Shown: positions 1 through 64,000 of the stretch, piece by piece
Layout: each line of letters starts with the position of its first letter
Numbering within the stretch: position 1 is the stretch's first letter
NCBI RefSeq assembly: GCF_032484785.1
Contig: NZ_JAUETR010000003.1
Coordinates: 248,001-312,000 of the forward strand
Length of the DNA stretch: 64,000 nt
Direction: 5' to 3'
DNA from: Bradyrhizobium sp. SZCCHNS1050
GTDB taxonomy: Bacteria > Pseudomonadota > Alphaproteobacteria > Rhizobiales > Xanthobacteraceae
Made by a program: the position numbers and the translations under genes
Notes under the pieces: generated by a model
Told to the model about the DNA's origin: nothing
The model's database searches: none
What the model saw: only the letters and a program-made list of their open reading frames with translations

Positions 1-316
1 GGCCGGCAAGCTCGTCGAGCGCCGCCTCCAGCCCCTCGAAGGGGCGCGATTCGATGGCGATGTTCTCAGCGTAGAAATCGATGAAATCGGTGGTGAGGCG
101 GCCGATGTCATCGGTGCTGGCGAAGCGACCCTCCGCCTCCAGACCGCGCTCGATCAGCTTGCGGGCGCCGTGGCCGATCATCTTGCGGGCCGAGGCCAGC
201 GGCACCGGCCGCAGACCCTCGCGCTGCAGGACGTGATTGAGCGCGCTGATGAGATCCGGCGCCGTGTCGACCAGGGTGCCGTCGAGATCGAAGACGATGG
301 TGCTGGAGATGGGCAT
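1..316 (-). CDS. gph: Phosphoglycolate phosphatase (HAD superfamily), 3' end outside window
   Basis: Dephosphorylates 2-phosphoglycolate in the cytosol. Reading from ATG at 316 on the minus strand gives an N-terminus with the HAD motif I FDLDGTLVDT (residues 8-17; the two Asp are the nucleophile and the acid/base). It is followed by an all-alpha cap region containing MIGHGARKLIERG, which is typical of Gph. About 105 residues are present and the frame stays open to base 1, so the C-terminal catalytic half lies outside the window. It is divergent from rpiA. The cap sequence favours Gph over other HAD phosphatases, but the missing half prevents a firm distinction. Confidence 0.85.
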   Translation of the reverse strand, partial: MPISSTIVFDLDGTLVDTAPDLISALNHVLQREGLRPVPLASARKMIGHGARKLIERGLEAEGRFASTDDIGRLTTDFIDFYAENIAIESRPFEGLEAALDELAG

Positions 317-438
317 CGGTATCCGCTAGCGGCCGGCTCATGTCCTTGCAAGAGGCCCGCAATGGCATTTTGTCCGATTTCGTGGCCGGCGAGAGCTAGG
401 CCCCGCGTCAAAACATCGCTAGATATGCGCCGGCTTTC

Positions 439-458
439 GGCCCCCGCCCGTGGGGGCC
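439..458. promoter_or_regulatory. GC hairpin in the rpiA leader
   Basis: Perfect 7-bp arms GGCCCCC and GGGGGCC flank a 6-nt loop, 31 bp before the chosen rpiA ATG. There is no T-run, so it is not a standard terminator. It could be a leader hairpin of rpiA or a chance GC-rich palindrome. Confidence 0.35.
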
Positions 459-489
459 CTGGGTGCGAAGGGCGGGTTCCTTGGTCGAC

Positions 490-1182
490 ATGGATGCATT
501 GAAGCGGCAGGCAGCGGCGCGTGCGCTGGAGGAGGTCGAGAGCGGCATGAAGCTCGGTCTCGGCACCGGATCGACTGCCAAGCATTTCGTCGATCTGCTC
601 GGAGAAAAGGTGCGCGCCGGCCTCAAGATCGTGGGCGTGCCGACCTCGGAGGCGACAAGGGCGCAGGCGCAAGCGTGCGGCGTGCCGCTGACCACGCTCG
701 ATGAGATCGACCGGCTCGACATCACCATCGACGGCGCAGACGAGATCAATCCGGCGCTCGACCTGATCAAGGGCGGCGGCGGCGCGCTGCTGCGCGAGAA
801 GATCGTCGCCAGCGCTTCGGATCGCATGATCGTGATCGCCGACGACAGTAAATGGGTGGCGCAACTCGGCCGCTACCCGCTGCCGGTCGAGGTGGTTCCG
901 TTCGGCCTCGCCGCGACTCAGCGCGAGATGAGTGACGCCTTCGCCACGGCCGGCGTGTCCGGGCCGATGAGCCTGCGCAAGTCCGCAGACGGCCACGTTT
1001 TCGTCACCGATAGCGGCCACTGGATTATCGACGTCCGCCTTGGGGAGATCATGGATCCCCCGCGCCTGGCGGGTCTTTTGAGCGCAATTCCGGGCGTGGT
1101 CGAGCATGGGCTGTTCATCGGCCTCGGCAGCACGGCGATCCTGGCAGGCGCACAGGGAATTCGCGTTATCCAGCGGCCCTGA
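490..1182 (+). CDS. rpiA: Ribose-5-phosphate isomerase A
   Basis: Interconverts ribose 5-phosphate and ribulose 5-phosphate in the pentose phosphate and Calvin cycles. The 230-residue product matches the usual RpiA length. Visible motifs are [13 protein letters not shown] near residue 19 (substrate phosphate loop), DGADEINP near 80 (catalytic Asp) and [11 protein letters not shown] near 93 (catalytic Lys). The ATG at 490 is chosen because it gives the family N-terminus [17 protein letters not shown] at 463 and a TTG at 481 are in frame upstream, so the start is slightly uncertain. It neighbours gph, as in other rhizobia. Confidence 0.95.
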
Positions 1183-1230
1183 GCGCGGCACGAGGCTGCG
1201 CTCATGGCGGCAACTCACAGGAGACTTGGA

Positions 1231-1752
1231 ATGAAGAGCGTGTTCAGAATCTTGCCGGCCGCCGGAATCGTGCTGGCCTTGGCCTCGGCAAGCCCGGTTG
1301 CGGCGCAGGGCCAGGCACCTGCGCTGAAGCCGGCCTCGCCCGCCTGCATGGCCGGCGCGCGCGAGATTCTGGGGATGAAGAACGCGGCTGCGATGTACGC
1401 CAATGCCGTCCCCGGCATCGTGCAGCAGACCAAGCAGGCGCTGCTGCAGTCCAATCTCAACTACCAGAAGGACCTCGACGAGGTCGCCGTGGTGGTCGCG
1501 CAGACCTACGCCGGCAAGGAGAAGGAGATCGGCGAGAAGATGGCGCAGATCTACTGCAACGAGTTCTCCGACCAGGAGATCGCCAACCTCGTCGCCTTCT
1601 ACAAGTCTGCCATCGGCCAGAAGCTGCTTGCGGCGGAGCCGAAGGCGATCCAGATGAGCATGCAGGCGATGAACCTGTGGGCGGCGGAATTTTCCGACAC
1701 TGTCACCGCGCAGTTCCGCGCCGAGATGCGCAAACGCAACAAGCCGATCTGA
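1231..1752 (+). CDS. Secreted DUF2059 family protein
   Basis: A 173-residue exported protein of unknown function. An N-terminal signal peptide (about residues 1-24, hydrophobic core ending in a VAAQG-type cleavage region) is followed by a helical domain. The C-terminal part has YCNEFSDQEIANLVAFYKS and a run of amphipathic helices, which are the DUF2059 signature. ATG 1231 has GGAGACTT just upstream and places the signal peptide at the very N-terminus. An in-frame upstream start would add residues before the signal. It lies between rpiA and gor on the same strand, with a 33-bp gap to gor. Confidence 0.85.
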   Translation: MKSVFRILPAAGIVLALASASPVAAQGQAPALKPASPACMAGAREILGMKNAAAMYANAVPGIVQQTKQALLQSNLNYQKDLDEVAVVVAQTYAGKEKEIGEKMAQIYCNEFSDQEIANLVAFYKSAIGQKLLAAEPKAIQMSMQAMNLWAAEFSDTVTAQFRAEMRKRNKPI

Positions 1753-1785
1753 GGCTTGCGGCCGAAAGGCCAGGTCGGGGGAGAG

Positions 1786-3171
1786 ATGGCTGAATTCGAC
1801 GTCGACCTGTTCGTGATCGGTGGCGGCTCGGGCGGCGTGCGCGCCGCCCGCATCGCGAGCGGCTATGGCGCCCGCGTGATGGTCGCCGAGGAATATCGCA
1901 TGGGCGGCACCTGCGTGATCCGCGGCTGTGTCCCTAAGAAGCTGTTCGTGATCGGCTCGCATGTCCGTCAGGAGATCGCCGATGCCGCCGGCTTCGGCTG
2001 GACCATCCCGACCGCGACCTTCGACTGGCCGACGCTGATCAGGAACAAGGACAAGGAGATCGCCCGGCTCGAGGCGGCCTACACCAGCAACGTCGAGAAG
2101 TCTGGCGCCAGGATCGTCAAGACCCGCGCGGTGCTCGAGGACGCCCACACCGTGCGGCTGATGACCGGCGAGACCGTCCGCGCCAAATACATTCTCATCG
2201 CGACCGGCGGCGCGCCCAACCACGGCACGCCGATTCCCGGCATCGAGCACGTCATCTCCTCCAACGAGGCGTTTCATCTCGACGAGCTGCCGCGCCGCAT
2301 CGTGATCCAGGGTGGCGGCTACATCGCGCTCGAATTCGCCTGCATCTTCGCCAATTTCGGCTCCGACGTGACCGTCGTCTATCGCGGCGACAACATCCTG
2401 CGCGGTTTCGACGAGGACGTCCGCAAACATGTCCGCTCCGAGATGGAGAAGGAAGGCATCACCATCCTGACCGGCTGCACGGTCACCAGCGTCGACAGGC
2501 ACGGCCAGGACTACACCACGCATCTGTCGAACGGCTCCAGCATCGCCTCCGACAAGGTGATGTTCGCGATCGGCCGCCATCCGGCGGTGGCCAATCTCGG
2601 CCTGGAGAAGGCCGGGGTCGCCATCAATCCAAGGAACGGCGGCATCGCGGTGGACGCGTTCTCGCAGAGCTCGGTGCCGAGCATCTACGCGATCGGCGAC
2701 GTCACCCATCGCTTCAACCTGACGCCGGTCGCGATCCGCGAGGGCCACGCTTTTGCCGACACCGTGTTCGGCGGCAAGACCGTGCGCGTCGACCACGCTG
2801 ACATTCCGACGGCCGTGTTCTGCCAGCCTGAAGTGGGCACCGTCGGTCTCACCGAGACGCAGGCGCGCGAGCTGTACGACCGCGTCGACATCTACAAGAC
2901 GAACTTCCGCCCGATCAAGGCGACGATGTCCGGCCGCGACACCCGCGTTCTGATGAAGCTCGTCGTCGATGGCGCGACCGACCGCGTGCTCGGCTGCCAC
3001 ATCGTCGGCGACATGGCCGCCGAGATCACGCAAGCGGTGGCCATCGCCATCAAGATGAAGGCGACCAAGGCCGATTTCGACGCCACCATCGCGCTGCATC
3101 CCTCCGCCGCCGAGGAGCTGGTGACGATGCGCACGGTGACCGAGCGCCACGTGCGGCCGGCGGCGGAGTAG
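1786..3171 (+). CDS. gor: Glutathione-disulfide reductase
   Basis: NADPH-dependent flavoenzyme that regenerates GSH from GSSG in the cytosol. The 461-residue length is normal. The FAD-binding GGGSGG is at residues 10-15. The redox-active pair is in GGTCVIRGCVPKK (Cys43 and Cys48). A second Rossmann motif, GGGYIALEFA, precedes the NADPH site. GDVTHR marks the second FAD contact. The C-terminal dimer domain has LHPSAAEE with catalytic His438. Start ATG 1786 has GGGGGAG immediately upstream. Its last 76 bases are found again at 4173-4248 (see that entry). Confidence 0.95.
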   Translation: MAEFDVDLFVIGGGSGGVRAARIASGYGARVMVAEEYRMGGTCVIRGCVPKKLFVIGSHVRQEIADAAGFGWTIPTATFDWPTLIRNKDKEIARLEAAYTSNVEKSGARIVKTRAVLEDAHTVRLMTGETVRAKYILIATGGAPNHGTPIPGIEHVISSNEAFHLDELPRRIVIQGGGYIALEFACIFANFGSDVTVVYRGDNILRGFDEDVRKHVRSEMEKEGITILTGCTVTSVDRHGQDYTTHLSNGSSIASDKVMFAIGRHPAVANLGLEKAGVAINPRNGGIAVDAFSQSSVPSIYAIGDVTHRFNLTPVAIREGHAFADTVFGGKTVRVDHADIPTAVFCQPEVGTVGLTETQARELYDRVDIYKTNFRPIKATMSGRDTRVLMKLVVDGATDRVLGCHIVGDMAAEITQAVAIAIKMKATKADFDATIALHPSAAEELVTMRTVTERHVRPAAE

Positions 3172-3316
3172 GGCGTCAACCGCTTTTGGGGCTCGTGCCC
3201 GGCCGGCGTCCGTAGCGACTGCGGTGGGCCAGTGCTCACGGTCTGACGACGGTCCACACCGTGGCCGATCGGACTTGCTGCCGTTGGAACCGTTCAGCGG
3301 TTGGAGAGCGACCAGC

Positions 3317-4075
3317 ATGTCCCAGGATGATTGCCTTGCGACCTATCCGCCGCTGAACACCCTGAAGCCCGTTGCCGAGAACATCTGGATCGTCGACGGG
3401 CCCGTGATCCGCTTCGGCATTCCCGGGCTGAAATTTCCGTTTCCCACCCGCATGACCGTGGTGCGATGCGCCTCCGGCGATCTGTTCATCCACTCGCCCA
3501 CGCCGTTGACGCCGGCGCTGCGGGCCGAGATCGACCGGGAAGGCCGGGTGCGCGACATCATCGGTCCGAATCGCATCCACTATTGGTGGATCCCCGACTG
3601 GCAGGCGGCCTTTCCCGACGCGGCGATCTATCTTGCGCCGGGCATTCGCGCGCAGGCGAAGGGCCGCATCGAATTCCAGGGCAGGCCACTGGATCGCAGC
3701 GGTGGCTATCCCTGGGATGATGAGATCGCGACCTTGCCCGTCCTCGGCAGCTATATGACGGAGGTCGTGTTCTTCCATCGCCCTTCGCGCACGCTGATCC
3801 TGACCGATCTGATGGAGAATTTCGAGCCGGCCAAGATCGGTGCCGGCTTGGCGCGCTACCTGAGTTGGATCGGGGGCGTCGGTCCGCCGCATGGCGGCCT
3901 GCCGCGCGATCTCCGGCTGACATTTACCTGGCGGCACCGACCCGAGTTGCGGGCCGCGGTCGAGACCATGCTGGCGTGGCATCCCGAGCGGATCGTGATC
4001 GCCCATGGCGCCTGGCACCGGACGAACGGCACCGAGATCCTGCGCGAGGCATTCTGCTGGTTGCTGCGGCCTTGA
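3317..4075 (+). CDS. DUF4336 (metallo-beta-lactamase-fold-like) protein
   Basis: A 252-residue protein of the DUF4336 family, whose members resemble metallo-beta-lactamase-fold hydrolases but have no assigned reaction. Visible family features are the N-terminal VAENIWIVDGPVIRF, the central GPNRIHYWWIPDWQAAFPDA, and the C-terminal HPERIVIAHGAWH with conserved His. ATG 3317 is chosen because family homology starts there; the frame is open upstream with no better start. It is framed by gor on the left and a copied gor 3' end on the right, so it may have been inserted together with that duplication. Confidence 0.8.
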   Translation: MSQDDCLATYPPLNTLKPVAENIWIVDGPVIRFGIPGLKFPFPTRMTVVRCASGDLFIHSPTPLTPALRAEIDREGRVRDIIGPNRIHYWWIPDWQAAFPDAAIYLAPGIRAQAKGRIEFQGRPLDRSGGYPWDDEIATLPVLGSYMTEVVFFHRPSRTLILTDLMENFEPAKIGAGLARYLSWIGGVGPPHGGLPRDLRLTFTWRHRPELRAAVETMLAWHPERIVIAHGAWHRTNGTEILREAFCWLLRP

Positions 4076-4172
4076 ACCGCCGGCTGGGCTTCACGAGACC
4101 GGCCTTCGTGATGCCGTGCTTTTCTCTTCCCGCGACGGACGTATAAGCTCGTGCGATTGAGGTTGGCGCCAG

Positions 4173-4248
4173 GCATCCCTCGGCCGCGGAGGAGCTGGTG
4201 ACGATGCGCACGGTGACCGAGCGCCACATGCGGCGGTCGGCGGAGTAG
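4173..4248 (+). pseudogene. Copied 3' end of gor
   Basis: These 76 bases match the last 76 bases of gor (3096-3171) with 5 mismatches and no gaps, including the stop codon. There is no gor-like sequence before it. It is therefore a detached duplicate of the gor terminus, separated from gor by the DUF4336 gene. It has no start and is not expected to be expressed. Confidence 0.85.
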
Positions 4249-4274
4249 GTGGACGACCGCGACGCGCGGCCGGG

Positions 4275-4910
4275 TCAGGGGCCGGCTCGCCGGTAAAGCG
4301 CAAGGGCGCCGGCAAGGCTCAGCAGCGCGCCGCCGCAGATGCGATCGAGCCAGAGGGCACCGGAGCGCTTGAGGAAACGCATCGCTTGCGAGCCCGCGCT
4401 CGCGTAGGCGAGCATGATCAGGACATCGAGCATCGCGAAGGTGAGGGCCAGCGTGAGATATTGCGGCAGCTGCGGCGCGGACGGCACCACGAACTGCGGC
4501 AGGAATGCCGAGAAGAACAGATAGCCCTTTGGATTGGTGATCGCGACGAGGAAGCTTTTCAGAAACAGCGCGTGCGGCTGTCGTGACCCGTCCTTGCCGT
4601 CTGCGGACGCCGCAAGGTCGATCGACCCGCTGGACCGCAGCAGCATCAGCCCGAGATAGGCGAGGTAGGCCACGCCGGTCCACTTCACGACCGAGAACCA
4701 GAATTCGGAAGCGGCCAGCAGCGCGCCCAGGCCGACCGCGACGGCGCCGATGAGGATGAAGTCCGAAGCCACCGCGCCGGCGATGCCGGCCCAGGCGCGG
4801 CGTACACCGACACGCGAGCCGTTGGTGAGGGCCAGCAGCACCGTCGGACCGGGGGTCGCGATCCCGATGAAGGCGACGATGGCGAAGCTGAAGAGCGTAA
4901 GAGCGTTCAC
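4275..4910 (-). CDS. LysE family amino-acid exporter
   Basis: Inner-membrane exporter of the LysE/RhtB superfamily, 211 residues, with about six hydrophobic segments. The N-terminal GIATPGPTVLLALTNGSRVG is the family motif. A central ITNPKGYLFFSAFLPQFV is the second hallmark. The start is taken as GTG at 4910 (MNALTLFSF), which has GAGG 10 nt upstream and aligns with the family N-terminus. The frame is open further upstream but without homology. Substrate cannot be assigned; homologues move lysine, threonine, homoserine or other metabolites. Confidence 0.85.
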   Translation of the reverse strand: MNALTLFSFAIVAFIGIATPGPTVLLALTNGSRVGVRRAWAGIAGAVASDFILIGAVAVGLGALLAASEFWFSVVKWTGVAYLAYLGLMLLRSSGSIDLAASADGKDGSRQPHALFLKSFLVAITNPKGYLFFSAFLPQFVVPSAPQLPQYLTLALTFAMLDVLIMLAYASAGSQAMRFLKRSGALWLDRICGGALLSLAGALALYRRAGP

Positions 4911-5083
4911 GTCAGAATAGCCTCGTTGGCGGAAGACGCGCCAGTAGGGCGCGGTTCGGCCGCGAACGCAAGACGTTCCTTGGAGGCGGCCAGCGATCGT
5001 CTTCGCTGACGCACGCTCGACCTGCCGGATCGCCAAGAGGCTTGACTCCCTCCCGGAAAACGCCGCTGGGCGCGATTGCCCGT

Positions 5084-5305
5084 TCAGCGCTCCACCCGCG
5101 AGGCGGTCAACTTCGTCGCGACGTAGGGCAGCGCGAACAGATACAGCCCCGTGCCGAGCAGCACGATGAGCGGAATCAGCGCCAGCAGGCCGACCCACAG
5201 CGGGGCTTGCGTCTGCGTCATCGCGGCGATGTTGACGATGACGGCGACCGTGAAGGCGATCGATACCCAGCGATGGACCTGCCGGACGGTGTTGTTCCAG
5301 TTCAA
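5084..5305 (-). CDS. Small two-helix membrane protein of the ArsR operon
   Basis: A 73-residue protein with two predicted membrane helices (about residues 13-30 and 36-55) joined by a short loop containing TQTQAPLW. No enzymatic motif is visible. The proposed start is TTG 5305, preceded at good spacing by AGGGGAG; no in-frame ATG fits as well. It is the third gene of the operon, 36 bp after the SRPBCC gene. This ArsR/SRPBCC/small membrane protein arrangement occurs in other rhizobia, but the role is unknown. Confidence 0.65.
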   Translation of the reverse strand: MNWNNTVRQVHRWVSIAFTVAVIVNIAAMTQTQAPLWVGLLALIPLIVLLGTGLYLFALPYVATKLTASRVER

Positions 5306-5341
5306 GTGCTTCTCCCCTGATGACGTCGTGATGCGCACGCC

Positions 5342-5752
5342 TCAGCCGAGGCGCGCGACGCTCTGTTCGAGCGCATCGAAGAATTTCGGCCAGCCGTAGC
5401 GTGCGCCCTGATAGGCGCGGGTCTGGTCGGCTGCGAAGCCGGTCTGCTCCATGCGCAGGTGCGTGCCCAAGGCGGTCGGCGTCAGCGTCCAGGTCACGAC
5501 GCTGTCGAGGCCGGCCGCCGCCCAGGTGTAGGACAACGTCTTGTGCGGCTCGATGGTCACGACCTGGCAGTCGACGACGCCCCAGTCGGCCTTCAGCTTG
5601 AAGCGATGATCGACCGACGGCGCAAAGTCGTTGGTCATCAGCCACTCCGCGATCAGATGCGGCTGCGTCAGCGCGCGCCAGAGTTTTTCGGGCGGATGCG
5701 CGAATTCGCGCTCGACGACGACGGTGCGGGTTTCTGGCGCGGGTGAGCTCAT
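5342..5752 (-). CDS. SRPBCC (AHSA1/START-like) domain protein
   Basis: A 136-residue SRPBCC-fold protein with a hydrophobic ligand cavity. Recognised by EREFAHPPEKLWRALTQPHLI at the N-terminus, a central WGVVDCQVVTIEPHKTLSYTW, and the C-terminal helix GWPKFFDALEQSVARL. Its ATG overlaps the ArsR stop (ATGA), so the two are translationally coupled. In many bacteria this family is co-transcribed with an ArsR repressor without metal-binding Cys; the natural ligand is unknown. Confidence 0.85.
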   Translation of the reverse strand: MSSPAPETRTVVVEREFAHPPEKLWRALTQPHLIAEWLMTNDFAPSVDHRFKLKADWGVVDCQVVTIEPHKTLSYTWAAAGLDSVVTWTLTPTALGTHLRMEQTGFAADQTRAYQGARYGWPKFFDALEQSVARLG

Positions 5753-6081
5753 TGATCCATCCTGTTGAGCAGAGTGTCGAGCTGGTCGAACCGGCTCTCC
5801 CAGAACGCAGCCATCCGGCTCGTCCAGTCGAGCAGCGGCGCCAGCGCCTTGGGTTGCGCGCGGTAATGCGTCTGGCGGCCTTCGTGACGCTCCCGCACCA
5901 GGCCCGCCTGCTTGAGCAGGCCGAGATGCTTCGACACCGCCGGCTGCGATACGCCGGCCTTGGCCGTCAGCGCCCCGACGGTCTGCTCGCCATGCCGGCA
6001 CAGGCCTTCGAAGATGGCGCGCCGCGTCGGGTCGGCAAGCGTTCGGAACAGCATGTCGGGAGAGCGCGGCATTCGATCCAT
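5749..6081 (-). CDS. ArsR-type transcriptional regulator of the SRPBCC operon
   Basis: A 110-residue winged-helix repressor. The helix-turn-helix is in VGALTAKAGVSQPAVSKHLGLLKQAGLV (about residues 35-63), followed by the wing EGRQTHYR. There are no CxC or CxxC metal sites, so it fits the metal-independent class that is paired with SRPBCC proteins. The start ATG at 6081 lies inside a palindromic operator (6076-6122), which indicates autoregulation. It is the first gene of a three-gene minus-strand operon. Confidence 0.9.
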   Translation of the reverse strand: MDRMPRSPDMLFRTLADPTRRAIFEGLCRHGEQTVGALTAKAGVSQPAVSKHLGLLKQAGLVRERHEGRQTHYRAQPKALAPLLDWTSRMAAFWESRFDQLDTLLNRMDQ

Positions 6082-6122
6082 AACTCATTGGTTATGGATT
6101 GACGCATAACCGGTTGGTTATG
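6076..6122. promoter_or_regulatory. Tandem palindromic operator of the ArsR operon
   Basis: Two inverted repeats sit side by side at the ArsR start. The first has perfect 9-bp arms ATCCATAAC (6076-6084) and GTTATGGAT (6091-6099) around a 6-nt spacer and covers the start codon. The second has perfect 7-bp arms CATAACC (6105-6111) and GGTTATG (6116-6122) with a 4-nt spacer. They share the half-site CATAAC, the pattern expected for cooperative binding by a dimeric repressor. Confidence 0.75.
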
Positions 6123-6149
6123 GATTAGTCAAGCGGAATCCTTCGCCGG

Positions 6150-6336
6150 TCAGGCGCGATGGCGTAGCGCCTCGCACAGAACCGCGAAGGCGGGTGTGGT
6201 CTGCCCGACGAGCTCGCTTTCGATCTTCTCGGACCGCGGCCCGATCCGGTGCAGCAGACGCTCGCCGGCCTCGGTGGGAGCGACCGATCGCGTCGTGCGC
6301 GACAGCAGCCGCACGGCGAGCAAACAAGACTCCGCC
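6150..6336 (-). pseudogene. Internally deleted LysR-type regulator remnant
   Basis: The minus-strand frame contains AVRLLSRTTRSVAPTEAGER, the recognition-helix/wing region of a LysR regulator, then about 20 residues of the linker helix. It runs directly into PAFAVLCEALRHRA and a stop, which looks like the normal C-terminal tail of the family. The whole effector domain (some 200 residues) and the first helix of the HTH are missing. No in-frame start with a ribosome binding site is seen. It is a decayed gene. Confidence 0.6.
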
Positions 6337-6439
6337 GCCGAACACGCCTTCGTGACGAGCTCCGGGATCACGGCACAAGGGACGGCCAGGGGACGTCGCG
6401 GTGCTACCAGCCTGACAGCAGTAGCTGGAGGTGACGGAG

Positions 6440-6622
6440 ATGCAGGCCAACGAGACCCCGCCGCGGCGCAAGCTGTCGATCACGCCGCAGGCGGCGCTGG
6501 CGGCGAGCGTCCTCGCCATCTTTCTGCTCCTGCACGTTGTCGCCGGTGCGATCCTGCGAGGTGCTGCCATGCGGGACGGCACGCAGGCGCAGCCGGTTTC
6601 GACGCTCCCATCCCACGATTGA
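6440..6622 (+). CDS. Small single-pass membrane protein
   Basis: A 60-residue product with a basic N-terminus (PPRRKLS) and one hydrophobic helix (about residues 18-38), then a short polar tail. ATG 6440 has GGAGGTG 6 nt upstream; a GTG at 6431 would add three residues. It lies 38 bp before the TauE/SafE permease on the same strand and may be co-transcribed with it. I do not recognise the family, and the call rests on the good ribosome binding site and membrane-protein composition. Confidence 0.5.
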   Translation: MQANETPPRRKLSITPQAALAASVLAIFLLLHVVAGAILRGAAMRDGTQAQPVSTLPSHD

Positions 6623-6660
6623 AGCTCGCTCATTTCAACCCTCATCAGCCGGAGATATTC

Positions 6661-7389
6661 ATGCCCGGGCTCGCCTCTTTCTTGTTGCTCAGCGCCGCCG
6701 TGTTCTCTGGCGCCTTCGTTTCCGGATTGGCCGGATTTGCCTTCTCGGCCGTGGCCGGCGCGATCCTGCTGCATGGTCTGCAGCCGTTGGAGGCGGTGCC
6801 GCTGATGATGGCGTGCAGCGTCGGCGTGCAGGCGACGAATCTGTGGGCGTTGCGCAACAGCATCCGATGGAAGGAAAGCCTGGTCCTGATCCTGGGCGGG
6901 CTGCTTGGCGTGCCCTTGGCGCTCTGGCTGCTGCGCAACGCCGACGCCCGGCTGTTCCAACAGATGTTCGGACCGACGATCGCGGTCTACGCCGCCACCA
7001 TGCTGTTCAAGCCCGGCCTCGGCAGCGTTCGACGCATGAGCAGACATCGCACGGCGATCGTCGGATTCGGCGGCGGTCTGATCGGTGGCCTGACCGCGAT
7101 GCCCGGAGCACTGCCGACCATTTGGTGCGAGATGCACGGCCTGCCGAACACCGACCAGCGCGGCCTGGTGCAGCCCTTCATTGCCGTGATGCAGATCGCC
7201 TCGCTGGGGATGATGCTGGCCCGGCAGGACCTGTCGTCGAGGGTGATCGTCGATCTCGCGCTGAGCATTCCGGCTCTGCTCGCCGGCACGGCGCTCGGCA
7301 TCTTCGCCTTCCGCAGGGTCAACGACACCTTGTTCAGGAGGCTCATCCTGAGCATTCTGCTGCTGTCCGGTGTGCTGCTTGTTGTCTGA
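6661..7389 (+). CDS. TauE/SafE family permease
   Basis: Inner-membrane protein of the TauE/SafE (sulfite/organosulfonate exporter) family, 242 residues with about seven to eight hydrophobic segments. The first repeat contains SGAFVSGLAGFAFSAVAGAI and the second IVGFGGGLIGGLTAMPGALP, the paired Gly-rich motifs of the family. The family exports sulfite, sulfoacetate or similar anions, but substrate cannot be read from sequence. Start ATG 6661 follows CCGGAGATATTC. It is preceded by the small membrane protein at 6440. Confidence 0.85.
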   Translation: MPGLASFLLLSAAVFSGAFVSGLAGFAFSAVAGAILLHGLQPLEAVPLMMACSVGVQATNLWALRNSIRWKESLVLILGGLLGVPLALWLLRNADARLFQQMFGPTIAVYAATMLFKPGLGSVRRMSRHRTAIVGFGGGLIGGLTAMPGALPTIWCEMHGLPNTDQRGLVQPFIAVMQIASLGMMLARQDLSSRVIVDLALSIPALLAGTALGIFAFRRVNDTLFRRLILSILLLSGVLLVV

Positions 7390-7451
7390 CCCCCGGCCGG
7401 CTCAATCGCGCCGGCGCCAACACGCCCTGCGATGAGGGCCGGCGACGGCCG

Positions 7452-8186
7452 TCACCCGACCCAGCCGGTCGCGATGGCATTCGCCCAGTCGTGCATGCCC
7501 TTGCGTCGTGCGAGTGCCGCCATCCGCGCGGGATCGTACGGCACATAGCGGATTGTCAGCGACCACCGTCCAAGCCGTTGCTCCGCGATCGCATAGCAGG
7601 CATCGGGCGTCCCGGTCTCGACGTGGTAGCCGTGCGGAGGGCGGCCGCGATAGCCGGGTAGCCCGACGCTGCCGGGATTGACGACGAGCCGGCCATCGCT
7701 GAGCCGGACAATGCGCGGAATGTGGCTGTGTCCGCACAGGATCAGCGAGGCATCGATGCCGGCGGCCCGTGCTTCGATACGCGCAAGGGGGCTCTGACGC
7801 AGCGTGCCATAGGCGGTGACCTCATCGAGCCAGAACACGGCGTCGTCGTCCGGCGCGGCATGGCACAGGAAGACGTCGTCGTGATAGATCAGCGTCGCCG
7901 GCTGCGCCGCCAACCAGCCGACATGCACCTGATCGAGGGCGCGGACGTCGCTGCGCCCCGTGTCTCCCGCACGATAGAGATCGATCATGTGCCGGTCCTG
8001 ATCGCCCCGGATCGACGGAAAGTCGCGTGCCATCAGCATCTCCGCCGTTCGAACCGGTTCGAGCGGGCCGCTGAGATGATCACCGAGATTGACGACCTCA
8101 TCGATGCCGAGCGCCGCAATGTCCTTCAGGACCGCGGCCAGCGCGTCGGAATTTCCGTGAATGTCGGCAATGGCCGCAAACCGCAT
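7452..8186 (-). CDS. Calcineurin-like metallophosphoesterase
   Basis: A 244-residue enzyme of the YfcE/MPP superfamily. Metal-binding motifs are in order: IADIHGN (residues 6-12, DxH), NLGDHLSGP (GD), RGDQDRH (the usual GN[HD] altered to GDQD), CGHSHIPR (GHxH) and NPGSVGLPGYRG. These give a two-metal site for phosphomonoester or phosphodiester hydrolysis. Members of this type include 2',3'-cyclic phosphodiesterases and diadenosine tetraphosphatases, and the true substrate is unknown. It is transcribed alone, convergent with the TauE/SafE gene. Confidence 0.85.
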   Translation of the reverse strand: MRFAAIADIHGNSDALAAVLKDIAALGIDEVVNLGDHLSGPLEPVRTAEMLMARDFPSIRGDQDRHMIDLYRAGDTGRSDVRALDQVHVGWLAAQPATLIYHDDVFLCHAAPDDDAVFWLDEVTAYGTLRQSPLARIEARAAGIDASLILCGHSHIPRIVRLSDGRLVVNPGSVGLPGYRGRPPHGYHVETGTPDACYAIAEQRLGRWSLTIRYVPYDPARMAALARRKGMHDWANAIATGWVG

Positions 8187-8804
8187 GGGAGCCTCCGTTC
8201 AGAGAACGGCCGGCAGGGATTTTCCATGCGGGACCCGTTCGCTTTAGCTGCATTTTGAGACGCGCCCGCAAGCTGATGGTCAAATCGGCGCTTGACGGTG
8301 TTGATAGCATGGGCCGTCGGGGGCGAACAACCTGTAGGCAGCAGTCGTGCAGCTCGAGCCGTGTTGCCGCTGATCTCTGAAACGCTATTCTCCGGCGCCG
8401 CCCTTGTTGTCGTGCGGTAGCGACCGCAAAGCGGTTTGGAATATCTCGGCTGCTTCGTTGGAGCGGTTCAGCAAGCACTATTCCAGCCCAAAGATTTCTC
8501 TTTACGAATATCAGAAATCATGCTCTATTGTGCGTATCCCGCCTCGGTACGGAGGGGCGTAGCGCGCGATCGTCACGACACGCGGGGCGGGGAGCGATGG
8601 CCGTGGTTTTGCCGCAGCGTGTCCCTGGATGCGCGGACGAACGGCGAGGCCGCGGACGCGAAGTCGCAGCGTGCTGGCACCCCGACGCTGGTGCTACGTT
8701 CGCGACGGCGCTTGCGCGCCGCGCGGGCAATGGTGGCCAACAAGCCCGGCGCACCAGGCAGACTGCGTATAAGCGTGAAGACCATCGCGCAGGGAAGGCC
8801 GGGT
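8187..8804. repeat. Gene-free region; from about 8555, left half of a chromosomal repeat split by IS30
   Basis: No convincing gene in 618 bp. From about 8555 to 8804 the sequence matches, inverted, the region near 48460-48700 (for example AAGTCGCAGCG and GACTGCGTATAAGCGTGAAG occur in both). The match stops exactly at the IS30 left end and resumes after the right end at 10233. Bases 8187-8550 contain nothing I can assign. Confidence 0.75.
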
Positions 8805-10232
8805 GGCGGGCTCAATCGGTGGTCGCAACACCAAGTGTTTTCATTCGTGACAGCAGCTCGTCAAGCGCTTCTGCTGGAGTTTTCCATCCTAGCGTCTTTC
8901 TCGGTCGGGAATTGAGCGCTGCGGCCACGGCGGCGATCTCGTCAGCATCGTAGACGCTCAGATCGGTACCTTTCGGGAAGTACTGCCGCAGCAGGCCATT
9001 CGTGTTCTCGTTCGTGCCACGTTGCCAGGGGCTTCTTGGATCGCAGAAGTAGATCTGAAGGTCTGTATCGATCTTGAGGTCACTGTGTTGAGCCATTTCG
9101 GTCCCCTGATCCCAGGTTAGCGAGCGGCGGAGTTCTTTGGGCAAGGTGACGATGGTGCGCGTGATCGCATCGCGTACCGCTTCAGCTCCGTGTCCGGAGA
9201 GCGCAGGCCCATCCTTCGTACGTGGGCCATCGTCAAACCCCGGCAGCCGTGGAAGGTGCAGGAGCATTGTAAACCGCGTGCTGCGTTCGACCAGCGTGCC
9301 GATTGCCGAGCTGGCGGAGCCGACGATCAGATCTCCTTCCCAATGTCCCGGCACAGCTCGATCCGCGACTTCGGCCGGACGCTCACTGATCATGATCTCT
9401 GGCGATATGAAGCCTTTGCTGCGCTTCCGCGTACGCGCTCGGGGCACGCGCAGCGCACGTCCCGTTCGCAAACAGGACGACAACTCGCGTTTCAGCGCTC
9501 CTCGGCCCTGAACAAAAAGCGCCTGGTAAATGGCTTCGTGGCTGATGCGCATCGCCTCGTCATCCGGGAAGTCGATCGGTAAGCGCCGGGCAATCTGCTC
9601 GGGACTCCACGCTTTCGTCCACCCCTGATCCTGGCTAGAGCCCGCACGACCGGCCTTCCGCCGAACGCCGCCTGGAGGTGCGACAAACCCTGCAAGCCGC
9701 TCTTCAACATAAGCGCGCAAGGCGGCGTTGCTTGCAAGCTTGCTCGGCTTAGGACGCCGGGCCGATCGATCTGCATGCCACTGGGCGGCCGTCGCCCGAT
9801 AGGCCATCTTGCCGCCGTGCGTGGCCGCATTGCGATCGAGTTCACGGGAGATGGTCGAGGGAGATCGATTGAGACGCCGCGCTATCTCTCGTACAGAATG
9901 GCGCTGCGCATTCAGCAGCGCAATCTCTTCGCGCTCAGAAAAAGAGAGGTGCCGTCCGGAGAGCGGCTTCGCTGAAGGTCGGAACATTGCCGGTGCCACG
10001 CCGCCCGCTTTTCGAAATAATCGGGGGCCGACAGCATCCGATAATCCAGCAGCCAGCGCAGCATTCTCGCTGTTCAACCCAGCGGCAATCCCACGCCAAA
10101 ATTTCTGCTGTTCCGCACGCCCCGCAACTGGTGGGCGCCCCAATGATCCCAGCTTGCCCCGCGTTGACCGTTTCTTTCGAATGCCCATCGCAACCTCCTC
10201 ATCGAGTGTTGCGACGACCAATTGAATCCGCC
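8805..10232 (-). mobile_element. Intact IS30-family insertion sequence (1428 bp)
   Basis: The element is bounded by 27-bp imperfect terminal inverted repeats (8805-8831 and 10206-10232, 23 of 27 identical; both share the inner TCGCAACAC). It carries one full-length transposase. A possible 3-bp target duplication, GGT, flanks it (8802-8804 and 10233-10235). The element interrupts a longer repeat that is present uninterrupted near 48.4 kb, which fixes its boundaries independently. Confidence 0.9.
8812..10188 (-). CDS. IS30-family transposase
   Basis: A 458-residue DDE transposase. An N-terminal HTH contains FSEREEIALLNAQRHSVREI and LNRSPSTISRELDRN (about residues 85-125). The catalytic core shows WEGDLIVG (first Asp), TWDQGTEM (second Asp) and GTNENTNGLLRQYFPKGTDL (Glu), the IS30-family DDE pattern. 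ATG 10188 is preceded by GAGGAGG at good spacing; the frame is open upstream but leaves the element. The stop lies inside the left terminal repeat. No frameshift or missing catalytic residue is seen, so it may be active. Confidence 0.95.
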   Translation of the reverse strand: MGIRKKRSTRGKLGSLGRPPVAGRAEQQKFWRGIAAGLNSENAALAAGLSDAVGPRLFRKAGGVAPAMFRPSAKPLSGRHLSFSEREEIALLNAQRHSVREIARRLNRSPSTISRELDRNAATHGGKMAYRATAAQWHADRSARRPKPSKLASNAALRAYVEERLAGFVAPPGGVRRKAGRAGSSQDQGWTKAWSPEQIARRLPIDFPDDEAMRISHEAIYQALFVQGRGALKRELSSCLRTGRALRVPRARTRKRSKGFISPEIMISERPAEVADRAVPGHWEGDLIVGSASSAIGTLVERSTRFTMLLHLPRLPGFDDGPRTKDGPALSGHGAEAVRDAITRTIVTLPKELRRSLTWDQGTEMAQHSDLKIDTDLQIYFCDPRSPWQRGTNENTNGLLRQYFPKGTDLSVYDADEIAAVAAALNSRPRKTLGWKTPAEALDELLSRMKTLGVATTD

Positions 10233-10422
10233 GGTTGTTCGGCCAGACCTGTGGTGACTGCCGCCTGCATTTTTTTCGCAGGCGGGCCGCAGGCGTCAGC
10301 CGACGCCTGGCCTTCCCTGCGCCCTCCGACTTGACGAGGGTGAACGAGATGAGCATGACCCGGGCAGTGTCTGTCGCGGGATTGCGATGGTGTGGCTTGT
10401 GCGAGAATCCCACCACGCACTC
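10233..10422. repeat. Right half of the IS30-interrupted repeat
   Basis: This part continues the repeat broken by IS30. It includes a perfect 8-bp stem CCGCCTGC/GCAGGCGG around a T-rich loop (near 10261-10285) that also occurs near 48399-48423. Together with 10423-10680 it forms a gene-free stretch before the thiolase operon. Confidence 0.7.
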
Positions 10423-10532
10423 CGCTGTCATCGCCCGGCTTGAACCGGGCGATCCAGTACGCCGCGGCGTCTCGATCCAATCATTGCGATCCCTGGACGA
10501 CGGGACGTCCGGTCAGCCGGAGGATGACAGCG
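10423..10532. repeat. Palindromic intergenic repeat
   Basis: Outer 10-bp arms CGCTGTCATC and GATGACAGCG enclose an inner hairpin with CGCCCGG and CCGGGCG arms followed by GATCCAGTA. This is a familiar type of intergenic repeat in Bradyrhizobium genomes (recognition, not searched). The rest up to 10680 holds only the likely promoter/leader of the thiolase gene. Confidence 0.65.
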
Positions 10533-10680
10533 TGGGCGCTGTCGCGTGCAACATCGAAATATGTCGCTTGGGTGCGACCATCTCCACCCCGCGGAATATT
10601 TTCCACGCTTGCCAAGCTCTATCCAACGGTCCAAAAATTTCCAACCACCCGGGACGAAACGACAGGAAGCGGAGACGGAG

Positions 10681-11829
10681 TTGACCATCAAGGGCAAGGC
10701 CTACATTGCCGGGATCTATGAGCATCCGACCCGGCATGCACCCGACAAATCCACCGCGCAGCTGCATGCCGAGGTCGCCAAGGGCGCGCTCGAGGATGCG
10801 GGTCTCAGCGCGAAGGATGTCGACGGCTATTTCTGCGCCGGCGACGCGCCGGGCGGCGCGTGGCCGATGGTCGACTATCTCGGGCTGAAGGTCCGGCACA
10901 TCGACTCCACCGAGACCGGCGGCTGCTCCTATCTCATCCATGTTGGCCATGCCGCCGAGGCCATCGCCGCCGGTAAATGCTCGATCGCGCTGATCACCTT
11001 GGCCGGCAAGCCGCGCACCGGGCCGATGCCGCCGCGTGCCGCTGGCGCCGAGGCCGATTTCGAGATGGCCTATGGCGCCACCACCCACAACGCCTATGGC
11101 ATGTGCGCGATGCGCCACATGCACGATTACGGCACCACGTCGGAGCAGCTCGCCTGGATCAAGGTCGCGGCCTCGCATCACGCGCAGTACAATCCGCATG
11201 CGATGCTGAAGGAGGTCGTCACGGTCGAGGACGTGATCAACTCGCCGATGATTTCCGATCCGCTGCACCGCATGGATTGCTGCGTCGTCACCGACGGCGG
11301 CGGCGCGCTGATCGTGACCACGCCGGAGATCGCCAGGAGTCTGAAGAAGCCGCTGGTGCGTCTCATCGGCCATGGCGAGGCGATGAAGGGGCCGCGCGGC
11401 GGCAAGAACCTCGATCTCACTTATTCCGCCGGTGTGTGGTCCGGCCCGCGCGCCTTCGCGGAAGCGGGCGTGACCCCCAAGGACATCAAATACGCCTCGA
11501 TCTATGACAGCTTCACCATCACCGTGCTGATGCAGCTCGAGGATCTCGGCTTCTGCAAGAAGGGTGAGGGCGGCAAGTTCGTCGCCGACGGCAATCTCAT
11601 CTCCGGTGTCGGCAAGCTGCCGTTCAACACCGATGGCGGCGGCCTCTGCAGCAACCATCCCGTCAACCGCGGCGGCATGACCAAGGTGATCGAGGCCGTG
11701 CGCCAGCTGCGCGGCGAAGCCCATCCCAAGGTGCAGGTGCAAAACTGCGATCTCGCCATCGCCCATGGCACCGGCGGCCTGCTCGGCGTGCGCCACGCCG
11801 CCTCGACCTGCATTCTGGAGCGCGTCTGA
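10681..11829 (+). CDS. Thiolase-family protein (SCP2/acetyl-CoA acetyltransferase type)
   Basis: Probable acyl-CoA thiolase of the SCP2-like branch, 382 residues. TTG 10681 is chosen as start because it follows GGAGACGGAG and gives MTIKGKAYIAGI, the usual family N-terminus. ETGGCSYLIHVGHAAEAI places candidate nucleophile Cys82. SNHPVNRGG provides His326, and AHGTGGLLG gives His362 where biosynthetic thiolases have a second Cys. The stop overlaps the ATG of a DUF35 protein, the usual partner of this thiolase type. With the following hydratase and dehydrogenase this suggests beta-oxidation of an unidentified acyl-CoA, perhaps branched or cyclic. Confidence 0.85.
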   Translation: MTIKGKAYIAGIYEHPTRHAPDKSTAQLHAEVAKGALEDAGLSAKDVDGYFCAGDAPGGAWPMVDYLGLKVRHIDSTETGGCSYLIHVGHAAEAIAAGKCSIALITLAGKPRTGPMPPRAAGAEADFEMAYGATTHNAYGMCAMRHMHDYGTTSEQLAWIKVAASHHAQYNPHAMLKEVVTVEDVINSPMISDPLHRMDCCVVTDGGGALIVTTPEIARSLKKPLVRLIGHGEAMKGPRGGKNLDLTYSAGVWSGPRAFAEAGVTPKDIKYASIYDSFTITVLMQLEDLGFCKKGEGGKFVADGNLISGVGKLPFNTDGGGLCSNHPVNRGGMTKVIEAVRQLRGEAHPKVQVQNCDLAIAHGTGGLLGVRHAASTCILERV

Positions 11830-12218
11830 TGTCCGAAGCGAAGAAACTGCCGGCCCCCATCACCAATCCCGAGACCAAGGCGTTCTGGGATGCCGCGGCC
11901 GAGGGCAAGTTCATGATCAAGCGCTGCACGGCCTGTGGCGAGGCGCATTATTTTCCGCGCTCGATCTGTCCGTTCTGCTTCTCGGACCAGACGGTGTGGG
12001 AGCAGAGCGCGGGCGAGGGGGAAATCTACACGTTCTCGATCATGCGGAAGTCGCCGACCGACCCTTACGCGATCGGCTACGTCACCTTGAAGGAGGGCCC
12101 GTCGCTGCAGACCAATTTCGTCGATTGCGATTTCGACGCGTTGAAGATCGGCCAGAAGGTGAAGGTGGTGTTCAAGCCGACCGACGGCGCCCCGCTGCCG
12201 TTCTTCACGCCGGTTTAG
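11829..12218 (+). CDS. DUF35 OB-fold/zinc-ribbon protein, thiolase partner
   Basis: A 129-residue protein. The N-terminal rubredoxin-like zinc ribbon has CTACGEAHYFPRSICPFC (about residues 32-49, two CxxC pairs), then an OB-fold domain containing GEIYTFSIMRKSP. DUF35 proteins form complexes with SCP2-type thiolases or HMG-CoA-synthase-like enzymes and are thought to assist CoA substrate binding. The ATG overlaps the thiolase stop (TGATG), which supports equimolar expression and a complex. Confidence 0.9.
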   Translation: MSEAKKLPAPITNPETKAFWDAAAEGKFMIKRCTACGEAHYFPRSICPFCFSDQTVWEQSAGEGEIYTFSIMRKSPTDPYAIGYVTLKEGPSLQTNFVDCDFDALKIGQKVKVVFKPTDGAPLPFFTPV

Positions 12219-12243
12219 GAGAGGGAGCAAAGATGCATCCACG

Positions 12244-12324
12244 CGTCATTGCGAGGAGCGAAGCGACGAAGCAATCCAGAGTCCTTGCGCAGCCCTGGAT
12301 TGCTTCGCTCCGCTCGCAATGACG
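12244..12324. repeat. Palindromic REP-like repeat, copy 1
   Basis: A long imperfect palindrome. It starts CGTCATTGCGAG, ends CTCGCAATGACG, and has inner arms GAAGCAATCCAGAG and CCTGGATTGCTTCG. A second copy is at 55565-55640. It lies between two co-directional operon genes. Confidence 0.9.
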
Positions 12325-12359
12325 GATGCGGAACGAGCGGTGTGCTCCACGACGAGTGC

Positions 12360-12442
12360 GTAGGGTGGGCAAAGGTGCAGAGCGCCGTGCCCACCGTTCT
12401 ACCAAGAAAGGCGGTGGGCACGCTTCGCTTTCCCCACCCTAC
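12360..12442. repeat. Second, unrelated palindromic repeat
   Basis: Ends GTAGGGTGGG and CCCACCCTAC, with inner arms GTGCCCACC and GGTGGGCAC. It directly follows the REP-like repeat, so together the two nearly fill the 249-bp gap between the DUF35 and MaoC genes. Confidence 0.8.
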
Positions 12443-12467
12443 AAAGAACGAGGTTTGGGGAGGCAAC

Positions 12468-13328
12468 ATGCCGATCAACTACGATGAGCTGATGGCGATG
12501 AAGGCGATCGGGCAGAACTACGCCTACACCGATCGCGAGGTGATGCTCTACGCCTACGGCATCGGCATGGGGGCCGATCCGATGGACGAGAAGGAGCTTG
12601 CCTTCGTCAACGAGGCCACGGCCGAGCCGCGTCCACTGAAGGTGGTGCCGACCTTTGCCTCCGTCGCCGCCTGGGGCGCAGGCCCCGGCGACATGAAGCT
12701 GAACCGCGTGCTGGTCGTCGACGGCGAGCGCGACATCACCTTTCACAAGCCGCTGGCGGTGGCGGCGAAGATCACCGCGGATTCCTCCGTGCTCGCGGTG
12801 TCCGACAAGGGCAAGGACAAGGGTGCCGTGATCCGCCACCAGACCATCCTGCGCGACGAGAGCGGCGCGCCGCTGGCGACCCTGGTGGCCTCGCGCTTCG
12901 CCCGCGGCGACGGCGGCTTCGGCGGTCCCTCCGGCGGCATCCCCGACCCGCATCCGGTGCCGTCGCGTGCACCCGACCGCAGCGTCGAGATTTCGACGCG
13001 GCCCGACCAGGCGCTGATCTACCGCCTCTGCGGCGACCGCAACCCGCTACACTCGGATCCCGAATTCGCGCGCCGCGCGGGCTTCCCGCGGCCGATTCTG
13101 CACGGCATGTGCACCTACGGCCTGACCTGCCGCGCCGTGCTGCAGACCTACGCCGACTACGATGCGTCAGCCTTCCGCCAGCACGCCGCGCGATTCTCCT
13201 CGCCGGTGTTTCCCGGCGAGACCGTGACGGTCGATCTGTGGAAGGACGGCGACGTGATCTCGTTCGAGGCGCGGGTGAAGGAGCGGAACGTCACCGTGAT
13301 CAAGAACGGCAAGACCGTGCTGGGTTGA
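12468..13328 (+). CDS. MaoC-like enoyl-CoA hydratase (double hotdog)
   Basis: Probable (R)-specific 2-enoyl-CoA hydratase, 286 residues, with two hotdog halves as in the hydratase domain of peroxisomal multifunctional enzyme 2. The C-terminal half carries the hydratase-2 motif YRLCGDRNPLHSDPEFARRA (about residues 181-200; catalytic Asp and His). The N-terminal half, with PTFASVAAWG, is the degenerate substrate-binding fold. ATG 12468 follows GGGGAGG. It is separated from the DUF35 gene by two palindromic repeats, but strand and function suggest the same pathway. Confidence 0.9.
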   Translation: MPINYDELMAMKAIGQNYAYTDREVMLYAYGIGMGADPMDEKELAFVNEATAEPRPLKVVPTFASVAAWGAGPGDMKLNRVLVVDGERDITFHKPLAVAAKITADSSVLAVSDKGKDKGAVIRHQTILRDESGAPLATLVASRFARGDGGFGGPSGGIPDPHPVPSRAPDRSVEISTRPDQALIYRLCGDRNPLHSDPEFARRAGFPRPILHGMCTYGLTCRAVLQTYADYDASAFRQHAARFSSPVFPGETVTVDLWKDGDVISFEARVKERNVTVIKNGKTVLG

Positions 13329-13355
13329 TTATTGCCATGTGAGGCACGTCTGTTA

Positions 13356-13386
13356 GTTGCCGTCATGGCCGGCCATGACGGGCAAC
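13356..13386. repeat. Palindrome between MaoC and SDR genes
   Basis: Near-perfect inverted repeat with GTTGCCGTCATGGCC on one side and its complement with one extra G on the other. It could fold into a strong hairpin within the operon transcript. Confidence 0.7.
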
Positions 13387-13414
13387 AAAAGACACGGCGC
13401 AGGAGGAGACATCC

Positions 13415-14293
13415 ATGGGACTGCTCGACGGCAAGGTGGCGCTGATCACCGGCGCAGGTGGCGGTCTCGGCGAGGCCTACGCCAAACTGTTTGCACGCGA
13501 GGGCGCGGCGGTGGTCGTGAACGATCTCGGTGGCCCGCGCGACGGCTCCGGCTCGGACCTGTCGATGGCCGAGCAGGTGGTGGCGGCCATCACCGCTGAA
13601 GGCGGCCGCGCCGTCGCCAACGGCGCCGACATCTCGACCATGGCCGGCGGCCAGTCGGTGTTCGACGATGCCATCCGCCATTTCGGCCGCGCCGACATCC
13701 TGGTCAACAATGCCGGCATCCTGCGCGACCAGACCTTCGCCAAGTCGAGCGAGGCCGACTGGGACAAGGTGATCCAGGTGCACCTCAAGGGCACCTTCTG
13801 CTGCACGCTTCCCGTGTTCCGCTGGATGCGCGACAATGGCGGCGGCGTCATCGTCAACACCTCCTCGACCTCGGGCCTGATCGGCAACTTCGGCCAATCC
13901 AATTACGGGGCCGCGAAGGGCGGTATCTGGGGCCTGTCGAACGTGCTGGCGATCGAGGGCCGCAAGTACAACATCCGGGTGTGGACGCTCGCGCCGGGCG
14001 CGCTGACCCGCATGACCGCGGACCTGCCGCGCTACAAGGAAAACCCGGGCGCGGCGCTGACGCCCGAGGGCATCGCGCCAGCCGTGCTCTACATGGTCAG
14101 CAGACTCTCGGGGGATCAGACCGGCAAGGTGCTCGGCGTGTCCGGTCCGCGCGGCGTGCGCGAGTTGCGTATGATGGAAATGGACGGCTGGAAACCGCCG
14201 TCGTCGGCGTGGAAAGCGGAGGACATCGCCGCCCATGCAGAGGAGATATTCTTTTCGGAGGCCGATATAGCCAAGTCCGCACGGCGGTTTTGA
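13415..14293 (+). CDS. Short-chain dehydrogenase (3-hydroxyacyl-CoA dehydrogenase type)
   Basis: A 292-residue classical SDR. The cofactor motif TGAGGGLGEAYA is at residues 12-23, followed by an acidic VVNDLGG that favours NAD. NNAG is at about 100. The active-site Tyr164 and Lys168 are in SNYGAAKGG, with Ser in NTSSTSG. The C-terminal extension and overall sequence resemble the dehydrogenase unit of multifunctional enzyme 2, so it likely oxidises the product of the MaoC hydratase upstream. ATG 13415 follows GGAGGAGAC. Confidence 0.88.
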   Translation: MGLLDGKVALITGAGGGLGEAYAKLFAREGAAVVVNDLGGPRDGSGSDLSMAEQVVAAITAEGGRAVANGADISTMAGGQSVFDDAIRHFGRADILVNNAGILRDQTFAKSSEADWDKVIQVHLKGTFCCTLPVFRWMRDNGGGVIVNTSSTSGLIGNFGQSNYGAAKGGIWGLSNVLAIEGRKYNIRVWTLAPGALTRMTADLPRYKENPGAALTPEGIAPAVLYMVSRLSGDQTGKVLGVSGPRGVRELRMMEMDGWKPPSSAWKAEDIAAHAEEIFFSEADIAKSARRF

Positions 14294-14304
14294 TGTATTC
14301 AGGT

Positions 14305-14343
14305 CGTCATTCCGGGCCTGCGCCTGGCGCGTCCGGAATGACG
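14305..14343. repeat. Palindromic repeat with CGTCATTCCGG arms
   Basis: Perfect 11-bp arms CGTCATTCCGG and CCGGAATGACG enclose a 17-nt GC-rich loop, between the SDR and the DapA-like gene. Confidence 0.8.
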
Positions 14344-14368
14344 CCAGAGAGATTGGAGACCAGACGAG

Positions 14369-15322
14369 ATGAAGCTCACCGCCGCCGCCAAAGGCACCTT
14401 CGCGATCGCGCCGACGCCGTTCCATGATGACGGTCGCATCGACGAGGCCTCGATCGACCGGCTGGTCGATTTCTATGCCGAGGCCGGCTGCGACGGCATC
14501 ACCGTGCTGGGCATCATGGGCGAGGCGCCGAAACTGGACGCCGCTGAATCCGAGCAGGTTGCAGTGCGCTTTGCCAAGCGGGCCAAGAACCTGCAGATCA
14601 TCGTCGGTGTCTCCGCGCCGGGTTTTGCCACCATGCGCGCACTGGCGCGCGCCTCGATGGATGCGGGCGCTGCCGGCGTGATGATCGCGCCGCCGCCGAG
14701 CCTGCGCACCGATGATCAGATCACGGGCTATTTCAAGCAGGCCCAGGAGGCCATCGGCGAGGACATTCCGTGGGTGCTGCAGGACTACCCGCTGACGCTG
14801 AGCGTCCAGTTCACGCCGGCCGTCATCCGCAAGATCGTCATGGACAGCCCCTCCTGCGTGATGCTCAAGCATGAGGACTGGCCGGGCCTGGAGAAGATCT
14901 CGACGCTGCGCGCGTTCCAGAAGGACGGCTCGCTGAGGCCGCTGTCGATCCTGTGCGGCAATGGCGGCCTGTTCCTCGACTTCGAGATGGAGCGCGGCGC
15001 CGACGGTGCCATGACCGGCTACGCCTTCCCTGAAATGCTGGTCGACGTGGTCAAGCTGTCGCAGGCGGGCAAGCGCGACGCCGCGCATGACCTGTTCGAC
15101 GCGCATCTGCCGCTCGTGCGCTACGAGCAGCAGCCGGGGGCAGGGCTCGCCGTGCGCAAATACGTGCTGCAGAAGCGCGGCGCGATCGCCTCCAGCGCGC
15201 AGCGCAAGCCGGCCTCCGCGATCACGGCCGCGGCCAGGGCCGAGGTCGACTATCTCTTGTCGCGCGTGGCGCGTTACGACGCGCGTGCCAATCTGCAACC
15301 TCGTGCCACCGCCGCGGAGTGA
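14369..15322 (+). CDS. DapA-like aldolase/lyase (dihydrodipicolinate synthase family)
   Basis: A 317-residue (beta/alpha)8 Schiff-base enzyme. IAPTPFHDDGRID near the N-terminus and GIMGEAPKLDAAE replace the canonical GTTGE loop. Tyr140 in QDYPLTL and Schiff-base Lys167 in VMLKHEDWPG are in the right places. The altered substrate loop and the location in an acyl-CoA cluster argue against lysine biosynthesis; a pyruvate-type aldolase or hydratase is more likely. The C-terminus is long, about 20 residues past the usual end. Its stop lies just before the Nudix gene start. Confidence 0.85.
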   Translation: MKLTAAAKGTFAIAPTPFHDDGRIDEASIDRLVDFYAEAGCDGITVLGIMGEAPKLDAAESEQVAVRFAKRAKNLQIIVGVSAPGFATMRALARASMDAGAAGVMIAPPPSLRTDDQITGYFKQAQEAIGEDIPWVLQDYPLTLSVQFTPAVIRKIVMDSPSCVMLKHEDWPGLEKISTLRAFQKDGSLRPLSILCGNGGLFLDFEMERGADGAMTGYAFPEMLVDVVKLSQAGKRDAAHDLFDAHLPLVRYEQQPGAGLAVRKYVLQKRGAIASSAQRKPASAITAAARAEVDYLLSRVARYDARANLQPRATAAE

Positions 15323-15324
15323 CC

Positions 15325-16128
15325 ATGGCTGACGCTGCCGCCGTCCGTCCCGCCTCGACCGTGCTGCTGCTGCGCGACAGCGCAGTCGCACGCGAGATCG
15401 AGGTGTTCATGATGGTGCGTCACCATCAGATCGAGTTCAACTCGGGCGCCCTGGTGTTTCCCGGCGGTAGCGTCGACAGAGGCGATCAGGAGATCGCCGG
15501 CAGGCCGGAGCTCTATGCCGGCGACGAGGGTCTTGAAGCCGAGGCGCTCGGCTTCCGCATCGCCGGGGTGCGCGAGACCTTCGAGGAGAGCGGCATCCTG
15601 CTGGCGCGGCTGCGCCGATCGGACGCGCTGATCGATGCCGCTGCCGCTCGCGACATCGAGGCGGCGCATCGTCTGGCACTGTGCGAGGGCAAGATCAGCT
15701 TTCTCCAGGTTCTGGAAGCTCACGGTCTGGTGCTGGCGCTCGATGCGCTCGTTCCCTACGCCCATTGGATCACGCCCGAGGGCATGCCGAAACGCTTCGA
15801 CACCTGGTTCTTTCTGGCGGCGGCGCCGCCGGACCAACTCGGCGCCCATGACGGCCGGGAATCGACCGACTCCGTCTGGGTCTCGCCGCGCGAGGCGCTG
15901 GCCGGCGGCGAGGACGGCCGGTTCAAGCTGCCGTTCCCGACCACGCGCAACCTGATCCGGCTCGGCAAGCAGCGCGCGGTGGCCGACGCCCTGGCGGCGG
16001 CGCGGGACATGGACATCGTCACCGTGATGCCGGTCATGACCAAGACCGCCGAGGGCGGTCGCCAGCTGCGCATTCCGCGCGAGGCGGGCTATGATGGGGA
16101 GGTGTTCGAGTTCGGTGCGGCCGGTTAA
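15325..16128 (+). CDS. Nudix hydrolase, probably acyl-CoA or CoA pyrophosphatase type
   Basis: A 267-residue Nudix enzyme. The motif is in GLEAEALGFRIAGVRETFEE followed by SGIL (about residues 69-92), with the diagnostic REtfEEsG core. The long C-terminal region with TPEGMPKRFDTWFFLA is seen in the NUDT19-like CoA-diphosphatase branch. ATG 15325 is 2 bp after the DapA-like stop, so it is co-transcribed. A CoA pyrophosphatase would fit the acyl-CoA context, but this is inferred. Confidence 0.85.
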   Translation: MADAAAVRPASTVLLLRDSAVAREIEVFMMVRHHQIEFNSGALVFPGGSVDRGDQEIAGRPELYAGDEGLEAEALGFRIAGVRETFEESGILLARLRRSDALIDAAAARDIEAAHRLALCEGKISFLQVLEAHGLVLALDALVPYAHWITPEGMPKRFDTWFFLAAAPPDQLGAHDGRESTDSVWVSPREALAGGEDGRFKLPFPTTRNLIRLGKQRAVADALAAARDMDIVTVMPVMTKTAEGGRQLRIPREAGYDGEVFEFGAAG

Positions 16129-16141
16129 CCGCACAGGCTAT

Positions 16142-16173
16142 TTTTCGTCCGGCGGATGATGCGCGGACGAAAA
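16142..16173. terminator. Hairpin after the Nudix gene
   Basis: Perfect 10-bp arms TTTTCGTCCG and CGGACGAAAA with a 12-nt loop, 14 bp after the Nudix stop. A run of T precedes the stem rather than following it, so it may act as a bidirectional or RNA-stabilising element more than a classic terminator. Confidence 0.5.
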
Positions 16174-16241
16174 TTGTTCTCTATATGTTCATTTGGCCGC
16201 CCAGCGGCTCGTATATAGTGCGGTTCCGACCATCGGATCCC

Positions 16242-18923
16242 ATGAGTAGATTACCGGACCTCGACACGGCCTGCAGCAGCCTCCGATCGATGACGATCGG
16301 GCGGATGATCTTTGGCAGCTTTTTGCTGCTGCTTGCCGTCATCACCGCGACCAGCATGGCGAGCGTGATCGCCATTCGGCATATCGATTCGACCTTTGCC
16401 GAGTTGCAGCGGCTGCAGGGCGTCGGCGATCTCGCCGAGGAGATCGACCAGCGCATGAACGAGCTGCGGCTCGCGGCGCGCGATTTCGTCACCGATCCCG
16501 GCTCGCGCTCCGACCGTGCCATGGAGGCGGCGACGGAGCTCAGCGCGCTCCTGAAGAAGACGCGCCTGCAGCTCGCACCGGAGCAGCAGGCGACCATCGA
16601 CGGCGTTGCCCAGCGGCTCGCCAATTACCGCGAAGGCATCGACCGCATCAGCGCGCTGATCGCGCGGCGTGCCGAGCTGCTGTCGGGTTTGCCGACGGCG
16701 CGCGAGAGCTTCGAGGACGCCATCGCCGGCCTGACTGATCGCGCCACGGCGCGGGCCTTGTTCCAGGTGCAGAATCAGGTCGGCGCGGCGCTGCTGGCGC
16801 GCGACCCGGCCGGCGCCGAGCAGGCCGCCCGCAGCATGCGCGCAATGCCGATCGAGGACAGCGCGCTTCGTGCGGCCGCGGACCGCTATGCCGAGGCGAT
16901 CATCGCCATTGCCGGCACCGAGGACGAGATCGCGCGCCTCGACAAGGAGGTGCTGGGCATCGAGGGGCGGCTGATCGGCCGGGTCACCGAGTTGCTGCGC
17001 GCCCTGAGCGCAAGCCAGGGCAAGGTACTGTCGCGCGACTTCGCCCGCACCTTGGCGGAGACGAAATGGCAAAGCATCATCTTCGGCACGGCGGGCGTTC
17101 TGATCGGCATCTTCGCTGCGTCCTTCGTGGTCCGGCGCACCGTGCGGCCGCTGGCCTCGATCGCGCGCTCGATCAGGGCGCTGGCGGCGGGCGAAAAGGC
17201 GGCGTCGATCCCGCAGACCGACGTTCAGAACGAGATCGGCGACATCGCGCGGGCGGCGGAAGTCTTCCGGCAGACTTTGCAGGATGCCGACGCGGCGCGT
17301 GAGGCGGCGGTCCGCGCGCTGGCCGAGCAGCGGCTGGCCGAGGAGAGCTATCGCAAGCTGTTCGAAGCTTCGATCGACGGCATCTATGTGACCACACCGA
17401 GTGGTCTCGTGCTCAATGCCAATCCGGCGCTCGCGCGCATCATGGGCTACGAATCCGCGAGCGAGCTGATCCAGAGCGTGAACGACATCGCGGATACGAT
17501 CTATGTCCATCCCCTGGCGCGCGAACGCTATCAGCGGCTGATGCGGCGCGACGGCATGGTGCGCGAGTTCGAATACCAGGTGCGGCGGCGCACCGGCGAG
17601 ATCCGCTGGCTTTCCGACAGCGGCACGGTGGTGCGGGATGAGAACGGCGAGGTGGTTCGCTACGAAGGCGTGGTCCGCGACATCACGGATCAGAAGCGCG
17701 CCGAGGACGCGATCGCTGAAGGCCGGCGATTGCTGCAGCAGGTCATCGACACGGTGCCGGCGGTGATCAACGTCAAGGATCGCGAGCTGCGCTATGTCCT
17801 GATGAACCGCTACATGGCCGGCATCTTCAACGTCGAGCCCGAGGATGCGCTCGGCCGCACCACGGGCGAGCTGATGTCGCGCTACGGCGCGAACAAGACG
17901 GACTCGAACGACAAGCGCGTGCTGGCGACGAAGGCCGGCCTCGGGTTCTACGAGGAGGAATACCTCGATTCATGCAACGTCATGCGGCAATGGCTGGTCA
18001 ACAAGCTGCCGCTTCTCGACGCCGACGGCGAGGTCGACAAGATCGTCACGGTGGCGCTCGACATCGGCGAGCGCAAGAAGAGCGAACTGGAGATGCGCAA
18101 GGCCAAGGAGGCCGCCGAGACGGCGCTCCGGAACCTGCGCGACACCCAGGCCTCGCTGATCGAAGCCGAGAAGCTCGCGGCGCTCGGGCGCATGGTCGCC
18201 GGCGTTGCCCACGAGGTCAACAACCCCGTCGGCATCAGCCTGACGGTCGCCTCCGCGCTCGAGCGCAAGACCGAGCGCTTCAGCGAGGCGGTCACGCGGG
18301 GTGAGCTGCGGCGGTCGAGCCTCAACGAGTTCATCGAGATGAGCCGCAGCGCCGCGGGGCAGCTCGTCGCCAATCTCAATCGCGCGGCCGAACTGATCCA
18401 GTCGTTCAAGCAGGTCGCAGCGGACCGCAACTACTCCGACCAGCGTACCTTCGATCTCGCCGATCTCACCGAGCAGGTGGTGATGAGCCTGCGCCCGGGT
18501 GTGCGCAGACAGAACCTGACGGTGAACGTGGATTGCCAGCCCGATCTGGTGATGAACAGCTACCCCGGGCCTTACGGGCAGGTCCTGACCAATCTGTTCC
18601 TCAATGCGGTCGCGCACGCGTTTCCGGACGGCAGGAGCGGTGTGATCGAAATCAGGGCGCGGGAGTCCGGCCGCGACAATGTCGAGATCGTCTTTTCCGA
18701 CAATGGCTGCGGCATGTCGCTCGACGTCCGCCGCCGCGCCTTCGATCCTTTCTTCACGACGCGCCGCGACCAGGGCGGCACCGGCCTGGGCCTTCACATC
18801 GTCTACAGCATCGTGACCAGCCGGCTTGGCGGGCGGCTCGATCTGGACTCCGAGCCTGGCGCGGGCACGCGCATCCAGATCATTCTGCCGCGGGTCGCAC
18901 CTCTCGAGCAGGCGGCCGAGTAG
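16242..18923 (+). CDS. PAS-domain membrane sensor histidine kinase
   Basis: An 893-residue inner-membrane kinase. TM1 is about residues 22-45, followed by a helical periplasmic sensor to about 275 and TM2 at 278-297. A HAMP domain follows at about 298-350. Two PAS domains come next (from SYRKLFEASIDGIYVTTPSG near 368 and from VIDTVPAVINVKDREL near 497). HisKA has phospho-acceptor His657 in VAHEVNNPVG. The ATPase domain has the N box (NLFLNAVAHAFPDG), SDNGCGM and GGTGLGLHIV. No receiver domain is attached and no response regulator gene is adjacent. ATG 16242 is chosen; 16185 and 16290 are alternatives. Confidence 0.9.
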   Translation: MSRLPDLDTACSSLRSMTIGRMIFGSFLLLLAVITATSMASVIAIRHIDSTFAELQRLQGVGDLAEEIDQRMNELRLAARDFVTDPGSRSDRAMEAATELSALLKKTRLQLAPEQQATIDGVAQRLANYREGIDRISALIARRAELLSGLPTARESFEDAIAGLTDRATARALFQVQNQVGAALLARDPAGAEQAARSMRAMPIEDSALRAAADRYAEAIIAIAGTEDEIARLDKEVLGIEGRLIGRVTELLRALSASQGKVLSRDFARTLAETKWQSIIFGTAGVLIGIFAASFVVRRTVRPLASIARSIRALAAGEKAASIPQTDVQNEIGDIARAAEVFRQTLQDADAAREAAVRALAEQRLAEESYRKLFEASIDGIYVTTPSGLVLNANPALARIMGYESASELIQSVNDIADTIYVHPLARERYQRLMRRDGMVREFEYQVRRRTGEIRWLSDSGTVVRDENGEVVRYEGVVRDITDQKRAEDAIAEGRRLLQQVIDTVPAVINVKDRELRYVLMNRYMAGIFNVEPEDALGRTTGELMSRYGANKTDSNDKRVLATKAGLGFYEEEYLDSCNVMRQWLVNKLPLLDADGEVDKIVTVALDIGERKKSELEMRKAKEAAETALRNLRDTQASLIEAEKLAALGRMVAGVAHEVNNPVGISLTVASALERKTERFSEAVTRGELRRSSLNEFIEMSRSAAGQLVANLNRAAELIQSFKQVAADRNYSDQRTFDLADLTEQVVMSLRPGVRRQNLTVNVDCQPDLVMNSYPGPYGQVLTNLFLNAVAHAFPDGRSGVIEIRARESGRDNVEIVFSDNGCGMSLDVRRRAFDPFFTTRRDQGGTGLGLHIVYSIVTSRLGGRLDLDSEPGAGTRIQIILPRVAPLEQAAE

Positions 18924-19034
18924 GGAGATCTGCGTAACCCCCCGGATTGACTCTCACGAAGCCGAGATCGAATCGAAATCTGGCCCGGTTGATGCATTTC
19001 CATCCCGCGCACCCTGGGGTGGTGCAGGAGCCAG

Positions 19035-19496
19035 ATGGAAATGAGCAGATGGATCGTGTCCCGCGGCCATGGGCCGCATCGCGCTGATCGTGCCGACATC
19101 AGCAACACGGGTTCGAGGCGGCAGGCGGTCGCGCGATGGAAGCCGCCTGTCCAAGTCAGCAGTGCGGCGCTGTTGATCGCACTCGCCGCGCCACCGTCAC
19201 TGGCGCGTGATCGCGGCCAGTATGCGAACTCGTCGCCGGAGATCAAGGCATGGTTCGACGGTCTGCGCAGCGGCAAGGGCCCATGCTGCTCTGACGCCGA
19301 CGGCAGCGCCGTCAGCGATGTCGACTGGGAGAGCAGGGGCGGTCACTACCGCGTCCGTATCGAGGGGGAATGGCTCGATGTTCCCGACGACGCAGTCATC
19401 ACCGAGCCCAACCGTGTCGGCCGCACCATGGTATGGCCGATGCGCGGCTATCAGGGCCTTCAGATTCGCTGCTTCATGCCGGGCAGCATGACGTAG
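19035..19496 (+). CDS. Secreted or membrane-anchored protein of unknown function
   Basis: A 153-residue product. A basic, Arg-rich segment of about 38 residues precedes a hydrophobic stretch (SSAALLIALAAPPSLA) that looks like a signal sequence, so the true start may be further in. The mature part contains GPCCSDADGSAVSDVDWES, GGHYRVRIEGEWLDVPDDAV and MVWPMRG, a pattern seen in small exported rhizobial proteins without known function. The ATG at 19035 lies in a 10-bp stem (18995-19004 pairs with 19034-19043). Confidence 0.7.
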   Translation: MEMSRWIVSRGHGPHRADRADISNTGSRRQAVARWKPPVQVSSAALLIALAAPPSLARDRGQYANSSPEIKAWFDGLRSGKGPCCSDADGSAVSDVDWESRGGHYRVRIEGEWLDVPDDAVITEPNRVGRTMVWPMRGYQGLQIRCFMPGSMT

Positions 19497-19512
19497 CCGT
19501 GCGGGGCGGCGG

Positions 19513-19896
19513 TCAGACGTATTTCTTGTCGCGCTCCAGGAGCTCGATGGAAATGCCCTGCGGCCCGCGGATGAAGCAGATGCGAACACCGGGGCGGATC
19601 GTGGTCGGCTCGGTCGTGAAGGTGACGCCTTTGGCCTTGAGCTCGGCGGCCGCGGCGTCGATGTCCTTCACGGTGAGGCCGAAATGATCGAGGCCCTGGT
19701 GCGGCGTCACAGGCGGCGCGTTGACGCCGTCGCCCGGCTCGACCTTGGCGATGAACACGCTGGCACCGCCGAGCCTGACGTCGATGCGGCCGGGATTGCG
19801 GATGATCTCGCCGCCGAGAATGTCGCGAAGCCAGCTGGCGGTGGCTTCCGGGTCCGGGCTGCGGAGATGGATGTGGTCCCACGTGACATTCAACAT
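19513..19896 (-). CDS. VOC (glyoxalase/bleomycin resistance) family protein
   Basis: A 127-residue vicinal-oxygen-chelate protein with two beta-alpha-beta-beta-beta modules. WDHIHLRSPDPEATASWLRD gives the first metal His. LDHFGLTVKDIDAAAAELKA starts the second module with another His, and GPQGISIELLER supplies the Glu. These are the metal ligands expected for glyoxalase-like or dioxygenase-like members. The substrate cannot be predicted. It is a single gene convergent with the secreted protein at 19035. Confidence 0.85.
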   Translation of the reverse strand: MLNVTWDHIHLRSPDPEATASWLRDILGGEIIRNPGRIDVRLGGASVFIAKVEPGDGVNAPPVTPHQGLDHFGLTVKDIDAAAAELKAKGVTFTTEPTTIRPGVRICFIRGPQGISIELLERDKKYV

Positions 19897-20118
19897 CGTC
19901 GAGATCTTTCGAAAGAGTGAACCGCCCGCGGCGGGGCGGCGTTTCTTGAGGTGTCGGCAACTGTGCGGATGTCTACCGGTCTGTCAGCGGCCGCGCCAGC
20001 CCGGCCGACCGACCGGTATCCGGGCCTGCCCTCCAATTGTCGGCTTTGCATGCAACCCTATCGATGCTTGCCGATTGAAGCTTCCAGATGCCCCCGCCGG
20101 GCAGCCGATGGTGCAGAC

Positions 20119-20829
20119 ATGAGCGCGGGTCTCTCTCGTTTATTGGGACGCAAGCCCGATGCCGCGGCGTCGCTGGCCATGCGCCGAAGCGACGGAGCGT
20201 CCATCCCTTTGGGGGCCGCCGTGTCGGGGTTGGCGATCTTCGCGCTGGTCATGTTCAGCACAGTCGGGTGGCTGATCATGTCGGTCGAAGAGGAGGAGGT
20301 GGCCGACCCCAGCCTCACGCGGGTCGGATCGGCCCCCCCGAGCAGCGGCTACGAAGGAGACGAAGACGGGACTGAGACGTCGCGTCGGCTCTCGCCCGTG
20401 GTGCCCAGTCTGGCGGATGCATCCAATCCGCACCCCGATTCGTCCCCCGTGGTCGGCTCCGGCCGGAACGTCATGGACGCGAATGCCAGCCTGTCGCCGA
20501 CGATGCCGCCTGCGTCATCCCCTGCGCTCGACCCGGCGGCTCTGTCCGGCCTGCGGATCAGTTCCCAGTCCTGGCGGCGCGGCGGTCTTGGATCGAAGGC
20601 GCTGGTGACCTTCACGCTACGGAATGCCAACAGTTTCGCAATCAAGGACATCGAAATCACCTGCGCCTTCAGCCGGCGGGACGGTGGTCACGTCACCGAC
20701 CGCCGACGGATCGTGCCCGGCCAAGTCGGGTCGCGCAGCCGGAAGACCTTCGTGGCGGTCCATGTCGGATTCGTCAACGTTAACGTCAGCGCGGCCAAAT
20801 GCGCGCTGGTTGCAGCGACGAAAATCTAA
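20119..20829 (+). CDS. Membrane-anchored protein with beta-sandwich C-terminal domain
   Basis: A 236-residue protein. The cytoplasmic N-terminus of about 30 residues precedes one membrane helix (about residues 36-56, with AIFALVMFSTVGWLIMS). A disordered linker rich in Ser, Pro and Asp follows, then a C-terminal domain (about 145-236) with FTLRNANSFAIKDIEITCAF. This is the pattern of FxLyD-like extracytoplasmic beta domains. ATG 20119 places the anchor near the N-terminus; a longer frame reaches back to 19951 with no supporting features. Function unknown. Confidence 0.65.
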   Translation: MSAGLSRLLGRKPDAAASLAMRRSDGASIPLGAAVSGLAIFALVMFSTVGWLIMSVEEEEVADPSLTRVGSAPPSSGYEGDEDGTETSRRLSPVVPSLADASNPHPDSSPVVGSGRNVMDANASLSPTMPPASSPALDPAALSGLRISSQSWRRGGLGSKALVTFTLRNANSFAIKDIEITCAFSRRDGGHVTDRRRIVPGQVGSRSRKTFVAVHVGFVNVNVSAAKCALVAATKI

Positions 20830-20878
20830 TTATGTCGCGCTAGTCTCCCGCGGTCTTTGAACCCGAGCGTTCGACGCG

Positions 20879-20904
20879 GGAACATACTGTCATGATCCTC
20901 CGTT
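20879..20904 (+). promoter_or_regulatory. EcfG-type general stress promoter
   Basis: GGAAC (20879-20883), a 17-bp spacer and CGTT (20901-20904) match the alphaproteobacterial EcfG consensus exactly. It lies 39 bp before the ATG at 20944, a suitable distance. It predicts PhyR/NepR/EcfG stress control of that gene. Confidence 0.75.
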
Positions 20905-20943
20905 AGGTGGATGTCGGCGCAGGTGCCGACGGAGCGGTAAATT

Positions 20944-21408
20944 ATGCCCATTCTGCGTTACTTTATGTTCGTCGGTGGAACTCTGCTGGCGCTGCTCGTC
21001 CTGGCGGATGCCGTGCTTCCCAGCGTGCCATTGCCTGCAAGCCTGTCGTCTGCGTCGGATCTTCCCCCGGTGCGCATTCAGTCCACGAGAAAGTGGCCGG
21101 AGCGGATCGTGATGGACACCTCGATCGCCACGCCAGCTCCGGTGAAGCTCGCGAAGGCGGAGCAGCCTGCAGCAGAAGTCGCCAAGAGCAGTCCCCGCGA
21201 CGCCTTCGCGCAGATGAGCGCCGTCGAGGCCAACCCGCAGGTTGCGGCAGTGAAGGCCGCCGAGAAGCCTCGCGCGACGCGGATTGCCGACACAGGCAAG
21301 CCGGCTGCAGAGGTGAAGAAGCGAAGGACCGCAAGAGCTCATCCGGGCAGACCGATGATCCTGGTCGCGCAGCAGCCGCGTGTCGGCTCTTTCGATTGGA
21401 CCTGGTAG
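20944..21408 (+). CDS. Small Ala/Lys-rich protein with N-terminal membrane segment
   Basis: A 154-residue product with a hydrophobic N-terminal segment (about residues 6-26) that is either a signal peptide or an anchor. A low-complexity region rich in Ala, Lys, Glu and Pro follows, ending with the aromatic tail GSFDWTW. No catalytic motif is present. It is preceded by an EcfG-type promoter, so it is probably a general-stress envelope protein. Similar short proteins are common in Bradyrhizobium, without an assigned role. Confidence 0.7.
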   Translation: MPILRYFMFVGGTLLALLVLADAVLPSVPLPASLSSASDLPPVRIQSTRKWPERIVMDTSIATPAPVKLAKAEQPAAEVAKSSPRDAFAQMSAVEANPQVAAVKAAEKPRATRIADTGKPAAEVKKRRTARAHPGRPMILVAQQPRVGSFDWTW

Positions 21409-21610
21409 TATCGATCGCCCGCAGCCCCTGGTCGATCCAAGCAGTCCCGCTGCAATCGCGCCACGGGGCGGTTGAACTCGCGCGGGCTGTTGCGCCGTTT
21501 TTCACGCCGCCACGCTGCCTTGATCTTGCGCAAAGTGCGCTCCTTCCGGAACGCCTAGCGTCTCTGCATGGGACCTGGGAGCGTTTGCCCGGGGACCCAG
21601 GAGACGCTGA

Positions 21611-22024
21611 ATGACGACTACCACGCCCACCCTCTCAATCTCGCCGGAGAAGGTCGCCTTCGTCGTGACCAAGATCCACAAGCACGAAATGGAAGCGACC
21701 GAACCCGAATTGCTGGCAGATTTGGCAGATGACGACGCGGCGCCCGGTACCGCTGGGCGAGGCCTGAACACTGACAGGTCGGAGCTCGTCAGCTTCATCA
21801 GGGGCCTCAATGTCGACGAACAGATCGATCTGGTCACGCTGATGTGGCTGGGCCGGGGCGACGGCTCGCTGGACAATTGGGATGAGCTTCGTGCGCAGGC
21901 CGCTCAGGCACACAACAATCGCACCGCGACGTACCTGATCGAAACTCCGATGCTCGGCGACTATCTGGAGGAGGCTCTCTCGGAGTTCGGCCTTTCCTTG
22001 GAAGATTTCGAAGAAGGCATATAG
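21611..22024 (+). CDS. DUF3775 domain protein
   Basis: A 137-residue acidic cytoplasmic protein. LSISPEKVAFVVTKIHKHE at the N-terminus, LVSFIRGLNVDEQIDLVTLM in the middle and the C-terminal TYLIETPMLGDYLEEALSEF define DUF3775, a family largely limited to alphaproteobacteria and without known function. It is followed by a host-attachment-like stress protein on the same strand after 69 bp. Confidence 0.85.
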   Translation: MTTTTPTLSISPEKVAFVVTKIHKHEMEATEPELLADLADDDAAPGTAGRGLNTDRSELVSFIRGLNVDEQIDLVTLMWLGRGDGSLDNWDELRAQAAQAHNNRTATYLIETPMLGDYLEEALSEFGLSLEDFEEGI

Positions 22025-22093
22025 CTGGAGCAGTTTCTCCCGATGGGCTCGCCAGCACATTCTTCGCTGCAATTCGGATGATGGAGTAATCTC

Positions 22094-22540
22094 ATGGACA
22101 AGATGAAGGTCGGAACCGGTGATTGGATCGTCGTATGCGACGGGCGCAAGGCGCTGATCCTCGAGAACGTCGGTGACAGCATGTTTCCGAACCTGCACAC
22201 CAAAGAGGTCCGTGAGCAGGAGAACGACCGCACGAGCGCTCAGGGCACCGACGCTCCCGGCTCGGTGCAGCAGTCATTCGGCAATGCTCGGAGTTCAGTG
22301 GATCAGACGGATTGGCATGATCAGGCTGAGCGCGCCTTTCTCAAGCAGCTTGCTGATCGCCTGCATCATGCTGTCATTTCAGGCGAAACCAAAGCCGTCA
22401 CGATGGTGGCGTCGCCGCGCGCGCTCGGGATCATCCGCGCCGACTATTCCGACGCGGTACGAAAGGCGCTGCATGGCGAGGTCCACAAGGATCTGGTCAA
22501 GCTTCCGGTCTACGAAATCGAAAAACAACTGCTCGCCTGA
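22094..22540 (+). CDS. Host-attachment family protein (baeRF-like, eRF1 superfamily)
   Basis: A 148-residue protein of the family labelled host attachment protein, named from Agrobacterium At-plant factors and now grouped with bacterial archaeo-eukaryotic release-factor-like proteins. Visible features are WIVVCDGRKALILENVGD at the N-terminus and AFLKQLADRLHHAVISGETK. MVASPRALGIIRADYSDAVR and EVHKDLVKLPVYEIEK follow. A role in ribosome rescue or stress is proposed for the superfamily. ATG 22094 follows GATGGAG. Confidence 0.85.
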   Translation: MDKMKVGTGDWIVVCDGRKALILENVGDSMFPNLHTKEVREQENDRTSAQGTDAPGSVQQSFGNARSSVDQTDWHDQAERAFLKQLADRLHHAVISGETKAVTMVASPRALGIIRADYSDAVRKALHGEVHKDLVKLPVYEIEKQLLA

Positions 22541-22606
22541 GTCGGGCTTTCTCATGCCAATGACTGTCCGGAGACCCTGTTCGCGGTCTCGGTGACCGCG
22601 ACGGGA

Positions 22607-22801
22607 TCAATGTGTGCTTTCATGCGACGGTGTCGATTCCGGCGCAGCAGGCACCAAGCTTGCGCCCAGGTGCGCAGCTCCTTTTTCGACGATCTCGTAA
22701 CCGCAATCATCCAGCCAGGCGATCAGGCGATCGGCCATGGCGTAATCCCAGGTCGGGTAGGAGCGTGCGATGACCTGGCGTGGTGTGAGCTTGCGAGACA
22801 T
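22607..22801 (-). CDS. Small protein, paralogue A of a tandem pair
   Basis: A 64-residue product. Residues 1-41 (MSRKLTPRQVIARSYPTWDY, then AMADRLIAWLDDCGYEIVEK) are nearly identical to those of the gene at 22960, while the C-termini differ. The conserved part looks like a short helical domain with conserved Trp and Tyr. No database family is recognised. The pair arose by local duplication, and the conservation against free C-termini supports both being real genes. Confidence 0.7.
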   Translation of the reverse strand: MSRKLTPRQVIARSYPTWDYAMADRLIAWLDDCGYEIVEKGAAHLGASLVPAAPESTPSHESTH

Positions 22802-22959
22802 TGGTAATCCTTCCCTGATCTCATGCTGCTCGATGAAACGTCGAGCGTTGGTCTTGTCATCTTGAACCCCAGAACGGGATGCGCAGTTCCTGCGCCGCCC
22901 GAGCGCTGCCACTTGAGGAGCGCTGATCGTTCACAGCGCCCCGGCGGAAGGGGCTCCAT

Positions 22960-23145
22960 TCATCGAGCGCCGATCAGGTGTGGCCGCGCGTCATCGGTCA
23001 CGAGAGCCGCGGTGCGCTCCGGCTTCTTCTCCACGATCTCGTAACCGCAATGATCGAGCCATGCGATCAACCGGTCCGCCATGGCATAGTCCCAACTGGG
23101 ATAGGATCTGGCGATGACTTCGCGGACTGAAAGCTTTCGTGTCAT
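22960..23145 (-). CDS. Small protein, paralogue B of a tandem pair
   Basis: A 61-residue product. It starts MTRKLSVREVIARSYPSWDY and continues AMADRLIAWLDHCGYEIVEK, like its neighbour at 22607, then diverges. It lies upstream of that gene on the same strand with a 158-bp gap. Function unknown. Confidence 0.7.
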   Translation of the reverse strand: MTRKLSVREVIARSYPSWDYAMADRLIAWLDHCGYEIVEKKPERTAALVTDDARPHLIGAR

Positions 23146-23601
23146 GATGTCGATCTATCGCTCCCTGCATTCGCCACGGCCCGTCCGGCACGCATCCGGA
23201 CGATCCAAGGCTGGCCGGCAGTTCGTGCCGCCGGCTCCTGATGTTGTTTGGCTCGTCACGTTTCTAAGCGCGCGCGCCCCAACGCCTTGATCAACTGGCG
23301 TGGAGAGGTGACTTTTTCGCTTCCGGCTCGCCCAGGCTGCGCAATCATCGCCCAACATGGTGAAAACCTTCTCGCTACATGGTTTCCCATTCCCGTGCAC
23401 GGATATGGCGCAGTCGTGCGCGTAGTAGGGCTGGAGTGTGGTGGCGGCGCGGTGTTTCGTCACAGGCTGGCGGCGACGATCTCCGACGAAATCTCAGCCC
23501 GAGCAGGCGGGGACAGTCGGAGGAACGGTTTGGCACCTTCATGGTTTCCGCTGGGGCGCGGTCGCAGGGGCTCGTCGCCTCAGAGCCAATGGAGCGAAGC
23601 G
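23146..23601. other. Gene-free stretch of 456 bp
   Basis: No supported gene. A possible weak EcfG-like element, GGAAC-N16-GGTT (23522-23546), precedes the Cys-rich gene but departs from the CGTT consensus. Nothing else is seen. Confidence 0.4.
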
Positions 23602-23841
23602 ATGAGGCTGATGTTTTGGGTTGTGCTGCTGACCGGCCTTGCGGCAGGGGCGGGCCGGTTGGTCGCCAATGAGTCCTGCGGCCCTGGGTGCCACGTCGCG
23701 CCGAATGGCGGCTGCGTCGTGAATGGCTGGGAGGTAGGAGCGCCGGTGTGGAACGAATGCCCTGCGGGCGCTCGGCCAAGGCCGCCGTGCGGAACCGCGT
23801 TCAAATGGAGCAAACAGGCGAAGGCCTGTGTCAGCAGGTGA
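23602..23841 (+). CDS. Small secreted Cys-rich protein
   Basis: A 79-residue product with a signal peptide (about residues 1-22) and a mature part with six Cys, in ESCGPGCHVAPNGGCVVNGW, then NECPAG, PPCGTAF and KACVSR. The CGPGCH...GGC pattern resembles the GCG/CRPN-type Cys-rich exported proteins of Rhizobiales, but divergently. Disulfide bonding in the periplasm is likely. ATG 23602 follows GGAGCGAAGC. The frame continues 350 bp upstream without features, so the short start is preferred. Confidence 0.6.
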   Translation: MRLMFWVVLLTGLAAGAGRLVANESCGPGCHVAPNGGCVVNGWEVGAPVWNECPAGARPRPPCGTAFKWSKQAKACVSR

Positions 23842-23916
23842 ACATACGATGGCTGATCATCGGCGCGGGAGCGTGGATCGGACTGCCGGCTGCCGCGAGC
23901 CTTGCCGTGCCTTGTA

Positions 23917-24129
23917 TCAGGAGGCAGACGAAGCTGCTGCCGTTGGCGACACGGGCGAGACGTCCAAAGTGAACAGGCGCTGATCCCCAGCGGTCTCCGA
24001 ATGCGCCAGCACCTGTTCGAGCAGGGCGATGACCGCGACCGCCCGCGCCCGTTCGTTGGTATCGTCGTAGCTCGTTGTCGCAAGGACGGTCCCGTTGGCT
24101 TCGCACATCGCCTTGATCTCAACAATCAT
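23917..24129 (-). CDS. Small hypothetical protein
   Basis: A 70-residue product with a plausible folded core (EIKAMCEANGTVLATTSYDD and RAVAVIALLEQVLAHSE). It has an acidic N-terminus and a Ser/Ala tail. No family is recognised. It is supported only by protein-like composition and the lack of a competing gene on the other strand. Confidence 0.45.
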   Translation of the reverse strand: MIVEIKAMCEANGTVLATTSYDDTNERARAVAVIALLEQVLAHSETAGDQRLFTLDVSPVSPTAAASSAS

Positions 24130-24258
24130 CGTTGCATCCCTTGCCGTTCCGGAGGCCTGAGATTGGCGGCAATCATGTTAAATTGGTGCAAAATGGTCCG
24201 AATAAACCGCTGGTAGAAAGGCACCGCGAAGCACGGGCCGGCCGATGAGCCGGCGCGC

Positions 24259-25446
24259 TCAGACCGGGCTCGCATGGATCACGTCGCGCGGTGCGCTCGT
24301 GCCGAAGGCTCTCCGTAACCATGTTCGCGAGGGCGCCTCGATGAGCATGTAGGTGACCCAGGCCATCGCCGTCGCAATCGCAACGAACAGACCGAGCCGC
24401 AGTGCGAGCTCAAGAGCGCCAGGAGCATCTGACTTTCCGATCATCGCAAGCCGAATGAGAAAGGGATGCAGCAGATAGATCGAATAGCTGCATTCGCCAC
24501 CAATGATCAGGGCTCTGGACGACAGCCAAGCGGCATGACCGTACCGACTGGCTGCGACGAAGACGATCGAAAATCCCGAGATCTCGATGAGACGTACGGC
24601 AAGTTCGATCGCGAACGACCAGCCGGGCAGACGAGGCTGCAGAAACAGCAGCACAGGCGCACAGATGAGGCTCGCCAGCGAAAGCCAGAACAGGAGTCTC
24701 ACGCAGCGTCGCTCCCGATCACCGACGCCGGCATCCGCGCGGTTCCTGTAGATCATGGCGGCAAGGCAGCCGGCCAGGAACTGAGCGATGTGAAGATAGG
24801 GAGAGTAGTAGGTGAGCCACTGCATCCCGTTTTGCGTAAGACTCGGCGCGGCGGCCCGTAGCAACGCATCGCCGAAGGTGAAGGCGGCCGCGATCGTCAG
24901 CGCGAACGTCACGATGTTCGCCAGCGCGATCCAGATGATCGTGGGCAGCCGGACGACGGCTGCAAACAGCAGGCAGACGAATGGAAACAGCAGGTAGAAG
25001 AACAGCTCCACGCTGATGGACCAGAGGTGCTGCAGCGACGGCACGACTGCGACCAGCATGGTGCCGTTCTGCACGGGAAACCAGGCTTGCGTCATCGTGA
25101 GGAGGAAGCCGAGCGACGGGGCCGAGAGACCTCGCGCGATCACGACGTATGCGACGACTGCGAGCGTAATCACGGCGTACATGGGGTAGAGCCGGGCGAA
25201 GCGCGCGATGGCAAATTCGCGAAGAGCGCTTCCGAGCGGTTGCGACTGGAAGCGCGCGGCATAGTTGAGCCACAGGACGAATCCGCTCAGCACGAAGAAC
25301 ATTGTCATTCCGATGCTGCTGACTTGTGCGATGAGCTCGGGCAGCAGGCCTTGCGCCAACGACGGGGCGCCATGGCCGACGGCGACCGTTGCGGCCGCGA
25401 CGAAGCGTAAGCCGGTCAGCGAGCCGATGAAGCGTTGCTCGTTCAC
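24259..25446 (-). CDS. Membrane acyltransferase (acyltransferase_3 family)
   Basis: A 395-residue integral membrane O-acyltransferase with about ten helices. The N-terminal SLTGLRFVAAATVAVGHGAP contains the R..A...V..GH motif, with the catalytic His at about residue 25. FFVLSGFVLWLNY and ARFARLYPMYAVI are also typical. The family acetylates or acylates surface polysaccharides, Nod factors, lipids or peptidoglycan. GTG 25446 (MNEQRFIGSL) is proposed as start since homology begins there; its ribosome binding site is poor, so the start is uncertain. Confidence 0.85.
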   Translation of the reverse strand: MNEQRFIGSLTGLRFVAAATVAVGHGAPSLAQGLLPELIAQVSSIGMTMFFVLSGFVLWLNYAARFQSQPLGSALREFAIARFARLYPMYAVITLAVVAYVVIARGLSAPSLGFLLTMTQAWFPVQNGTMLVAVVPSLQHLWSISVELFFYLLFPFVCLLFAAVVRLPTIIWIALANIVTFALTIAAAFTFGDALLRAAAPSLTQNGMQWLTYYSPYLHIAQFLAGCLAAMIYRNRADAGVGDRERRCVRLLFWLSLASLICAPVLLFLQPRLPGWSFAIELAVRLIEISGFSIVFVAASRYGHAAWLSSRALIIGGECSYSIYLLHPFLIRLAMIGKSDAPGALELALRLGLFVAIATAMAWVTYMLIEAPSRTWLRRAFGTSAPRDVIHASPV

Positions 25447-25982
25447 TTTGAGGGATGGTCCTGATGCTTGGGAGGCGCTCCGGCTGTTGTAGAAACAGCA
25501 GGGCCTGGAGGCAACCCGACGCCGGCCGGAGACGGGATTGCCGCCCGCTCGAGCGACGATCTGGCGTTCAGGCCAGAGATGACTCTGCACCGTGATCGCT
25601 CCGACGTCCGCCGTGGCGGCGTTGCACTTGCTGTCAACGAACTGAAAAATAAAGAAAAAATAGCCTTGGCATCGGCGGCCAACGGTCGAGGCGTTTCCCG
25701 GCGCGGCACGCGATCGGCGAGAGGGCTGGGCAACAGGCCGACAGAGTTTGAAGAAATCCGGGTAGAGCAGCTCCTGCAGCGGATCGTGCCTGTTGCGAAA
25801 AGCCGCCGGGACTCCTCGATCCGCGGGAGGTGACGGCCAGGGCCATGGTCGCACCTGCGTGGGATGCGGAGCCCCCGTCCGGGCGGGGGCCGGGACCGGA
25901 TTGCAAATGGACTCGCAAACCGGCGGCGGCTAGTTATTTGTCACCCTCCGGCTGGTCATTTTGCATGACGCTGAGCGCTTGA
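25447..25982. other. Gene-free divergent region
   Basis: A 536-bp stretch between the acyltransferase and the 137-residue gene with no supported gene. A GC hairpin (arms GCCCCCG and CGGGGGC, 25871-25890) is the only structure noted. Promoters of both flanking genes must lie here. Confidence 0.5.
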
Positions 25983-26396
25983 ATGAGGACGGAAGCCGCC
26001 TTGCCCGCTGCGCCATCTCAGCTCACCGATCAAACCGTCAACACCCAGCTGACGACGAATTGCAATGCGCAGGTGGCTGCAACGTTCGACACGAATGACA
26101 GCACCTGGGTGACCTTCTTTTTCAACGGTACGATCCCGTGCTGGAGAGCGCTGGTGTCGATTGGCGAAGTAGAGGTCGAACTGACCGAGGACATTGCAAT
26201 TGCAGGCATTGTCCTGCGCAAGGGGCTGACGGTGACCATGCACCCGATGGGTCGCTACTACACGGTCACGATGAGCGGGGAGATTGTCGATTCCGGAAAG
26301 GAGAGCAGCTTTACCGGATTCGTGCTCGGCTCGTTCATCCGGTCCGCAGCGATGAAGCGTGCGATGCAGATGCTTCGGAAACAAGTCAGCCGCTGA
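25983..26396 (+). CDS. Single-copy member of the beta-domain family in the giant-protein cluster
   Basis: A 137-residue protein with no signal peptide and no known family. Residues about 25-120 align with each of the two repeats of the next protein. Shared features are an N-terminal T..N..V..T segment, F.G.IP.W..LVS, ADI or EDI.I, RKG.T, YTVT and SGEIVD. It is thus a diverged single-domain relative with an added basic C-terminal helix (MKRAMQMLRKQVSR). It lies 222 bp before the main cluster and may have its own promoter. Confidence 0.65.
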   Translation: MRTEAALPAAPSQLTDQTVNTQLTTNCNAQVAATFDTNDSTWVTFFFNGTIPCWRALVSIGEVEVELTEDIAIAGIVLRKGLTVTMHPMGRYYTVTMSGEIVDSGKESSFTGFVLGSFIRSAAMKRAMQMLRKQVSR

Positions 26397-26618
26397 GCGG
26401 CGCCCGGCTTCGCCTGAAATGTAAACACCAGAATGTGACCGGGCGTTGGGGGAAGACTGTGATCTGGCCCGATTGACCACCGTCGCGAACCCTGTTACAC
26501 GCCACAACCTCTGATAGATTTCAATCATTGGTAGCTTATTCGATTTTCCATTCGTTTCAGCCGTGCCGGCAGTTGCGTACTGCGGGTTTTGATCTGTGTT
26601 TTATAAAAGGAGATAGCC
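26397..26618 (+). promoter_or_regulatory. Leader/promoter region of the giant-protein cluster
   Basis: This gap is notably AT-rich near its end and finishes with a strong ribosome binding site, AAAAGGAGATAG, 4 bp before ATG 26619. No confident -35/-10 pair could be assigned. It is the only sizeable gap before 42970, so it is the probable promoter of the four genes that follow. Confidence 0.45.
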
Positions 26619-27371
26619 ATGGCTCATCATGAAGGCGTTCGTTTTTCGGCTCCTGCTGTCGTTACTACTCCCACAAGCCCCAACACGGAGGTCGTCGCGA
26701 CGCCGACGGGCGATCAAAACAACACGACGCAGCTCGTGTTCGAGTATCAGGGGCGCATTCCGGTCTGGACGCCGGTGGTCTCGCAGGCACAACCTCAGGT
26801 CGTTTTGGCGGCTGACATCACGATCGGCGCAACGACTTGGCGCAAGGGCATTACGATCCAGTATGCGGCGCTGGGATCGACCCAGTACACCGTGACCATC
26901 ATCTCGGGCGAGATCGTGGACGATCGTGGGCTCTACTTGCTCCAGGGCGTGACGCTCGGCATCTTCCCGATCGGTTTGGATGTCAAGGCAGCGCCATCCG
27001 CGACCGCGCGGACCGAGGAATATCCGCGCGCGGCCTTCACGGCGCTGCCGACGGTGAACACCCCGACCAGCCCGAACAGCAACGTGGTGACGACGCCGAG
27101 CGGCGACACCAACAACACGACCTACGTCTCATTCCAGTATCAGGGACGAATTCCGGTCTGGACGCCGATCGTCTCGCAGTCCCAGATCACTGCGGTCCTC
27201 GCCGCTGATATCACGATCGGCGCGACGACGTGGAAGGCGGGCATCACGGTGCAATATGCTGCGCTGGGCTCGGCGCAATATACGGTGACCATCATCAAGG
27301 GCGACATCATCGACGATCGCGCCCTCTATTCACTGGCGGGCACCTTGCTCGGCATTTTCCCGATCGGGTGA
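26619..27371 (+). CDS. Two-repeat beta-domain protein, first gene of the compact cluster
   Basis: A 250-residue protein built of two tandem copies of one domain of about 95-100 residues (about 19-118 and 150-250). The copies share YQGRIPVW, VLAADITIGATTW and QYTVTII segments and both end LGIFPIG. The linker is Ala/Thr-rich. Alternating hydrophobic residues and Thr/Asn richness suggest beta-sandwich folds. There is no signal peptide or membrane segment. A third, diverged copy is the gene at 25983. Its stop is 7 bp before the 1207-residue gene. Function unknown; a structural or adhesive role is only a guess. Confidence 0.75.
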   Translation: MAHHEGVRFSAPAVVTTPTSPNTEVVATPTGDQNNTTQLVFEYQGRIPVWTPVVSQAQPQVVLAADITIGATTWRKGITIQYAALGSTQYTVTIISGEIVDDRGLYLLQGVTLGIFPIGLDVKAAPSATARTEEYPRAAFTALPTVNTPTSPNSNVVTTPSGDTNNTTYVSFQYQGRIPVWTPIVSQSQITAVLAADITIGATTWKAGITVQYAALGSAQYTVTIIKGDIIDDRALYSLAGTLLGIFPIG

Positions 27372-27378
27372 TACGAGC

Positions 27379-30300
27379 ATGGACGCGTCTGCGTCAGCGC
27401 AGTTCGAGCAGGTCGGCTCCTCTGCGATTTACGAGACCAGGGTTGCCGGCTCGGTTGGCTGGGCCGGCTACCTTCTCGGCACGGGCTCGTCTCTGCCACC
27501 GTTCATCAATTACGACGACTCGCTGAAGAAGTACGGTGGCAGTTATCTGTTTGCGACACAGCGGCCCGCCGATCTCGATCGGGATCCCGGCGGGTTCGCC
27601 GGGCGTGTCCGGGCCTATATCAGCAAGGCGACGCGCAATCGTGCTGTCGTCTGGCTCGCGTCGGCCAACCCGGTCGCGTTCGGCGACTTCGAGCGCTATG
27701 GCGTCTCCTTCATCAATCTGCCGCCGGTCTACCAGGTCTCGGGCAACCTGAACCTGTGGTTTGCCAGCAACGCCAAATTCTACATCCTCGACCAGAGCCG
27801 GATCGATATCGAGGGTGGGGCGCTGCGCCTGTCGGGCTCGGCGCTGAGTTCACCTCCGTTCATCGGCTTTTCGGGCAAGGGCGACAACCCGCTCGGCATT
27901 CGGCTTGCGCCGACCTCCAACAATCGCATCTACGCCTATGTGCCGTTCGGCGGCGCCAACACCGGTTGCGTAACCTTCGATGGGCTGCTCGATTCGAAGC
28001 AGGCGTTCGTCAGCCAGGGCTTGGAGCAGGGCATCCGCTACGTCATCAACAACAGCGCGACGACGTCGCTGCAAGCTGCGCAATATGCAGCCATGACGGT
28101 GGCGGCGTTGCCGTCGCAGCTTTCGATCGCAGGTGCCTTCGACCTCGGCGATCCGGCCAACCGCGTGATCGGCCGAGAGCAGCTCGAGCAGGGGTATCTG
28201 CGTTCGGGGTTCGCCATCAAGGGGGGGCCTGCGCTGACGAGCGAATTCCGCACGACCGGCGGGCGTGTCGTGCAACTGACGCCGCTCGGGGCTAGCAGTA
28301 CGGATACGGCGCCGGCGCTCGGAGCAGGGGGCTTCGCCTTTGCGACCAGCGCCGCGAAGACGGCCGCGGTCGACACTGGCACGACCTATCTCAGCCTGGC
28401 CGGCCACTATGCGCTCGGCGCCGATGGCAGTTCGGCGGGGCAGCTTGCGAAGCTGATGGGTGGACTATTCGGATCGGAGGCGCTCAGCTTCAAGGCGTAC
28501 GACGCCAGCCAGCCCGCAGCGCAGAACGATCGTCTCAACGCCATTCCCTCGAAGCCCGGCTACGCGCCGGTGTTCCCATTCGAGACGGCGGATCTCAACC
28601 GTCCCGCGAGCGGTGCCGTTGCGCCGCGCCTGACCGACGACCACCAGACCTCCTGGGTGACCATCGTCGCCGGCAGCGGGACCGTCGACTATCTGGCCGA
28701 GCCCGAGGGCAGCGCGATCTACGGTGCGGCCGCGGCCGGCGCCGCGAATGCGGAGATACTCCAATCCGCGCCGCCGTTCATGCCGCTCGCCCAGGGCAAC
28801 GACAAGACGTTCCCGCTGGCGCCTTATGGAGCTGCTGCGAGTAGCGGCCTCGATGGCGCGACGCTCGTCCAGTTCGAGAGCCAGATCGTGGCCGCAACCC
28901 GCAAGTCGCTGATCTCGAGCTATGGCAGCAAGACGTGGTCGGCGCGGGTGCAGGCGGCGCGGGCTCACGCGTTGCGCGGCACGCTGCCGGACGGCCCGAG
29001 CGCCGATGGGACGACGCCGCAGGGCTTCATCATCGAGCGAGATCCGACGACGGGGGCCTATCTGAAGGTCAGTATGGCGCAGTCGATCGACCGCGACGGC
29101 AACACCCTGCCATTCGCGCTATCCGCTCCCTCCCAGGCGATGCAGGACGCCTTGCAGACCAACCAGCTCTTTCTGGTCGCCGTCAATCCGGAGCCGTTCG
29201 GCACAGGCGCCCAGTTCGCCAACACCGTCAATATTGCGGGCTGGACCATGACCGCGGCGGTCGGCGCCGGCGCCTCGGCCACCGCCTACCGCAACGTGAT
29301 GATCATGAAGTTCTGCTCTGGCTCGTTGCTGGAGCGGGTCACGAATGCCAATCGCTGGACGTCCGCGGAGCAGTTCTCTTTGTTGCCCGGCACACCGCCG
29401 GTGACCGCTGCGCTGTCCTACACCGGCCTGTCGCAATGGCTACAGGACTACATCGCGGACGCCATCGCACGCTCGAAGGGACCGTCCGGCCCATTCTACG
29501 AGAATTTCGCGCGCATCGCCCAGGATCCGAACTGGACCGGCGTCATCGTGCTCGCGGCCGACCTCGGCCAGCGCGACATGCCGCCGGAGATTGCGGGGCT
29601 TGCCGCCGGCATCGACTTCACCCGCTTCAACGCTCATCATTTCGGCTTCACCGTCAGCCGCGTCACGGTCGACGGCCGGAGCGGTCGGATCACGATGCCC
29701 CAGGGCAATTCGAGCCTGTTCGGGCTGATCGACTACGAAGATCCGCGCTATGCGATGAACATCTCCAACGGCGTTGCGCCTGACGTGCCGGTGGCGGTGC
29801 AGATGAGCGGCGAGTTCGATTTCACCGTGCTGCAGCTGCAGTCGTTGTTCGAGAACGCCAGGCTGACGCGGTTCGACAGCCACGTCCAGCTCTCGGTCGC
29901 GGCGCTGTTCGGCGCGCCGGTGTCGCGGCTGTACTCGCGCGGCAAGCCGCAGCCCTTCACGGGAATCGTGCTCAAGGGCAGCTATGTCGATCAGGGCGGC
30001 CGCGGCGCCTATGTCTTCGAGCAGAACACGACCAACGTGCTGACCAGCCCGTCGAACGTGCTGCCGGCCGTGGCCTTCGACCGGGTGCAGTTCAACACGA
30101 TTGGCACCCAGGACCAGGGCGCCACGGTGGCGAGCAACTTCCTCGTCTGGGGGCAGCTCGATTTCACGGCGCTTCAGAGCACCATCGGAGAGACGCTCGA
30201 CCTGCTGTCGTTCGGCAGTCCGCCGGATACGCCCGAGGAGGCGCTCGGTGTCGGGCTCGCCTTCTCCGGCCTCGTCATCGGCATGACCTATCCGCAGGCG

Positions 30301-31002
30301 ACGCCCGGAGCCAAGAGGTTTGGGGTCGCGACCGGCAACCTGGCCTGGAATCTCAACGGCTCGACGATGCGCGACACCAGCCTGTTCCGCGGCTTCGCGC
30401 TGCAACTGAAGAGCTTCGTCAACGCGACCGGTGATCAGAAGCCGTCCGATCTCGGCTTCCTGCCGGTGACGTCGCAGCTCAACCTCACCGAACTCGAGGG
30501 GCCCTGGTTCGGGGTGGTCTACGACATCACGCTGGGCGGTCCGGGGGCGCTCGCCTCTGGCGTCGGCTTCCAGTCGCAGCTGCTCGCGGCATGGTCACCG
30601 GTCACCACCGGGTCGGATGCGCAGCACGCGGTCTTCATCGGCATGAGCCTGCCGGGCGCGGCGCCCGGCGCCAGCCTGTTCAGCATCCAGGGCGTCATCA
30701 AGGTTGCGGTCGGTGCGATCTCGATCCTGCGCCAGCCGGTTCCGACCGCAAAAGGGCGCATGCTGGCCGAGGACGGTCCGAAGTGGTTCTACTGCCTGCG
30801 GATCGACGATATCGCCATCAAGATATTCGGCATCGCCAAGCTGCCGCCGTCCGCCAACATCCAGTTCTTCCTGTTCGGCGATCCCGACAACACCGGCAGC
30901 CTCGGCTGGTACGCCGCCTATGTCGCCGACGACAATCCGGGCTGCGAGCAGTCGCTCGCATTCGCCGCACGCAAGCCCGAGCTTCAGGAGCCGTCATCAT
31001 GA
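27379..31002 (+). CDS. Orphan 1207-residue protein of the giant-protein cluster
   Basis: A 1207-residue protein of no family known to me. There is no signal peptide, no membrane helix, few Cys, and a high content of Gly, Ala, Ser and Thr. Many beta-type segments are present, such as YVPFGGANTGCVTFDG, and, in the C-terminal third, a series of strand-like stretches including WFGVVYDITLGGPGALASGV. The end has FYCLRIDDIAIKIFGIAKLP. It has no repeat copies of the small beta domain. Its stop overlaps the start of the EEP enzyme (ATGA), so the two are translationally coupled. It could be a scaffold or secreted surface protein. Confidence 0.75.
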   Translation: MDASASAQFEQVGSSAIYETRVAGSVGWAGYLLGTGSSLPPFINYDDSLKKYGGSYLFATQRPADLDRDPGGFAGRVRAYISKATRNRAVVWLASANPVAFGDFERYGVSFINLPPVYQVSGNLNLWFASNAKFYILDQSRIDIEGGALRLSGSALSSPPFIGFSGKGDNPLGIRLAPTSNNRIYAYVPFGGANTGCVTFDGLLDSKQAFVSQGLEQGIRYVINNSATTSLQAAQYAAMTVAALPSQLSIAGAFDLGDPANRVIGREQLEQGYLRSGFAIKGGPALTSEFRTTGGRVVQLTPLGASSTDTAPALGAGGFAFATSAAKTAAVDTGTTYLSLAGHYALGADGSSAGQLAKLMGGLFGSEALSFKAYDASQPAAQNDRLNAIPSKPGYAPVFPFETADLNRPASGAVAPRLTDDHQTSWVTIVAGSGTVDYLAEPEGSAIYGAAAAGAANAEILQSAPPFMPLAQGNDKTFPLAPYGAAASSGLDGATLVQFESQIVAATRKSLISSYGSKTWSARVQAARAHALRGTLPDGPSADGTTPQGFIIERDPTTGAYLKVSMAQSIDRDGNTLPFALSAPSQAMQDALQTNQLFLVAVNPEPFGTGAQFANTVNIAGWTMTAAVGAGASATAYRNVMIMKFCSGSLLERVTNANRWTSAEQFSLLPGTPPVTAALSYTGLSQWLQDYIADAIARSKGPSGPFYENFARIAQDPNWTGVIVLAADLGQRDMPPEIAGLAAGIDFTRFNAHHFGFTVSRVTVDGRSGRITMPQGNSSLFGLIDYEDPRYAMNISNGVAPDVPVAVQMSGEFDFTVLQLQSLFENARLTRFDSHVQLSVAALFGAPVSRLYSRGKPQPFTGIVLKGSYVDQGGRGAYVFEQNTTNVLTSPSNVLPAVAFDRVQFNTIGTQDQGATVASNFLVWGQLDFTALQSTIGETLDLLSFGSPPDTPEEALGVGLAFSGLVIGMTYPQATPGAKRFGVATGNLAWNLNGSTMRDTSLFRGFALQLKSFVNATGDQKPSDLGFLPVTSQLNLTELEGPWFGVVYDITLGGPGALASGVGFQSQLLAAWSPVTTGSDAQHAVFIGMSLPGAAPGASLFSIQGVIKVAVGAISILRQPVPTAKGRMLAEDGPKWFYCLRIDDIAIKIFGIAKLPPSANIQFFLFGDPDNTGSLGWYAAYVADDNPGCEQSLAFAARKPELQEPSS

Positions 31003-32414
31003 CGCGGATCCTGTTCTGGAATATCGAAAACTTCTCGGTCAACAAGATCTTTTCGGCCTCGATCAAGCGACAACGCGGGCATGGCGGTCTCAACGACATG
31101 CAGAGCGCGATCCAGCGCCGCGCGGTGATCAATGCCGTGCTGGCGGCCGTGCAGCCGGACATCATCGTCATCATCGAGGTGAGCTCGGGCGACAATGCGC
31201 CCAACGCTCTGGCGAGCCAGACCGGCGGCATCAATGCGCTCGCCATGGTGCAGTTCGGGCTCAACAACCCCGCCACGATGGTGGCGGGCGGATGGAACGC
31301 CGTGCCGCCGCTCTACACCGGGGTCGGTGGGCGCTCAGAGACGGTCGGCATTCTCTATCGCCGCACCAACACCGCTGGCACCCTCAACCGCTACTTCACC
31401 GGGCCCAACATCTGGACCGGCGGGCATGGCGGCGTGTCGGTGCCGCCGGGCGGCGGCGTCGCCATGCCGTACAATGGCATGGTGGTGCCCCTCGGTGCCG
31501 TCAACGTCAATGGAATGCTGGTGCCTCCGGGCCTGGGCGGAGTGCGCCAGATCCCTGCGGGTGCCCAGCACAATGGCGGCCTCAACGAGGACGTCGTCGC
31601 GGCGCGGATCGCCTTCACGACCACGCTCGGCGCTCCTGTTGCCTTTGCCGGGCTGCGCGAGCCGTTCATGGCGACGTTCACCGAGGCCGATAATCTCGGC
31701 GTCGTGCAGCGAGACCTCACCATCTTCGGCATCCATTCCCCGCCGAACAATCCGGCGGCGGCGAACTACATCACCACGCTGTCGACGATCAACGACGTCG
31801 TCGGCGCTCTGGGCGTAAACGAGACGCGGGTGATCGGCGGCGATTTCAACGTCAACCTGTTCGCCGTCAATGGTACCGCCTCGGGCCTCTATAATCCGCT
31901 CACCGGCGGTCCCGGTGCCTACACGCTGCTCGTCAGTCCGACGGCGGTGGGCGTTCCTGTCAATCTCGACCAGTACAAGGGTTATTTCTCCACCCATATC
32001 CGCGGCAAGGACAAGACGGCGGCGTCCAAGTTCCTCTGGTCCAACGGCGGCGGGCCGGGACAGAGCTTCTATCCCGGCTACGGCTATGTCGGCTCGAACT
32101 TCGTCGCCGCGCCGTTCTACTCGATCGACAACGTCCTGGTCTGGCCGCACAACGGCATGCACAACTATCAGACCACGATCATGAACACGGTGACCGGCAC
32201 GCCGATGAACGGGGTCATGGCGCCGCCGGACAATCCTCCCCCCGGTGCGATCGCTTTGGCCAACCAGTTCACCGCGCCGCCGATGGGGTGGCCGGGCGCA
32301 CCGACGGCGGCGAACTATCCGGGGATCGGCGGTGCCGGAAATCTGACCGGCTGGAGCAACTACGGACGCGTTCGCAACACCAGCGATCACTTCGGCATCT
32401 CTGCCGACATCTGA
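30999..32414 (+). CDS. EEP-fold (endonuclease/exonuclease/phosphatase) protein
   Basis: A 471-residue member of the EEP superfamily, which cleaves phosphodiester or phosphomonoester bonds using Mg. All key motifs are visible: RILFWNIENF (Asn8), DIIVIIEVSSG (metal Glu60), FGIHSPPN near 243 (catalytic His), GGDFNVNL near 283 (Asp and Asn) and TSDHFGISADI at the C-terminus (Asp-His). Between the Glu and His motifs there is a large Gly/Pro/Val-rich insert (about residues 125-200), so the protein is longer than typical members. There is no signal peptide. Substrate unknown: nucleic acid, lipid or nucleotide. Confidence 0.85.
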   Translation: MTRILFWNIENFSVNKIFSASIKRQRGHGGLNDMQSAIQRRAVINAVLAAVQPDIIVIIEVSSGDNAPNALASQTGGINALAMVQFGLNNPATMVAGGWNAVPPLYTGVGGRSETVGILYRRTNTAGTLNRYFTGPNIWTGGHGGVSVPPGGGVAMPYNGMVVPLGAVNVNGMLVPPGLGGVRQIPAGAQHNGGLNEDVVAARIAFTTTLGAPVAFAGLREPFMATFTEADNLGVVQRDLTIFGIHSPPNNPAAANYITTLSTINDVVGALGVNETRVIGGDFNVNLFAVNGTASGLYNPLTGGPGAYTLLVSPTAVGVPVNLDQYKGYFSTHIRGKDKTAASKFLWSNGGGPGQSFYPGYGYVGSNFVAAPFYSIDNVLVWPHNGMHNYQTTIMNTVTGTPMNGVMAPPDNPPPGAIALANQFTAPPMGWPGAPTAANYPGIGGAGNLTGWSNYGRVRNTSDHFGISADI

Positions 32415-32428
32415 GGGAGCGCCGGCTG

Positions 32429-35400
32429 ATGAGCGCTATCGACAATCTCCGCGCCGCTGTCGAAGCCGCCGCCGGCGACACCGCCTTCGCGCTCGATGCC
32501 GCCTTCCTGACGGCGGGCCTCGCCGATCCCGCCGTGAAGGTCCCCGCCGACTACGACGCCTGGCTGAGCCAGGCCTTCTTCCTCAAGGCCGCGGCCGACT
32601 TCAAGGTGACGGTGGCAAAATCCGATGTCGGGCCCGTCGAAGGGACGGCGTTCACGGTGCAGTCGGCGACGATCCCGTTCATCGGCGCCGCGACCCCGCT
32701 GGCCGCGAAGGCCACGCTTGTGTTCACCGTGGACGGCGACCAACTGATCGTGCAGGCCGAGGCGACGCCGTCGAACTGGACCTGGACCAGCAGCTTCGCC
32801 TTCATGGGCGGCTTCCCGTTCAATCAGTTCGGCACCCTGAAGAACGTCAGCTTCGTGTTCTCGACGGCGACCGGCACCTACCCGTATGGCGACTCCGCGG
32901 GGCGTGCCGTGAGCGGCGGCGCGGTGCAGAATTTCGTTGCCAAGGTCGCTCTGCCGGATGTCGCCAAGCCGTTCCTGCTGCTGTTTCCCGGCCTCAACGC
33001 GCCGACCGGCGATCTGCTGCTGAGCGGCGCGCTCAACATGGGCATCTTCAACGGCGAGACGGTGCTGTTCCCGCCGGGGCAGTTGCGGGCCGCGATCCAG
33101 GACGGCACGTTCAAGCTCGCATCGCAGTTCACGGTCAGGGATCCGAGCCTGGCTCTGACCATTCCCGCGCCCGATGGCGCCGATGAGGTCGACGGCGTGC
33201 TGGTGCTGGCCGATCCCGCCGATCCGGATGCCGGAGATCAGGCGCCGACGCTCGCGATCTCCTCGCAGTTCGACGTCGGCAGCACCGGCTCCTATCAGCT
33301 CGACGTCGAGATCACACCCGGCGCCGATGCCAACTATTCGGTGGCACTTGCCGTCGTCGAAGGCGGCGCGCCGCTGACGCCGGCCACGGTGATCGAGGTG
33401 ATGGGCGGCAATGGCGGCTATCTCGCCGCGACTCCCGATGTGCTGCAGCAGTTCCTCGCCTTTGTCGGTCTCAACGGCTTCTCGATCGCCGGCACGCTCG
33501 GCCGCTCGCCGACGATCACGGCGGTCTCGATCGAGATCGGCAGCTCGAAGGATACGAGCTGGCAAATCCTGCCGCCGACCGGGGTGCTCGACTTCAAGAT
33601 CACGAGCTTCGCGCTGCAATGGTCGATGGCCTATCCGTTCGACGGCACCAAGCGGCAACAGACCTACGACTTCACGACCGAATTCGTACTGGCGCCGAGC
33701 GTCTTCAAGGGGCCCGACGGCGAGGGCGACGGCGTGTTCACCGTCCAGTTCACCTCCGCGAAGCAGTTCTTCGCATCCTTCGCCGGGACCGCGAAGCTGA
33801 GCGACTTCCTGACGGCACTGTCCGGCGGTGCCGTCGTGCTCGACGTCGAGAATGTCGGCGATTTCGAACTTGGCGACATCGCGGTCGCGGTCGACTACGG
33901 CGCGCAGAGCTTTCAGTTCGACGCCGGCTTCAGCCTCACGCTCAATCTGCTCAAGATCAACAACCAGCCGATCCTTGCCGTGCGAGAGGGGACGGTCTCG
34001 ATCGCGGCGCAGACTCCGACGCAGACGCCAGACGGGGGCAATGCGACGACGCTGCTGCGGGCGGCGCCGCTGCCGATGCTCCGGACCTCGCGAGGGGGCG
34101 CGCTGCAAACCGCCTCGCAGACGCAATGGAAGTCGAGCGTCGGAGGCTTCCTCGATGTCGGCCCGTTGCACACCAAGGTCAGCGTGACCTATGACGGGTT
34201 CGAAACGCCGAAGCGGTGGGACCTCGCCGCCTCGCTGGAGGAATCGCTCGAGGTCTCGGACCTGATCAACCAGTTCTTTTCGCCCGGCAGCGCCTACGGT
34301 TTCCCGAGCTTCCTGCCCGGCGACCTCATCATCTCCGAATTCGCGATCACCGCGACCATTCCGGCCGAGCAGGGCGAGCTGAAGACGAGCTACGACATCA
34401 CCGTCGGCTTCAGCTGGACGTTCGCCTTCGGCGATCAGACCGTCGGCATCGATCCGGCGCGGCTCGGCGTCAGCTATGACGGCCAGAAGCCGGCCCAGCA
34501 GCAGTTCTCCGGCTTCGCGCAAGGCACCTGGATCTACTCGGCGATCAACCTCAAGCTCACGATGGGCTATGAGTTCAGGACGACGGAGGCGGGCTCCAAC
34601 AACATTCTGTTCGTCGAGTGGGAGGGTTTTCGAGCGGATTGGGAGAGCGGCAAGGAGCTGGTCACGTTCAGCCTCAAGGGCTGGAGCATCGGCTCGCTGG
34701 TGCAGGCGCTGGTGCGTACGCTCGGCAATCCTTACTTCACGCTGGATTCGCCATGGGACCTGCTCAACCAGATCTCGCTCGATGCGCTGCGTGTCAACGT
34801 CTCGCTCAAGAGCGGCGAGAGCTTCTCGCAGCGCCTGTCGGCCAGCTACGAGCTGTCGAGCCCGATCAATCTCGGCTTCATCAGCATCACCGCGCTGACC
34901 TTCCGTCGCGGCACCGACGGAAAGGTGACGCTCGCCATCGAGGGCTCGAGCCCACTGGTCGCCGACGATCCGGCGTTCAAGAATCTGCTCGATCCCGCCA
35001 AGGGGCAGGACGTGCAGAACCTGCCGTCGGTGCCCGGCCGGGGCGAGGAATGGTTCAAGCTCTTCCTGCTGGTGCTTGGGCAGCGCATCGGCATCACCGG
35101 CCATTCCAGCTTCAACAGTACCAAGGAGGTGATCTGCGCACTGCAGTCTGTCCCCAGCACGACGGGCAAGATGAATCCGGTCGATCCCAATGCGGACGAC
35201 GGCGGGACGCCCGGACTGCCCTATTACGACCAGTCCAACGACTGGCTCATTGCCGGGCATCTCGGCCTGATGAAGGTGGCCGGCGCCTGGTCGATCGATG
35301 CCATGCTGGTGTTCAATGACCCGAATCTCTACGGCCTGCGGCTGGCACTCGCCGGCGAGAAGATGGGCGGGCTCGCCAACCTCGTCGTCGACATCCTCTA

Positions 35401-38400
35401 CAAGAAGATCACCGACGACATCGGCGTCTACCAGATCGACTTCACCTTCCCGGACATCATCCGCAACCTCAATTTCGGTGCGGTGTCGATCACGCTGCCG
35501 CAGCTCGGGATCAAGGTCTACACCAACGGCGATTTCTTCATCGACATCGGCTTCCCGTACAATCTCGATTTCCGTCGCTCCTTCTCGATCTCGGTGATCG
35601 TGTACGGCGTGCCGGTGCTGGGCGCGGGCGGCTTCTACATCGGAAAACTGTCTAACGCGACCTCGACCAAGATCCCGAAGACCAACCTCGGCACTTTCGA
35701 TCCGGTCATCGAGTTCGGCATCGGGTTGCAGCTCGGCCTGGGCTACAATTTCGAGAAGGGGCCGCTGAAGGCGGGCTTTGCGCTCACCGTCTTCGGCATC
35801 GTCGAAGGCGTCGTGGCGCCGTGGCATCCCTATGACCCCGCGCGCACGCTGGCATCGCGCGCCAGCAGCAGCGCGCTGCAGAGCGACTATTATTTCAAGC
35901 TGTCGGGAACGGTCGGCATCATTGGCCTGCTGTACGGCAGCGTCGATTTCGCGATCATTTCAGCCTCGGTCAATGTCAAGATCGTGCTGTCGATCCAGCT
36001 CACCTATGAGAGCTATCGCGAGATTCCGGTGGTCGCCAACGCGAGCGTGACGATCAGCCTCAAGGTCAAGATCAATCTCGGCCTGTTCTCGATCTCCATC
36101 AGCCTGTCGTTCTCGGCCCAGGTCTCTGCGACCTTCGTGATCGGACAGACCAGCACGGCGCCATGGGAGGTTCAGGGGGCACGCGCCGACGCGCTGCTGA
36201 TGCAGCGGGCTCACGCGCGCGGACCGGACGCGGCCATGCGGCTGGCGCGCAGCTTGAAGCCGCGACCGAAGCGGCTCGGGCCCGCTAGCGCCCGCCGGAT
36301 GGGCCTTGCCGCCGCAGATGGCAACAAGCCGAAGCTGTCGCTGATGGCGGGCGCGCAGTACACCGTGCTTGCTCCGGAGGCAGCCACCGATGCAGCCTCG
36401 AACCAGGGGGCATTCGTGCTCCTGCTCGCAATGGACGCGCCGGATGCCGCGGCGAGCGCGCCGTCCACCACCAAGACGTCCTTCGACGTGCTGGCCGAGG
36501 TCTACTTCCCCTGGATCATCGACGCACTGGGAAACGAGAGCGGGGATGCGGCCGAGCTCGCCGAGACGCTGGCCATGTCGGTGACGCTCACCCAGCTCGA
36601 GGCCTATGTCGCGCGTCTCGCCGACACGGCCGATCCGTTCCTGTCGATCAAGGGCCTGCTGCAGTTCCTGGCCGACGGTTTCACGCTCGACATCTTCAAT
36701 CCGGCGACGGCGCAATCGTCGGGGCTGAAGACCAAGCTCGATGCCGGTTCGGTACTGTTTCCGGTGTTCGACGGATTGAAGCTGCAGGTCCCCGGCATGT
36801 CCGGTGGCGAGACCGCGCCGATTGCGTTCGAGACCTACACCACGGCCACGCCCGGCTATGCGACCGCGGTCAGCAAGATATTCGCGCAGGTCGCCGCGAA
36901 CATCGAGGCCCAGAACAAGGAAACGCGCCGGCTTGCCGCGGAGACCGATACGAGCTCGGCGGAGTCGATGGCGGCCCTGGTGTTCGTCGACACCTTCACG
37001 CTGATCGCGCGCCAACTGCTCCAGGCCGCGGCCGACGCGCTGCAGAGCTATGCCTATCCGCTGACCCCGACGAGCAGCATCGGTGCCATTCTCGATGAGC
37101 TCAACGGGATCGCCGGCAACGCCTTGACGATTGCGGATATCGTACAGCCCAACGTCGACCATGCCTTGGGGGCCGGGCTGTCGCTGCATATCGACGGCCT
37201 CGAATATGTGGTGCAGAGCGGGGACACCCTGCAAGGCATCGCCGGCCGCTATTCCGATGCGGCGTTGCCGCCGCGCTGGACCACGACGCCAGACCGCCTG
37301 ATCGTGTCCAACCGGGCCCGTCACATGCTGCAGGGCGGCGTCGTCCTGCTGCTCACCAACAGCCATGGCCAGGAGCAGATCTGTGTGACGCGGCAGGGCG
37401 ACAGCTTCGACGACATCGCGCTGCAGCTTGGCGCGATCTCGATCGACGCGCTCGCTGCACAGAGCGTGCTCTACGGCGTCGCCGGCCTGCTGCAGCCGAC
37501 CTTGCCGCTCGCGATCTGGCCGATCGCCTACAGGACCGCAGGGACCTCCGGCCCGTCATCCGATACCTTGTCGACGGTCGCGAGCCTGTTCCAGACCACT
37601 GCGGTTGCAGTGGCGGACGCCAATCGCGGCGTCGCCGGCCTGTTCTCGGTGCAGGCGGAGCGCGGCCTGCTCACGGTCGGCAGTCTTCAGGCCCTGTCGG
37701 TCGGCGCGTTGTGGTCGGCCATCGCGGCCACGGGCCAGGTCGGGCAGACCGCCGGCATGGTCTCGCGCTTCCTGGTCTATGGATTGCGGCTGCCGGTCCG
37801 GGACGGACTGACCCTGTCGCCTGCGTTCCTCTATCCGAGGACGCAATCGGGCTACGGCGTCTATCAGCTCACGGGCCAGCAATTCCCGACGCCCAGTTCT
37901 GCCACGAGCTACAAGGTCGGCTTCGCACGCGAGACTCAGAGCCACGGCGTCCCGCTCGATTTCATCTTGCTGAACGACACCACCGACCTCAGCATGGACG
38001 TCGATCTGAGCCAGGCCTATGCCGCGCTGAACGTCGTCGTCAGCTGGGCCAGGGCGCCGGGCAATTTCGTCCCGAGCCCGACGTTTGCGGCGCTGCCGCT
38101 CGCCGAGCGTCAGCCGCGGCCGTTTACCGCCAGCGGCTACGCGCGCTGGTCGAGCGGATCCGTCGCGAGCCTGTTGGCTCTGACGAACCGCAGCGGCGTG
38201 GCCGCGGCGGCCGATGCCGGCGCGCAGGTGCAGCCGACGCTGTGGAGCCTGCCGCCGGCGCAGACCAATCTGGTCGCCACGCGGGAGCAGTCGATCCGCG
38301 CCGTCATGCCGGATCTCCGCTCGACCTTCGCGCTGCTGCCGAAGTTCCAGCCGCAGACCGGGCGCAGCAATCCCGCGACCGGACGCACCGACTATGCGGA

Positions 38401-41400
38401 CCTGGGGCGCTGGGCCTGGTGCACGCGGCTCGATATTGAGATCAAGCGTCTGCCGGACGCGGCGGCGCTGGCTGCTCAGGGCACCGGCGCAGGCGATCTG
38501 CCGAGCGGTCCGGCATCGGCGCCGTCGCTGCCGTTCGTCTATGAGCTCGTCGGACCCAGCTCGGAGGACGCGGTGCGGCTGCAGCGCATCCTGACCGCCA
38601 TGGATGCGCTGGGCGAAGGCATCGCCTCCGCCGTCTTCCTGCTCTACAACCAGTCCGGACCCGGCGCGCCGATGCTGGTGACGCCTGCGGACGCCGACTT
38701 CCTCGCCTTTATCACCCAGACCAACCTGTCGACCGAGACCAATCCTGCGGCGGCGCTGCGCCTGATGCTGAGCGCCGAGGACGCTCCGCCGCGCGGCATT
38801 GCCAATTCGCCGGCGCAGTTCATCCGCCTGATGTGGGAGCTCAGCACGGTCCGCAGCGGCGGCTACTATCTCTACTACGAGAACGTCGAAAGCGAGGAAG
38901 GCCTGCCGGCGGCCGTCTTCGATTCCTCCGGCTCTGGCATCGTGACAATGGTCGTGACGTTCGCGGCGCAGGGCAGCGAGTCCTTCGGCACCACGCTTCC
39001 CGACTTCGTCAACGCCTTCGTGACGACCGACGCTGTCGATCCGCAGAGCGATCTGGTACAGACGGTGTCGCTCGCCTCGACCGCCCAGACGGCACCGGTT
39101 GCGGCGGGAGCATCGCTCGATGCGCTCGCGGCGATCTACGGCCCCGGGCCCGGGCGGATCGCCGAGGTCAACGCGACCAAGCCGCTCGCCGCGGGCGCGC
39201 TGGTGCCGATCGTGGGCGCGGTGCGCCAACTGACCGACGCGGATCTGGTTCGCGGCACCGGGGGGGCCATCGACGCGCAGGCCACGCTCGACAAGCTCGC
39301 CAGACTGTTCTCAGCCGGTGCAGTCCATCCGATCACCGGCCAGGACATCGCCACATTCAATCCACAAGTCGCTGTTGCGCTGGCCGCCGTGTTCTACATC
39401 CCGCCGCTGGCCTATCAGGTCAGTTCCTCGGCCGCGCCCGGGATGAGCTTTGCCAGCATGGCCTCCTATTACGGGTTGGATGTCGACCTGATCGCCCGTG
39501 GCGCCAGCGCAGCGCCCGGGCTGTTCCCGGTCAATGCCGTGCTCGATCTCGATCCGCAGCTGTTCTCCCTGCGCGACCAGTTGCCACCGCAGAACATCGG
39601 GTTCTCGTTGACGCGCGACAATCTCGGCCTTCCGCCGGACGATCCAGCGGCGCCGGACTTTGCCAAGAAGACGATGTATCAGCTCTACACCTCGCTGGCC
39701 GCGGGACTCGCGGGCAACGTCTTCTACAAGGCTACTCCGCTGGGCATGCCGTTCGGTCCCCAAGACCATGACGACGATGAGTCCAGCGCGTTCGAGAGCC
39801 ATGCGCGCTCGGCGCGGACGCGCGGCGACCGCCTGGCGCAGGTCGCGATCGCCGATCTCGACTATCGCCAGTCCATCGGCATTGGGGCGCAGTTCGCGCT
39901 GGTCAACGCCGCGCCGGACCCGTTTGATCCGGATCTGCCGCCGAAGGCGGCCAATCCCTATCTCGGCGTCGGCACCATGGCGCAGGTCGCGCTGCAATGG
40001 CGCGATATCTTCGGCAACACCACGGTGACACCGTTCGAGGCGCCGCCGCAAGGGTACCGCGGCGCGCTCAACGGGGCTGCGGTGTCGATGCTGTACCGCG
40101 ATGAGCTGATCGGGCTGGGGTCCTGGATCAATACCAATGCCAGCTACAGCTATGACGCGGCGGGCGGTGCCGCGTTCAAGCTCGCATTGTCCCTCAACGC
40201 CGCCGCCTATGCCGGACCGGACGGAGCGGCGCGGGCCGCCGACGATCTCTCGCTCTACACCCGAATCTACTATCAGCTGCATCAGGATTATTCCGCCGAT
40301 GTCGCCGTTCCCGTGCCGGGCGTCTCCGGTAACGCGGTGGCGATGCGGCTGTCGAATTCGCTGATGGCAAAGCCCGATGTGGATCTTGGCGATGCGCAGG
40401 CGGACATCATTCGCGGCTATGTGCGCGCGTGCGTGCTGTATCTGAAGCTCGTGACGCGCGGCCAGGCGCCCGCAGCCCCGGCTGTGACCTTGTCGCTTCC
40501 GGTCGACGTCAATGCGATCGCCGCCGGCAACATCCTCGAGCTCGATGTCACGCTCACGTTCAGCCGCAATCCGCTGCTGGTCGACCCGGCGGTGGCGGCG
40601 TTGCAGGGCGGCACCGGCGTGGCCGCGGCGATCCTGCCGCGTGCCGACGGCGACGGCAATGTATCCTACACGGAGTTCAGCAAGATCGTCGAAACGGTCT
40701 TCGTCACCGCCGACTGGTATCTCAAGGTCGGGCAGGGCCTGTCCCGCGACGGTGAGGATGCGGCCGACGGCGCTCAGCAGCTCTGGGCCGTCCGCTTCGG
40801 CAAGGCGGCCGGGCAGGGCATCCATTTCAAGCTGGGCACGTCACCGAGCTATTTCGCGCCGAAGCCGATCGCCAAGGCGCTTGCCAGCGGCGATGCGACG
40901 ATCACGCGCTATGACAGCGGCGACACCGACACGCTGCATCTCGACGGTGTCGATCTGAACCAATGGTTCCAGAGCGCGCTGGATGCCATCGATCAGTTCC
41001 TGTCGGCCGACTACGCGCCGCACGCGTTCATCCTCGACCGGATCGACGGGGTGACCGATCCGCTCAAGGACGGTTCGCTGGGAAGCGTGCTGTCGACCAA
41101 GGAATCGCTGGCCGATACGATCAGCCTGAAGACGCTGCCGGTGCTGTCGACCAGCGCGGGCGATCCTTCAACCGGATTCGCCGCCAGCGAGAAGCTGCGC
41201 CAGCAGCTGCTCAATCAGCTTGGCGCAGCCTATCGGGCCGGTGCGGCCGTCGTGTTCGGATTGACCGAGGTGACCGGCGGAGGCGATAGCAACCCGGCCG
41301 GTCCGCCGAACCTCTACGGTCAGCCGGGCGGCAGCATCAAGGGCGCCGCGGACAATCAGAATTTCACGCTGACGCCGACGCGCGTCCCGCTCGGCGAAGT

Positions 41401-42970
41401 CTACGATCCCGCCAGCAAGACCTGGTACGATTCGCGGCTGGCCTTCGTGTTCGCCACCAAGAACGTCGTCGACCAGGCCTATGTGCCGCTCGAGCTCACG
41501 CTCTCGCTCACTCATCTCGAATTCGAGCGGCGTACCGTCCCCGGAATCGACGGCTATGTCGATTCGCGATGGCTCGCCTTCGTCAACGGGCCGTTCAGCT
41601 ATCCGCTGGGGACGCAGGTCACCAACATTCCCGTGGTCAACCGCGATCTGCCGACGCCGCCGACGGTCTCCGCGCAGCAGGCGCGGCAGCTCACCGGCGA
41701 GGGCACGACCGATCCATCGAAGCTGAATGCCTGGGGTTATTCGTTCGACTACCTCTATCAGCAGGCGGCAGCCGACGCAGTGTCCTGCACGATGGAGTTC
41801 AACCGGCCGACCGAGCCGACGCTGCGCGGCTCGGCCAGGTTGAGCGGCGAGCCCGACCTGTTCACCGCGCTCGCTCAATTCGTCACCAACTATCCGGCGA
41901 TCCTGCGCGACCTCAACCAGTATCTGGTCGGCATCGATGGCGCTGAGCCGGATCCGGCGACACTGGCCGCCGCGCGCAAGGCGACCGCCGCCTTTGCGCT
42001 GGAGACCAGGCAGATCGCGGATGCCTATGTGCGGGAGACGGTTGGAGCCGCCAAGCTCGCGACGGCGCCCGCGCATGTGATCGTGAAGTTTCTGTCGACG
42101 CTCGACAGCACCAGCGACGGGCACGCGCGCACCAATCTCGTCAACATCACCATCGATGGAACGGCGGCGAGCTGGAATGCGGCGGCCAACACGATCTCGA
42201 ACGGCACCACCACGCTTCCGGCGCCTGCGATCGCGATTGCACCCGAGCTCTATACGCCCCAGGCCGTGCCTCCGGCAGAGCTGCCCGTCGGCGTGCAGAT
42301 CGCCTACGTCTATGCGCGTCAGGTCGACGGCAAGACGGTTTATCTTGGCGAAGAGGAGGCACGTGGGTTGCCGGCCCGAACCGTTTCGATCGCTCCGCTC
42401 GACGTGCTGCTATACCAGAGCGGCTGGGCGTCGGTGTTCGTGCAGCGCAATCTCGCGCTGTTCCCGCTGGCAGATCTCAAGACCACCAGCACCAACCCGG
42501 CGTTCCTGTTCCAGACGCCGGAGGTGCGGTTTGCGTCCACGGTGGTTCCGCAGCTGAACTACACGGCGTTCTCGCTCGACGCGATGTCGGGGGCGACCGG
42601 TGACCTCGATGCGCGCCTGACGACGTTCTTCGCGGGGCTCTATGCCGGCGGCAATGGCGGCACCAGCGACGAGGTCGCGATGCAGGGCATGTACAGCTAT
42701 GAGATCGTGGCCGGCCAGCCGTCGATCCCGCGCGTACGGCTGCCGATCAACCTGCTGACGCCGACCCCGTCAGCGGTCGATCCGGGCGTGAAGCCGCCCT
42801 TCGTGGCCCCGTTCGCGCAGATGATCGATACGTGGCGGGCGACGACGAAGCCAACGACGTCGGGCCGTGCCCGCGTCGAGATCGAGCTGAAGGTCTTCGG
42901 TGGGGTCGGCGATGCGACGCAGCCGTTGATCCAGGTCGGCCGGCTCACTCACGAGGTCACGACCGCTTGA
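32429..42970 (+). CDS. Giant 3513-residue protein with LysM-like repeats
   Basis: The largest gene in the window. Residues 1 to about 1250 are beta-rich with amphipathic strands, including PVLGAGGFYIG and a run of alternating-hydrophobic segments near 1180-1240. LysM-like units follow: VVQSGDTLQGIAGRYSD (about 1593), CVTRQGDSFDDIALQLG (about 1651), a third near 1711, and a second group near 2220-2375 with PVAAGASLDALAAIYGPGPG. The C-terminal third has no recognised motif. No signal peptide or membrane helix is seen. ATG 32429 follows GGGAG, 14 bp after the EEP stop. The beta-rich part recalls giant proteins labelled DUF6603, which could not be verified. Confidence 0.8.
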   Translation: MSAIDNLRAAVEAAAGDTAFALDAAFLTAGLADPAVKVPADYDAWLSQAFFLKAAADFKVTVAKSDVGPVEGTAFTVQSATIPFIGAATPLAAKATLVFTVDGDQLIVQAEATPSNWTWTSSFAFMGGFPFNQFGTLKNVSFVFSTATGTYPYGDSAGRAVSGGAVQNFVAKVALPDVAKPFLLLFPGLNAPTGDLLLSGALNMGIFNGETVLFPPGQLRAAIQDGTFKLASQFTVRDPSLALTIPAPDGADEVDGVLVLADPADPDAGDQAPTLAISSQFDVGSTGSYQLDVEITPGADANYSVALAVVEGGAPLTPATVIEVMGGNGGYLAATPDVLQQFLAFVGLNGFSIAGTLGRSPTITAVSIEIGSSKDTSWQILPPTGVLDFKITSFALQWSMAYPFDGTKRQQTYDFTTEFVLAPSVFKGPDGEGDGVFTVQFTSAKQFFASFAGTAKLSDFLTALSGGAVVLDVENVGDFELGDIAVAVDYGAQSFQFDAGFSLTLNLLKINNQPILAVREGTVSIAAQTPTQTPDGGNATTLLRAAPLPMLRTSRGGALQTASQTQWKSSVGGFLDVGPLHTKVSVTYDGFETPKRWDLAASLEESLEVSDLINQFFSPGSAYGFPSFLPGDLIISEFAITATIPAEQGELKTSYDITVGFSWTFAFGDQTVGIDPARLGVSYDGQKPAQQQFSGFAQGTWIYSAINLKLTMGYEFRTTEAGSNNILFVEWEGFRADWESGKELVTFSLKGWSIGSLVQALVRTLGNPYFTLDSPWDLLNQISLDALRVNVSLKSGESFSQRLSASYELSSPINLGFISITALTFRRGTDGKVTLAIEGSSPLVADDPAFKNLLDPAKGQDVQNLPSVPGRGEEWFKLFLLVLGQRIGITGHSSFNSTKEVICALQSVPSTTGKMNPVDPNADDGGTPGLPYYDQSNDWLIAGHLGLMKVAGAWSIDAMLVFNDPNLYGLRLALAGEKMGGLANLVVDILYKKITDDIGVYQIDFTFPDIIRNLNFGAVSITLPQLGIKVYTNGDFFIDIGFPYNLDFRRSFSISVIVYGVPVLGAGGFYIGKLSNATSTKIPKTNLGTFDPVIEFGIGLQLGLGYNFEKGPLKAGFALTVFGIVEGVVAPWHPYDPARTLASRASSSALQSDYYFKLSGTVGIIGLLYGSVDFAIISASVNVKIVLSIQLTYESYREIPVVANASVTISLKVKINLGLFSISISLSFSAQVSATFVIGQTSTAPWEVQGARADALLMQRAHARGPDAAMRLARSLKPRPKRLGPASARRMGLAAADGNKPKLSLMAGAQYTVLAPEAATDAASNQGAFVLLLAMDAPDAAASAPSTTKTSFDVLAEVYFPWIIDALGNESGDAAELAETLAMSVTLTQLEAYVARLADTADPFLSIKGLLQFLADGFTLDIFNPATAQSSGLKTKLDAGSVLFPVFDGLKLQVPGMSGGETAPIAFETYTTATPGYATAVSKIFAQVAANIEAQNKETRRLAAETDTSSAESMAALVFVDTFTLIARQLLQAAADALQSYAYPLTPTSSIGAILDELNGIAGNALTIADIVQPNVDHALGAGLSLHIDGLEYVVQSGDTLQGIAGRYSDAALPPRWTTTPDRLIVSNRARHMLQGGVVLLLTNSHGQEQICVTRQGDSFDDIALQLGAISIDALAAQSVLYGVAGLLQPTLPLAIWPIAYRTAGTSGPSSDTLSTVASLFQTTAVAVADANRGVAGLFSVQAERGLLTVGSLQALSVGALWSAIAATGQVGQTAGMVSRFLVYGLRLPVRDGLTLSPAFLYPRTQSGYGVYQLTGQQFPTPSSATSYKVGFARETQSHGVPLDFILLNDTTDLSMDVDLSQAYAALNVVVSWARAPGNFVPSPTFAALPLAERQPRPFTASGYARWSSGSVASLLALTNRSGVAAAADAGAQVQPTLWSLPPAQTNLVATREQSIRAVMPDLRSTFALLPKFQPQTGRSNPATGRTDYADLGRWAWCTRLDIEIKRLPDAAALAAQGTGAGDLPSGPASAPSLPFVYELVGPSSEDAVRLQRILTAMDALGEGIASAVFLLYNQSGPGAPMLVTPADADFLAFITQTNLSTETNPAAALRLMLSAEDAPPRGIANSPAQFIRLMWELSTVRSGGYYLYYENVESEEGLPAAVFDSSGSGIVTMVVTFAAQGSESFGTTLPDFVNAFVTTDAVDPQSDLVQTVSLASTAQTAPVAAGASLDALAAIYGPGPGRIAEVNATKPLAAGALVPIVGAVRQLTDADLVRGTGGAIDAQATLDKLARLFSAGAVHPITGQDIATFNPQVAVALAAVFYIPPLAYQVSSSAAPGMSFASMASYYGLDVDLIARGASAAPGLFPVNAVLDLDPQLFSLRDQLPPQNIGFSLTRDNLGLPPDDPAAPDFAKKTMYQLYTSLAAGLAGNVFYKATPLGMPFGPQDHDDDESSAFESHARSARTRGDRLAQVAIADLDYRQSIGIGAQFALVNAAPDPFDPDLPPKAANPYLGVGTMAQVALQWRDIFGNTTVTPFEAPPQGYRGALNGAAVSMLYRDELIGLGSWINTNASYSYDAAGGAAFKLALSLNAAAYAGPDGAARAADDLSLYTRIYYQLHQDYSADVAVPVPGVSGNAVAMRLSNSLMAKPDVDLGDAQADIIRGYVRACVLYLKLVTRGQAPAAPAVTLSLPVDVNAIAAGNILELDVTLTFSRNPLLVDPAVAALQGGTGVAAAILPRADGDGNVSYTEFSKIVETVFVTADWYLKVGQGLSRDGEDAADGAQQLWAVRFGKAAGQGIHFKLGTSPSYFAPKPIAKALASGDATITRYDSGDTDTLHLDGVDLNQWFQSALDAIDQFLSADYAPHAFILDRIDGVTDPLKDGSLGSVLSTKESLADTISLKTLPVLSTSAGDPSTGFAASEKLRQQLLNQLGAAYRAGAAVVFGLTEVTGGGDSNPAGPPNLYGQPGGSIKGAADNQNFTLTPTRVPLGEVYDPASKTWYDSRLAFVFATKNVVDQAYVPLELTLSLTHLEFERRTVPGIDGYVDSRWLAFVNGPFSYPLGTQVTNIPVVNRDLPTPPTVSAQQARQLTGEGTTDPSKLNAWGYSFDYLYQQAAADAVSCTMEFNRPTEPTLRGSARLSGEPDLFTALAQFVTNYPAILRDLNQYLVGIDGAEPDPATLAAARKATAAFALETRQIADAYVRETVGAAKLATAPAHVIVKFLSTLDSTSDGHARTNLVNITIDGTAASWNAAANTISNGTTTLPAPAIAIAPELYTPQAVPPAELPVGVQIAYVYARQVDGKTVYLGEEEARGLPARTVSIAPLDVLLYQSGWASVFVQRNLALFPLADLKTTSTNPAFLFQTPEVRFASTVVPQLNYTAFSLDAMSGATGDLDARLTTFFAGLYAGGNGGTSDEVAMQGMYSYEIVAGQPSIPRVRLPINLLTPTPSAVDPGVKPPFVAPFAQMIDTWRATTKPTTSGRARVEIELKVFGGVGDATQPLIQVGRLTHEVTTA

Positions 42971-43083
42971 GGCCGTCGGTCCCGGCATCGAGACTGCGGC
43001 GGTCGCCGGAGATGATCTCGACATGCCGCCCGCAGCGTCGGGTGGTACGGGCTCAAGGGTCGAGTGCTGGGTCGGGTGATGAC

Positions 43084-43160
43084 TGGCGCGCTCGGAGAGA
43101 TTCGAACTCCCGACCCTCGGAATCGAAATCCGATGCTCTATCCAGCTGAGCTACGAGCGC
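43084..43160 (-). tRNA. tRNA-Arg (anticodon TCG)
   Basis: Reading the minus strand gives a full cloverleaf. The acceptor arms are GCGCTCG and CGAGCGC, the D arm is GCTC..GAGC and the anticodon stem is TCGGA/TCCGA around loop TTTCGAT (anticodon TCG, decoding CGA). The T arm is GGGAG TTCGAAT CTCTC. The CCA end is encoded (43084-43086), total 77 nt. The 3' end faces the giant-protein cluster. Confidence 0.97.
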
Positions 43161-43276
43161 GCGATGCGGGCCAAATCTCCCGCGTCACCGGGATACCAGA
43201 CTTGGATGGCCAAGGCCAGCCTCCGCAGGACATGAACGGTCGTGCGCCGAAGCTGGCGGGGCGTCCATGGATGGCG

Positions 43277-43537
43277 TCAGAAGCAGGGATGCCGGCGTCG
43301 GTCCTGGCCGATATAGGCCGCCGAGCTCTGGTAGCAGTGGTTGGTGGAAGGACCGTCATAGAACGCAAAGGTGCCGGGCAGCGGGCCGGGGCCATAATTG
43401 TGCAGAAAGCTGATGGCGTAGGGCAGCCCGTGGTGGTGGCGATGATGCCGATGATGGCTGCGCGCCTCGGACGTGGCCGGCACCAGGGCGGCAATTGACA
43501 CGATCAAGGCGGCGGCGAGGGATGCGAGCTTGCTCAT
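43277..43537 (-). CDS. Small His-rich secreted protein
   Basis: An 86-residue product. The signal peptide is about residues 1-25 (LAAALIVSIAALVPATSEA). It is followed by a cluster of His and Arg (HHRHHRHHH), then a Gly/Pro/Tyr segment and two Cys near the end (NHCYQS and RHPCF) that could pair. The His cluster may bind metal. ATG 43537 follows GGAGAAG. Similar short exported peptides are common in Bradyrhizobium but have no assigned function. Confidence 0.7.
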   Translation of the reverse strand: MSKLASLAAALIVSIAALVPATSEARSHHRHHRHHHGLPYAISFLHNYGPGPLPGTFAFYDGPSTNHCYQSSAAYIGQDRRRHPCF

Positions 43538-43758
43538 GACTTTTCTTCTCCGGAAAACGACGTCAAGGCCGGCCGTCTGGCTGATAGCCTAACGCGGAAG
43601 TGGCGGAAAGGGTGCGCAAAAGGCGATAACCCGTCAAAATTTTGGCCTTTTCCGCGTGCTTAAGAAGATCATGACAAGGTCCGGCAAGTGCCGTCGTGCA
43701 TTGGGCCCGAGCCGTTGTCGCGACAGCGCCAGAAAAGACCGGGTTTGCCGTCCGATCC

Positions 43759-44202
43759 ATGAATCGCCTGATCCCAAGCGTCGTGCTCCTGCTGGTCGCC
43801 GCTAGCCCGGCGTGTGCGGATTTGCACATTACGCGCGACCATGGTGGCTACATCGAAGAGTACAAGGCCAAGTACAGGCACGTCAGGGAAACGCGTCAGC
43901 GCGTCATCATCGACGGCATCTGCAATTCCGCCTGCACGCTCGTCTTCGGCTTCGTGCCGCTCAACAGGATCTGCGTCACGCCGAGGGCCAGCCTCGGCTT
44001 CCACCAGGCCTATTACGACAAGGCGTTCACGTTCGGCATCAAGGTCACCAGCATGGAGGGGACGTCCGAGCTGATGTCCTATTACCCCGATTCGGTGAAG
44101 GACTGGATCCGGCGCAACGGCGGGCTCACCACCGAGATGAAGCGGATCAAGAACGGCATCGAGCTCTGGAAGATCGTCGACCCCTGTCCCGACGTCTGGT
44201 GA
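43759..44202 (+). CDS. ClpP-like periplasmic protein
   Basis: A 147-residue product with a signal peptide (about residues 1-20). DGICNSACTLVFGF (candidate nucleophile Ser57 flanked by Cys55 and Cys59) is followed by RASLGFHQAYY with His82, the arrangement of the ClpP/crotonase-fold periplasmic family around CASAC...GFHQ. The C-terminus keeps RRNGGLTTEMKRIKNGIELW. The usual N-terminal GG-containing oxyanion region is shortened. Whether it is proteolytic is unknown. ATG 43759 is chosen so that the signal peptide starts the protein. Confidence 0.65.
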   Translation: MNRLIPSVVLLLVAASPACADLHITRDHGGYIEEYKAKYRHVRETRQRVIIDGICNSACTLVFGFVPLNRICVTPRASLGFHQAYYDKAFTFGIKVTSMEGTSELMSYYPDSVKDWIRRNGGLTTEMKRIKNGIELWKIVDPCPDVW

Positions 44203-44451
44203 GGGCACCGCCCGCACAGAATCTCTGTCCCAGCAGACCTCTGCCGGCAATCCGATCGCAAGCCGGCCCGGCGTCCGCGAGGCATCACCGGTCGCTGCGT
44301 CGCGCCGCGGATGCCAGGTCCCGGCTCCCAACCGCACGGCGACAAACGAAACAATCCAGCGCCAGATCGTCCCCACTACCGGGCACTGGATTGTTTCGCC
44401 AAGACCATCAGCGAAGGTGACGAGTCGCCTTCGGTCCCGAGCCAGGCAGAA

Positions 44452-44745
44452 TCAGCGCTTGGCCTTCTTCGTCTTCTTCGCCGCTTTCTTGGTGGCCTTC
44501 TTGGCCGTCTTCTTCGCAGCTTTCTTGGCCGCCTTCTTCACGGTCTTCTTGGCGGACTTCTTGGTCGCGACCTTCTTGGCCTTGGCGGCGGCCCGCTTGG
44601 GTGCAGCCCTCTTGGAGGTCTTCTTCGCGGTCTTCTTGGCCGCTCGTCGGGCCTTAGGCGCCGTCGTGATCACCGGATCCTTCGGCACCTCGGCGGGCAT
44701 GCTGGTCTCGGTCGCGGTCGGATCAGAGAGTGGAGTGTCGTCCAT
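44452..44745 (-). CDS. Histone H1-like Lys/Ala-rich protein
   Basis: A 97-residue very basic protein. A short acidic N-terminus of about 24 residues precedes a tail made of AAKK, KTAKK and VKKAAKK repeats without aromatic residues. This is the composition of bacterial H1-like nucleoid proteins, which bind DNA through a disordered tail. ATG 44745 follows GGGGGA. A likely sigma-70 promoter lies just upstream. It sits next to a photolyase, but it has its own promoter and is separated by 72 bp. Confidence 0.85.
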
Positions 44746-44777
44746 ATCGGGTCCCCCGATTTGTTGGAAACCCTGCG

Positions 44778-44805
44778 ACGATAGCTGGATTCTCTGTACT
44801 GTCAA
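44778..44805 (-). promoter_or_regulatory. Sigma-70-type promoter of the H1-like gene
   Basis: On the minus strand a perfect -35 TTGACA (44805-44800) and a -10 TATCGT (44783-44778) are separated by 16 bp. They stand 32 bp before the ATG at 44745. Confidence 0.55.
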
Positions 44806-44817
44806 AGCGCGCCCCAA

Positions 44818-46263
44818 CTAATCACTTGTGCGCAAGCTTGCGTAGGCTGCCAGCGCGCGCTCCCGCCCGGGCTTGTGATCCACGATCGGCGCCGGGTAGG
44901 TGCGGCCGAGTTCAACCCCGGCCTCGGCGAGCTCGAGCGGCTTCGCCGCCCAGGGCTGGTGGATCAGCGTGGCCGGCAGGCGCGCCAGCTCCGGCACCCA
45001 GCGGCGGACATAGGTCCCGCGAGAATCGAATTTTTCGCCCTGCAGCACGGGATTGAAGACGCGGAAGTAGGGCGCGGCGTCGGCGCCCGATCCCGCAACC
45101 CATTGCCAACTTGCCGGATTGCTGCCCGGGTCGGCGTCGACCAGCGTGTCCCAGAACCACTGTTCGCCGAGCCGCCAGTCGATCAGAAGGTGCTTCACGA
45201 GCAGCGAGGCGACCACCATGCGGACGCGGTTGTGCATGCTCCCGGTATGCCAGAGCTCGCGCATCCCGGCATCGACGATCGGATAACCGGTTCGCCCGCG
45301 CTGCCAGGCCTGCAGCGCTGAATGATCCTGCGCCCAGGGAAAGGCATCGAAGGCCGGCTGCAGATTGCTGGTTGCGAGGTCGGGATTGTTGTAGAGCAGG
45401 TGGCGGCTGAACTCGCGCCAGCCGAGCTCACTCAGGAACTTGTCGATGCCGGCGGCGGAAGCTGGACGCTCGGCGGCGGCAAATCGCGCCGCATGCCAGA
45501 CCTGGCGCGGGCTGATCTCGCCGAAACGCAGATGCGGCGACAGCCGGGAGGTCGCCTCGATGTCGGGCCGGTCGCGATCGGCGGCATAGGTCTGCACGGC
45601 CGTTTCGAGAAAGCTGGCGAGGCGCGCCTGTGCCGCGCGCTCGCCGGCTTGCCATGACGCTCGCAGGCCGCCGGCCCAGTCGGGCTTGCGCGGCTCGAGC
45701 GCGAGCTCACCGATCGGCAAGCTTGCGCCGCCGGGGGCGTGCGACAGCCGGGCCGGCCGCGGCAGTGGCTTCGGCGGATCACCCAGAGCGAGCACACGCT
45801 TCCAGAACGGTGTGAACACGCGCGGGCCGCGCCCATCCTTGCCGCGCAACTCGGCCGGATCGACCAGAAGGTCATCGGGAAACACGCGTGAAGAGACGCC
45901 GATCTCGGCGAGCGCTGCTTCGACGCGGGCAGCCACGGCGCGGGGGCCGGCCTGCGCGACATCGTTCCAATACACCGCGCTGGCCCTGGTTTGGCGCGCC
46001 AGCTCGCCGAGCACCTTGGCCGCGGAGCCGCGCCGGATCACGAGCTCGGCGCCGAGCGCATGTAGTTCGGCCTGGAGTGCACGCAACGATTGCGCGAGCC
46101 ACCAGCGCGCCGCGCCGCCGAGCGGACGCAACCCAGGGCTTTCCTGATCGTGGACGTAACTACAAACGATCCGCGTGCCCGACTTCGCTGCTTCATGCAA
46201 CGCGGGGTGGTCGGACAGCCGCAGGCTCTCGCGAAACCATACGATGATGGGGGAGGAGGACAT
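44818..46263 (-). CDS. phrB: Deoxyribodipyrimidine photolyase (class I CPD type)
   Basis: Light-driven repair of UV-induced cyclobutane pyrimidine dimers. The 481-residue length is typical. The N-terminal alpha/beta domain begins IVWFRESLRLSDHPALHEA and binds the antenna chromophore. The C-terminal helical FAD domain includes GRTGYPIVDAGMRELWHTGS, MHNRVRMVVASLLVKHLLID and DADPGSNPASWQWVAGSGAD, the FAD and DNA-lesion binding signature. The last motif and the sequence APYFRVFNPVLQGEKFD place it in class I. It runs convergent with the chemoreceptor's upstream region only by sharing the 46264-46388 gap. Confidence 0.93.
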   Translation of the reverse strand: MSSSPIIVWFRESLRLSDHPALHEAAKSGTRIVCSYVHDQESPGLRPLGGAARWWLAQSLRALQAELHALGAELVIRRGSAAKVLGELARQTRASAVYWNDVAQAGPRAVAARVEAALAEIGVSSRVFPDDLLVDPAELRGKDGRGPRVFTPFWKRVLALGDPPKPLPRPARLSHAPGGASLPIGELALEPRKPDWAGGLRASWQAGERAAQARLASFLETAVQTYAADRDRPDIEATSRLSPHLRFGEISPRQVWHAARFAAAERPASAAGIDKFLSELGWREFSRHLLYNNPDLATSNLQPAFDAFPWAQDHSALQAWQRGRTGYPIVDAGMRELWHTGSMHNRVRMVVASLLVKHLLIDWRLGEQWFWDTLVDADPGSNPASWQWVAGSGADAAPYFRVFNPVLQGEKFDSRGTYVRRWVPELARLPATLIHQPWAAKPLELAEAGVELGRTYPAPIVDHKPGRERALAAYASLRTSD

Positions 46264-46388
46264 GATCGGGTATCTTATTGCCGTCTTTATCGAGAGTTCC
46301 GGTATTCTACGCTCCGGAAAATAACCGCTTTGAAACCAACTACGGGCAGTTTGAGATTCAGTTGCAGTTCCCCTGGAAGGTTTATCTC

Positions 46389-48092
46389 GTGTCCGTCAAA
46401 TTGAAGCTCGGCACCAAGGCGCTGATCGGCGCCGTTGTCGTGATCGCTCTGAACACAGCTCTCGTGGTCGGCGCGGCGTACTGGTCGCTGTCCTCCGATT
46501 TCACGGATCGTGCCAAACGCGACATCGAAGGCAATCTGCGCACCTTCGCGCTGACGTTCACCGAAACGTTCGGCGACGCGAAAGTCAGCGTGCAGAACGG
46601 CGTCGTTACGCGCATCGAGATTCCGGCGATTCCCGAGATCAAGGATCACGCGATCGTCGATCGCGCGGTGTCCTATGTCGGCGGCAGCGCCACGCTGTTC
46701 GTGGTTGATGACAGCGGCCAGTTCGTCCGCCGTTCGACCAATGTGAAGAAGGAGAATGGCGACCGCGCCGTGGGCACCCAGCTTGCCGCGGATCATCCGG
46801 CGCAGGCGCTGCTGCGCCGCGGCGAGGCCTACAAGGGCCCCGCGACGCTGTTCGGCAAGTCGTTCATGACCGCTTATTTTCCTGTCACCAATCCGGCTGG
46901 AAAGGTGATCGGCATTCTCTATGTCGGCGTGCCCATGGCCGAGCTCGACGCCATGCTGTCGCAGGCGATGCGGACCATGGTCGTCGCCGCTGCGATCGCC
47001 GCGCTGCTGGTGCTCGGCTTGACCATGCTGGCGGTACGCCGCGTCACCAAGCCTCTCGCCGCGGTGACCGATGCGCTCACCGCCATCGCCGAGGGCCGCG
47101 AGGACGTTGCGATCAAGTCCGATGACCGCAGCGACGAGATCGGTGAGATCGCCCGCAGCCTGGTCGTGTTCCGCAGTGCCGCGAGCGAGCGGCGCCGGAT
47201 GCGCGAGGAGCAGACCGCTGCGGCCGCAGCGGCTGTCGAGCAGTGCAAGGCCGAGCTGCAGCGTTTCGTCGATTCGTTCCAGGCCAGCATCGGCGGCATC
47301 ATCGAGAACGTCTTGACCTCGTCGGGCGAGTTCGAGCGCGAGGCGCGCCAGCTCACCCAGACGGCGCGCACCACCGCCGACCTGTCCGGCCACTCGGCCG
47401 GCGCGTCGGAGACCGCATCCGAGCACGTCCGCACTGCGGCTGCTGCATCGGACGAGCTGTCCGGCTCGATCGCCGAGATCATCCGCCGCGTGCAGGAGTC
47501 CAACGCCATCGCCGCTGAGGCGGTCAACCAGGCGACCGCGACCGACCAGCGCATCAAGGAGCTGTCCGACGCCGGCAACCGCATCGGCGACGTCGTCAAG
47601 CTGATCACCTCGATCGCCGAGCAGACCAACCTGCTGGCGCTCAACGCCACCATCGAGGCCGCCCGTGCCGGTGATGCCGGCCGCGGCTTCGCGGTGGTCG
47701 CTCAGGAGGTCAAGACCCTGGCCGGCCAGACTGCCAAGGCGACGGAGGAGATCTCCAGCCAGATCGCCAACATGCAGACCGTGACCCAGGAATCGGTCGA
47801 CGCCATCAAGGCGATCGGCTCGACCATCGAGCGCATCAACGGGATCGCCGCCTCGATCTCCGCCGCCGTCGAACAGCAGCGCGCCGCTACGCAGAACATC
47901 ACCCAGAGCGTCCGCTCGGCCGCAACCGGCACCGCAGAGGTCGTCGAGAACATCCGCAGCGCGGCGCGCGGGGCAGGCGAGACCGGCGAAAGCTCCAACC
48001 GGATGTTCGCCTCGGCCCAGGCGCTGTCCGGCGAGAGCCTGCGGCTGAAGGCCGAGGTGCAGAAGTTCCTCGACGGCATGCGCGCGGCCTGA
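46389..48092 (+). CDS. Methyl-accepting chemotaxis protein with single-Cache sensor
   Basis: A 567-residue chemoreceptor. TM1 is about residues 10-31. A periplasmic single-Cache-type domain spans about 32-195 (with [20 protein letters not shown] and [20 protein letters not shown]). TM2 is about 196-215, followed by HAMP to about 268. The cytoplasmic coiled coil has the conserved tip [20 protein letters not shown] then [15 protein letters not shown] (about 415-445). There is no C-terminal CheR/CheB-binding pentapeptide. GTG 46389 is chosen as start, with GGAAGG upstream; a longer frame to 46278 would put polar residues before TM1. Confidence 0.92.
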
Positions 48093-48101
48093 CACGGCTG
48101 C

Positions 48102-48245
48102 TCACCCGTAGAGCAATCGTGGCAGGATGGTCACGATGCCCGGAAACAGCGTGAGCAGAAGCACGAAGCCGATCATGATGACGAGGTAGGGGGCGGTCCC
48201 GCGCGCGATGTAGCCGAGACCGTCCTCCGTCAGGCCCAGGATCAC
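48102..48245 (-). pseudogene. C-terminal remnant of a TRAP transporter large permease (DctM)
   Basis: The minus-strand frame ends with GTAPYLVIMIGFVLLLTLFP followed by GIVTILPRLLYG and a stop. This is the last membrane helix and tail typical of DctM-type TRAP permeases. About 47 residues are left of over 400. The upstream side passes directly into the chromosomal repeat at 48.3 kb. Confidence 0.6.
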
Positions 48246-48793
48246 GAACAGTGCCCGGGACGACAACAGAGATCTGCGCAAGCGTCTCAAGACATGACCT
48301 CGCATTCCCGCGGCATGAGCAGCCCGAGTTCTGCGGCCTGTTTACCCTCCGCAAAACGAGAGGGCGCAGGGAATGCCGGGTGAAGGCCTCACCCATGGCC
48401 CGCCTGCGAAAAAAATGCAGGCGGCAGGTACCACAGGCAAAGCCGATCAACCGGCATTCCCTGCGCGATGTCTTCACGCTTATACGCAGTCTCCCTGGTG
48501 CGCCGAGCGTGTTGGCCACCATGATCCGCGCGGCGCGTTAGCGCCGTCGCGAACGTGACACCAGCTTCGGGGTGTCAGGACGCTGCGACTTCACGTCCGC
48601 GATCATGCCGGTCGTCTGCGCGAAACGCGCGTCCGGCATGGTTCGCGGCCACCGCATCCCGCACCGACGTTCGTGACGACGCGTACGTCCCTCTGCATGG
48701 GGCAGGACGACGCGGATCATACACGATTTACGAGAAAACGAAAGAGAAGAATTCGGCCTTTTCGAAATTGGCCGGGCGACCTCCCGGCGACGG
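48246..48793. repeat. Gene-free region with uninterrupted copy of the repeat targeted by IS30
   Basis: From about 48355 to 48700 the minus strand matches 8555-8804 joined to 10233-10345. It has the CCGCCTGC/GCAGGCGG hairpin at 48399-48423 and the segment AAGTCGCAGCG. The short open frames here have no protein-like support. The flank 48246-48354 and 48701-48793 show nothing else. Confidence 0.75.
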
Positions 48794-49303
48794 TCAGGCG
48801 TGATTGCTGTCTCCGCGGCCAGGCTCGATCTTCTGATCCGGTCTCTGCAGGGCCGCATACACGGCGCCCAGCACGACGCTATACGCCTCGACCATCGCCA
48901 GCGAAAGCAGCGCCGGGCCGGCGCCCAGGCCGAGCGACGTTGCGAACGGTCCAAGGCCGATGGCGGGAAACAACCCGATTCCGAGCAGCAGCCAGCCGGC
49001 AAGCCCGAGCAGGAAGCCTTTGGCGACACCGCTGCCGCCGGGCAGGCGGTGGAAGAAGCGCCCGAACAGCAGGCCGATCAGGAAGGCTCCGTTGAGCTGC
49101 GAGAGCAACCACAGCGGCGCCCCATCATGCATCGCTCGGGCGAACAGGGGCGAGAGCGTGTCGAGAAGCGCCGTGGCGGGATCGAACTGCGGCAACAGGT
49201 GAAGCCCGCTCTTGAGCTCCATCAGGCCGATATGCGCCAGCGTCCCGCAGCCCGATGCGACCGTCGATGTCCATATCCAGCGATAGCTGCGTATCGTTGT
49301 CAT
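48794..49303 (-). CDS. Four-helix membrane protein (DUF6789-like)
   Basis: A 169-residue integral membrane protein. Four hydrophobic segments lie at about 10-30, 60-80, 94-112 and 118-145. Examples are WLLSQLNGAFLIGLLFGRFF and GFLLGLAGWLLLGIGLFPAI. The pattern resembles DUF6789-type proteins with no known function, and this is a recognition guess. The start ATG 49303 has a GGAG directly before it, closer than ideal. It is divergent from the Spy-like gene with a shared regulatory region of 112 bp. Confidence 0.65.
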   Translation of the reverse strand: MTTIRSYRWIWTSTVASGCGTLAHIGLMELKSGLHLLPQFDPATALLDTLSPLFARAMHDGAPLWLLSQLNGAFLIGLLFGRFFHRLPGGSGVAKGFLLGLAGWLLLGIGLFPAIGLGPFATSLGLGAGPALLSLAMVEAYSVVLGAVYAALQRPDQKIEPGRGDSNHA

Positions 49304-49336
49304 CTCCTCAGTTCGCCATGGCTCTGCAGTGATCCG

Positions 49337-49350
49337 TTGATCTTGCTCAA
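49337..49350. promoter_or_regulatory. FNR/FixK-type box
   Basis: TTGA-N6-TCAA (TTGATCTTGCTCAA) fits the FixK/FNR half-site pattern. It is placed between two divergent genes, 33 bp before the ATG at 49303 and 65 bp before the one at 49416. A perfect 14-bp palindrome AGTTTGCGCAAACT follows at 49374-49387. Confidence 0.5.
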
Positions 49351-49415
49351 GCACGAAAGCTCGCCGCGCGCTTAGTTTGCGCAAACTCATCGGTGCCACG
49401 TCAAGGAGTTCTGCC

Positions 49416-49922
49416 ATGCGATTAGATCCACGCGCGCTGGTCTTCGCGGCCGCAATCGTGACCGTCACCGCCGCACCGGCCTTTGCCCAGCCGGGCGCGG
49501 GCGGACCAGGGTGGGGCCCGGGCATGATGATGGGGCCGGGGATGATGGGCGGTCGGGGCTTCGGCTTCCTGTGCAATCCCCGCATGGCCGGATTTGCCGA
49601 ATGGCGGATGTCGCAGATCGAGGCCGCCATCAAGCCGAACGACACGCAGCGGGCGCGGCTCGATGATCTCAAGGCGGCATCGGCCAAGGCCGCGGAGCTG
49701 ATCACGAAGGACTGCCCGGCGACGCCGCCGGTCAAGGCGACCGACCGCCTCGCACTGGCGGAACAGCGCCTCGACACGATGCAGCAGGCGATCAAGATCG
49801 TCCGCCCGGCGTTTCAGGCGCTGTACGACTCGCTCGATGACAAGCAGAAGGCGGCCATGGACGCCAGCGGTCCGCGCAACTGGGGCTGGCATCACTGGCA
49901 TTGGCCGTGGAGCGACGAGTAG
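49416..49922 (+). CDS. Spy/CpxP (LTXXQ)-like periplasmic protein
   Basis: A 168-residue exported protein. A signal peptide (about residues 1-25, ending in APAFA) is followed by a Gly/Met/Pro-rich segment (GPGWGPGMMMGPGMMGGRGF) and then a helical domain. The domain contains EWRMSQIEAAIKPNDTQRAR and FQALYDSLDDKQKAAMDASG, which follow the two-repeat LTxxQ pattern of Spy/CpxP proteins. The C-terminus is His/Trp-rich (WGWHHWHWPW). It may be a periplasmic chaperone or metal-responsive protein. ATG 49416 follows AAGGAG. Confidence 0.8.
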   Translation: MRLDPRALVFAAAIVTVTAAPAFAQPGAGGPGWGPGMMMGPGMMGGRGFGFLCNPRMAGFAEWRMSQIEAAIKPNDTQRARLDDLKAASAKAAELITKDCPATPPVKATDRLALAEQRLDTMQQAIKIVRPAFQALYDSLDDKQKAAMDASGPRNWGWHHWHWPWSDE

Positions 49923-50102
49923 CCGAGACCTGGCGCGGCAGTGGCCGCGCGTCTCGCCGTCCCGGCCGCGCGGCCGTCGACCATCGGTGTCGTCCGGGCG
50001 GGCTGGGCGCACTGAGCAGGACGGCATTTGACCGTTCACGGCCCTCGTGTTCCGGCGCGGCATGGCGTAAAGCAGCCGGATCGAAACGAGGTTTCCCGTC
50101 AC

Positions 50103-52070
50103 TTGTCCTTTCCCACGACGAATCCGCCGCTCGCCCGCGCCCTGGCCGAGCGCAATTATGAGACTCCGACGCCCGTACAGCTCGCCGTGCTTGCACATGA
50201 CGCCGTCGACCGTGACCTGCTGGTTTCGGCGCAGACCGGCTCGGGCAAGACCGTGGCCTATGGGCTGGCGCTTGCGAAGAACCTGCTCGGCGAGACCGAG
50301 CGGTTTGCGCGGGCGACCGCGCCGCTGGCGCTGATCGTGGCGCCGACGCGCGAGCTTGCCTTGCAGGTGCAGCGCGAGCTCGCATGGCTCTATCAGCACG
50401 CCGGCGCGCGCGTCGTCTCCTGCGTCGGCGGCATGGATCCGCGCCGCGAGCAGCGCGAGCTCGAGGCGGGCGCCCATATCGTGGTCGGCACGCCCGGGCG
50501 GCTGTGCGACCATCTGCGGCGCGGGCGTCTCGACATCTCGGAATTGAAGGCCGTGGTGCTCGACGAGGCCGACGAGATGCTCAATCTCGGCTTTCGCGAG
50601 GACCTCGAGTTCATCCTCGAGACCACGCCGGAAACGCGCCGGACCCTGCTGTTCTCGGCGACCTTCCCGCGCGGCATCGTGGCGCTGGCCAAGCAGTATC
50701 AGGACGACGCGTTCCGGATCGAGGTCGAGGGCGACGAAGGCGGGCATGCCGACATCGAGTACCGCGCCATCCGCATCGCCGCCGACGATGTCGAGCACGC
50801 GGTCGTCAACGTGCTGCGCTTCTACGAGTCGCCGAGCGCGATCGTATTCTGCAACACCCGCGAGAAGGTGCGCCATCTGCAGGCGGCGTTGCTGGAACGC
50901 GGTTTTTCCGTCGTCGCGCTGTCGGGTGAGCTGACCCAGAACGAGCGGACCACGGCGCTGCAGTCGCTGCGCGACGGGCGCGCGCGGGTGTGCGTGGCAA
51001 CCGACGTCGCAGCACGCGGCATCGATCTCGCCAAGCTCGACCTCGTGGTCCACGCCGAGCTGCCGAACGATCCCGAGGTGATGCAGCATCGCTCAGGCCG
51101 CACCGGCCGCGCCGGCCGCAAGGGCGTGAGCGTGCTGCTGGTGCCGCCGGCGCGGCGGCGGCGGGCGGAAACGCTGCTGAACCTCGCCGGCATCGAGGCC
51201 GCGTGGGGCGCGGCGCCGCAAGCTGATGAGATCCGCAAGCTCGATCAGGAGCGCATGCTCCACGACCAGGTGTTCACCGAGGAGACGACGGCGGAGGATC
51301 TGGCGCTCGCGCAGGCGCTGCTGGCGGAGCGGTCGGCCGAGGACATCGCCGCCGCATTGGCGCGGCTCTATCGCGCGCGGCTGCCGTCGCCCGAGGACAT
51401 TCTCGACCCGGGCCAGGATCGCGGCCGTGCGCGGGAGGATCGCGGTCGCGACACCGCCAGGCCGGCGCGCGGCGAGGAGCGGCCGCCGGCGCCCCGAACG
51501 AAGACAGGAAAGCCGTCGGCGCGCCACGGCATGGGCGAGCCGAGCGTCTGGTTCCGGGCGGCGATCGGGCGCAGGAAGAATGCGGAAGCGCGCTGGCTGC
51601 TGCCGATGATCTGCCGCCGCGGCGGCATCGACAAGCACGACATCGGCGCCATCAAGATCCAGGACACGACGACCGAGTTCGAGATCGCCGCGCGCGTCGC
51701 CGACGCTTTCACTGCGAACATCCGCCGTCCCGACAAGGAGGACAATATTCGGATCGAGCCGCTGGCGGGCGCGCCCTCGGGGCAGGCGTCGCCGGACAAG
51801 CCGCGCGCCGACAAGCGGCCGCCGCGGCGCGAGGCGGACGAGACGGCCTACCATCCGCTGCAGCGCGATGAGCCGCGCGGGGGAAGGGACGCCAAGCCGC
51901 GCGGCAAGCCGCATCGCGAGGGGCCGGCGAAACCCGGCCAACAGCCGGCGTTCGCGAACAAAAAGCAGCATCGCGACAAGTCCAGCCACGGCGGACAGAC
52001 GTATTCAGACAGACCCTCGCGGGCGAAGGCGCCGGGTGGAAAGAAGGCCAAGGCCAAGCGCCGCGGCTGA
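50103..52070 (+). CDS. DEAD-box ATP-dependent RNA helicase
   Basis: A 655-residue RNA helicase. The core has a Q motif (NYETPTPVQ), AQTGSGKT, PTRELA, TPGR, DEAD, SAT and HRSGRTGRAGRKG in order, within about residues 14-360. A DbpA/CsdA-type RNA-binding domain follows at about 475-555 (PSVWFRAAIGRRKNAEARWL). The tail of about 90 residues is rich in Arg, Lys, Pro and Gly and probably disordered. The likely role is ribosome assembly or cold adaptation. TTG 50103 is chosen because homology starts there and the open frame upstream lacks a better start. Confidence 0.9.
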   Translation: MSFPTTNPPLARALAERNYETPTPVQLAVLAHDAVDRDLLVSAQTGSGKTVAYGLALAKNLLGETERFARATAPLALIVAPTRELALQVQRELAWLYQHAGARVVSCVGGMDPRREQRELEAGAHIVVGTPGRLCDHLRRGRLDISELKAVVLDEADEMLNLGFREDLEFILETTPETRRTLLFSATFPRGIVALAKQYQDDAFRIEVEGDEGGHADIEYRAIRIAADDVEHAVVNVLRFYESPSAIVFCNTREKVRHLQAALLERGFSVVALSGELTQNERTTALQSLRDGRARVCVATDVAARGIDLAKLDLVVHAELPNDPEVMQHRSGRTGRAGRKGVSVLLVPPARRRRAETLLNLAGIEAAWGAAPQADEIRKLDQERMLHDQVFTEETTAEDLALAQALLAERSAEDIAAALARLYRARLPSPEDILDPGQDRGRAREDRGRDTARPARGEERPPAPRTKTGKPSARHGMGEPSVWFRAAIGRRKNAEARWLLPMICRRGGIDKHDIGAIKIQDTTTEFEIAARVADAFTANIRRPDKEDNIRIEPLAGAPSGQASPDKPRADKRPPRREADETAYHPLQRDEPRGGRDAKPRGKPHREGPAKPGQQPAFANKKQHRDKSSHGGQTYSDRPSRAKAPGGKKAKAKRRG

Positions 52071-52144
52071 TCGGCCCGGCCCGGGCGGGGGGGCTGCCGT
52101 CGCTCCGCGTTATCGGCAGGTGAGCCACCAGGGAGGAGCCGCGC

Positions 52145-52546
52145 ATGAGCCGGTACGCCGTTCTGTATTTCGCGACACTGGCCGTGCTGCTCGGCTTCGA
52201 CATCCCGTTCCTGAGCGTCGTCGCCAGGGGCTTCTTCCAGTCGCAGGTCGGCGAGATGCTGGGCGAGATCCGCCCCGTGCCGGCGGTGCTGTTCTATCTG
52301 CTCTATGTCGTGGGCGTGCTGATCTTCGTCAGCGGGACGGCCGACGCGACATGGCGCTCGACCTTGCTCTACGGCGCGCTGTTCGGGCTGTTCTGCTATG
52401 CGACCTTCGAGCTGACGTCGCTGGCGATGCTCAAGCAATGGACCTGGGCGGTGGTGGCGGTCGACATCAGCTGGGGCGTGTTCGTCACTGCGGTGTCGGC
52501 GACACTCGGGCTGCTGATCGCGGACTGGGCGACGCCACGGGGCTGA
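52145..52546 (+). CDS. DUF2177 family membrane protein
   Basis: A 133-residue protein with four membrane helices. LYGALFGLFCYATFELTSLA and WAVVAVDISWGVFVTAVSAT are the conserved DUF2177 segments. Function unknown. ATG 52145 follows GGGAGGAG at good spacing. Confidence 0.88.
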   Translation: MSRYAVLYFATLAVLLGFDIPFLSVVARGFFQSQVGEMLGEIRPVPAVLFYLLYVVGVLIFVSGTADATWRSTLLYGALFGLFCYATFELTSLAMLKQWTWAVVAVDISWGVFVTAVSATLGLLIADWATPRG

Positions 52547-52593
52547 AGTGGCGTCGGCCCGAAGCGCTCAGAGTTCGAGCCCAGTCTATCGAG

Positions 52594-52627
52594 ATCCCGG
52601 GTCCGCCTCTGCGAGGCGTCCCGGGAT
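52594..52627. repeat. Palindromic intergenic repeat
   Basis: Arms ATCCCGGG and CCCGGGAT with an inner GCCTC/GAGGC pair, between the convergent DUF2177 and peroxiredoxin genes. It may serve as a bidirectional terminator. Confidence 0.6.
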
Positions 52628-52654
52628 GACGTCGTTAAACGTCGTTTGCCGCCG

Positions 52655-53314
52655 TCACTTCGGCTGCGGCACCACGCGCAGATACGGCTTCGGCGCCTTC
52701 CAGCCATTCGGATAGATCGTCTTGGCCTCGTCGTCGGACACCGAGCCGGCGATGATGACGTCCTCACCCTGCTTCCAGTCGGCCGGGGTGGCGACGCGGT
52801 GCTTGGAGGTGAGCTGCAGCGAGTCGATGACGCGGAGAATTTCCTGGAAGTTGCGCCCGGTCGTCATCGGGTAGACCAGGATCAGCTTGATCTTCTTGTC
52901 GGGCCCGATGATGAAGACGTTGCGGACGGTCTGGTTGTCGGCCGCGCTGCGCTTGGACGGGTCCCCGGAGATCGCCGCCGGCAGCATGTCGTAGAGCTTG
53001 GAGACGTTGTAGTCGGTGTCGCCGATCATCGGGTAGTTCGGCGCGGCACCCTGCGTCTCGCGAATGTCCTCGGACCACTTGGCGTGGTTCTCCACCGGGT
53101 CGACCGACAGGCCCATCAGCTTGACGCCGCGCTTGTCGAACTCCGGTTTCAGCCGCGCCAGCGCGCCGAGCTCGGTGGTGCAGACCGGGGTGAAATCCTT
53201 CGGATGCGAGAACAAGAGGGCCCAGCTGTCGCCGATCCAGTCGTGGAATTTGATCTTGCCTTCGGTGGTTTGCGCCTCGAAGTCCGGGGCAGTGGAGCCG
53301 ATCTGGAGAGCCAT
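52655..53314 (-). CDS. 1-Cys peroxiredoxin (Prx6 type)
   Basis: Reduces hydrogen peroxide and organic hydroperoxides in the cytosol. The 219-residue length fits the Prx6 group. The peroxidatic Cys45 is in KDFTPVCTTELG. No other Cys is present in the protein, so it is a 1-Cys enzyme that needs an external thiol. The C-terminal extension with RVATPADWKQGEDVIIAGSV is typical of the group. Start ATG 53314 has TGAGGAC upstream. Confidence 0.93.
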   Translation of the reverse strand: MALQIGSTAPDFEAQTTEGKIKFHDWIGDSWALLFSHPKDFTPVCTTELGALARLKPEFDKRGVKLMGLSVDPVENHAKWSEDIRETQGAAPNYPMIGDTDYNVSKLYDMLPAAISGDPSKRSAADNQTVRNVFIIGPDKKIKLILVYPMTTGRNFQEILRVIDSLQLTSKHRVATPADWKQGEDVIIAGSVSDDEAKTIYPNGWKAPKPYLRVVPQPK

Positions 53315-53679
53315 GGCAGTCCTCAATTCATTGCAGTGGCGGAAATAAATTCTTCTAAACACTATAGGAAATACTGCTCCTCAAGGGAACTGTCTCACGA
53401 GAAAGAGAAAAAGATTTCCCTGGAACTCACGGAGCCAACAACTTCTTTTGAGTTTCCTGGCTGCGACGAAACATCCGTGAGACGACCGGTTGCCCAGATT
53501 TCGCCATCTGGCGGTCGCAACACGCCGCCCCCTGACGCCCCTCGGCATTGAACCGTGATCGAGGTCACTGCGGCAAATCGGCAACCGATACAAAAACCCA
53601 CAGCACCGTTTCGAACCGTTAACCACTCGTTCAGACGCGCGCCGACAAGGTGGGTCAACACAGCAACTGAGAAGAGAAC
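53315..53679. other. Gene-free divergent region, AT-rich
   Basis: 365 bp between the peroxiredoxin and the 189-residue protein, more AT-rich than its surroundings. It should hold both promoters. I could not assign a specific operator. Confidence 0.4.
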
Positions 53680-54249
53680 ATGGCTACCTCTGCACCAAAA
53701 ACCATCGGCATCGATGGTCTCGAACCGTCCTCCTGTGAGACCGCTGCTTTCGCGCTCGGCATCGTGCGCGACGGCGTGATCACCGGCGAGGGCCCGACCA
53801 CCGCGGGACGCGTGCATTTCTCCCGGGTGCTCGATGCCGATGACGCGGCCTGGTGCGCGCGCATCCTCACCGCCGCTGCGGTGAACGATGCCCCGGTGAG
53901 CCGTGCCGAAGCCGAGGCCCTGTTCGCGATCGACCAGGCCGCGACCGAACGCAACGATAACGGCCGGTTCGAGGACCTGCTCGCCAAGGCGATTGCGCAT
54001 CACACCGCCTCCGCATCCGGCCTGCCGGTGCCGCCGCGCAGCGTCGCGCTGGCCGCCGAGACCGACATCGCGAGCTGGGCGCCGGCCAATGCGCGCGGCG
54101 TCCGCACCGACGTGCTGGAATGGGTCGCCAAGCAGATGCGCGGCAAGCGCCAGGGCAACCGCGTCCTGAGAGCCATGGTCGCGACGCTCGTCGGCGTCAC
54201 CGTGCTGCCGCTGGCGCAACTGCCGTCGATGATCGACATCGGGATGTAA
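53680..54249 (+). CDS. Hypothetical protein
   Basis: A 189-residue protein with no signal peptide and no family recognised. It contains RVHFSRVLDADDAAWCARIL and SRAEAEALFAIDQAATERND in a helical region that resembles, loosely, the EF-hand-less calcium-type or tellurite-resistance helical folds. The C-terminus has one hydrophobic stretch (RAMVATLVGVTVLPLAQL). Codon bias and composition match the surrounding genes, so it is probably real. The function is unknown. Confidence 0.65.
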   Translation: MATSAPKTIGIDGLEPSSCETAAFALGIVRDGVITGEGPTTAGRVHFSRVLDADDAAWCARILTAAAVNDAPVSRAEAEALFAIDQAATERNDNGRFEDLLAKAIAHHTASASGLPVPPRSVALAAETDIASWAPANARGVRTDVLEWVAKQMRGKRQGNRVLRAMVATLVGVTVLPLAQLPSMIDIGM

Positions 54250-54408
54250 GCGCGTCGCGTTCATCCCACGGCACGAGTTAGACGAGCGCGATGATCTCAT
54301 CGCGCTCTTTTCGTTTTGACCGGCGGCGGTCGCATCACGGCTCTTGATGGCGCCGCCCGGCCGGTGAATCAATCGGCGGTGATGCGACCGAACACGGAGA
54401 TGTCGAAG

Positions 54409-55533
54409 ATGAGCCGATGGAGCTTCGCCGCGCGTCTGTTCGCGGTGGCGGCGACGGCGCTGCTGCTCATGATGGCCTGGCAGACCTTTCCGCTGATCCA
54501 GGCCGAGCTGCTCGGCCTCCGCGCCAAGCCGCGCGAGATCACGCCGCGCGGCGACCTCGCCGCCGACGAGAAGAGTACGATCGCACTGTTCGAGAGCCGC
54601 AGCGGCTCGGTCGTGTTCATCACGACCGTCCAACAATCGGTCAACCCGTGGACCGGCAACGCGCAGCAGGAGCGCTCCGGCACCGGCTCCGGTTTCGTGT
54701 GGGACGACCTTGGCCACGTCGTCACCAATTATCACGTCATCGAGGGCGCGACCGAGGCGCTGGTCAGCCTGACCGATGGACGCTCGTTCCGCGCAGCGCT
54801 GGTCGGCGCCAGTCCGGAAAACGATCTGGCGGTGCTGGTGATCGGCGTCGGCGTCGACCGGCCTAAGCCGCTGCCGATCGGCACCAGCGCCGACCTCAAG
54901 GTCGGGCAGAAGGTGTTCGCGATCGGCAATCCCTTCGGCCTCAGCAGCACGCTGACCACAGGCATCGTCTCGGCGCTCAATCGGAACCTGCAGGTCACAC
55001 AGGACCGGGTCTTGAATGGACTGATCCAGACCGATGCCGCGATCAATCCCGGCAATTCCGGCGGACCGCTGCTCGACAGCGCGGGGCGGCTGATCGGCGT
55101 CAACACCGCGATCTACAGCCCCTCGGGCGCGTCCGCCGGCATCGGCTTCGCGGTGCCCGTCGACAAGGTCAACCGCATCGTGCCGCGCCTGATCGCCAGC
55201 GGCCGCTACGTCACGCCGAGCCTCGGCATCCGCACCGATCCGAAGGCCAACGAGGCGCTGTCGGCGCGTCTCGGCCTGTCCGGTGTGTTCGTGCTCGACG
55301 TCGAACAGGATTCCGCGGCCGACAAGGCCGGGTTGGTCCCGGCGCGGCTGACCCGCGACGGCGGCTTTGCGCTCGGCGACGTCGTGCTGGCGATCGATGG
55401 ACAGGCGGTGGAGTCGCCCGAGGACATGACGCGCGCACTGGAGAACAAGAACCCGGGCGATCGGGTGGTGCTGCGCGTGCTCCGCGGCGGCAAGACGATC
55501 GAGGTCCGGGTGACGCTCGATGTCGCGCGGTGA
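54409..55533 (+). CDS. DegP/HtrA-type serine protease
   Basis: A 374-residue trypsin-like protease with one PDZ domain, anchored by an N-terminal membrane helix (about residues 8-25), active in the periplasm. The catalytic triad is His109 (VVTNYHVIEG), Asp139 (ENDLAVL) and Ser217 (INPGNSGGPLLD). The PDZ domain runs from about 276 to the end, with LGDVVLAIDGQAVESPEDM. A short PDZ count of one resembles DegS/HhoB-like enzymes. ATG 54409 has GGAG at a distance of 10 nt; ATG 54400 and 54382 are alternatives. Confidence 0.9.
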   Translation: MSRWSFAARLFAVAATALLLMMAWQTFPLIQAELLGLRAKPREITPRGDLAADEKSTIALFESRSGSVVFITTVQQSVNPWTGNAQQERSGTGSGFVWDDLGHVVTNYHVIEGATEALVSLTDGRSFRAALVGASPENDLAVLVIGVGVDRPKPLPIGTSADLKVGQKVFAIGNPFGLSSTLTTGIVSALNRNLQVTQDRVLNGLIQTDAAINPGNSGGPLLDSAGRLIGVNTAIYSPSGASAGIGFAVPVDKVNRIVPRLIASGRYVTPSLGIRTDPKANEALSARLGLSGVFVLDVEQDSAADKAGLVPARLTRDGGFALGDVVLAIDGQAVESPEDMTRALENKNPGDRVVLRVLRGGKTIEVRVTLDVAR

Positions 55534-55564
55534 GGTGGTCGTGAAGCAGCGGGATGTTTCCACG

Positions 55565-55640
55565 CGTCATTGCGAGCGCAGCGAAGCAATCCAGAGTGGT
55601 GGGCGGGACTCTGGATTGCTTCGCTGCGCTCGCAATGACG
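55565..55640. repeat. Palindromic REP-like repeat, copy 2
   Basis: Begins CGTCATTGCGAG and ends CTCGCAATGACG, with the GAAGCAATCCAGAG core shared with the copy at 12244-12324. It lies between the convergent protease and phosphatase genes. Confidence 0.9.
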
Positions 55641-55738
55641 TGGAGAAAGTAGTGGCTCGCAAGGCGAAACAGTATGCGGGACGACGTCCCCGGGTTTGCT
55701 TCCGCTCGCCCGGGGAGGAATGTATTCGCGTTGTCTGA

Positions 55739-57595
55739 CTACCTCATCACCGCCGTCTTCTTCGGCGCCTCGTCGTCGAGCCCCACGGTGCGGCCGGGGA
55801 AGCCGGCGACGTCGAAATAGCGCTGGGCGCCGACGCGCTGCAGCTTCAGCACGGTGCGCAGGCCGCCGGCGGCCGGGTCCGACTTGATGACGTCCGACGT
55901 CGCCTTCGGCGTTGTGCCGTTCGGCATCGCCTCGGTCATGATGCGGCCGATCAGTCTTCCCTTCGGCGCGACCTTGAGGTCGAGCAGCCTGGCCGCGGTG
56001 ATGCCGACATCGGCATTGCTGACGGGCAGGGGATCGACGAAGCCGGCCTTGAAGTCGGGTCCGATGGCCGCCATGAAGTTGTAGGTGTCGCCGCGGCCGA
56101 ACGAGCCGTGCATGCCCTGGCCCTGGCGCAGCACGGTGTCGGCGACCTCGACCTGGCAGTTGGACGGCTGGTCGCAGCCCGGCGCGACGTAGGAGCGGAA
56201 ATTGACCACGATCGCCGGGTGCGGCGTCACCGCCTTGCCCTGCAGGTTGATCCGCGACAGCGGCAGCGTGCCGGGAATCTCGCCAAGCTTGTCGTCGACG
56301 AAGATGCCGGAGACGTAGTCCTGCGCCAGCAGCGCCTTGACGGTGCGGCGGGCGAGCTTCCTGTCGTTGTTGGGCAGATAGATCAGGTCGGAGCCGCCAT
56401 TGGTGGCGACGACGAGGTCGGGCTTGGCGGGATCCTTGCCGAGTACGCCGTTGCCGGCCTTCGGGTGCTTGCCCTCAGGTACGGCCGCGTTCTTGTCGTT
56501 GGGATCGAACAGCGGCAGGTCGAGCGCCTTGGCGAGGTCGATCGCCAGGAAGCCCATCGGCAGGAAATCCTTCGGCGTGTCGTCGTAGCTGACCTTGGCC
56601 GATGGCGAGGTCTTGCTCTCCTTGGAGATGGTCGAGAAGCCGTGGTCGGCCTGGACCATGATGTTGGTCGAGGCGGCGAGCCCGAGATCGTCGAGCGCCT
56701 TGCGCAGCGCCGCCAGATTGTCGTCGGCATTCCTGATGCCGGCCATCGACGTCGGGCCATTGATGCCCGGCGTGATGGTGTTGAGGCTGTCGCCGTGATT
56801 GTGCTGGCTGCCGTCCGGGTCGCGCGACCAGAACACCAGAACGAACGGCTTGTTGCGGGCCTTGAACATCGGCAGCACCGCCTTGGTGGCGACGTCGACC
56901 ATGTAGGCCTGCTGCGCGACGTTGGCCGAGGTCGTGCCCGGCGTCTTGGCGTCGCCCGCCTTTCCGTTGTCGCCGCGCGACGGCGTCGCCAGCGGCAGGC
57001 CGGCCTTGGTCATGGCGTCCTTGACCTCGTCGGTCACCGGCACGCCATTCTTGTTGCCGGTGGAGTCGTCGATCACGATCGAGGAGGTCGCGCCGGGCTT
57101 GCAAGGGCAGCCGGTGTGGTCGAACAGATAGGTCGGGCCGAGCTTGCCGATCGCGGCGGTCGAATAACCGGCCTTGCGGGCAAGCTTCAGGATCGTGTCC
57201 TCGTTGAGGTAGTCGCCGTTGAAATGCTCGTCGATGTCGCCGAGCACGGCGTCGTTCTCGATGAAGGGCACGACGGTATCGCCGGCCGGCGCCGAGGTGT
57301 AGCCCGTGAAGATCGTGTTCGAGAATGTGCCGGTGTCGCCGAGATAGTGGCCGGTCGCCATGGCCGAGCCGTTGGCCATCGTGAAGGTCGGAAACAGCGA
57401 GTGCGAATTCTTGAAGTTGACGCCCTTGTCGCGGACGGCGGCCATGGCCGGGGCGGTCTCCGGCGTCACCTTGAGCGCACGCAGGCCGTCGGGAATGAAC
57501 AGGATGAGATTATGGGGGGTGGCGTTCTGCGCAAATGCGGCTCCAGACGACAGCAAGGTCAGTCCGGCGCACAGCAGCACGAGCGGGCGGCGCAT
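55739..57595 (-). CDS. Secreted alkaline phosphatase superfamily (phosphodiesterase/NPP type) protein
   Basis: A 618-residue exported enzyme. A signal peptide of about 22 residues is followed by HNLILFIPDGLRA with metal-binding Asp36. The nucleophile region is SLFPTFTMANGSAMATGHY (Thr). Further metal ligands lie in WSRDPDGSQHNHGDSL and in QADHGFSTIS. These fit a type I phosphodiesterase/nucleotide pyrophosphatase-like enzyme. The Cys-containing loop CPCKPG and a second pair (GCDQPSNCQVE) may form disulfides. Substrate unknown, perhaps phosphate scavenging. Confidence 0.87.
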   Translation of the reverse strand: MRRPLVLLCAGLTLLSSGAAFAQNATPHNLILFIPDGLRALKVTPETAPAMAAVRDKGVNFKNSHSLFPTFTMANGSAMATGHYLGDTGTFSNTIFTGYTSAPAGDTVVPFIENDAVLGDIDEHFNGDYLNEDTILKLARKAGYSTAAIGKLGPTYLFDHTGCPCKPGATSSIVIDDSTGNKNGVPVTDEVKDAMTKAGLPLATPSRGDNGKAGDAKTPGTTSANVAQQAYMVDVATKAVLPMFKARNKPFVLVFWSRDPDGSQHNHGDSLNTITPGINGPTSMAGIRNADDNLAALRKALDDLGLAASTNIMVQADHGFSTISKESKTSPSAKVSYDDTPKDFLPMGFLAIDLAKALDLPLFDPNDKNAAVPEGKHPKAGNGVLGKDPAKPDLVVATNGGSDLIYLPNNDRKLARRTVKALLAQDYVSGIFVDDKLGEIPGTLPLSRINLQGKAVTPHPAIVVNFRSYVAPGCDQPSNCQVEVADTVLRQGQGMHGSFGRGDTYNFMAAIGPDFKAGFVDPLPVSNADVGITAARLLDLKVAPKGRLIGRIMTEAMPNGTTPKATSDVIKSDPAAGGLRTVLKLQRVGAQRYFDVAGFPGRTVGLDDEAPKKTAVMR

Positions 57596-57746
57596 TGAAA
57601 ACTCCTGAAGGCAATCGGCGGAATCGCGGCGTCTCGCCGCAGGGAAGAGCTTTAGTTTTGCCGGGTGACAGTTTTGTTACAAGAGGCTCGGAGGCCGCCG
57701 ACAGCGCTCCGGGCAGGATTTTCTTGCGGCGGGCTCGTCGGTGGCA

Positions 57747-57771
57747 GGAACTAGGGTATGGCTTTCTGGTT
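57747..57771 (+). promoter_or_regulatory. Possible EcfG-like promoter of the DUF892 gene
   Basis: GGAAC, a 16-bp spacer and GGTT; the -10 differs from consensus CGTT by one base. It lies 28 bp before ATG 57800. DUF892 proteins are frequent members of alphaproteobacterial general-stress regulons, which supports but does not prove it. Confidence 0.4.
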
Positions 57772-57799
57772 GTCGGCTCACAATCAACAGGAGCACACC

Positions 57800-58294
57800 A
57801 TGCCTGCCGACAAAGACCTCAACGAGCTCTTCCTCGATACCCTCAAGGACATCTACTACGCCGAGAAGCAGATCCTGAAGACGCTGCCGAAAATGGCCAA
57901 GGCGGCGCAGTCGGAGAAGCTGGCGGCGGCGTTCGAGAAGCACCAGGAGGAGACCGAAGGCCAGATCGAGCGGCTCGAGCAGATTTTCGAGCTGATCGGC
58001 AAGCCCGCCCGCGGCAAGAAGTGCGATGCGATCGAGGGCATCATCGATGAGGGCAAGGAGATCATGGACGAGTACAAGGGGACCCAGGCGCTCGACGCCG
58101 GCCTTCTTGCTGCAGCGCAGGCGGTCGAGCACTACGAGATGTCGCGCTATGGCACCCTGAAGGCCTGGGCCCTCAAGCTCAACCTGCCGAAAGCCGCCAA
58201 GCTGCTCGACCAGACGCTGAATGAAGAGCGGAAGACCGACGAGACGCTGACCAAGATCGCTGAGACCGCGGTCAACTACGAAGCTGCGGCCTGA
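57800..58294 (+). CDS. DUF892 (YciE/YciF) ferritin-like protein
   Basis: A 164-residue four-helix protein of the YciE/YciF family. LFLDTLKDIYYAEKQILKTL gives the first Glu ligand. KHQEETEGQIERLEQIFEL holds the Glu and His of helix 2. QAVEHYEMSRYGTLKAWA and LLDQTLNEERKTDETLTKIA complete the diiron-like site. It is linked to stress response, but its enzymatic activity is uncertain. ATG 57800 follows ACAGGAG. Confidence 0.93.
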   Translation: MPADKDLNELFLDTLKDIYYAEKQILKTLPKMAKAAQSEKLAAAFEKHQEETEGQIERLEQIFELIGKPARGKKCDAIEGIIDEGKEIMDEYKGTQALDAGLLAAAQAVEHYEMSRYGTLKAWALKLNLPKAAKLLDQTLNEERKTDETLTKIAETAVNYEAAA

Positions 58295-58320
58295 TCGTCA
58301 GGTCGATCGTGACCCCAACG

Positions 58321-58423
58321 CCGCCGCCAGCGTGCCACCAGCGCCGGCGGCGTCGTCACGAGTCGCACCTTTGGAGGCTGGTTGGAGCCTGCCAAGGTGC
58401 CGACCTCGATCTTCTCCCGCCGG
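58321..58423 (-). pseudogene. Decayed 3' fragment of the ArsB-like transporter gene
   Basis: On the minus strand it encodes RREKIEV near 58423, then after a diverged stretch RLVTTPPALVA. This corresponds to the end of the ArsB-like gene (RREKIEVTAWQFLK and GLVATPPALIAALAAAI at 60402-60503). DNA identity is clear over the blocks CAGCGCCGGCGGCGT and CCTCGATCTTCTC, with indels between. It lies on the other side of the TetR/monooxygenase pair. Confidence 0.6.
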
Positions 58424-58475
58424 TTTGCGTCTTTCCCTGCGTTCTGACGAGACAGGGGTGCGAGTCAGCCGCTGC

Positions 58476-59147
58476 CTATCGGATGGTCCCGATCCCGGCC
58501 AGGATGAGGTCGATGCCGGCAAGAAACTGCTCGCGGTCGTCGTGCTCGCGCAGGTCCGTCGCCACGCGATGGACGAACGGGTACTCGGCGGAATCGAGCT
58601 GCGCCCATTGCGCGGCGACCGATCCGAGGAACGCCGCGCGGTCCGTCTCGCGCGGCAGCAGGCGGGCGTTCGCGGCGTTCTGCCCGGCCACGCCGAGGAT
58701 GTAGTTCACGAGCGCAGACGCGGCATCGAACAGGGCTCTTTCGGGGACACCGAGCGTCTGGAGCCGTCCGCCGACGCTTTCGACGATCTGCAGCATCGCG
58801 GACCGCCACGGTTCACGGAAAAGCTGGGCACCCACCCACGGGTGGGCGTCGATCGCATCGAACACCCCGAGCGCAACGACACGGATCGCCTGTCGCGGCT
58901 CGGCATCGCCGCCGACGCCGGTCATGACACGGGCAATGACGTCATCGGTGGCCGCTGCGAGCAAGTCGCTCTTGTTGGCGACGTGCCAGTAGATCGCCCC
59001 GCTCCCGGTTGCCAGCCGAGCCGCGAGCGCGCGGAAGGTCAGAGCGCTTTCGCCGCCGGCGTCCAGGATCTCGATCGCCGCCTCGACGATCTTCTCCTTC
59101 GAGAGCGCGTCCGCGCGCCGTTCCGTCCGTATTGATCTGGTCGCCAT
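58476..59147 (-). CDS. TetR-family repressor of the divergent flavin monooxygenase
   Basis: A 223-residue repressor. The N-terminal HTH is in IVEAAIEILDAGGESALTFR and ALAARLATGSGAIYWHVANK (about residues 17-60). A C-terminal helical ligand domain follows, with VFDAIDAHPWVGAQLFREPW. The divergent gene is a TetX-like monooxygenase, and two palindromic sites lie in the 78-bp gap, so it probably controls both genes. ATG 59147 is chosen; 59153 and 59156 are alternatives. A Glu- or Trp-lined pocket cannot be read from sequence. Confidence 0.9.
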   Translation of the reverse strand: MATRSIRTERRADALSKEKIVEAAIEILDAGGESALTFRALAARLATGSGAIYWHVANKSDLLAAATDDVIARVMTGVGGDAEPRQAIRVVALGVFDAIDAHPWVGAQLFREPWRSAMLQIVESVGGRLQTLGVPERALFDAASALVNYILGVAGQNAANARLLPRETDRAAFLGSVAAQWAQLDSAEYPFVHRVATDLREHDDREQFLAGIDLILAGIGTIR

Positions 59148-59166
59148 GACCATCATCTTGACATGA

Positions 59167-59208
59167 TTGGAACGTTGTTCCAATCCACTTCTATGGAACG
59201 GTGTTCCA
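59167..59208. promoter_or_regulatory. Two palindromic operators between tetR-type and monooxygenase genes
   Basis: Site 1 (59167-59183) is TTGGAAC-GTT-GTTCCAA and site 2 (59194-59208) is TGGAAC-GGT-GTTCCA. Both follow the consensus TGGAAC-N3-GTTCCA, and the centres are 26 bp apart. They lie within the divergent 78-bp region. Confidence 0.8.
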
Positions 59209-59225
59209 GGCCGATTGAAAGGCAG

Positions 59226-60353
59226 ATGATGACGACACCCGTCACGATCGTCGGTGCGGGCCTCGGTGGCCTCACGCTCGCACGCGTCCTCCATGTCCAC
59301 GGCGTCCCGGTGACGATCTATGAGGCGGAGCCGTCCGCGGAAGCTCGGACGCAAGGCGGCCAGCTCGATATTCACGAGCACGACGGGCAACGTGCCCTCG
59401 CAGACGCCGGCCTCATCGACGCGTTCCGTGCGATCATCCATGAGGGCGGCGCGGCTTCGCGCGTGCTCGACCCGCATGGCACGGTGCTGCTCGCACAGGC
59501 CGATGACGGTCGACGCCCCGAGGTGTTGCGCGGCGATCTGCGGCGGCTTCTTCTCGATTCCCTTCCAGATGAGACGATCCGGTGGGGCAAGAAGCTGACC
59601 GGCGCCGTGCCCCTCGGCGACCACAGGCATGAACTGAGATTCGCGGACGGGTCGAGCGTGGTCACGAGCCTCCTGGTCGGCGCCGACGGCGCCTGGTCGA
59701 AGGTTCGGCCGCTGTTGTCGGCCGCCAAGCCGGAATATGTCGGCACGACGTTCATTGAGACCTACCTGCATGACGCCGACGAGCGGCACACCGCGGCGGC
59801 CGAGGCGGTCGGCGGCGGCGCATTGTTCGCGCTCGCTCCGGGACAGGGGATCTTCGCGCACCGCGAGGCGGATCGCGTTCTTCACGCCTACGTCGCGCTG
59901 AACCGCTCCGCCGCGTGGATCGCCGGCATCGACTTCACGGACGCTGCCGCTGCGACCGCCCGGATCGCGGCCGAGTTCGACGGATGGGCGCCCGCGCTCA
60001 CCGCGCTGATCACCGACGGCGAAACCCCGCCGGTCCCGCGTATGATCCACACGCTTCCGAACGACCATCGATGGGACCGTGTGCCCGGAGTGACGCTTCT
60101 CGGTGATGCCGCGCACCTGGCGCCGCCGGCGGGCGAGGGCGCGAACCTGGCGATGTTTGACGGCGCCGAGCTCGGCAAGGCAATTGCCGCCCACCCCGGC
60201 GACATCGAAGCGGCACTCACCGTCTACGAAGAGGCGTTATTCCCGCGCAGCGAGTCGGCGGCCGCGGGCGCGCACATGATCCTCGAACTCTGCCTCGGCG
60301 ACAGCGCGCCATTCGGGCTCGTCGACTTCTTCAACGGAGCCCTGGAGCGGTAG
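59226..60353 (+). CDS. TetX-like FAD-dependent monooxygenase
   Basis: A 375-residue class A flavoprotein monooxygenase. The FAD/NAD motif VTIVGAGLGGLTLARVLHVH is at residues 6-25, with RTQGGQLDIHEHDGQRAL matching the substrate-side loop of TetX. A DG-type motif (GADGAWSKVR) and the FAD-ribityl motif LLGDAAHLAPPAGEGANLAM follow. Among the known enzymes it resembles TetX most, though only moderately, so tetracycline hydroxylation is a possibility rather than a call. Related enzymes act on diverse aromatic compounds. ATG 59226 follows AAAGG. Confidence 0.87.
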   Translation: MMTTPVTIVGAGLGGLTLARVLHVHGVPVTIYEAEPSAEARTQGGQLDIHEHDGQRALADAGLIDAFRAIIHEGGAASRVLDPHGTVLLAQADDGRRPEVLRGDLRRLLLDSLPDETIRWGKKLTGAVPLGDHRHELRFADGSSVVTSLLVGADGAWSKVRPLLSAAKPEYVGTTFIETYLHDADERHTAAAEAVGGGALFALAPGQGIFAHREADRVLHAYVALNRSAAWIAGIDFTDAAAATARIAAEFDGWAPALTALITDGETPPVPRMIHTLPNDHRWDRVPGVTLLGDAAHLAPPAGEGANLAMFDGAELGKAIAAHPGDIEAALTVYEEALFPRSESAAAGAHMILELCLGDSAPFGLVDFFNGALER

Positions 60354-60401
60354 GGGCGGGCTCCCACACTCATCAACGTGCCCATCGCAAATCAATCGAT
60401 G

Positions 60402-61652
60402 TCAGATCGCTGCCGCCAGCGCCGCGATCAGCGCCGGCGGCGTTGCGACGAGTCCGATCTTGAGAAACTGCCAGGCGGTTACCTCGATCTTCTCGCGCCG
60501 TAACGCCGTCAGCCAAAGGATGGTGGCAAGCGAGCCTGTGACCGAGATGTTCGGGCCGAGATCGACCCCGATCAGGATGGCCCGGATGACCTCATGCGGC
60601 AGGTGGTCGCTGGCGGCGACGGAGCCCGCAACCAGGCCGACCGGCAGGTTGTTGGCGATGTTGTCGGCCACCGCGGTGATCAGGCCTGCGGCCCACGCCG
60701 TGCCGTGCGGCGACGACGTCACGCCCTGGTGCAACCAGGCGCTGAGCTGTCCGGTCGCGCCGGCGCGGCTTAGACCCTCCACCATCACGAACAGGCCGCC
60801 GACCAGTGGCAGCACACCCCATGAGATGCCGCGGATCACTGGCCAAGGCGATTGCCGGCTGACCAGCAGGATCGCGGTCGCCGTGACGACGCCACAGACG
60901 AAGGTCGGCAGGCCGAGTTGCACGTCGAGCGCCGAGGCAGTCAGAAGCACCGCTGCGATGGCGCCGATCCCGAACGCGGCGAGCCGGCCCTCGCGGCTCA
61001 GGTGCGGCTTCTCGACATCGGTGCGCAGCGTCTCCTCACGGAGCGCGCGGCGCTGGGTCAGCCACAGCGCGACATAGGTCAGGGCGATCGCGGCCATCGA
61101 GGGCAGGGTGAACTGGCGCAGCCATTCGGTGAGATGCGGCATGCGTTCGCCGAACACGACCAGATTGGCCGGATTGGAGATCGGCAGCACGAAGCTCGCG
61201 GCATTGGCGATGAAGGCGCAGACGTACAGATAAGGCAGCGGCGAGGCGCCGGCGGCGCGGGTGGCGGCATAGACGGCCGGCGTCAGCACGATCGCGGTGG
61301 CATCGTTGGAGAGCAGCACGGTGACCAGGGTGCCGACCGCATAGACCAGCAGGAACAGGAGCTGCGGCGAGCCGCGCGCATGCTCCACCGCATAGGCCGC
61401 CAGATAGTCGAACAGGCCCTCGCGGCGCGCCAGCTCGGCAATCAGCATCATGCCGATCAGGAACAGATAGACGTCGACGCCCTTGCGGATGCCGGTGAGC
61501 GCTTCAGCGACAGGCAGCAGGCCGAGCGCGACCAGCAGGATCGCGCCGGCGACGGCCCACACGGCCTCGGGCAGCCGGAAGGGGCGGATGATGACGCCAG
61601 CGGTGGCGGGAATGATAATGGCGTAGGCGAGCCAGGTATCGTGCAGGAACAT
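60402..61652 (-). CDS. ArsB/NhaD-type ion transporter (arsenite efflux-like)
   Basis: A 416-residue inner-membrane transporter with about ten helices, of the ion transporter superfamily containing ArsB. Landmark segments are IRKGVDVYLFLIGMMLIAEL, TVLLSNDATAIVLTPAVYAA and ITAVADNIANNLPVGLVAGS, the paired N-D motifs of the family. Arsenite efflux is the usual annotation, but other anions or Na/H exchange are possible. It lies 22 bp downstream of the MFS gene on the same strand, so they are one operon. No arsR or arsC is near. Confidence 0.8.
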   Translation of the reverse strand: MFLHDTWLAYAIIIPATAGVIIRPFRLPEAVWAVAGAILLVALGLLPVAEALTGIRKGVDVYLFLIGMMLIAELARREGLFDYLAAYAVEHARGSPQLLFLLVYAVGTLVTVLLSNDATAIVLTPAVYAATRAAGASPLPYLYVCAFIANAASFVLPISNPANLVVFGERMPHLTEWLRQFTLPSMAAIALTYVALWLTQRRALREETLRTDVEKPHLSREGRLAAFGIGAIAAVLLTASALDVQLGLPTFVCGVVTATAILLVSRQSPWPVIRGISWGVLPLVGGLFVMVEGLSRAGATGQLSAWLHQGVTSSPHGTAWAAGLITAVADNIANNLPVGLVAGSVAASDHLPHEVIRAILIGVDLGPNISVTGSLATILWLTALRREKIEVTAWQFLKIGLVATPPALIAALAAAI

Positions 61653-61674
61653 GATCAGGGATCGATAGAGCAAA

Positions 61675-62955
61675 TCATTCGGCGGGGATAGCGGGCGAGG
61701 GCGCCGCATTCGAGTGCGCGGCCTCTGCTCCACCGGTCTCGGGAAGCAGCAGCCAGCATACGATCACGGCGAGCGCGGCCGCCGCGCCGAGCACCAGGAA
61801 TGCGGCGCTGTAGCCGCTATGGACGACGACCAGGCCCGCCAGCGCGGTCGACAGCGCCGCGCCAATGCTCTGCGCTGTGATCACAGCGCCCTGGGCGATG
61901 TTGAAGCGTCCGGTGCCGCGCATCAGGTCCGCGACGATCACCGGCATGATCGCGCCGAAGATGCCGGCGCCGACGCCGTCCAGCAGCTGCACGCCGACCA
62001 GCCACGCCTTGTCGTCCGATAGCGTATAGAGCACCGCGCGCAGCGGCAGGATCAGCAGCGCCGTCAGGAAGAAGCGCTTGTGGCCCCAGCGGTCGGCGCG
62101 GACGCCGACCAGCAGCGCCATCGGTACCATCACGAGCTGGGCCGCGGCGATGCAGGCCGACATCAGGCTGGTGCCGAGATTCTTGTCCTGCAGCGCCAGC
62201 TTCTGGCCGACCAGCGGCAGCATGGCGGCGTTGGCGAGGTGAAACAGCGCGACGCAGACCGCGAAGATCAGCAGCGGACGGCAGGTCAGGAGAATGCTGA
62301 GGCCCGAGGGCTGCTCGCCCCGCTTCGGGCGATTGCCCTCCGCCTGATGCGCCAGTCCGCGCGCGACGTCATGGTCGATGGCGCGTTCGGGGATGGCGAG
62401 CACGCTGATGAGGCTACCGGCCGACGTCACCGCCATCAGATAGAACACCGCCGACGGTCCGAGCGCGTAGGCGGCAGCGCCGGCGATGACGGCGCCGACC
62501 GTGTTGCCGGCATGGTTGAAGGTCTCGTTGCGGCCGACCCGCGCGGTGAAGGCTTTGGCGCCGACGATCCCGAGCGACACCGCCGCGATCGCCGGCGCGA
62601 AGATCACGCCGGCGGCATAGGCGATGCTCTGCGAGATCGCGACCGGCCAGAAGCTGGTCATGAGAGGTAACAGCAGCGAAGCGGCCGTGACGACGATCGC
62701 GGCTGATATCATGACCAGCCGTTTTGCCCTGGTGGCGTCGACCAGCGCGCCGGCGGGCGTCTGCGCGACGATGCCCGCGATCGTTGCGAGCGACATCACG
62801 ACGCCGATCGAGGCCTCGTCCCATTTCTGCTCGGTCAGGAGATAGATCGCGAGATAAGGGCCGAGCCCGTCACGCACATCGGCCAGGAAGAAATTGGTGG
62901 TGTCGAGTGCATGGCCGGCGCGGGCCAGGTCCTTGCCGCTATCGAAGTCCGCCAT
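61675..62955 (-). CDS. MFS transporter
   Basis: A 426-residue major facilitator with about 12 helices. The N-terminal half has NFFLADVRDGLGPYLAIYLL and the loop motif QTPAGALVDATRAKRL between TM2 and TM3. The C-terminal half has VGVRADRWGHKRFFLTALLI. The N-terminal sequence is shared with a group of MFS genes often seen beside arsenic genes in alphaproteobacteria. ATG 62955 has GAGGC at proper spacing; an upstream ATG at 63000 would add 15 residues without a ribosome binding site. Substrate unknown. Confidence 0.85.
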   Translation of the reverse strand: MADFDSGKDLARAGHALDTTNFFLADVRDGLGPYLAIYLLTEQKWDEASIGVVMSLATIAGIVAQTPAGALVDATRAKRLVMISAAIVVTAASLLLPLMTSFWPVAISQSIAYAAGVIFAPAIAAVSLGIVGAKAFTARVGRNETFNHAGNTVGAVIAGAAAYALGPSAVFYLMAVTSAGSLISVLAIPERAIDHDVARGLAHQAEGNRPKRGEQPSGLSILLTCRPLLIFAVCVALFHLANAAMLPLVGQKLALQDKNLGTSLMSACIAAAQLVMVPMALLVGVRADRWGHKRFFLTALLILPLRAVLYTLSDDKAWLVGVQLLDGVGAGIFGAIMPVIVADLMRGTGRFNIAQGAVITAQSIGAALSTALAGLVVVHSGYSAAFLVLGAAAALAVIVCWLLLPETGGAEAAHSNAAPSPAIPAE

Positions 62956-63077
62956 GCCGCCTCGTTGCGCGTGATCCATCGCAACAGCGGTGTACGCCAT
63001 TTGGTTCCGCAGGGCCCTCGGTGTGACCCACTCCGTCCACGTGGCATTCCGGGGCGCGCGAAGCGCGCACTACCTAC

Positions 63078-64000
63078 TCAGCGCGGCAGCGGCGCCTTCT
63101 CGGCCATCGCCTTGCGCAGGATGCGCGACAGCGACTCCACCGAATAGGGCTTCTTGATCAGCTCGAAGCCGTGATGGGCGTTCTCCGCGAGCACGTGGCT
63201 GTAGCCGGATGTCAGCACCACCGGCAGGCCGGGATAGCGGTCGCGGATGATGCCGGCGAGCTCCAGGCCGTTGATGCCGGGCATGATGACGTCGGAGAAC
63301 ACGAGGTCGACCGCGAATTCGTCGTTCGCCAGGATTGCCAGCGCATCGGCGGCATTGGCGACGCGGCGCGTCACATAGCCGAGATCCTCGAGCAGCTCGG
63401 TCGAGAACTGCCCCACCTCGTCATTGTCCTCGACCACGAGCACGCGGTAGCCGCGCCCGATGGTCGCCGGCTCGATGCGCGCGGAGCCGGCTTCCGTGCC
63501 GGATTGCGGAGCCGTGGCCTGCGGCAGATAGATCGTGAAGGTCGCGCCGTCGCCGATGCGGCTGTCGACCGCGATGTCGCCTTCGGACTGCTTGGCGAAG
63601 CCGAACGCCTGGCTGAGGCCGAGACCCGTGCCCTTGCCGACCTCCTTGGTGGTGAAGAAGGGTTCGAAGATTGCGTTGAGATGTTGAGGCGCGATGCCGC
63701 CCCCGGTGTCGGCGACCGAAATCGCGATGAAGGCACCGGGCCGGGTGCTCTGGCCACGCAAGGCCGGGATGCTCTCGGTCCGCTGCACGCCGATCTTCAG
63801 ATGTCCTTCACCGTTCATGGCGTCGCGCGCATTGACGGCGAGATTGATGAGCGCGGTCTGGAATTGCGCGACGTCGGCGAGGGTGAACAGCCCGCTGTCC
63901 GTGACCGCGAGCTCGATCTGGATGCGGCTGCCGACGAGAGGACGGATCAGTTGCACGACGCTCTCGACCTGCTCGCCAACATTGAACACCTGCGGCGCCA
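63078..64000 (-). CDS. Hybrid sensor histidine kinase, C-terminal part
   Basis: The gene runs off the right edge, and its 5' end is outside the window. The visible part begins within the dimerisation/ATPase region (VFNVGEQVESVVQLIRPLVG), then NLAVNARDAMNGEGHL (N box), ISVADTGGGIAP and GKGTGLGLSQAFGF. A receiver domain follows (YRVLVVEDNDEVGQFSTELL, with the phosphoacceptor Asp in VFSDVIMPG, and PVVLTSGYSHVL). The last residues (LIKKPYSVESL) contain the conserved Lys. About 307 residues are present. The full protein is probably a hybrid kinase with PAS or membrane input domains upstream. Confidence 0.88.
   Translation of the reverse strand, partial: APQVFNVGEQVESVVQLIRPLVGSRIQIELAVTDSGLFTLADVAQFQTALINLAVNARDAMNGEGHLKIGVQRTESIPALRGQSTRPGAFIAISVADTGGGIAPQHLNAIFEPFFTTKEVGKGTGLGLSQAFGFAKQSEGDIAVDSRIGDGATFTIYLPQATAPQSGTEAGSARIEPATIGRGYRVLVVEDNDEVGQFSTELLEDLGYVTRRVANAADALAILANDEFAVDLVFSDVIMPGINGLELAGIIRDRYPGLPVVLTSGYSHVLAENAHHGFELIKKPYSVESLSRILRKAMAEKAPLPR

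What the first reader, a model, noticed from the sequence alone, without database searches (positions are those of the whole stretch)
25983..42970. Compact cluster of orphan proteins with an EEP-fold enzyme and a 3513-residue LysM protein
A two-repeat beta-domain protein, a 1207-residue orphan, an EEP-fold enzyme and a 3513-residue protein with LysM-like units are packed on one strand with gaps of 7 bp, a 4-bp overlap and 14 bp, which points to one transcript. A single-domain relative of the first protein lies 222 bp upstream. None has an evident signal peptide. I know no described system with these parts. Hypotheses: an intracellular assembly that delivers the EEP enzyme to a cell wall or phage, or a large secreted complex exported by a non-Sec route.
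Basis: partly seen in the sequence, partly recalled or inferred. Interest (0 to 1): 0.85.

Follow-up and report, generated by a model that had tools for sequence, protein, structure and literature searches.

The report
Widespread giant-protein cluster with interchangeable enzyme
A compact set of genes for two very large, unknown proteins and a small enzyme turns out to be one conserved unit found in very different bacteria, with the enzyme swapped for another kind in some of them, which suggests an undescribed enzyme-carrying machine.

Summary
In detail: gene positions, 7-bp gap, 4-bp overlap, 14-bp gap, EEP enzyme, giant LysM protein. It is more than a local oddity. A genome scan with the giant's core returned 247 relatives, of which the best 80 loci were kept, from 11 phylum-level groups. 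The 1207-aa family lies upstream of the giant in 78 of the 80; the other two lie near contig starts. An EEP protein fills the gap between them in 48 of 80; the presumed catalytic positions are conserved in the 28 sequences aligned. In other loci the same place holds a metallo-beta-lactamase-fold protein or a third, unassigned domain, separate or fused to the giant. The 1207-aa protein and giant core match nothing convincing in Pfam, NCBIfam or PDB sequences; the 1207-aa protein gives a confident AlphaFold model (pLDDT 89) without a PDB fold match at E 0.001. The giant core holds long strands of alternating hydrophobicity in 39 of 39 aligned rows. I read it as a horizontally spread, undescribed envelope or extracellular complex with an exchangeable enzyme. 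Co-occurrence, tight spacing and enzyme exchange are shown; export, membrane contact and target are inferred. In Bradyrhizobium it lies beside a tRNA-Arg that carries an island in a relative.

The parts
25983..26396 (+). single-domain small beta protein (137 aa)
   Evidence: ORF; similar to both halves of the next protein; same family upstream in some other loci
26619..27371 (+). two-repeat small beta protein (250 aa)
27379..31002 (+). 1207-aa protein of a conserved unassigned family ('P3'); confident AlphaFold model of residues 1-1200 without PDB match at E 0.001
30999..32414 (+). EEP-fold enzyme (471 aa), presumed catalytic positions conserved in 28 aligned sequences
32429..42970 (+). giant protein (3513 aa): N-terminal beta modules, conserved core (about aa 950-1283), LysM, long C-terminal part
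35705..36142 (+). stretch of the giant core (aa 1093-1238) predicted as six 18-22-residue strands, most with alternating hydrophobicity
43084..43160 (-). tRNA-Arg(tcg), 113 bp from the end of the giant gene, 3' end facing the cluster; its end is duplicated around an island in a relative

Best explanation
The cluster encodes one large beta-rich complex: the 1207-aa protein and the giant act as a pair (P3-like and core-like parts share one frame in two distant relatives), the enzyme between them is its exchangeable working part, and the small beta proteins are partners, exported in some lineages. The complex acts at or outside the cell envelope: LysM holds cell-wall glycan, the amphipathic long-strand core inserts into a membrane or binds lipid, and the enzyme (an EEP phosphodiesterase of the DNase I / sphingomyelinase C type here) acts on a target cell or on the envelope. 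Shown: conserved co-occurrence, tight spacing, enzyme exchange, conserved presumed catalytic residues, conserved strand pattern. Inferred: export, membrane contact, carriage of the enzyme by the giant, the target.
For: P3 upstream of the giant core in 78 of 80 genome loci; the two misses start near contig ends. EEP between them in 48 of those 80 plus Nostoc; 4-bp overlap with the P3 stop in 19 of 49 EEP loci. Pairwise distances of P3, EEP and core rise together over 25 dereplicated loci (Spearman 0.78-0.89; 0 of 2000 permutations as high). Enzyme kind changes at least 5 times on the P3 tree among the 50 rows with an assigned enzyme. MBL-fold enzymes in the same place in L062, L063, L071 (Pfam), and by motif one with a signal-peptide-like start fused to the giant (L092). 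Signal-peptide-like starts on 3 of 3 MBL proteins scored and on 28 of 125 small upstream ORFs. P3 and core in one frame in G005 and G036. Alternating strands in 39 of 39 rows, window included.
Against: No signal peptide seen on the window's own proteins, and P3 and giant score for one in 2 of 83 and 2 of 88 cases, mostly spurious, so the route out is unexplained. The giant model has pTM 0.44 and its fold search never ran, so 'membrane strands' rests on sequence pattern; a lipid-binding groove or another large beta fold could look alike. The only control for that pattern is composition shuffles. Branches with high support force only 2-3 enzyme changes per kind, and the tree has long branches and uneven composition. 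MBL is not more clustered on the tree than shuffles. The EEP family is conserved rather than fast-changing, unlike typical toxins. LysM is a single Pfam match in the window protein. The loci were chosen by similarity to the core, so rates hold for that subset.
Confidence: 0.4

Rival explanations
1. An envelope maintenance or polymer-processing machine of the producing cell itself: the scaffold is anchored by LysM to the own cell wall and the enzyme trims phosphodiester polymers or lipids there.
For: EEP enzymes are conserved, not hypervariable; LysM; exported small partners in some lineages.
Against: Very patchy distribution (3 of 398 Pseudomonadota genomes, own included; 4 of 60 relatives, own and one dropped weak match included) and a tRNA-side location in Bradyrhizobium suit an accessory device better than a housekeeping function.
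Confidence: 0.2
2. An extracellular scavenging device: the complex captures nucleic acid or phospholipid and the enzyme releases phosphate or nucleotides for uptake.
For: EEP profile matches DNase I and sphingomyelinase C; MBL-fold alternative; mostly environmental taxa by name.
Against: The third, unassigned kind of slot domain does not clearly fit. Whether uptake genes recur in the flanks is open: one search grouped flanking ORFs but did not assign functions.
Confidence: 0.17
3. An intracellular anti-phage defence complex with exchangeable effector enzymes.
For: Patchy, beside a tRNA that carries an island in a relative, exchangeable hydrolases.
Against: No convincing PADLOC match (one at E 0.066); signal-peptide-like starts on MBL enzymes and small partners; LysM.
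Confidence: 0.07
4. Unrelated genes kept together by chance within an island.
For: Island-like setting in Bradyrhizobium.
Against: P3 followed by the giant in loci of 11 phylum-level groups.
Confidence: 0.01

Closest known systems
Tc (ABC) toxin complexes (recalled)
   Same: Very large proteins plus an enzyme part, patchy in environmental bacteria
   Different: No Tc, Rhs or SpvB Pfam family among matches up to E 1 for the five window proteins; P3 model without PDB fold match at E 0.001; enzyme is a separate gene or at the N-terminus of the giant
Polymorphic toxin systems (only the listing and abstract start of PMC3482391 seen; the rest recalled)
   Same: A shared carrier combined with exchangeable enzyme modules
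   Different: A whole enzyme gene is exchanged rather than a C-terminal domain; EEP module conserved across phyla; immunity genes not identified, but flanks were not function-scanned
EEP superfamily: DNase I, bacterial sphingomyelinase C
   Same: Presumed catalytic positions conserved; profile match to both
   Different: Window protein is 471 aa against 260 aa (DNase I) and 306 aa (sphingomyelinase C) chains; partners are P3 and giant. Loci were chosen by the giant, so whether such EEP proteins occur without it was not tested
LysM cell-wall binding proteins
   Same: LysM match in the giant
   Different: LysM is a tiny part of 3513 residues; core and tail unassigned

Membership tests
EEP superfamily | Asn, Glu, His, GDFN, Asp and SDH catalytic positions (roles recalled) | tested here: met
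   E60, H246, N284, D377, H464 invariant and N8, D282, D463 at 90% or more in 28 sequences, one of them (L038) trimmed at its start
EEP superfamily | profile match to known members | tested here: met
   sphingomyelinase C, DNase I; Pfam alone below cut-off
EEP superfamily | phosphodiesterase activity | not testable with these tools
   needs assay
Tc toxin complex | TcA, TcB or Rhs sequence families | tested here: not met
   no such match up to E 1
Tc toxin complex | shared fold with a solved Tc part | tested here: inconclusive
   no match at E 0.001 for the 1207-aa protein; the giant's fold could not be searched
Polymorphic toxin | variable C-terminal toxin domain | tested here: not met
   enzyme is a separate conserved gene or an N-terminal fusion
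Polymorphic toxin | immunity gene | tested here: inconclusive
   enzyme and giant genes are adjacent with little room between; small upstream proteins and flanks not assigned a function
Known anti-phage defence system | PADLOC family | tested here: not met
   only one match, E 0.066, on the 250-aa protein
Extracellular contractile injection system | sheath, tube and baseplate genes | tested here: inconclusive
   none among the five window proteins; flanks of other loci not family-scanned
LysM protein | LysM domain above gathering score | tested here: met
   25.7 against 20.9 bits
GT-B glycosyltransferase (third slot kind) | sequence or fold match | tested here: inconclusive
   motif resemblance recalled; no relevant Pfam match, PDB profile search best E 0.063 to unrelated capsid proteins; no fold made

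The most novel reading that the evidence does not exclude
A new class of horizontally spread enzyme-delivery nanomachine: a two-protein giant beta particle with a membrane-inserting long-strand core and wall-binding LysM part that carries an exchangeable enzyme (EEP, MBL-fold or a third kind) into or onto target cells.
Probability: 0.25. Interest if true: 0.95.

Novelty: categorically new. Interest (0 to 1): 0.78.

Why it matters
A 16-kb unit of mostly unassigned proteins, kept over thousands of residues from Bradyrhizobium to Acidobacteria, cyanobacteria and Bacteroidota, has no name in the libraries searched. Its exchangeable enzyme makes a clear prediction: the carrier is generic and the enzyme defines the effect. 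If it delivers enzymes it would be a new weapon or symbiosis tool; if it works on the own envelope it would be a new envelope machine. Either way P3 is a well-predicted chain of 1200 residues without a PDB fold match at E 0.001.

Tried and rejected
Rejected: chance clustering; defence system as first choice; phage origin; known Tc or polymorphic toxin. A family name I recalled for the giant core (DUF6603) is not supported: no such Pfam match in the window proteins, the relatives scanned or the fused relatives, and no paper in the library holds the term. The third slot domain looked like a GT-B glycosyltransferase by motif, but no search supports it. P3 and the 101-1290 part of the giant are not detectably homologous to each other (hhalign). 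I first read the B. aeschynomenes copy as moved to another site because homology ends at both cluster ends; reading the ends and finding the tRNA end twice on that contig 39.9 kb apart points instead to an integrase-bearing element lying between tRNA and cluster. A match in G034 (E 8.5e-4) has no giant core beside it and was dropped.

Paper searches gave no title or abstract start that describes the cluster; one search listed 15 of 64 papers and 8 of 16, seen as listings only. One paper on Mycetohabitans rhizoxinica (PMC3102044) was seen by passages: LysM 0 occurrences in its main text.
Full report
What is in the window. The window lies in a 7.6-Mb genome of 6 contigs and its nearest named relative in the scan is Bradyrhizobium aeschynomenes (98% over the giant core; 88.6% DNA identity over 25901-42980). 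Pfam gives LysM on the giant above the curated cut-off, Exo_endo_phos on the 471-aa protein just below it, and nothing for the 1207-aa protein; NCBIfam, PADLOC and PHROGs give nothing convincing.

Relatives. tblastn against 72,556 plasmid records found 7 with the 1207-aa family (P3), in Mycetohabitans, Azospirillum, Paenibacillus, Nostoc, Lysinibacillus, Tistrella and Embleya; phage records gave none. In all 7 a giant-like protein lies downstream of it. A scan of 84,980 species genomes with the giant core gave 247 relatives, of which the best 80 were kept; record titles place them in Pseudomonadota, Acidobacteriota, Cyanobacteriota, Bacteroidota, Planctomycetota, Actinomycetota, Bacillota, Spirochaetota, Chloroflexota, Aminicenantes and SAR324. 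The viral collection gave 1. It is nevertheless rare: 3 of 398 Pseudomonadota genomes, 4 of 199 of the order, 4 of 60 relatives with P3 as query (one of them, G034, dropped), the own genome counted in each.

Co-occurrence. With profile searches on + strand stop-to-stop frames of 88 loci (7 plasmid, 80 genome, 1 viral), P3 lies upstream of the core in 86; the two without (L037, L093) have little contig upstream. EEP lies between them in 49 of 88, namely 48 of 80 genome loci and Nostoc. The loci were chosen by similarity to the core, so the rates hold for that best subset. In the 49 EEP loci the gap P3 to EEP has median 3 bp (19 of 49 with the 4-bp overlap) and EEP to giant 18 bp; 48 of 49 lie within -20 to 60 and -20 to 80 bp. 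Starts were picked by script. The giant aligns with 16 relatives at 33-60% identity over 3513 residues. Distances of P3, EEP and core correlate over 25 loci kept from 47. Shared descent adds to such a correlation, but the P3 tree mixes phyla (for example a cyanobacterium beside an acidobacterium), so transfer of the set is likely.

The exchangeable enzyme. Where EEP is absent the place can hold an MBL-fold protein: L062, L063 and L071 by Pfam (two of the three reach the curated score of PF00753), Tistrella by motif only (no Pfam match), Niastella L092 fused to the giant by motif. A third domain, 18 rows aligned, is a separate gene in L072, L073, L091 and L093, the front part of a gene in Mycetohabitans, or the N-terminus of the giant; it resembles GT-B enzymes by recalled motif, but Pfam and PDB searches do not support that. 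Some loci have no recognised enzyme. On a FastTree tree of 61 P3 rows, enzyme kind needs at least 5 changes among the 50 rows assigned at that time (30 EEP, 16 third kind, 4 MBL); well-supported branches alone force 3, 3 and 2 changes for the three kinds. Eleven rows were unassigned then; three of them (L064, L082, L092) I later assigned by reading and did not recount. The program warned of long branches and uneven composition.

The EEP protein. In 28 aligned sequences (of 41 extracted by script, plus the window) the positions that I recall as catalytic in this superfamily are invariant or at 90% or more, and the profile matches sphingomyelinase C and DNase I. The three best rows of that search are chains named SAKe6, matched only at profile positions 65-108 with no stretch passing on its own; I set them aside as chance. 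The enzyme should be active; its substrate is unknown.

P3 and giant structure. P3 (first 1200 aa, 54 sequences) models at pLDDT 89.2 and pTM 0.82. Foldseek against the PDB finds nothing at E 0.001; the best row has E 0.014 and TM-scores under 0.1, so I call the fold unmatched. Giant residues 101-1290 model at pLDDT 77 and pTM 0.44: local structure usable, global arrangement not; its fold search never ran. Self-comparison shows repeated modules before the core (best off-diagonal probability 94.5). Residues 1093-1238 hold six strands of 18-22 residues, four or five of them strongly alternating in hydrophobicity. Over residues 1040-1250 the alternation exceeds composition shuffles in 39 of 39 rows, window included (lowest z 3.7). 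That fits membrane hairpins or a lipid-binding groove. In G005 and G036 P3-like and core-like parts are in one frame, which supports a physical pair.

Export. With a home-made signal-peptide rule, not a trained predictor, 3 of 3 MBL proteins scored positive (Tistrella's was not in the set), as did 28 of 125 small upstream ORFs (the set includes unrelated ORFs), 2 of 88 giants, 2 of 83 P3 and 1 of 41 EEP proteins; the P3 and EEP cases and one giant look spurious, the other giant is the MBL fusion. So components are probably exported by Sec in some lineages, while the large parts need another route or release.

Setting in Bradyrhizobium. A tRNA-Arg gene lies 113 bp after the giant. In 20-kb stretches of 6 relatives, window sequence matches up to 20.7-22.5 kb and again from the tRNA or just after it; nothing between, cluster included, is matched, and none of these 6 genomes has a P3 match. 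ARAGORN finds the tRNA in 5 of the 6; in 3 (L098, L099, L100) it lies in the opposite orientation relative to its neighbours, so the region has also been rearranged. The left neighbour, an acyltransferase gene, has only distant matches in relatives, while the gene right of the tRNA has a close match in all 25 genomes of the genus searched, own included. In B. aeschynomenes the cluster is followed by a 25-base copy of the tRNA end without a tRNA, and an intact tRNA-Arg lies 39.9 kb away on the same contig beside a phage-type integrase; I infer a genomic island inserted between tRNA and cluster. The own genome has the motif once. No integrase or repeat tied to the cluster itself was found in the window (ten ORFs scanned, one transposase-like).

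Verdict. Real, conserved, undescribed in the searches made, function open. I score the system as categorically new by parts and the delivery reading as plausible but unproven.

Noticed in passing
window 43084-43160 and G606 (B. aeschynomenes) contig 54: A 39.9-kb stretch bounded by an intact tRNA-Arg and a 25-base copy of its end, with a phage-type integrase beside the tRNA, in the relative only; its cargo was not read.
   Followed up: partly
L098, L099, L100: In three Bradyrhizobium relatives the tRNA-Arg is in the opposite orientation relative to neighbouring genes compared with the window.
   Followed up: no
L008, L010, L011 upstream genes: Large 1100-2000-aa proteins, two of them with repeated Ig or fibronectin-like units by eye and all with a similar C-terminal part by eye, directly upstream of the 1207-family gene.
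   Followed up: no
L012 (G005): A single-frame relative of P3 plus giant core beside OmpA-like, AAA ATPase and trypsin-like genes; possibly a sister system.
   Followed up: partly
L007 18085-19065: Protein reading like a trypsin-type protease (by eye) directly before the P3 gene in Paenibacillus; the two annotated genes share one base.
   Followed up: no
L007, L010, L069, L073, L095: A giant-like tail is a separate gene right after the core-bearing gene, so core half and tail half are separable.
   Followed up: partly
window 8815-10431: Transposase-like gene (HTH_38 and weak integrase core) in the left part of the window.
   Followed up: no
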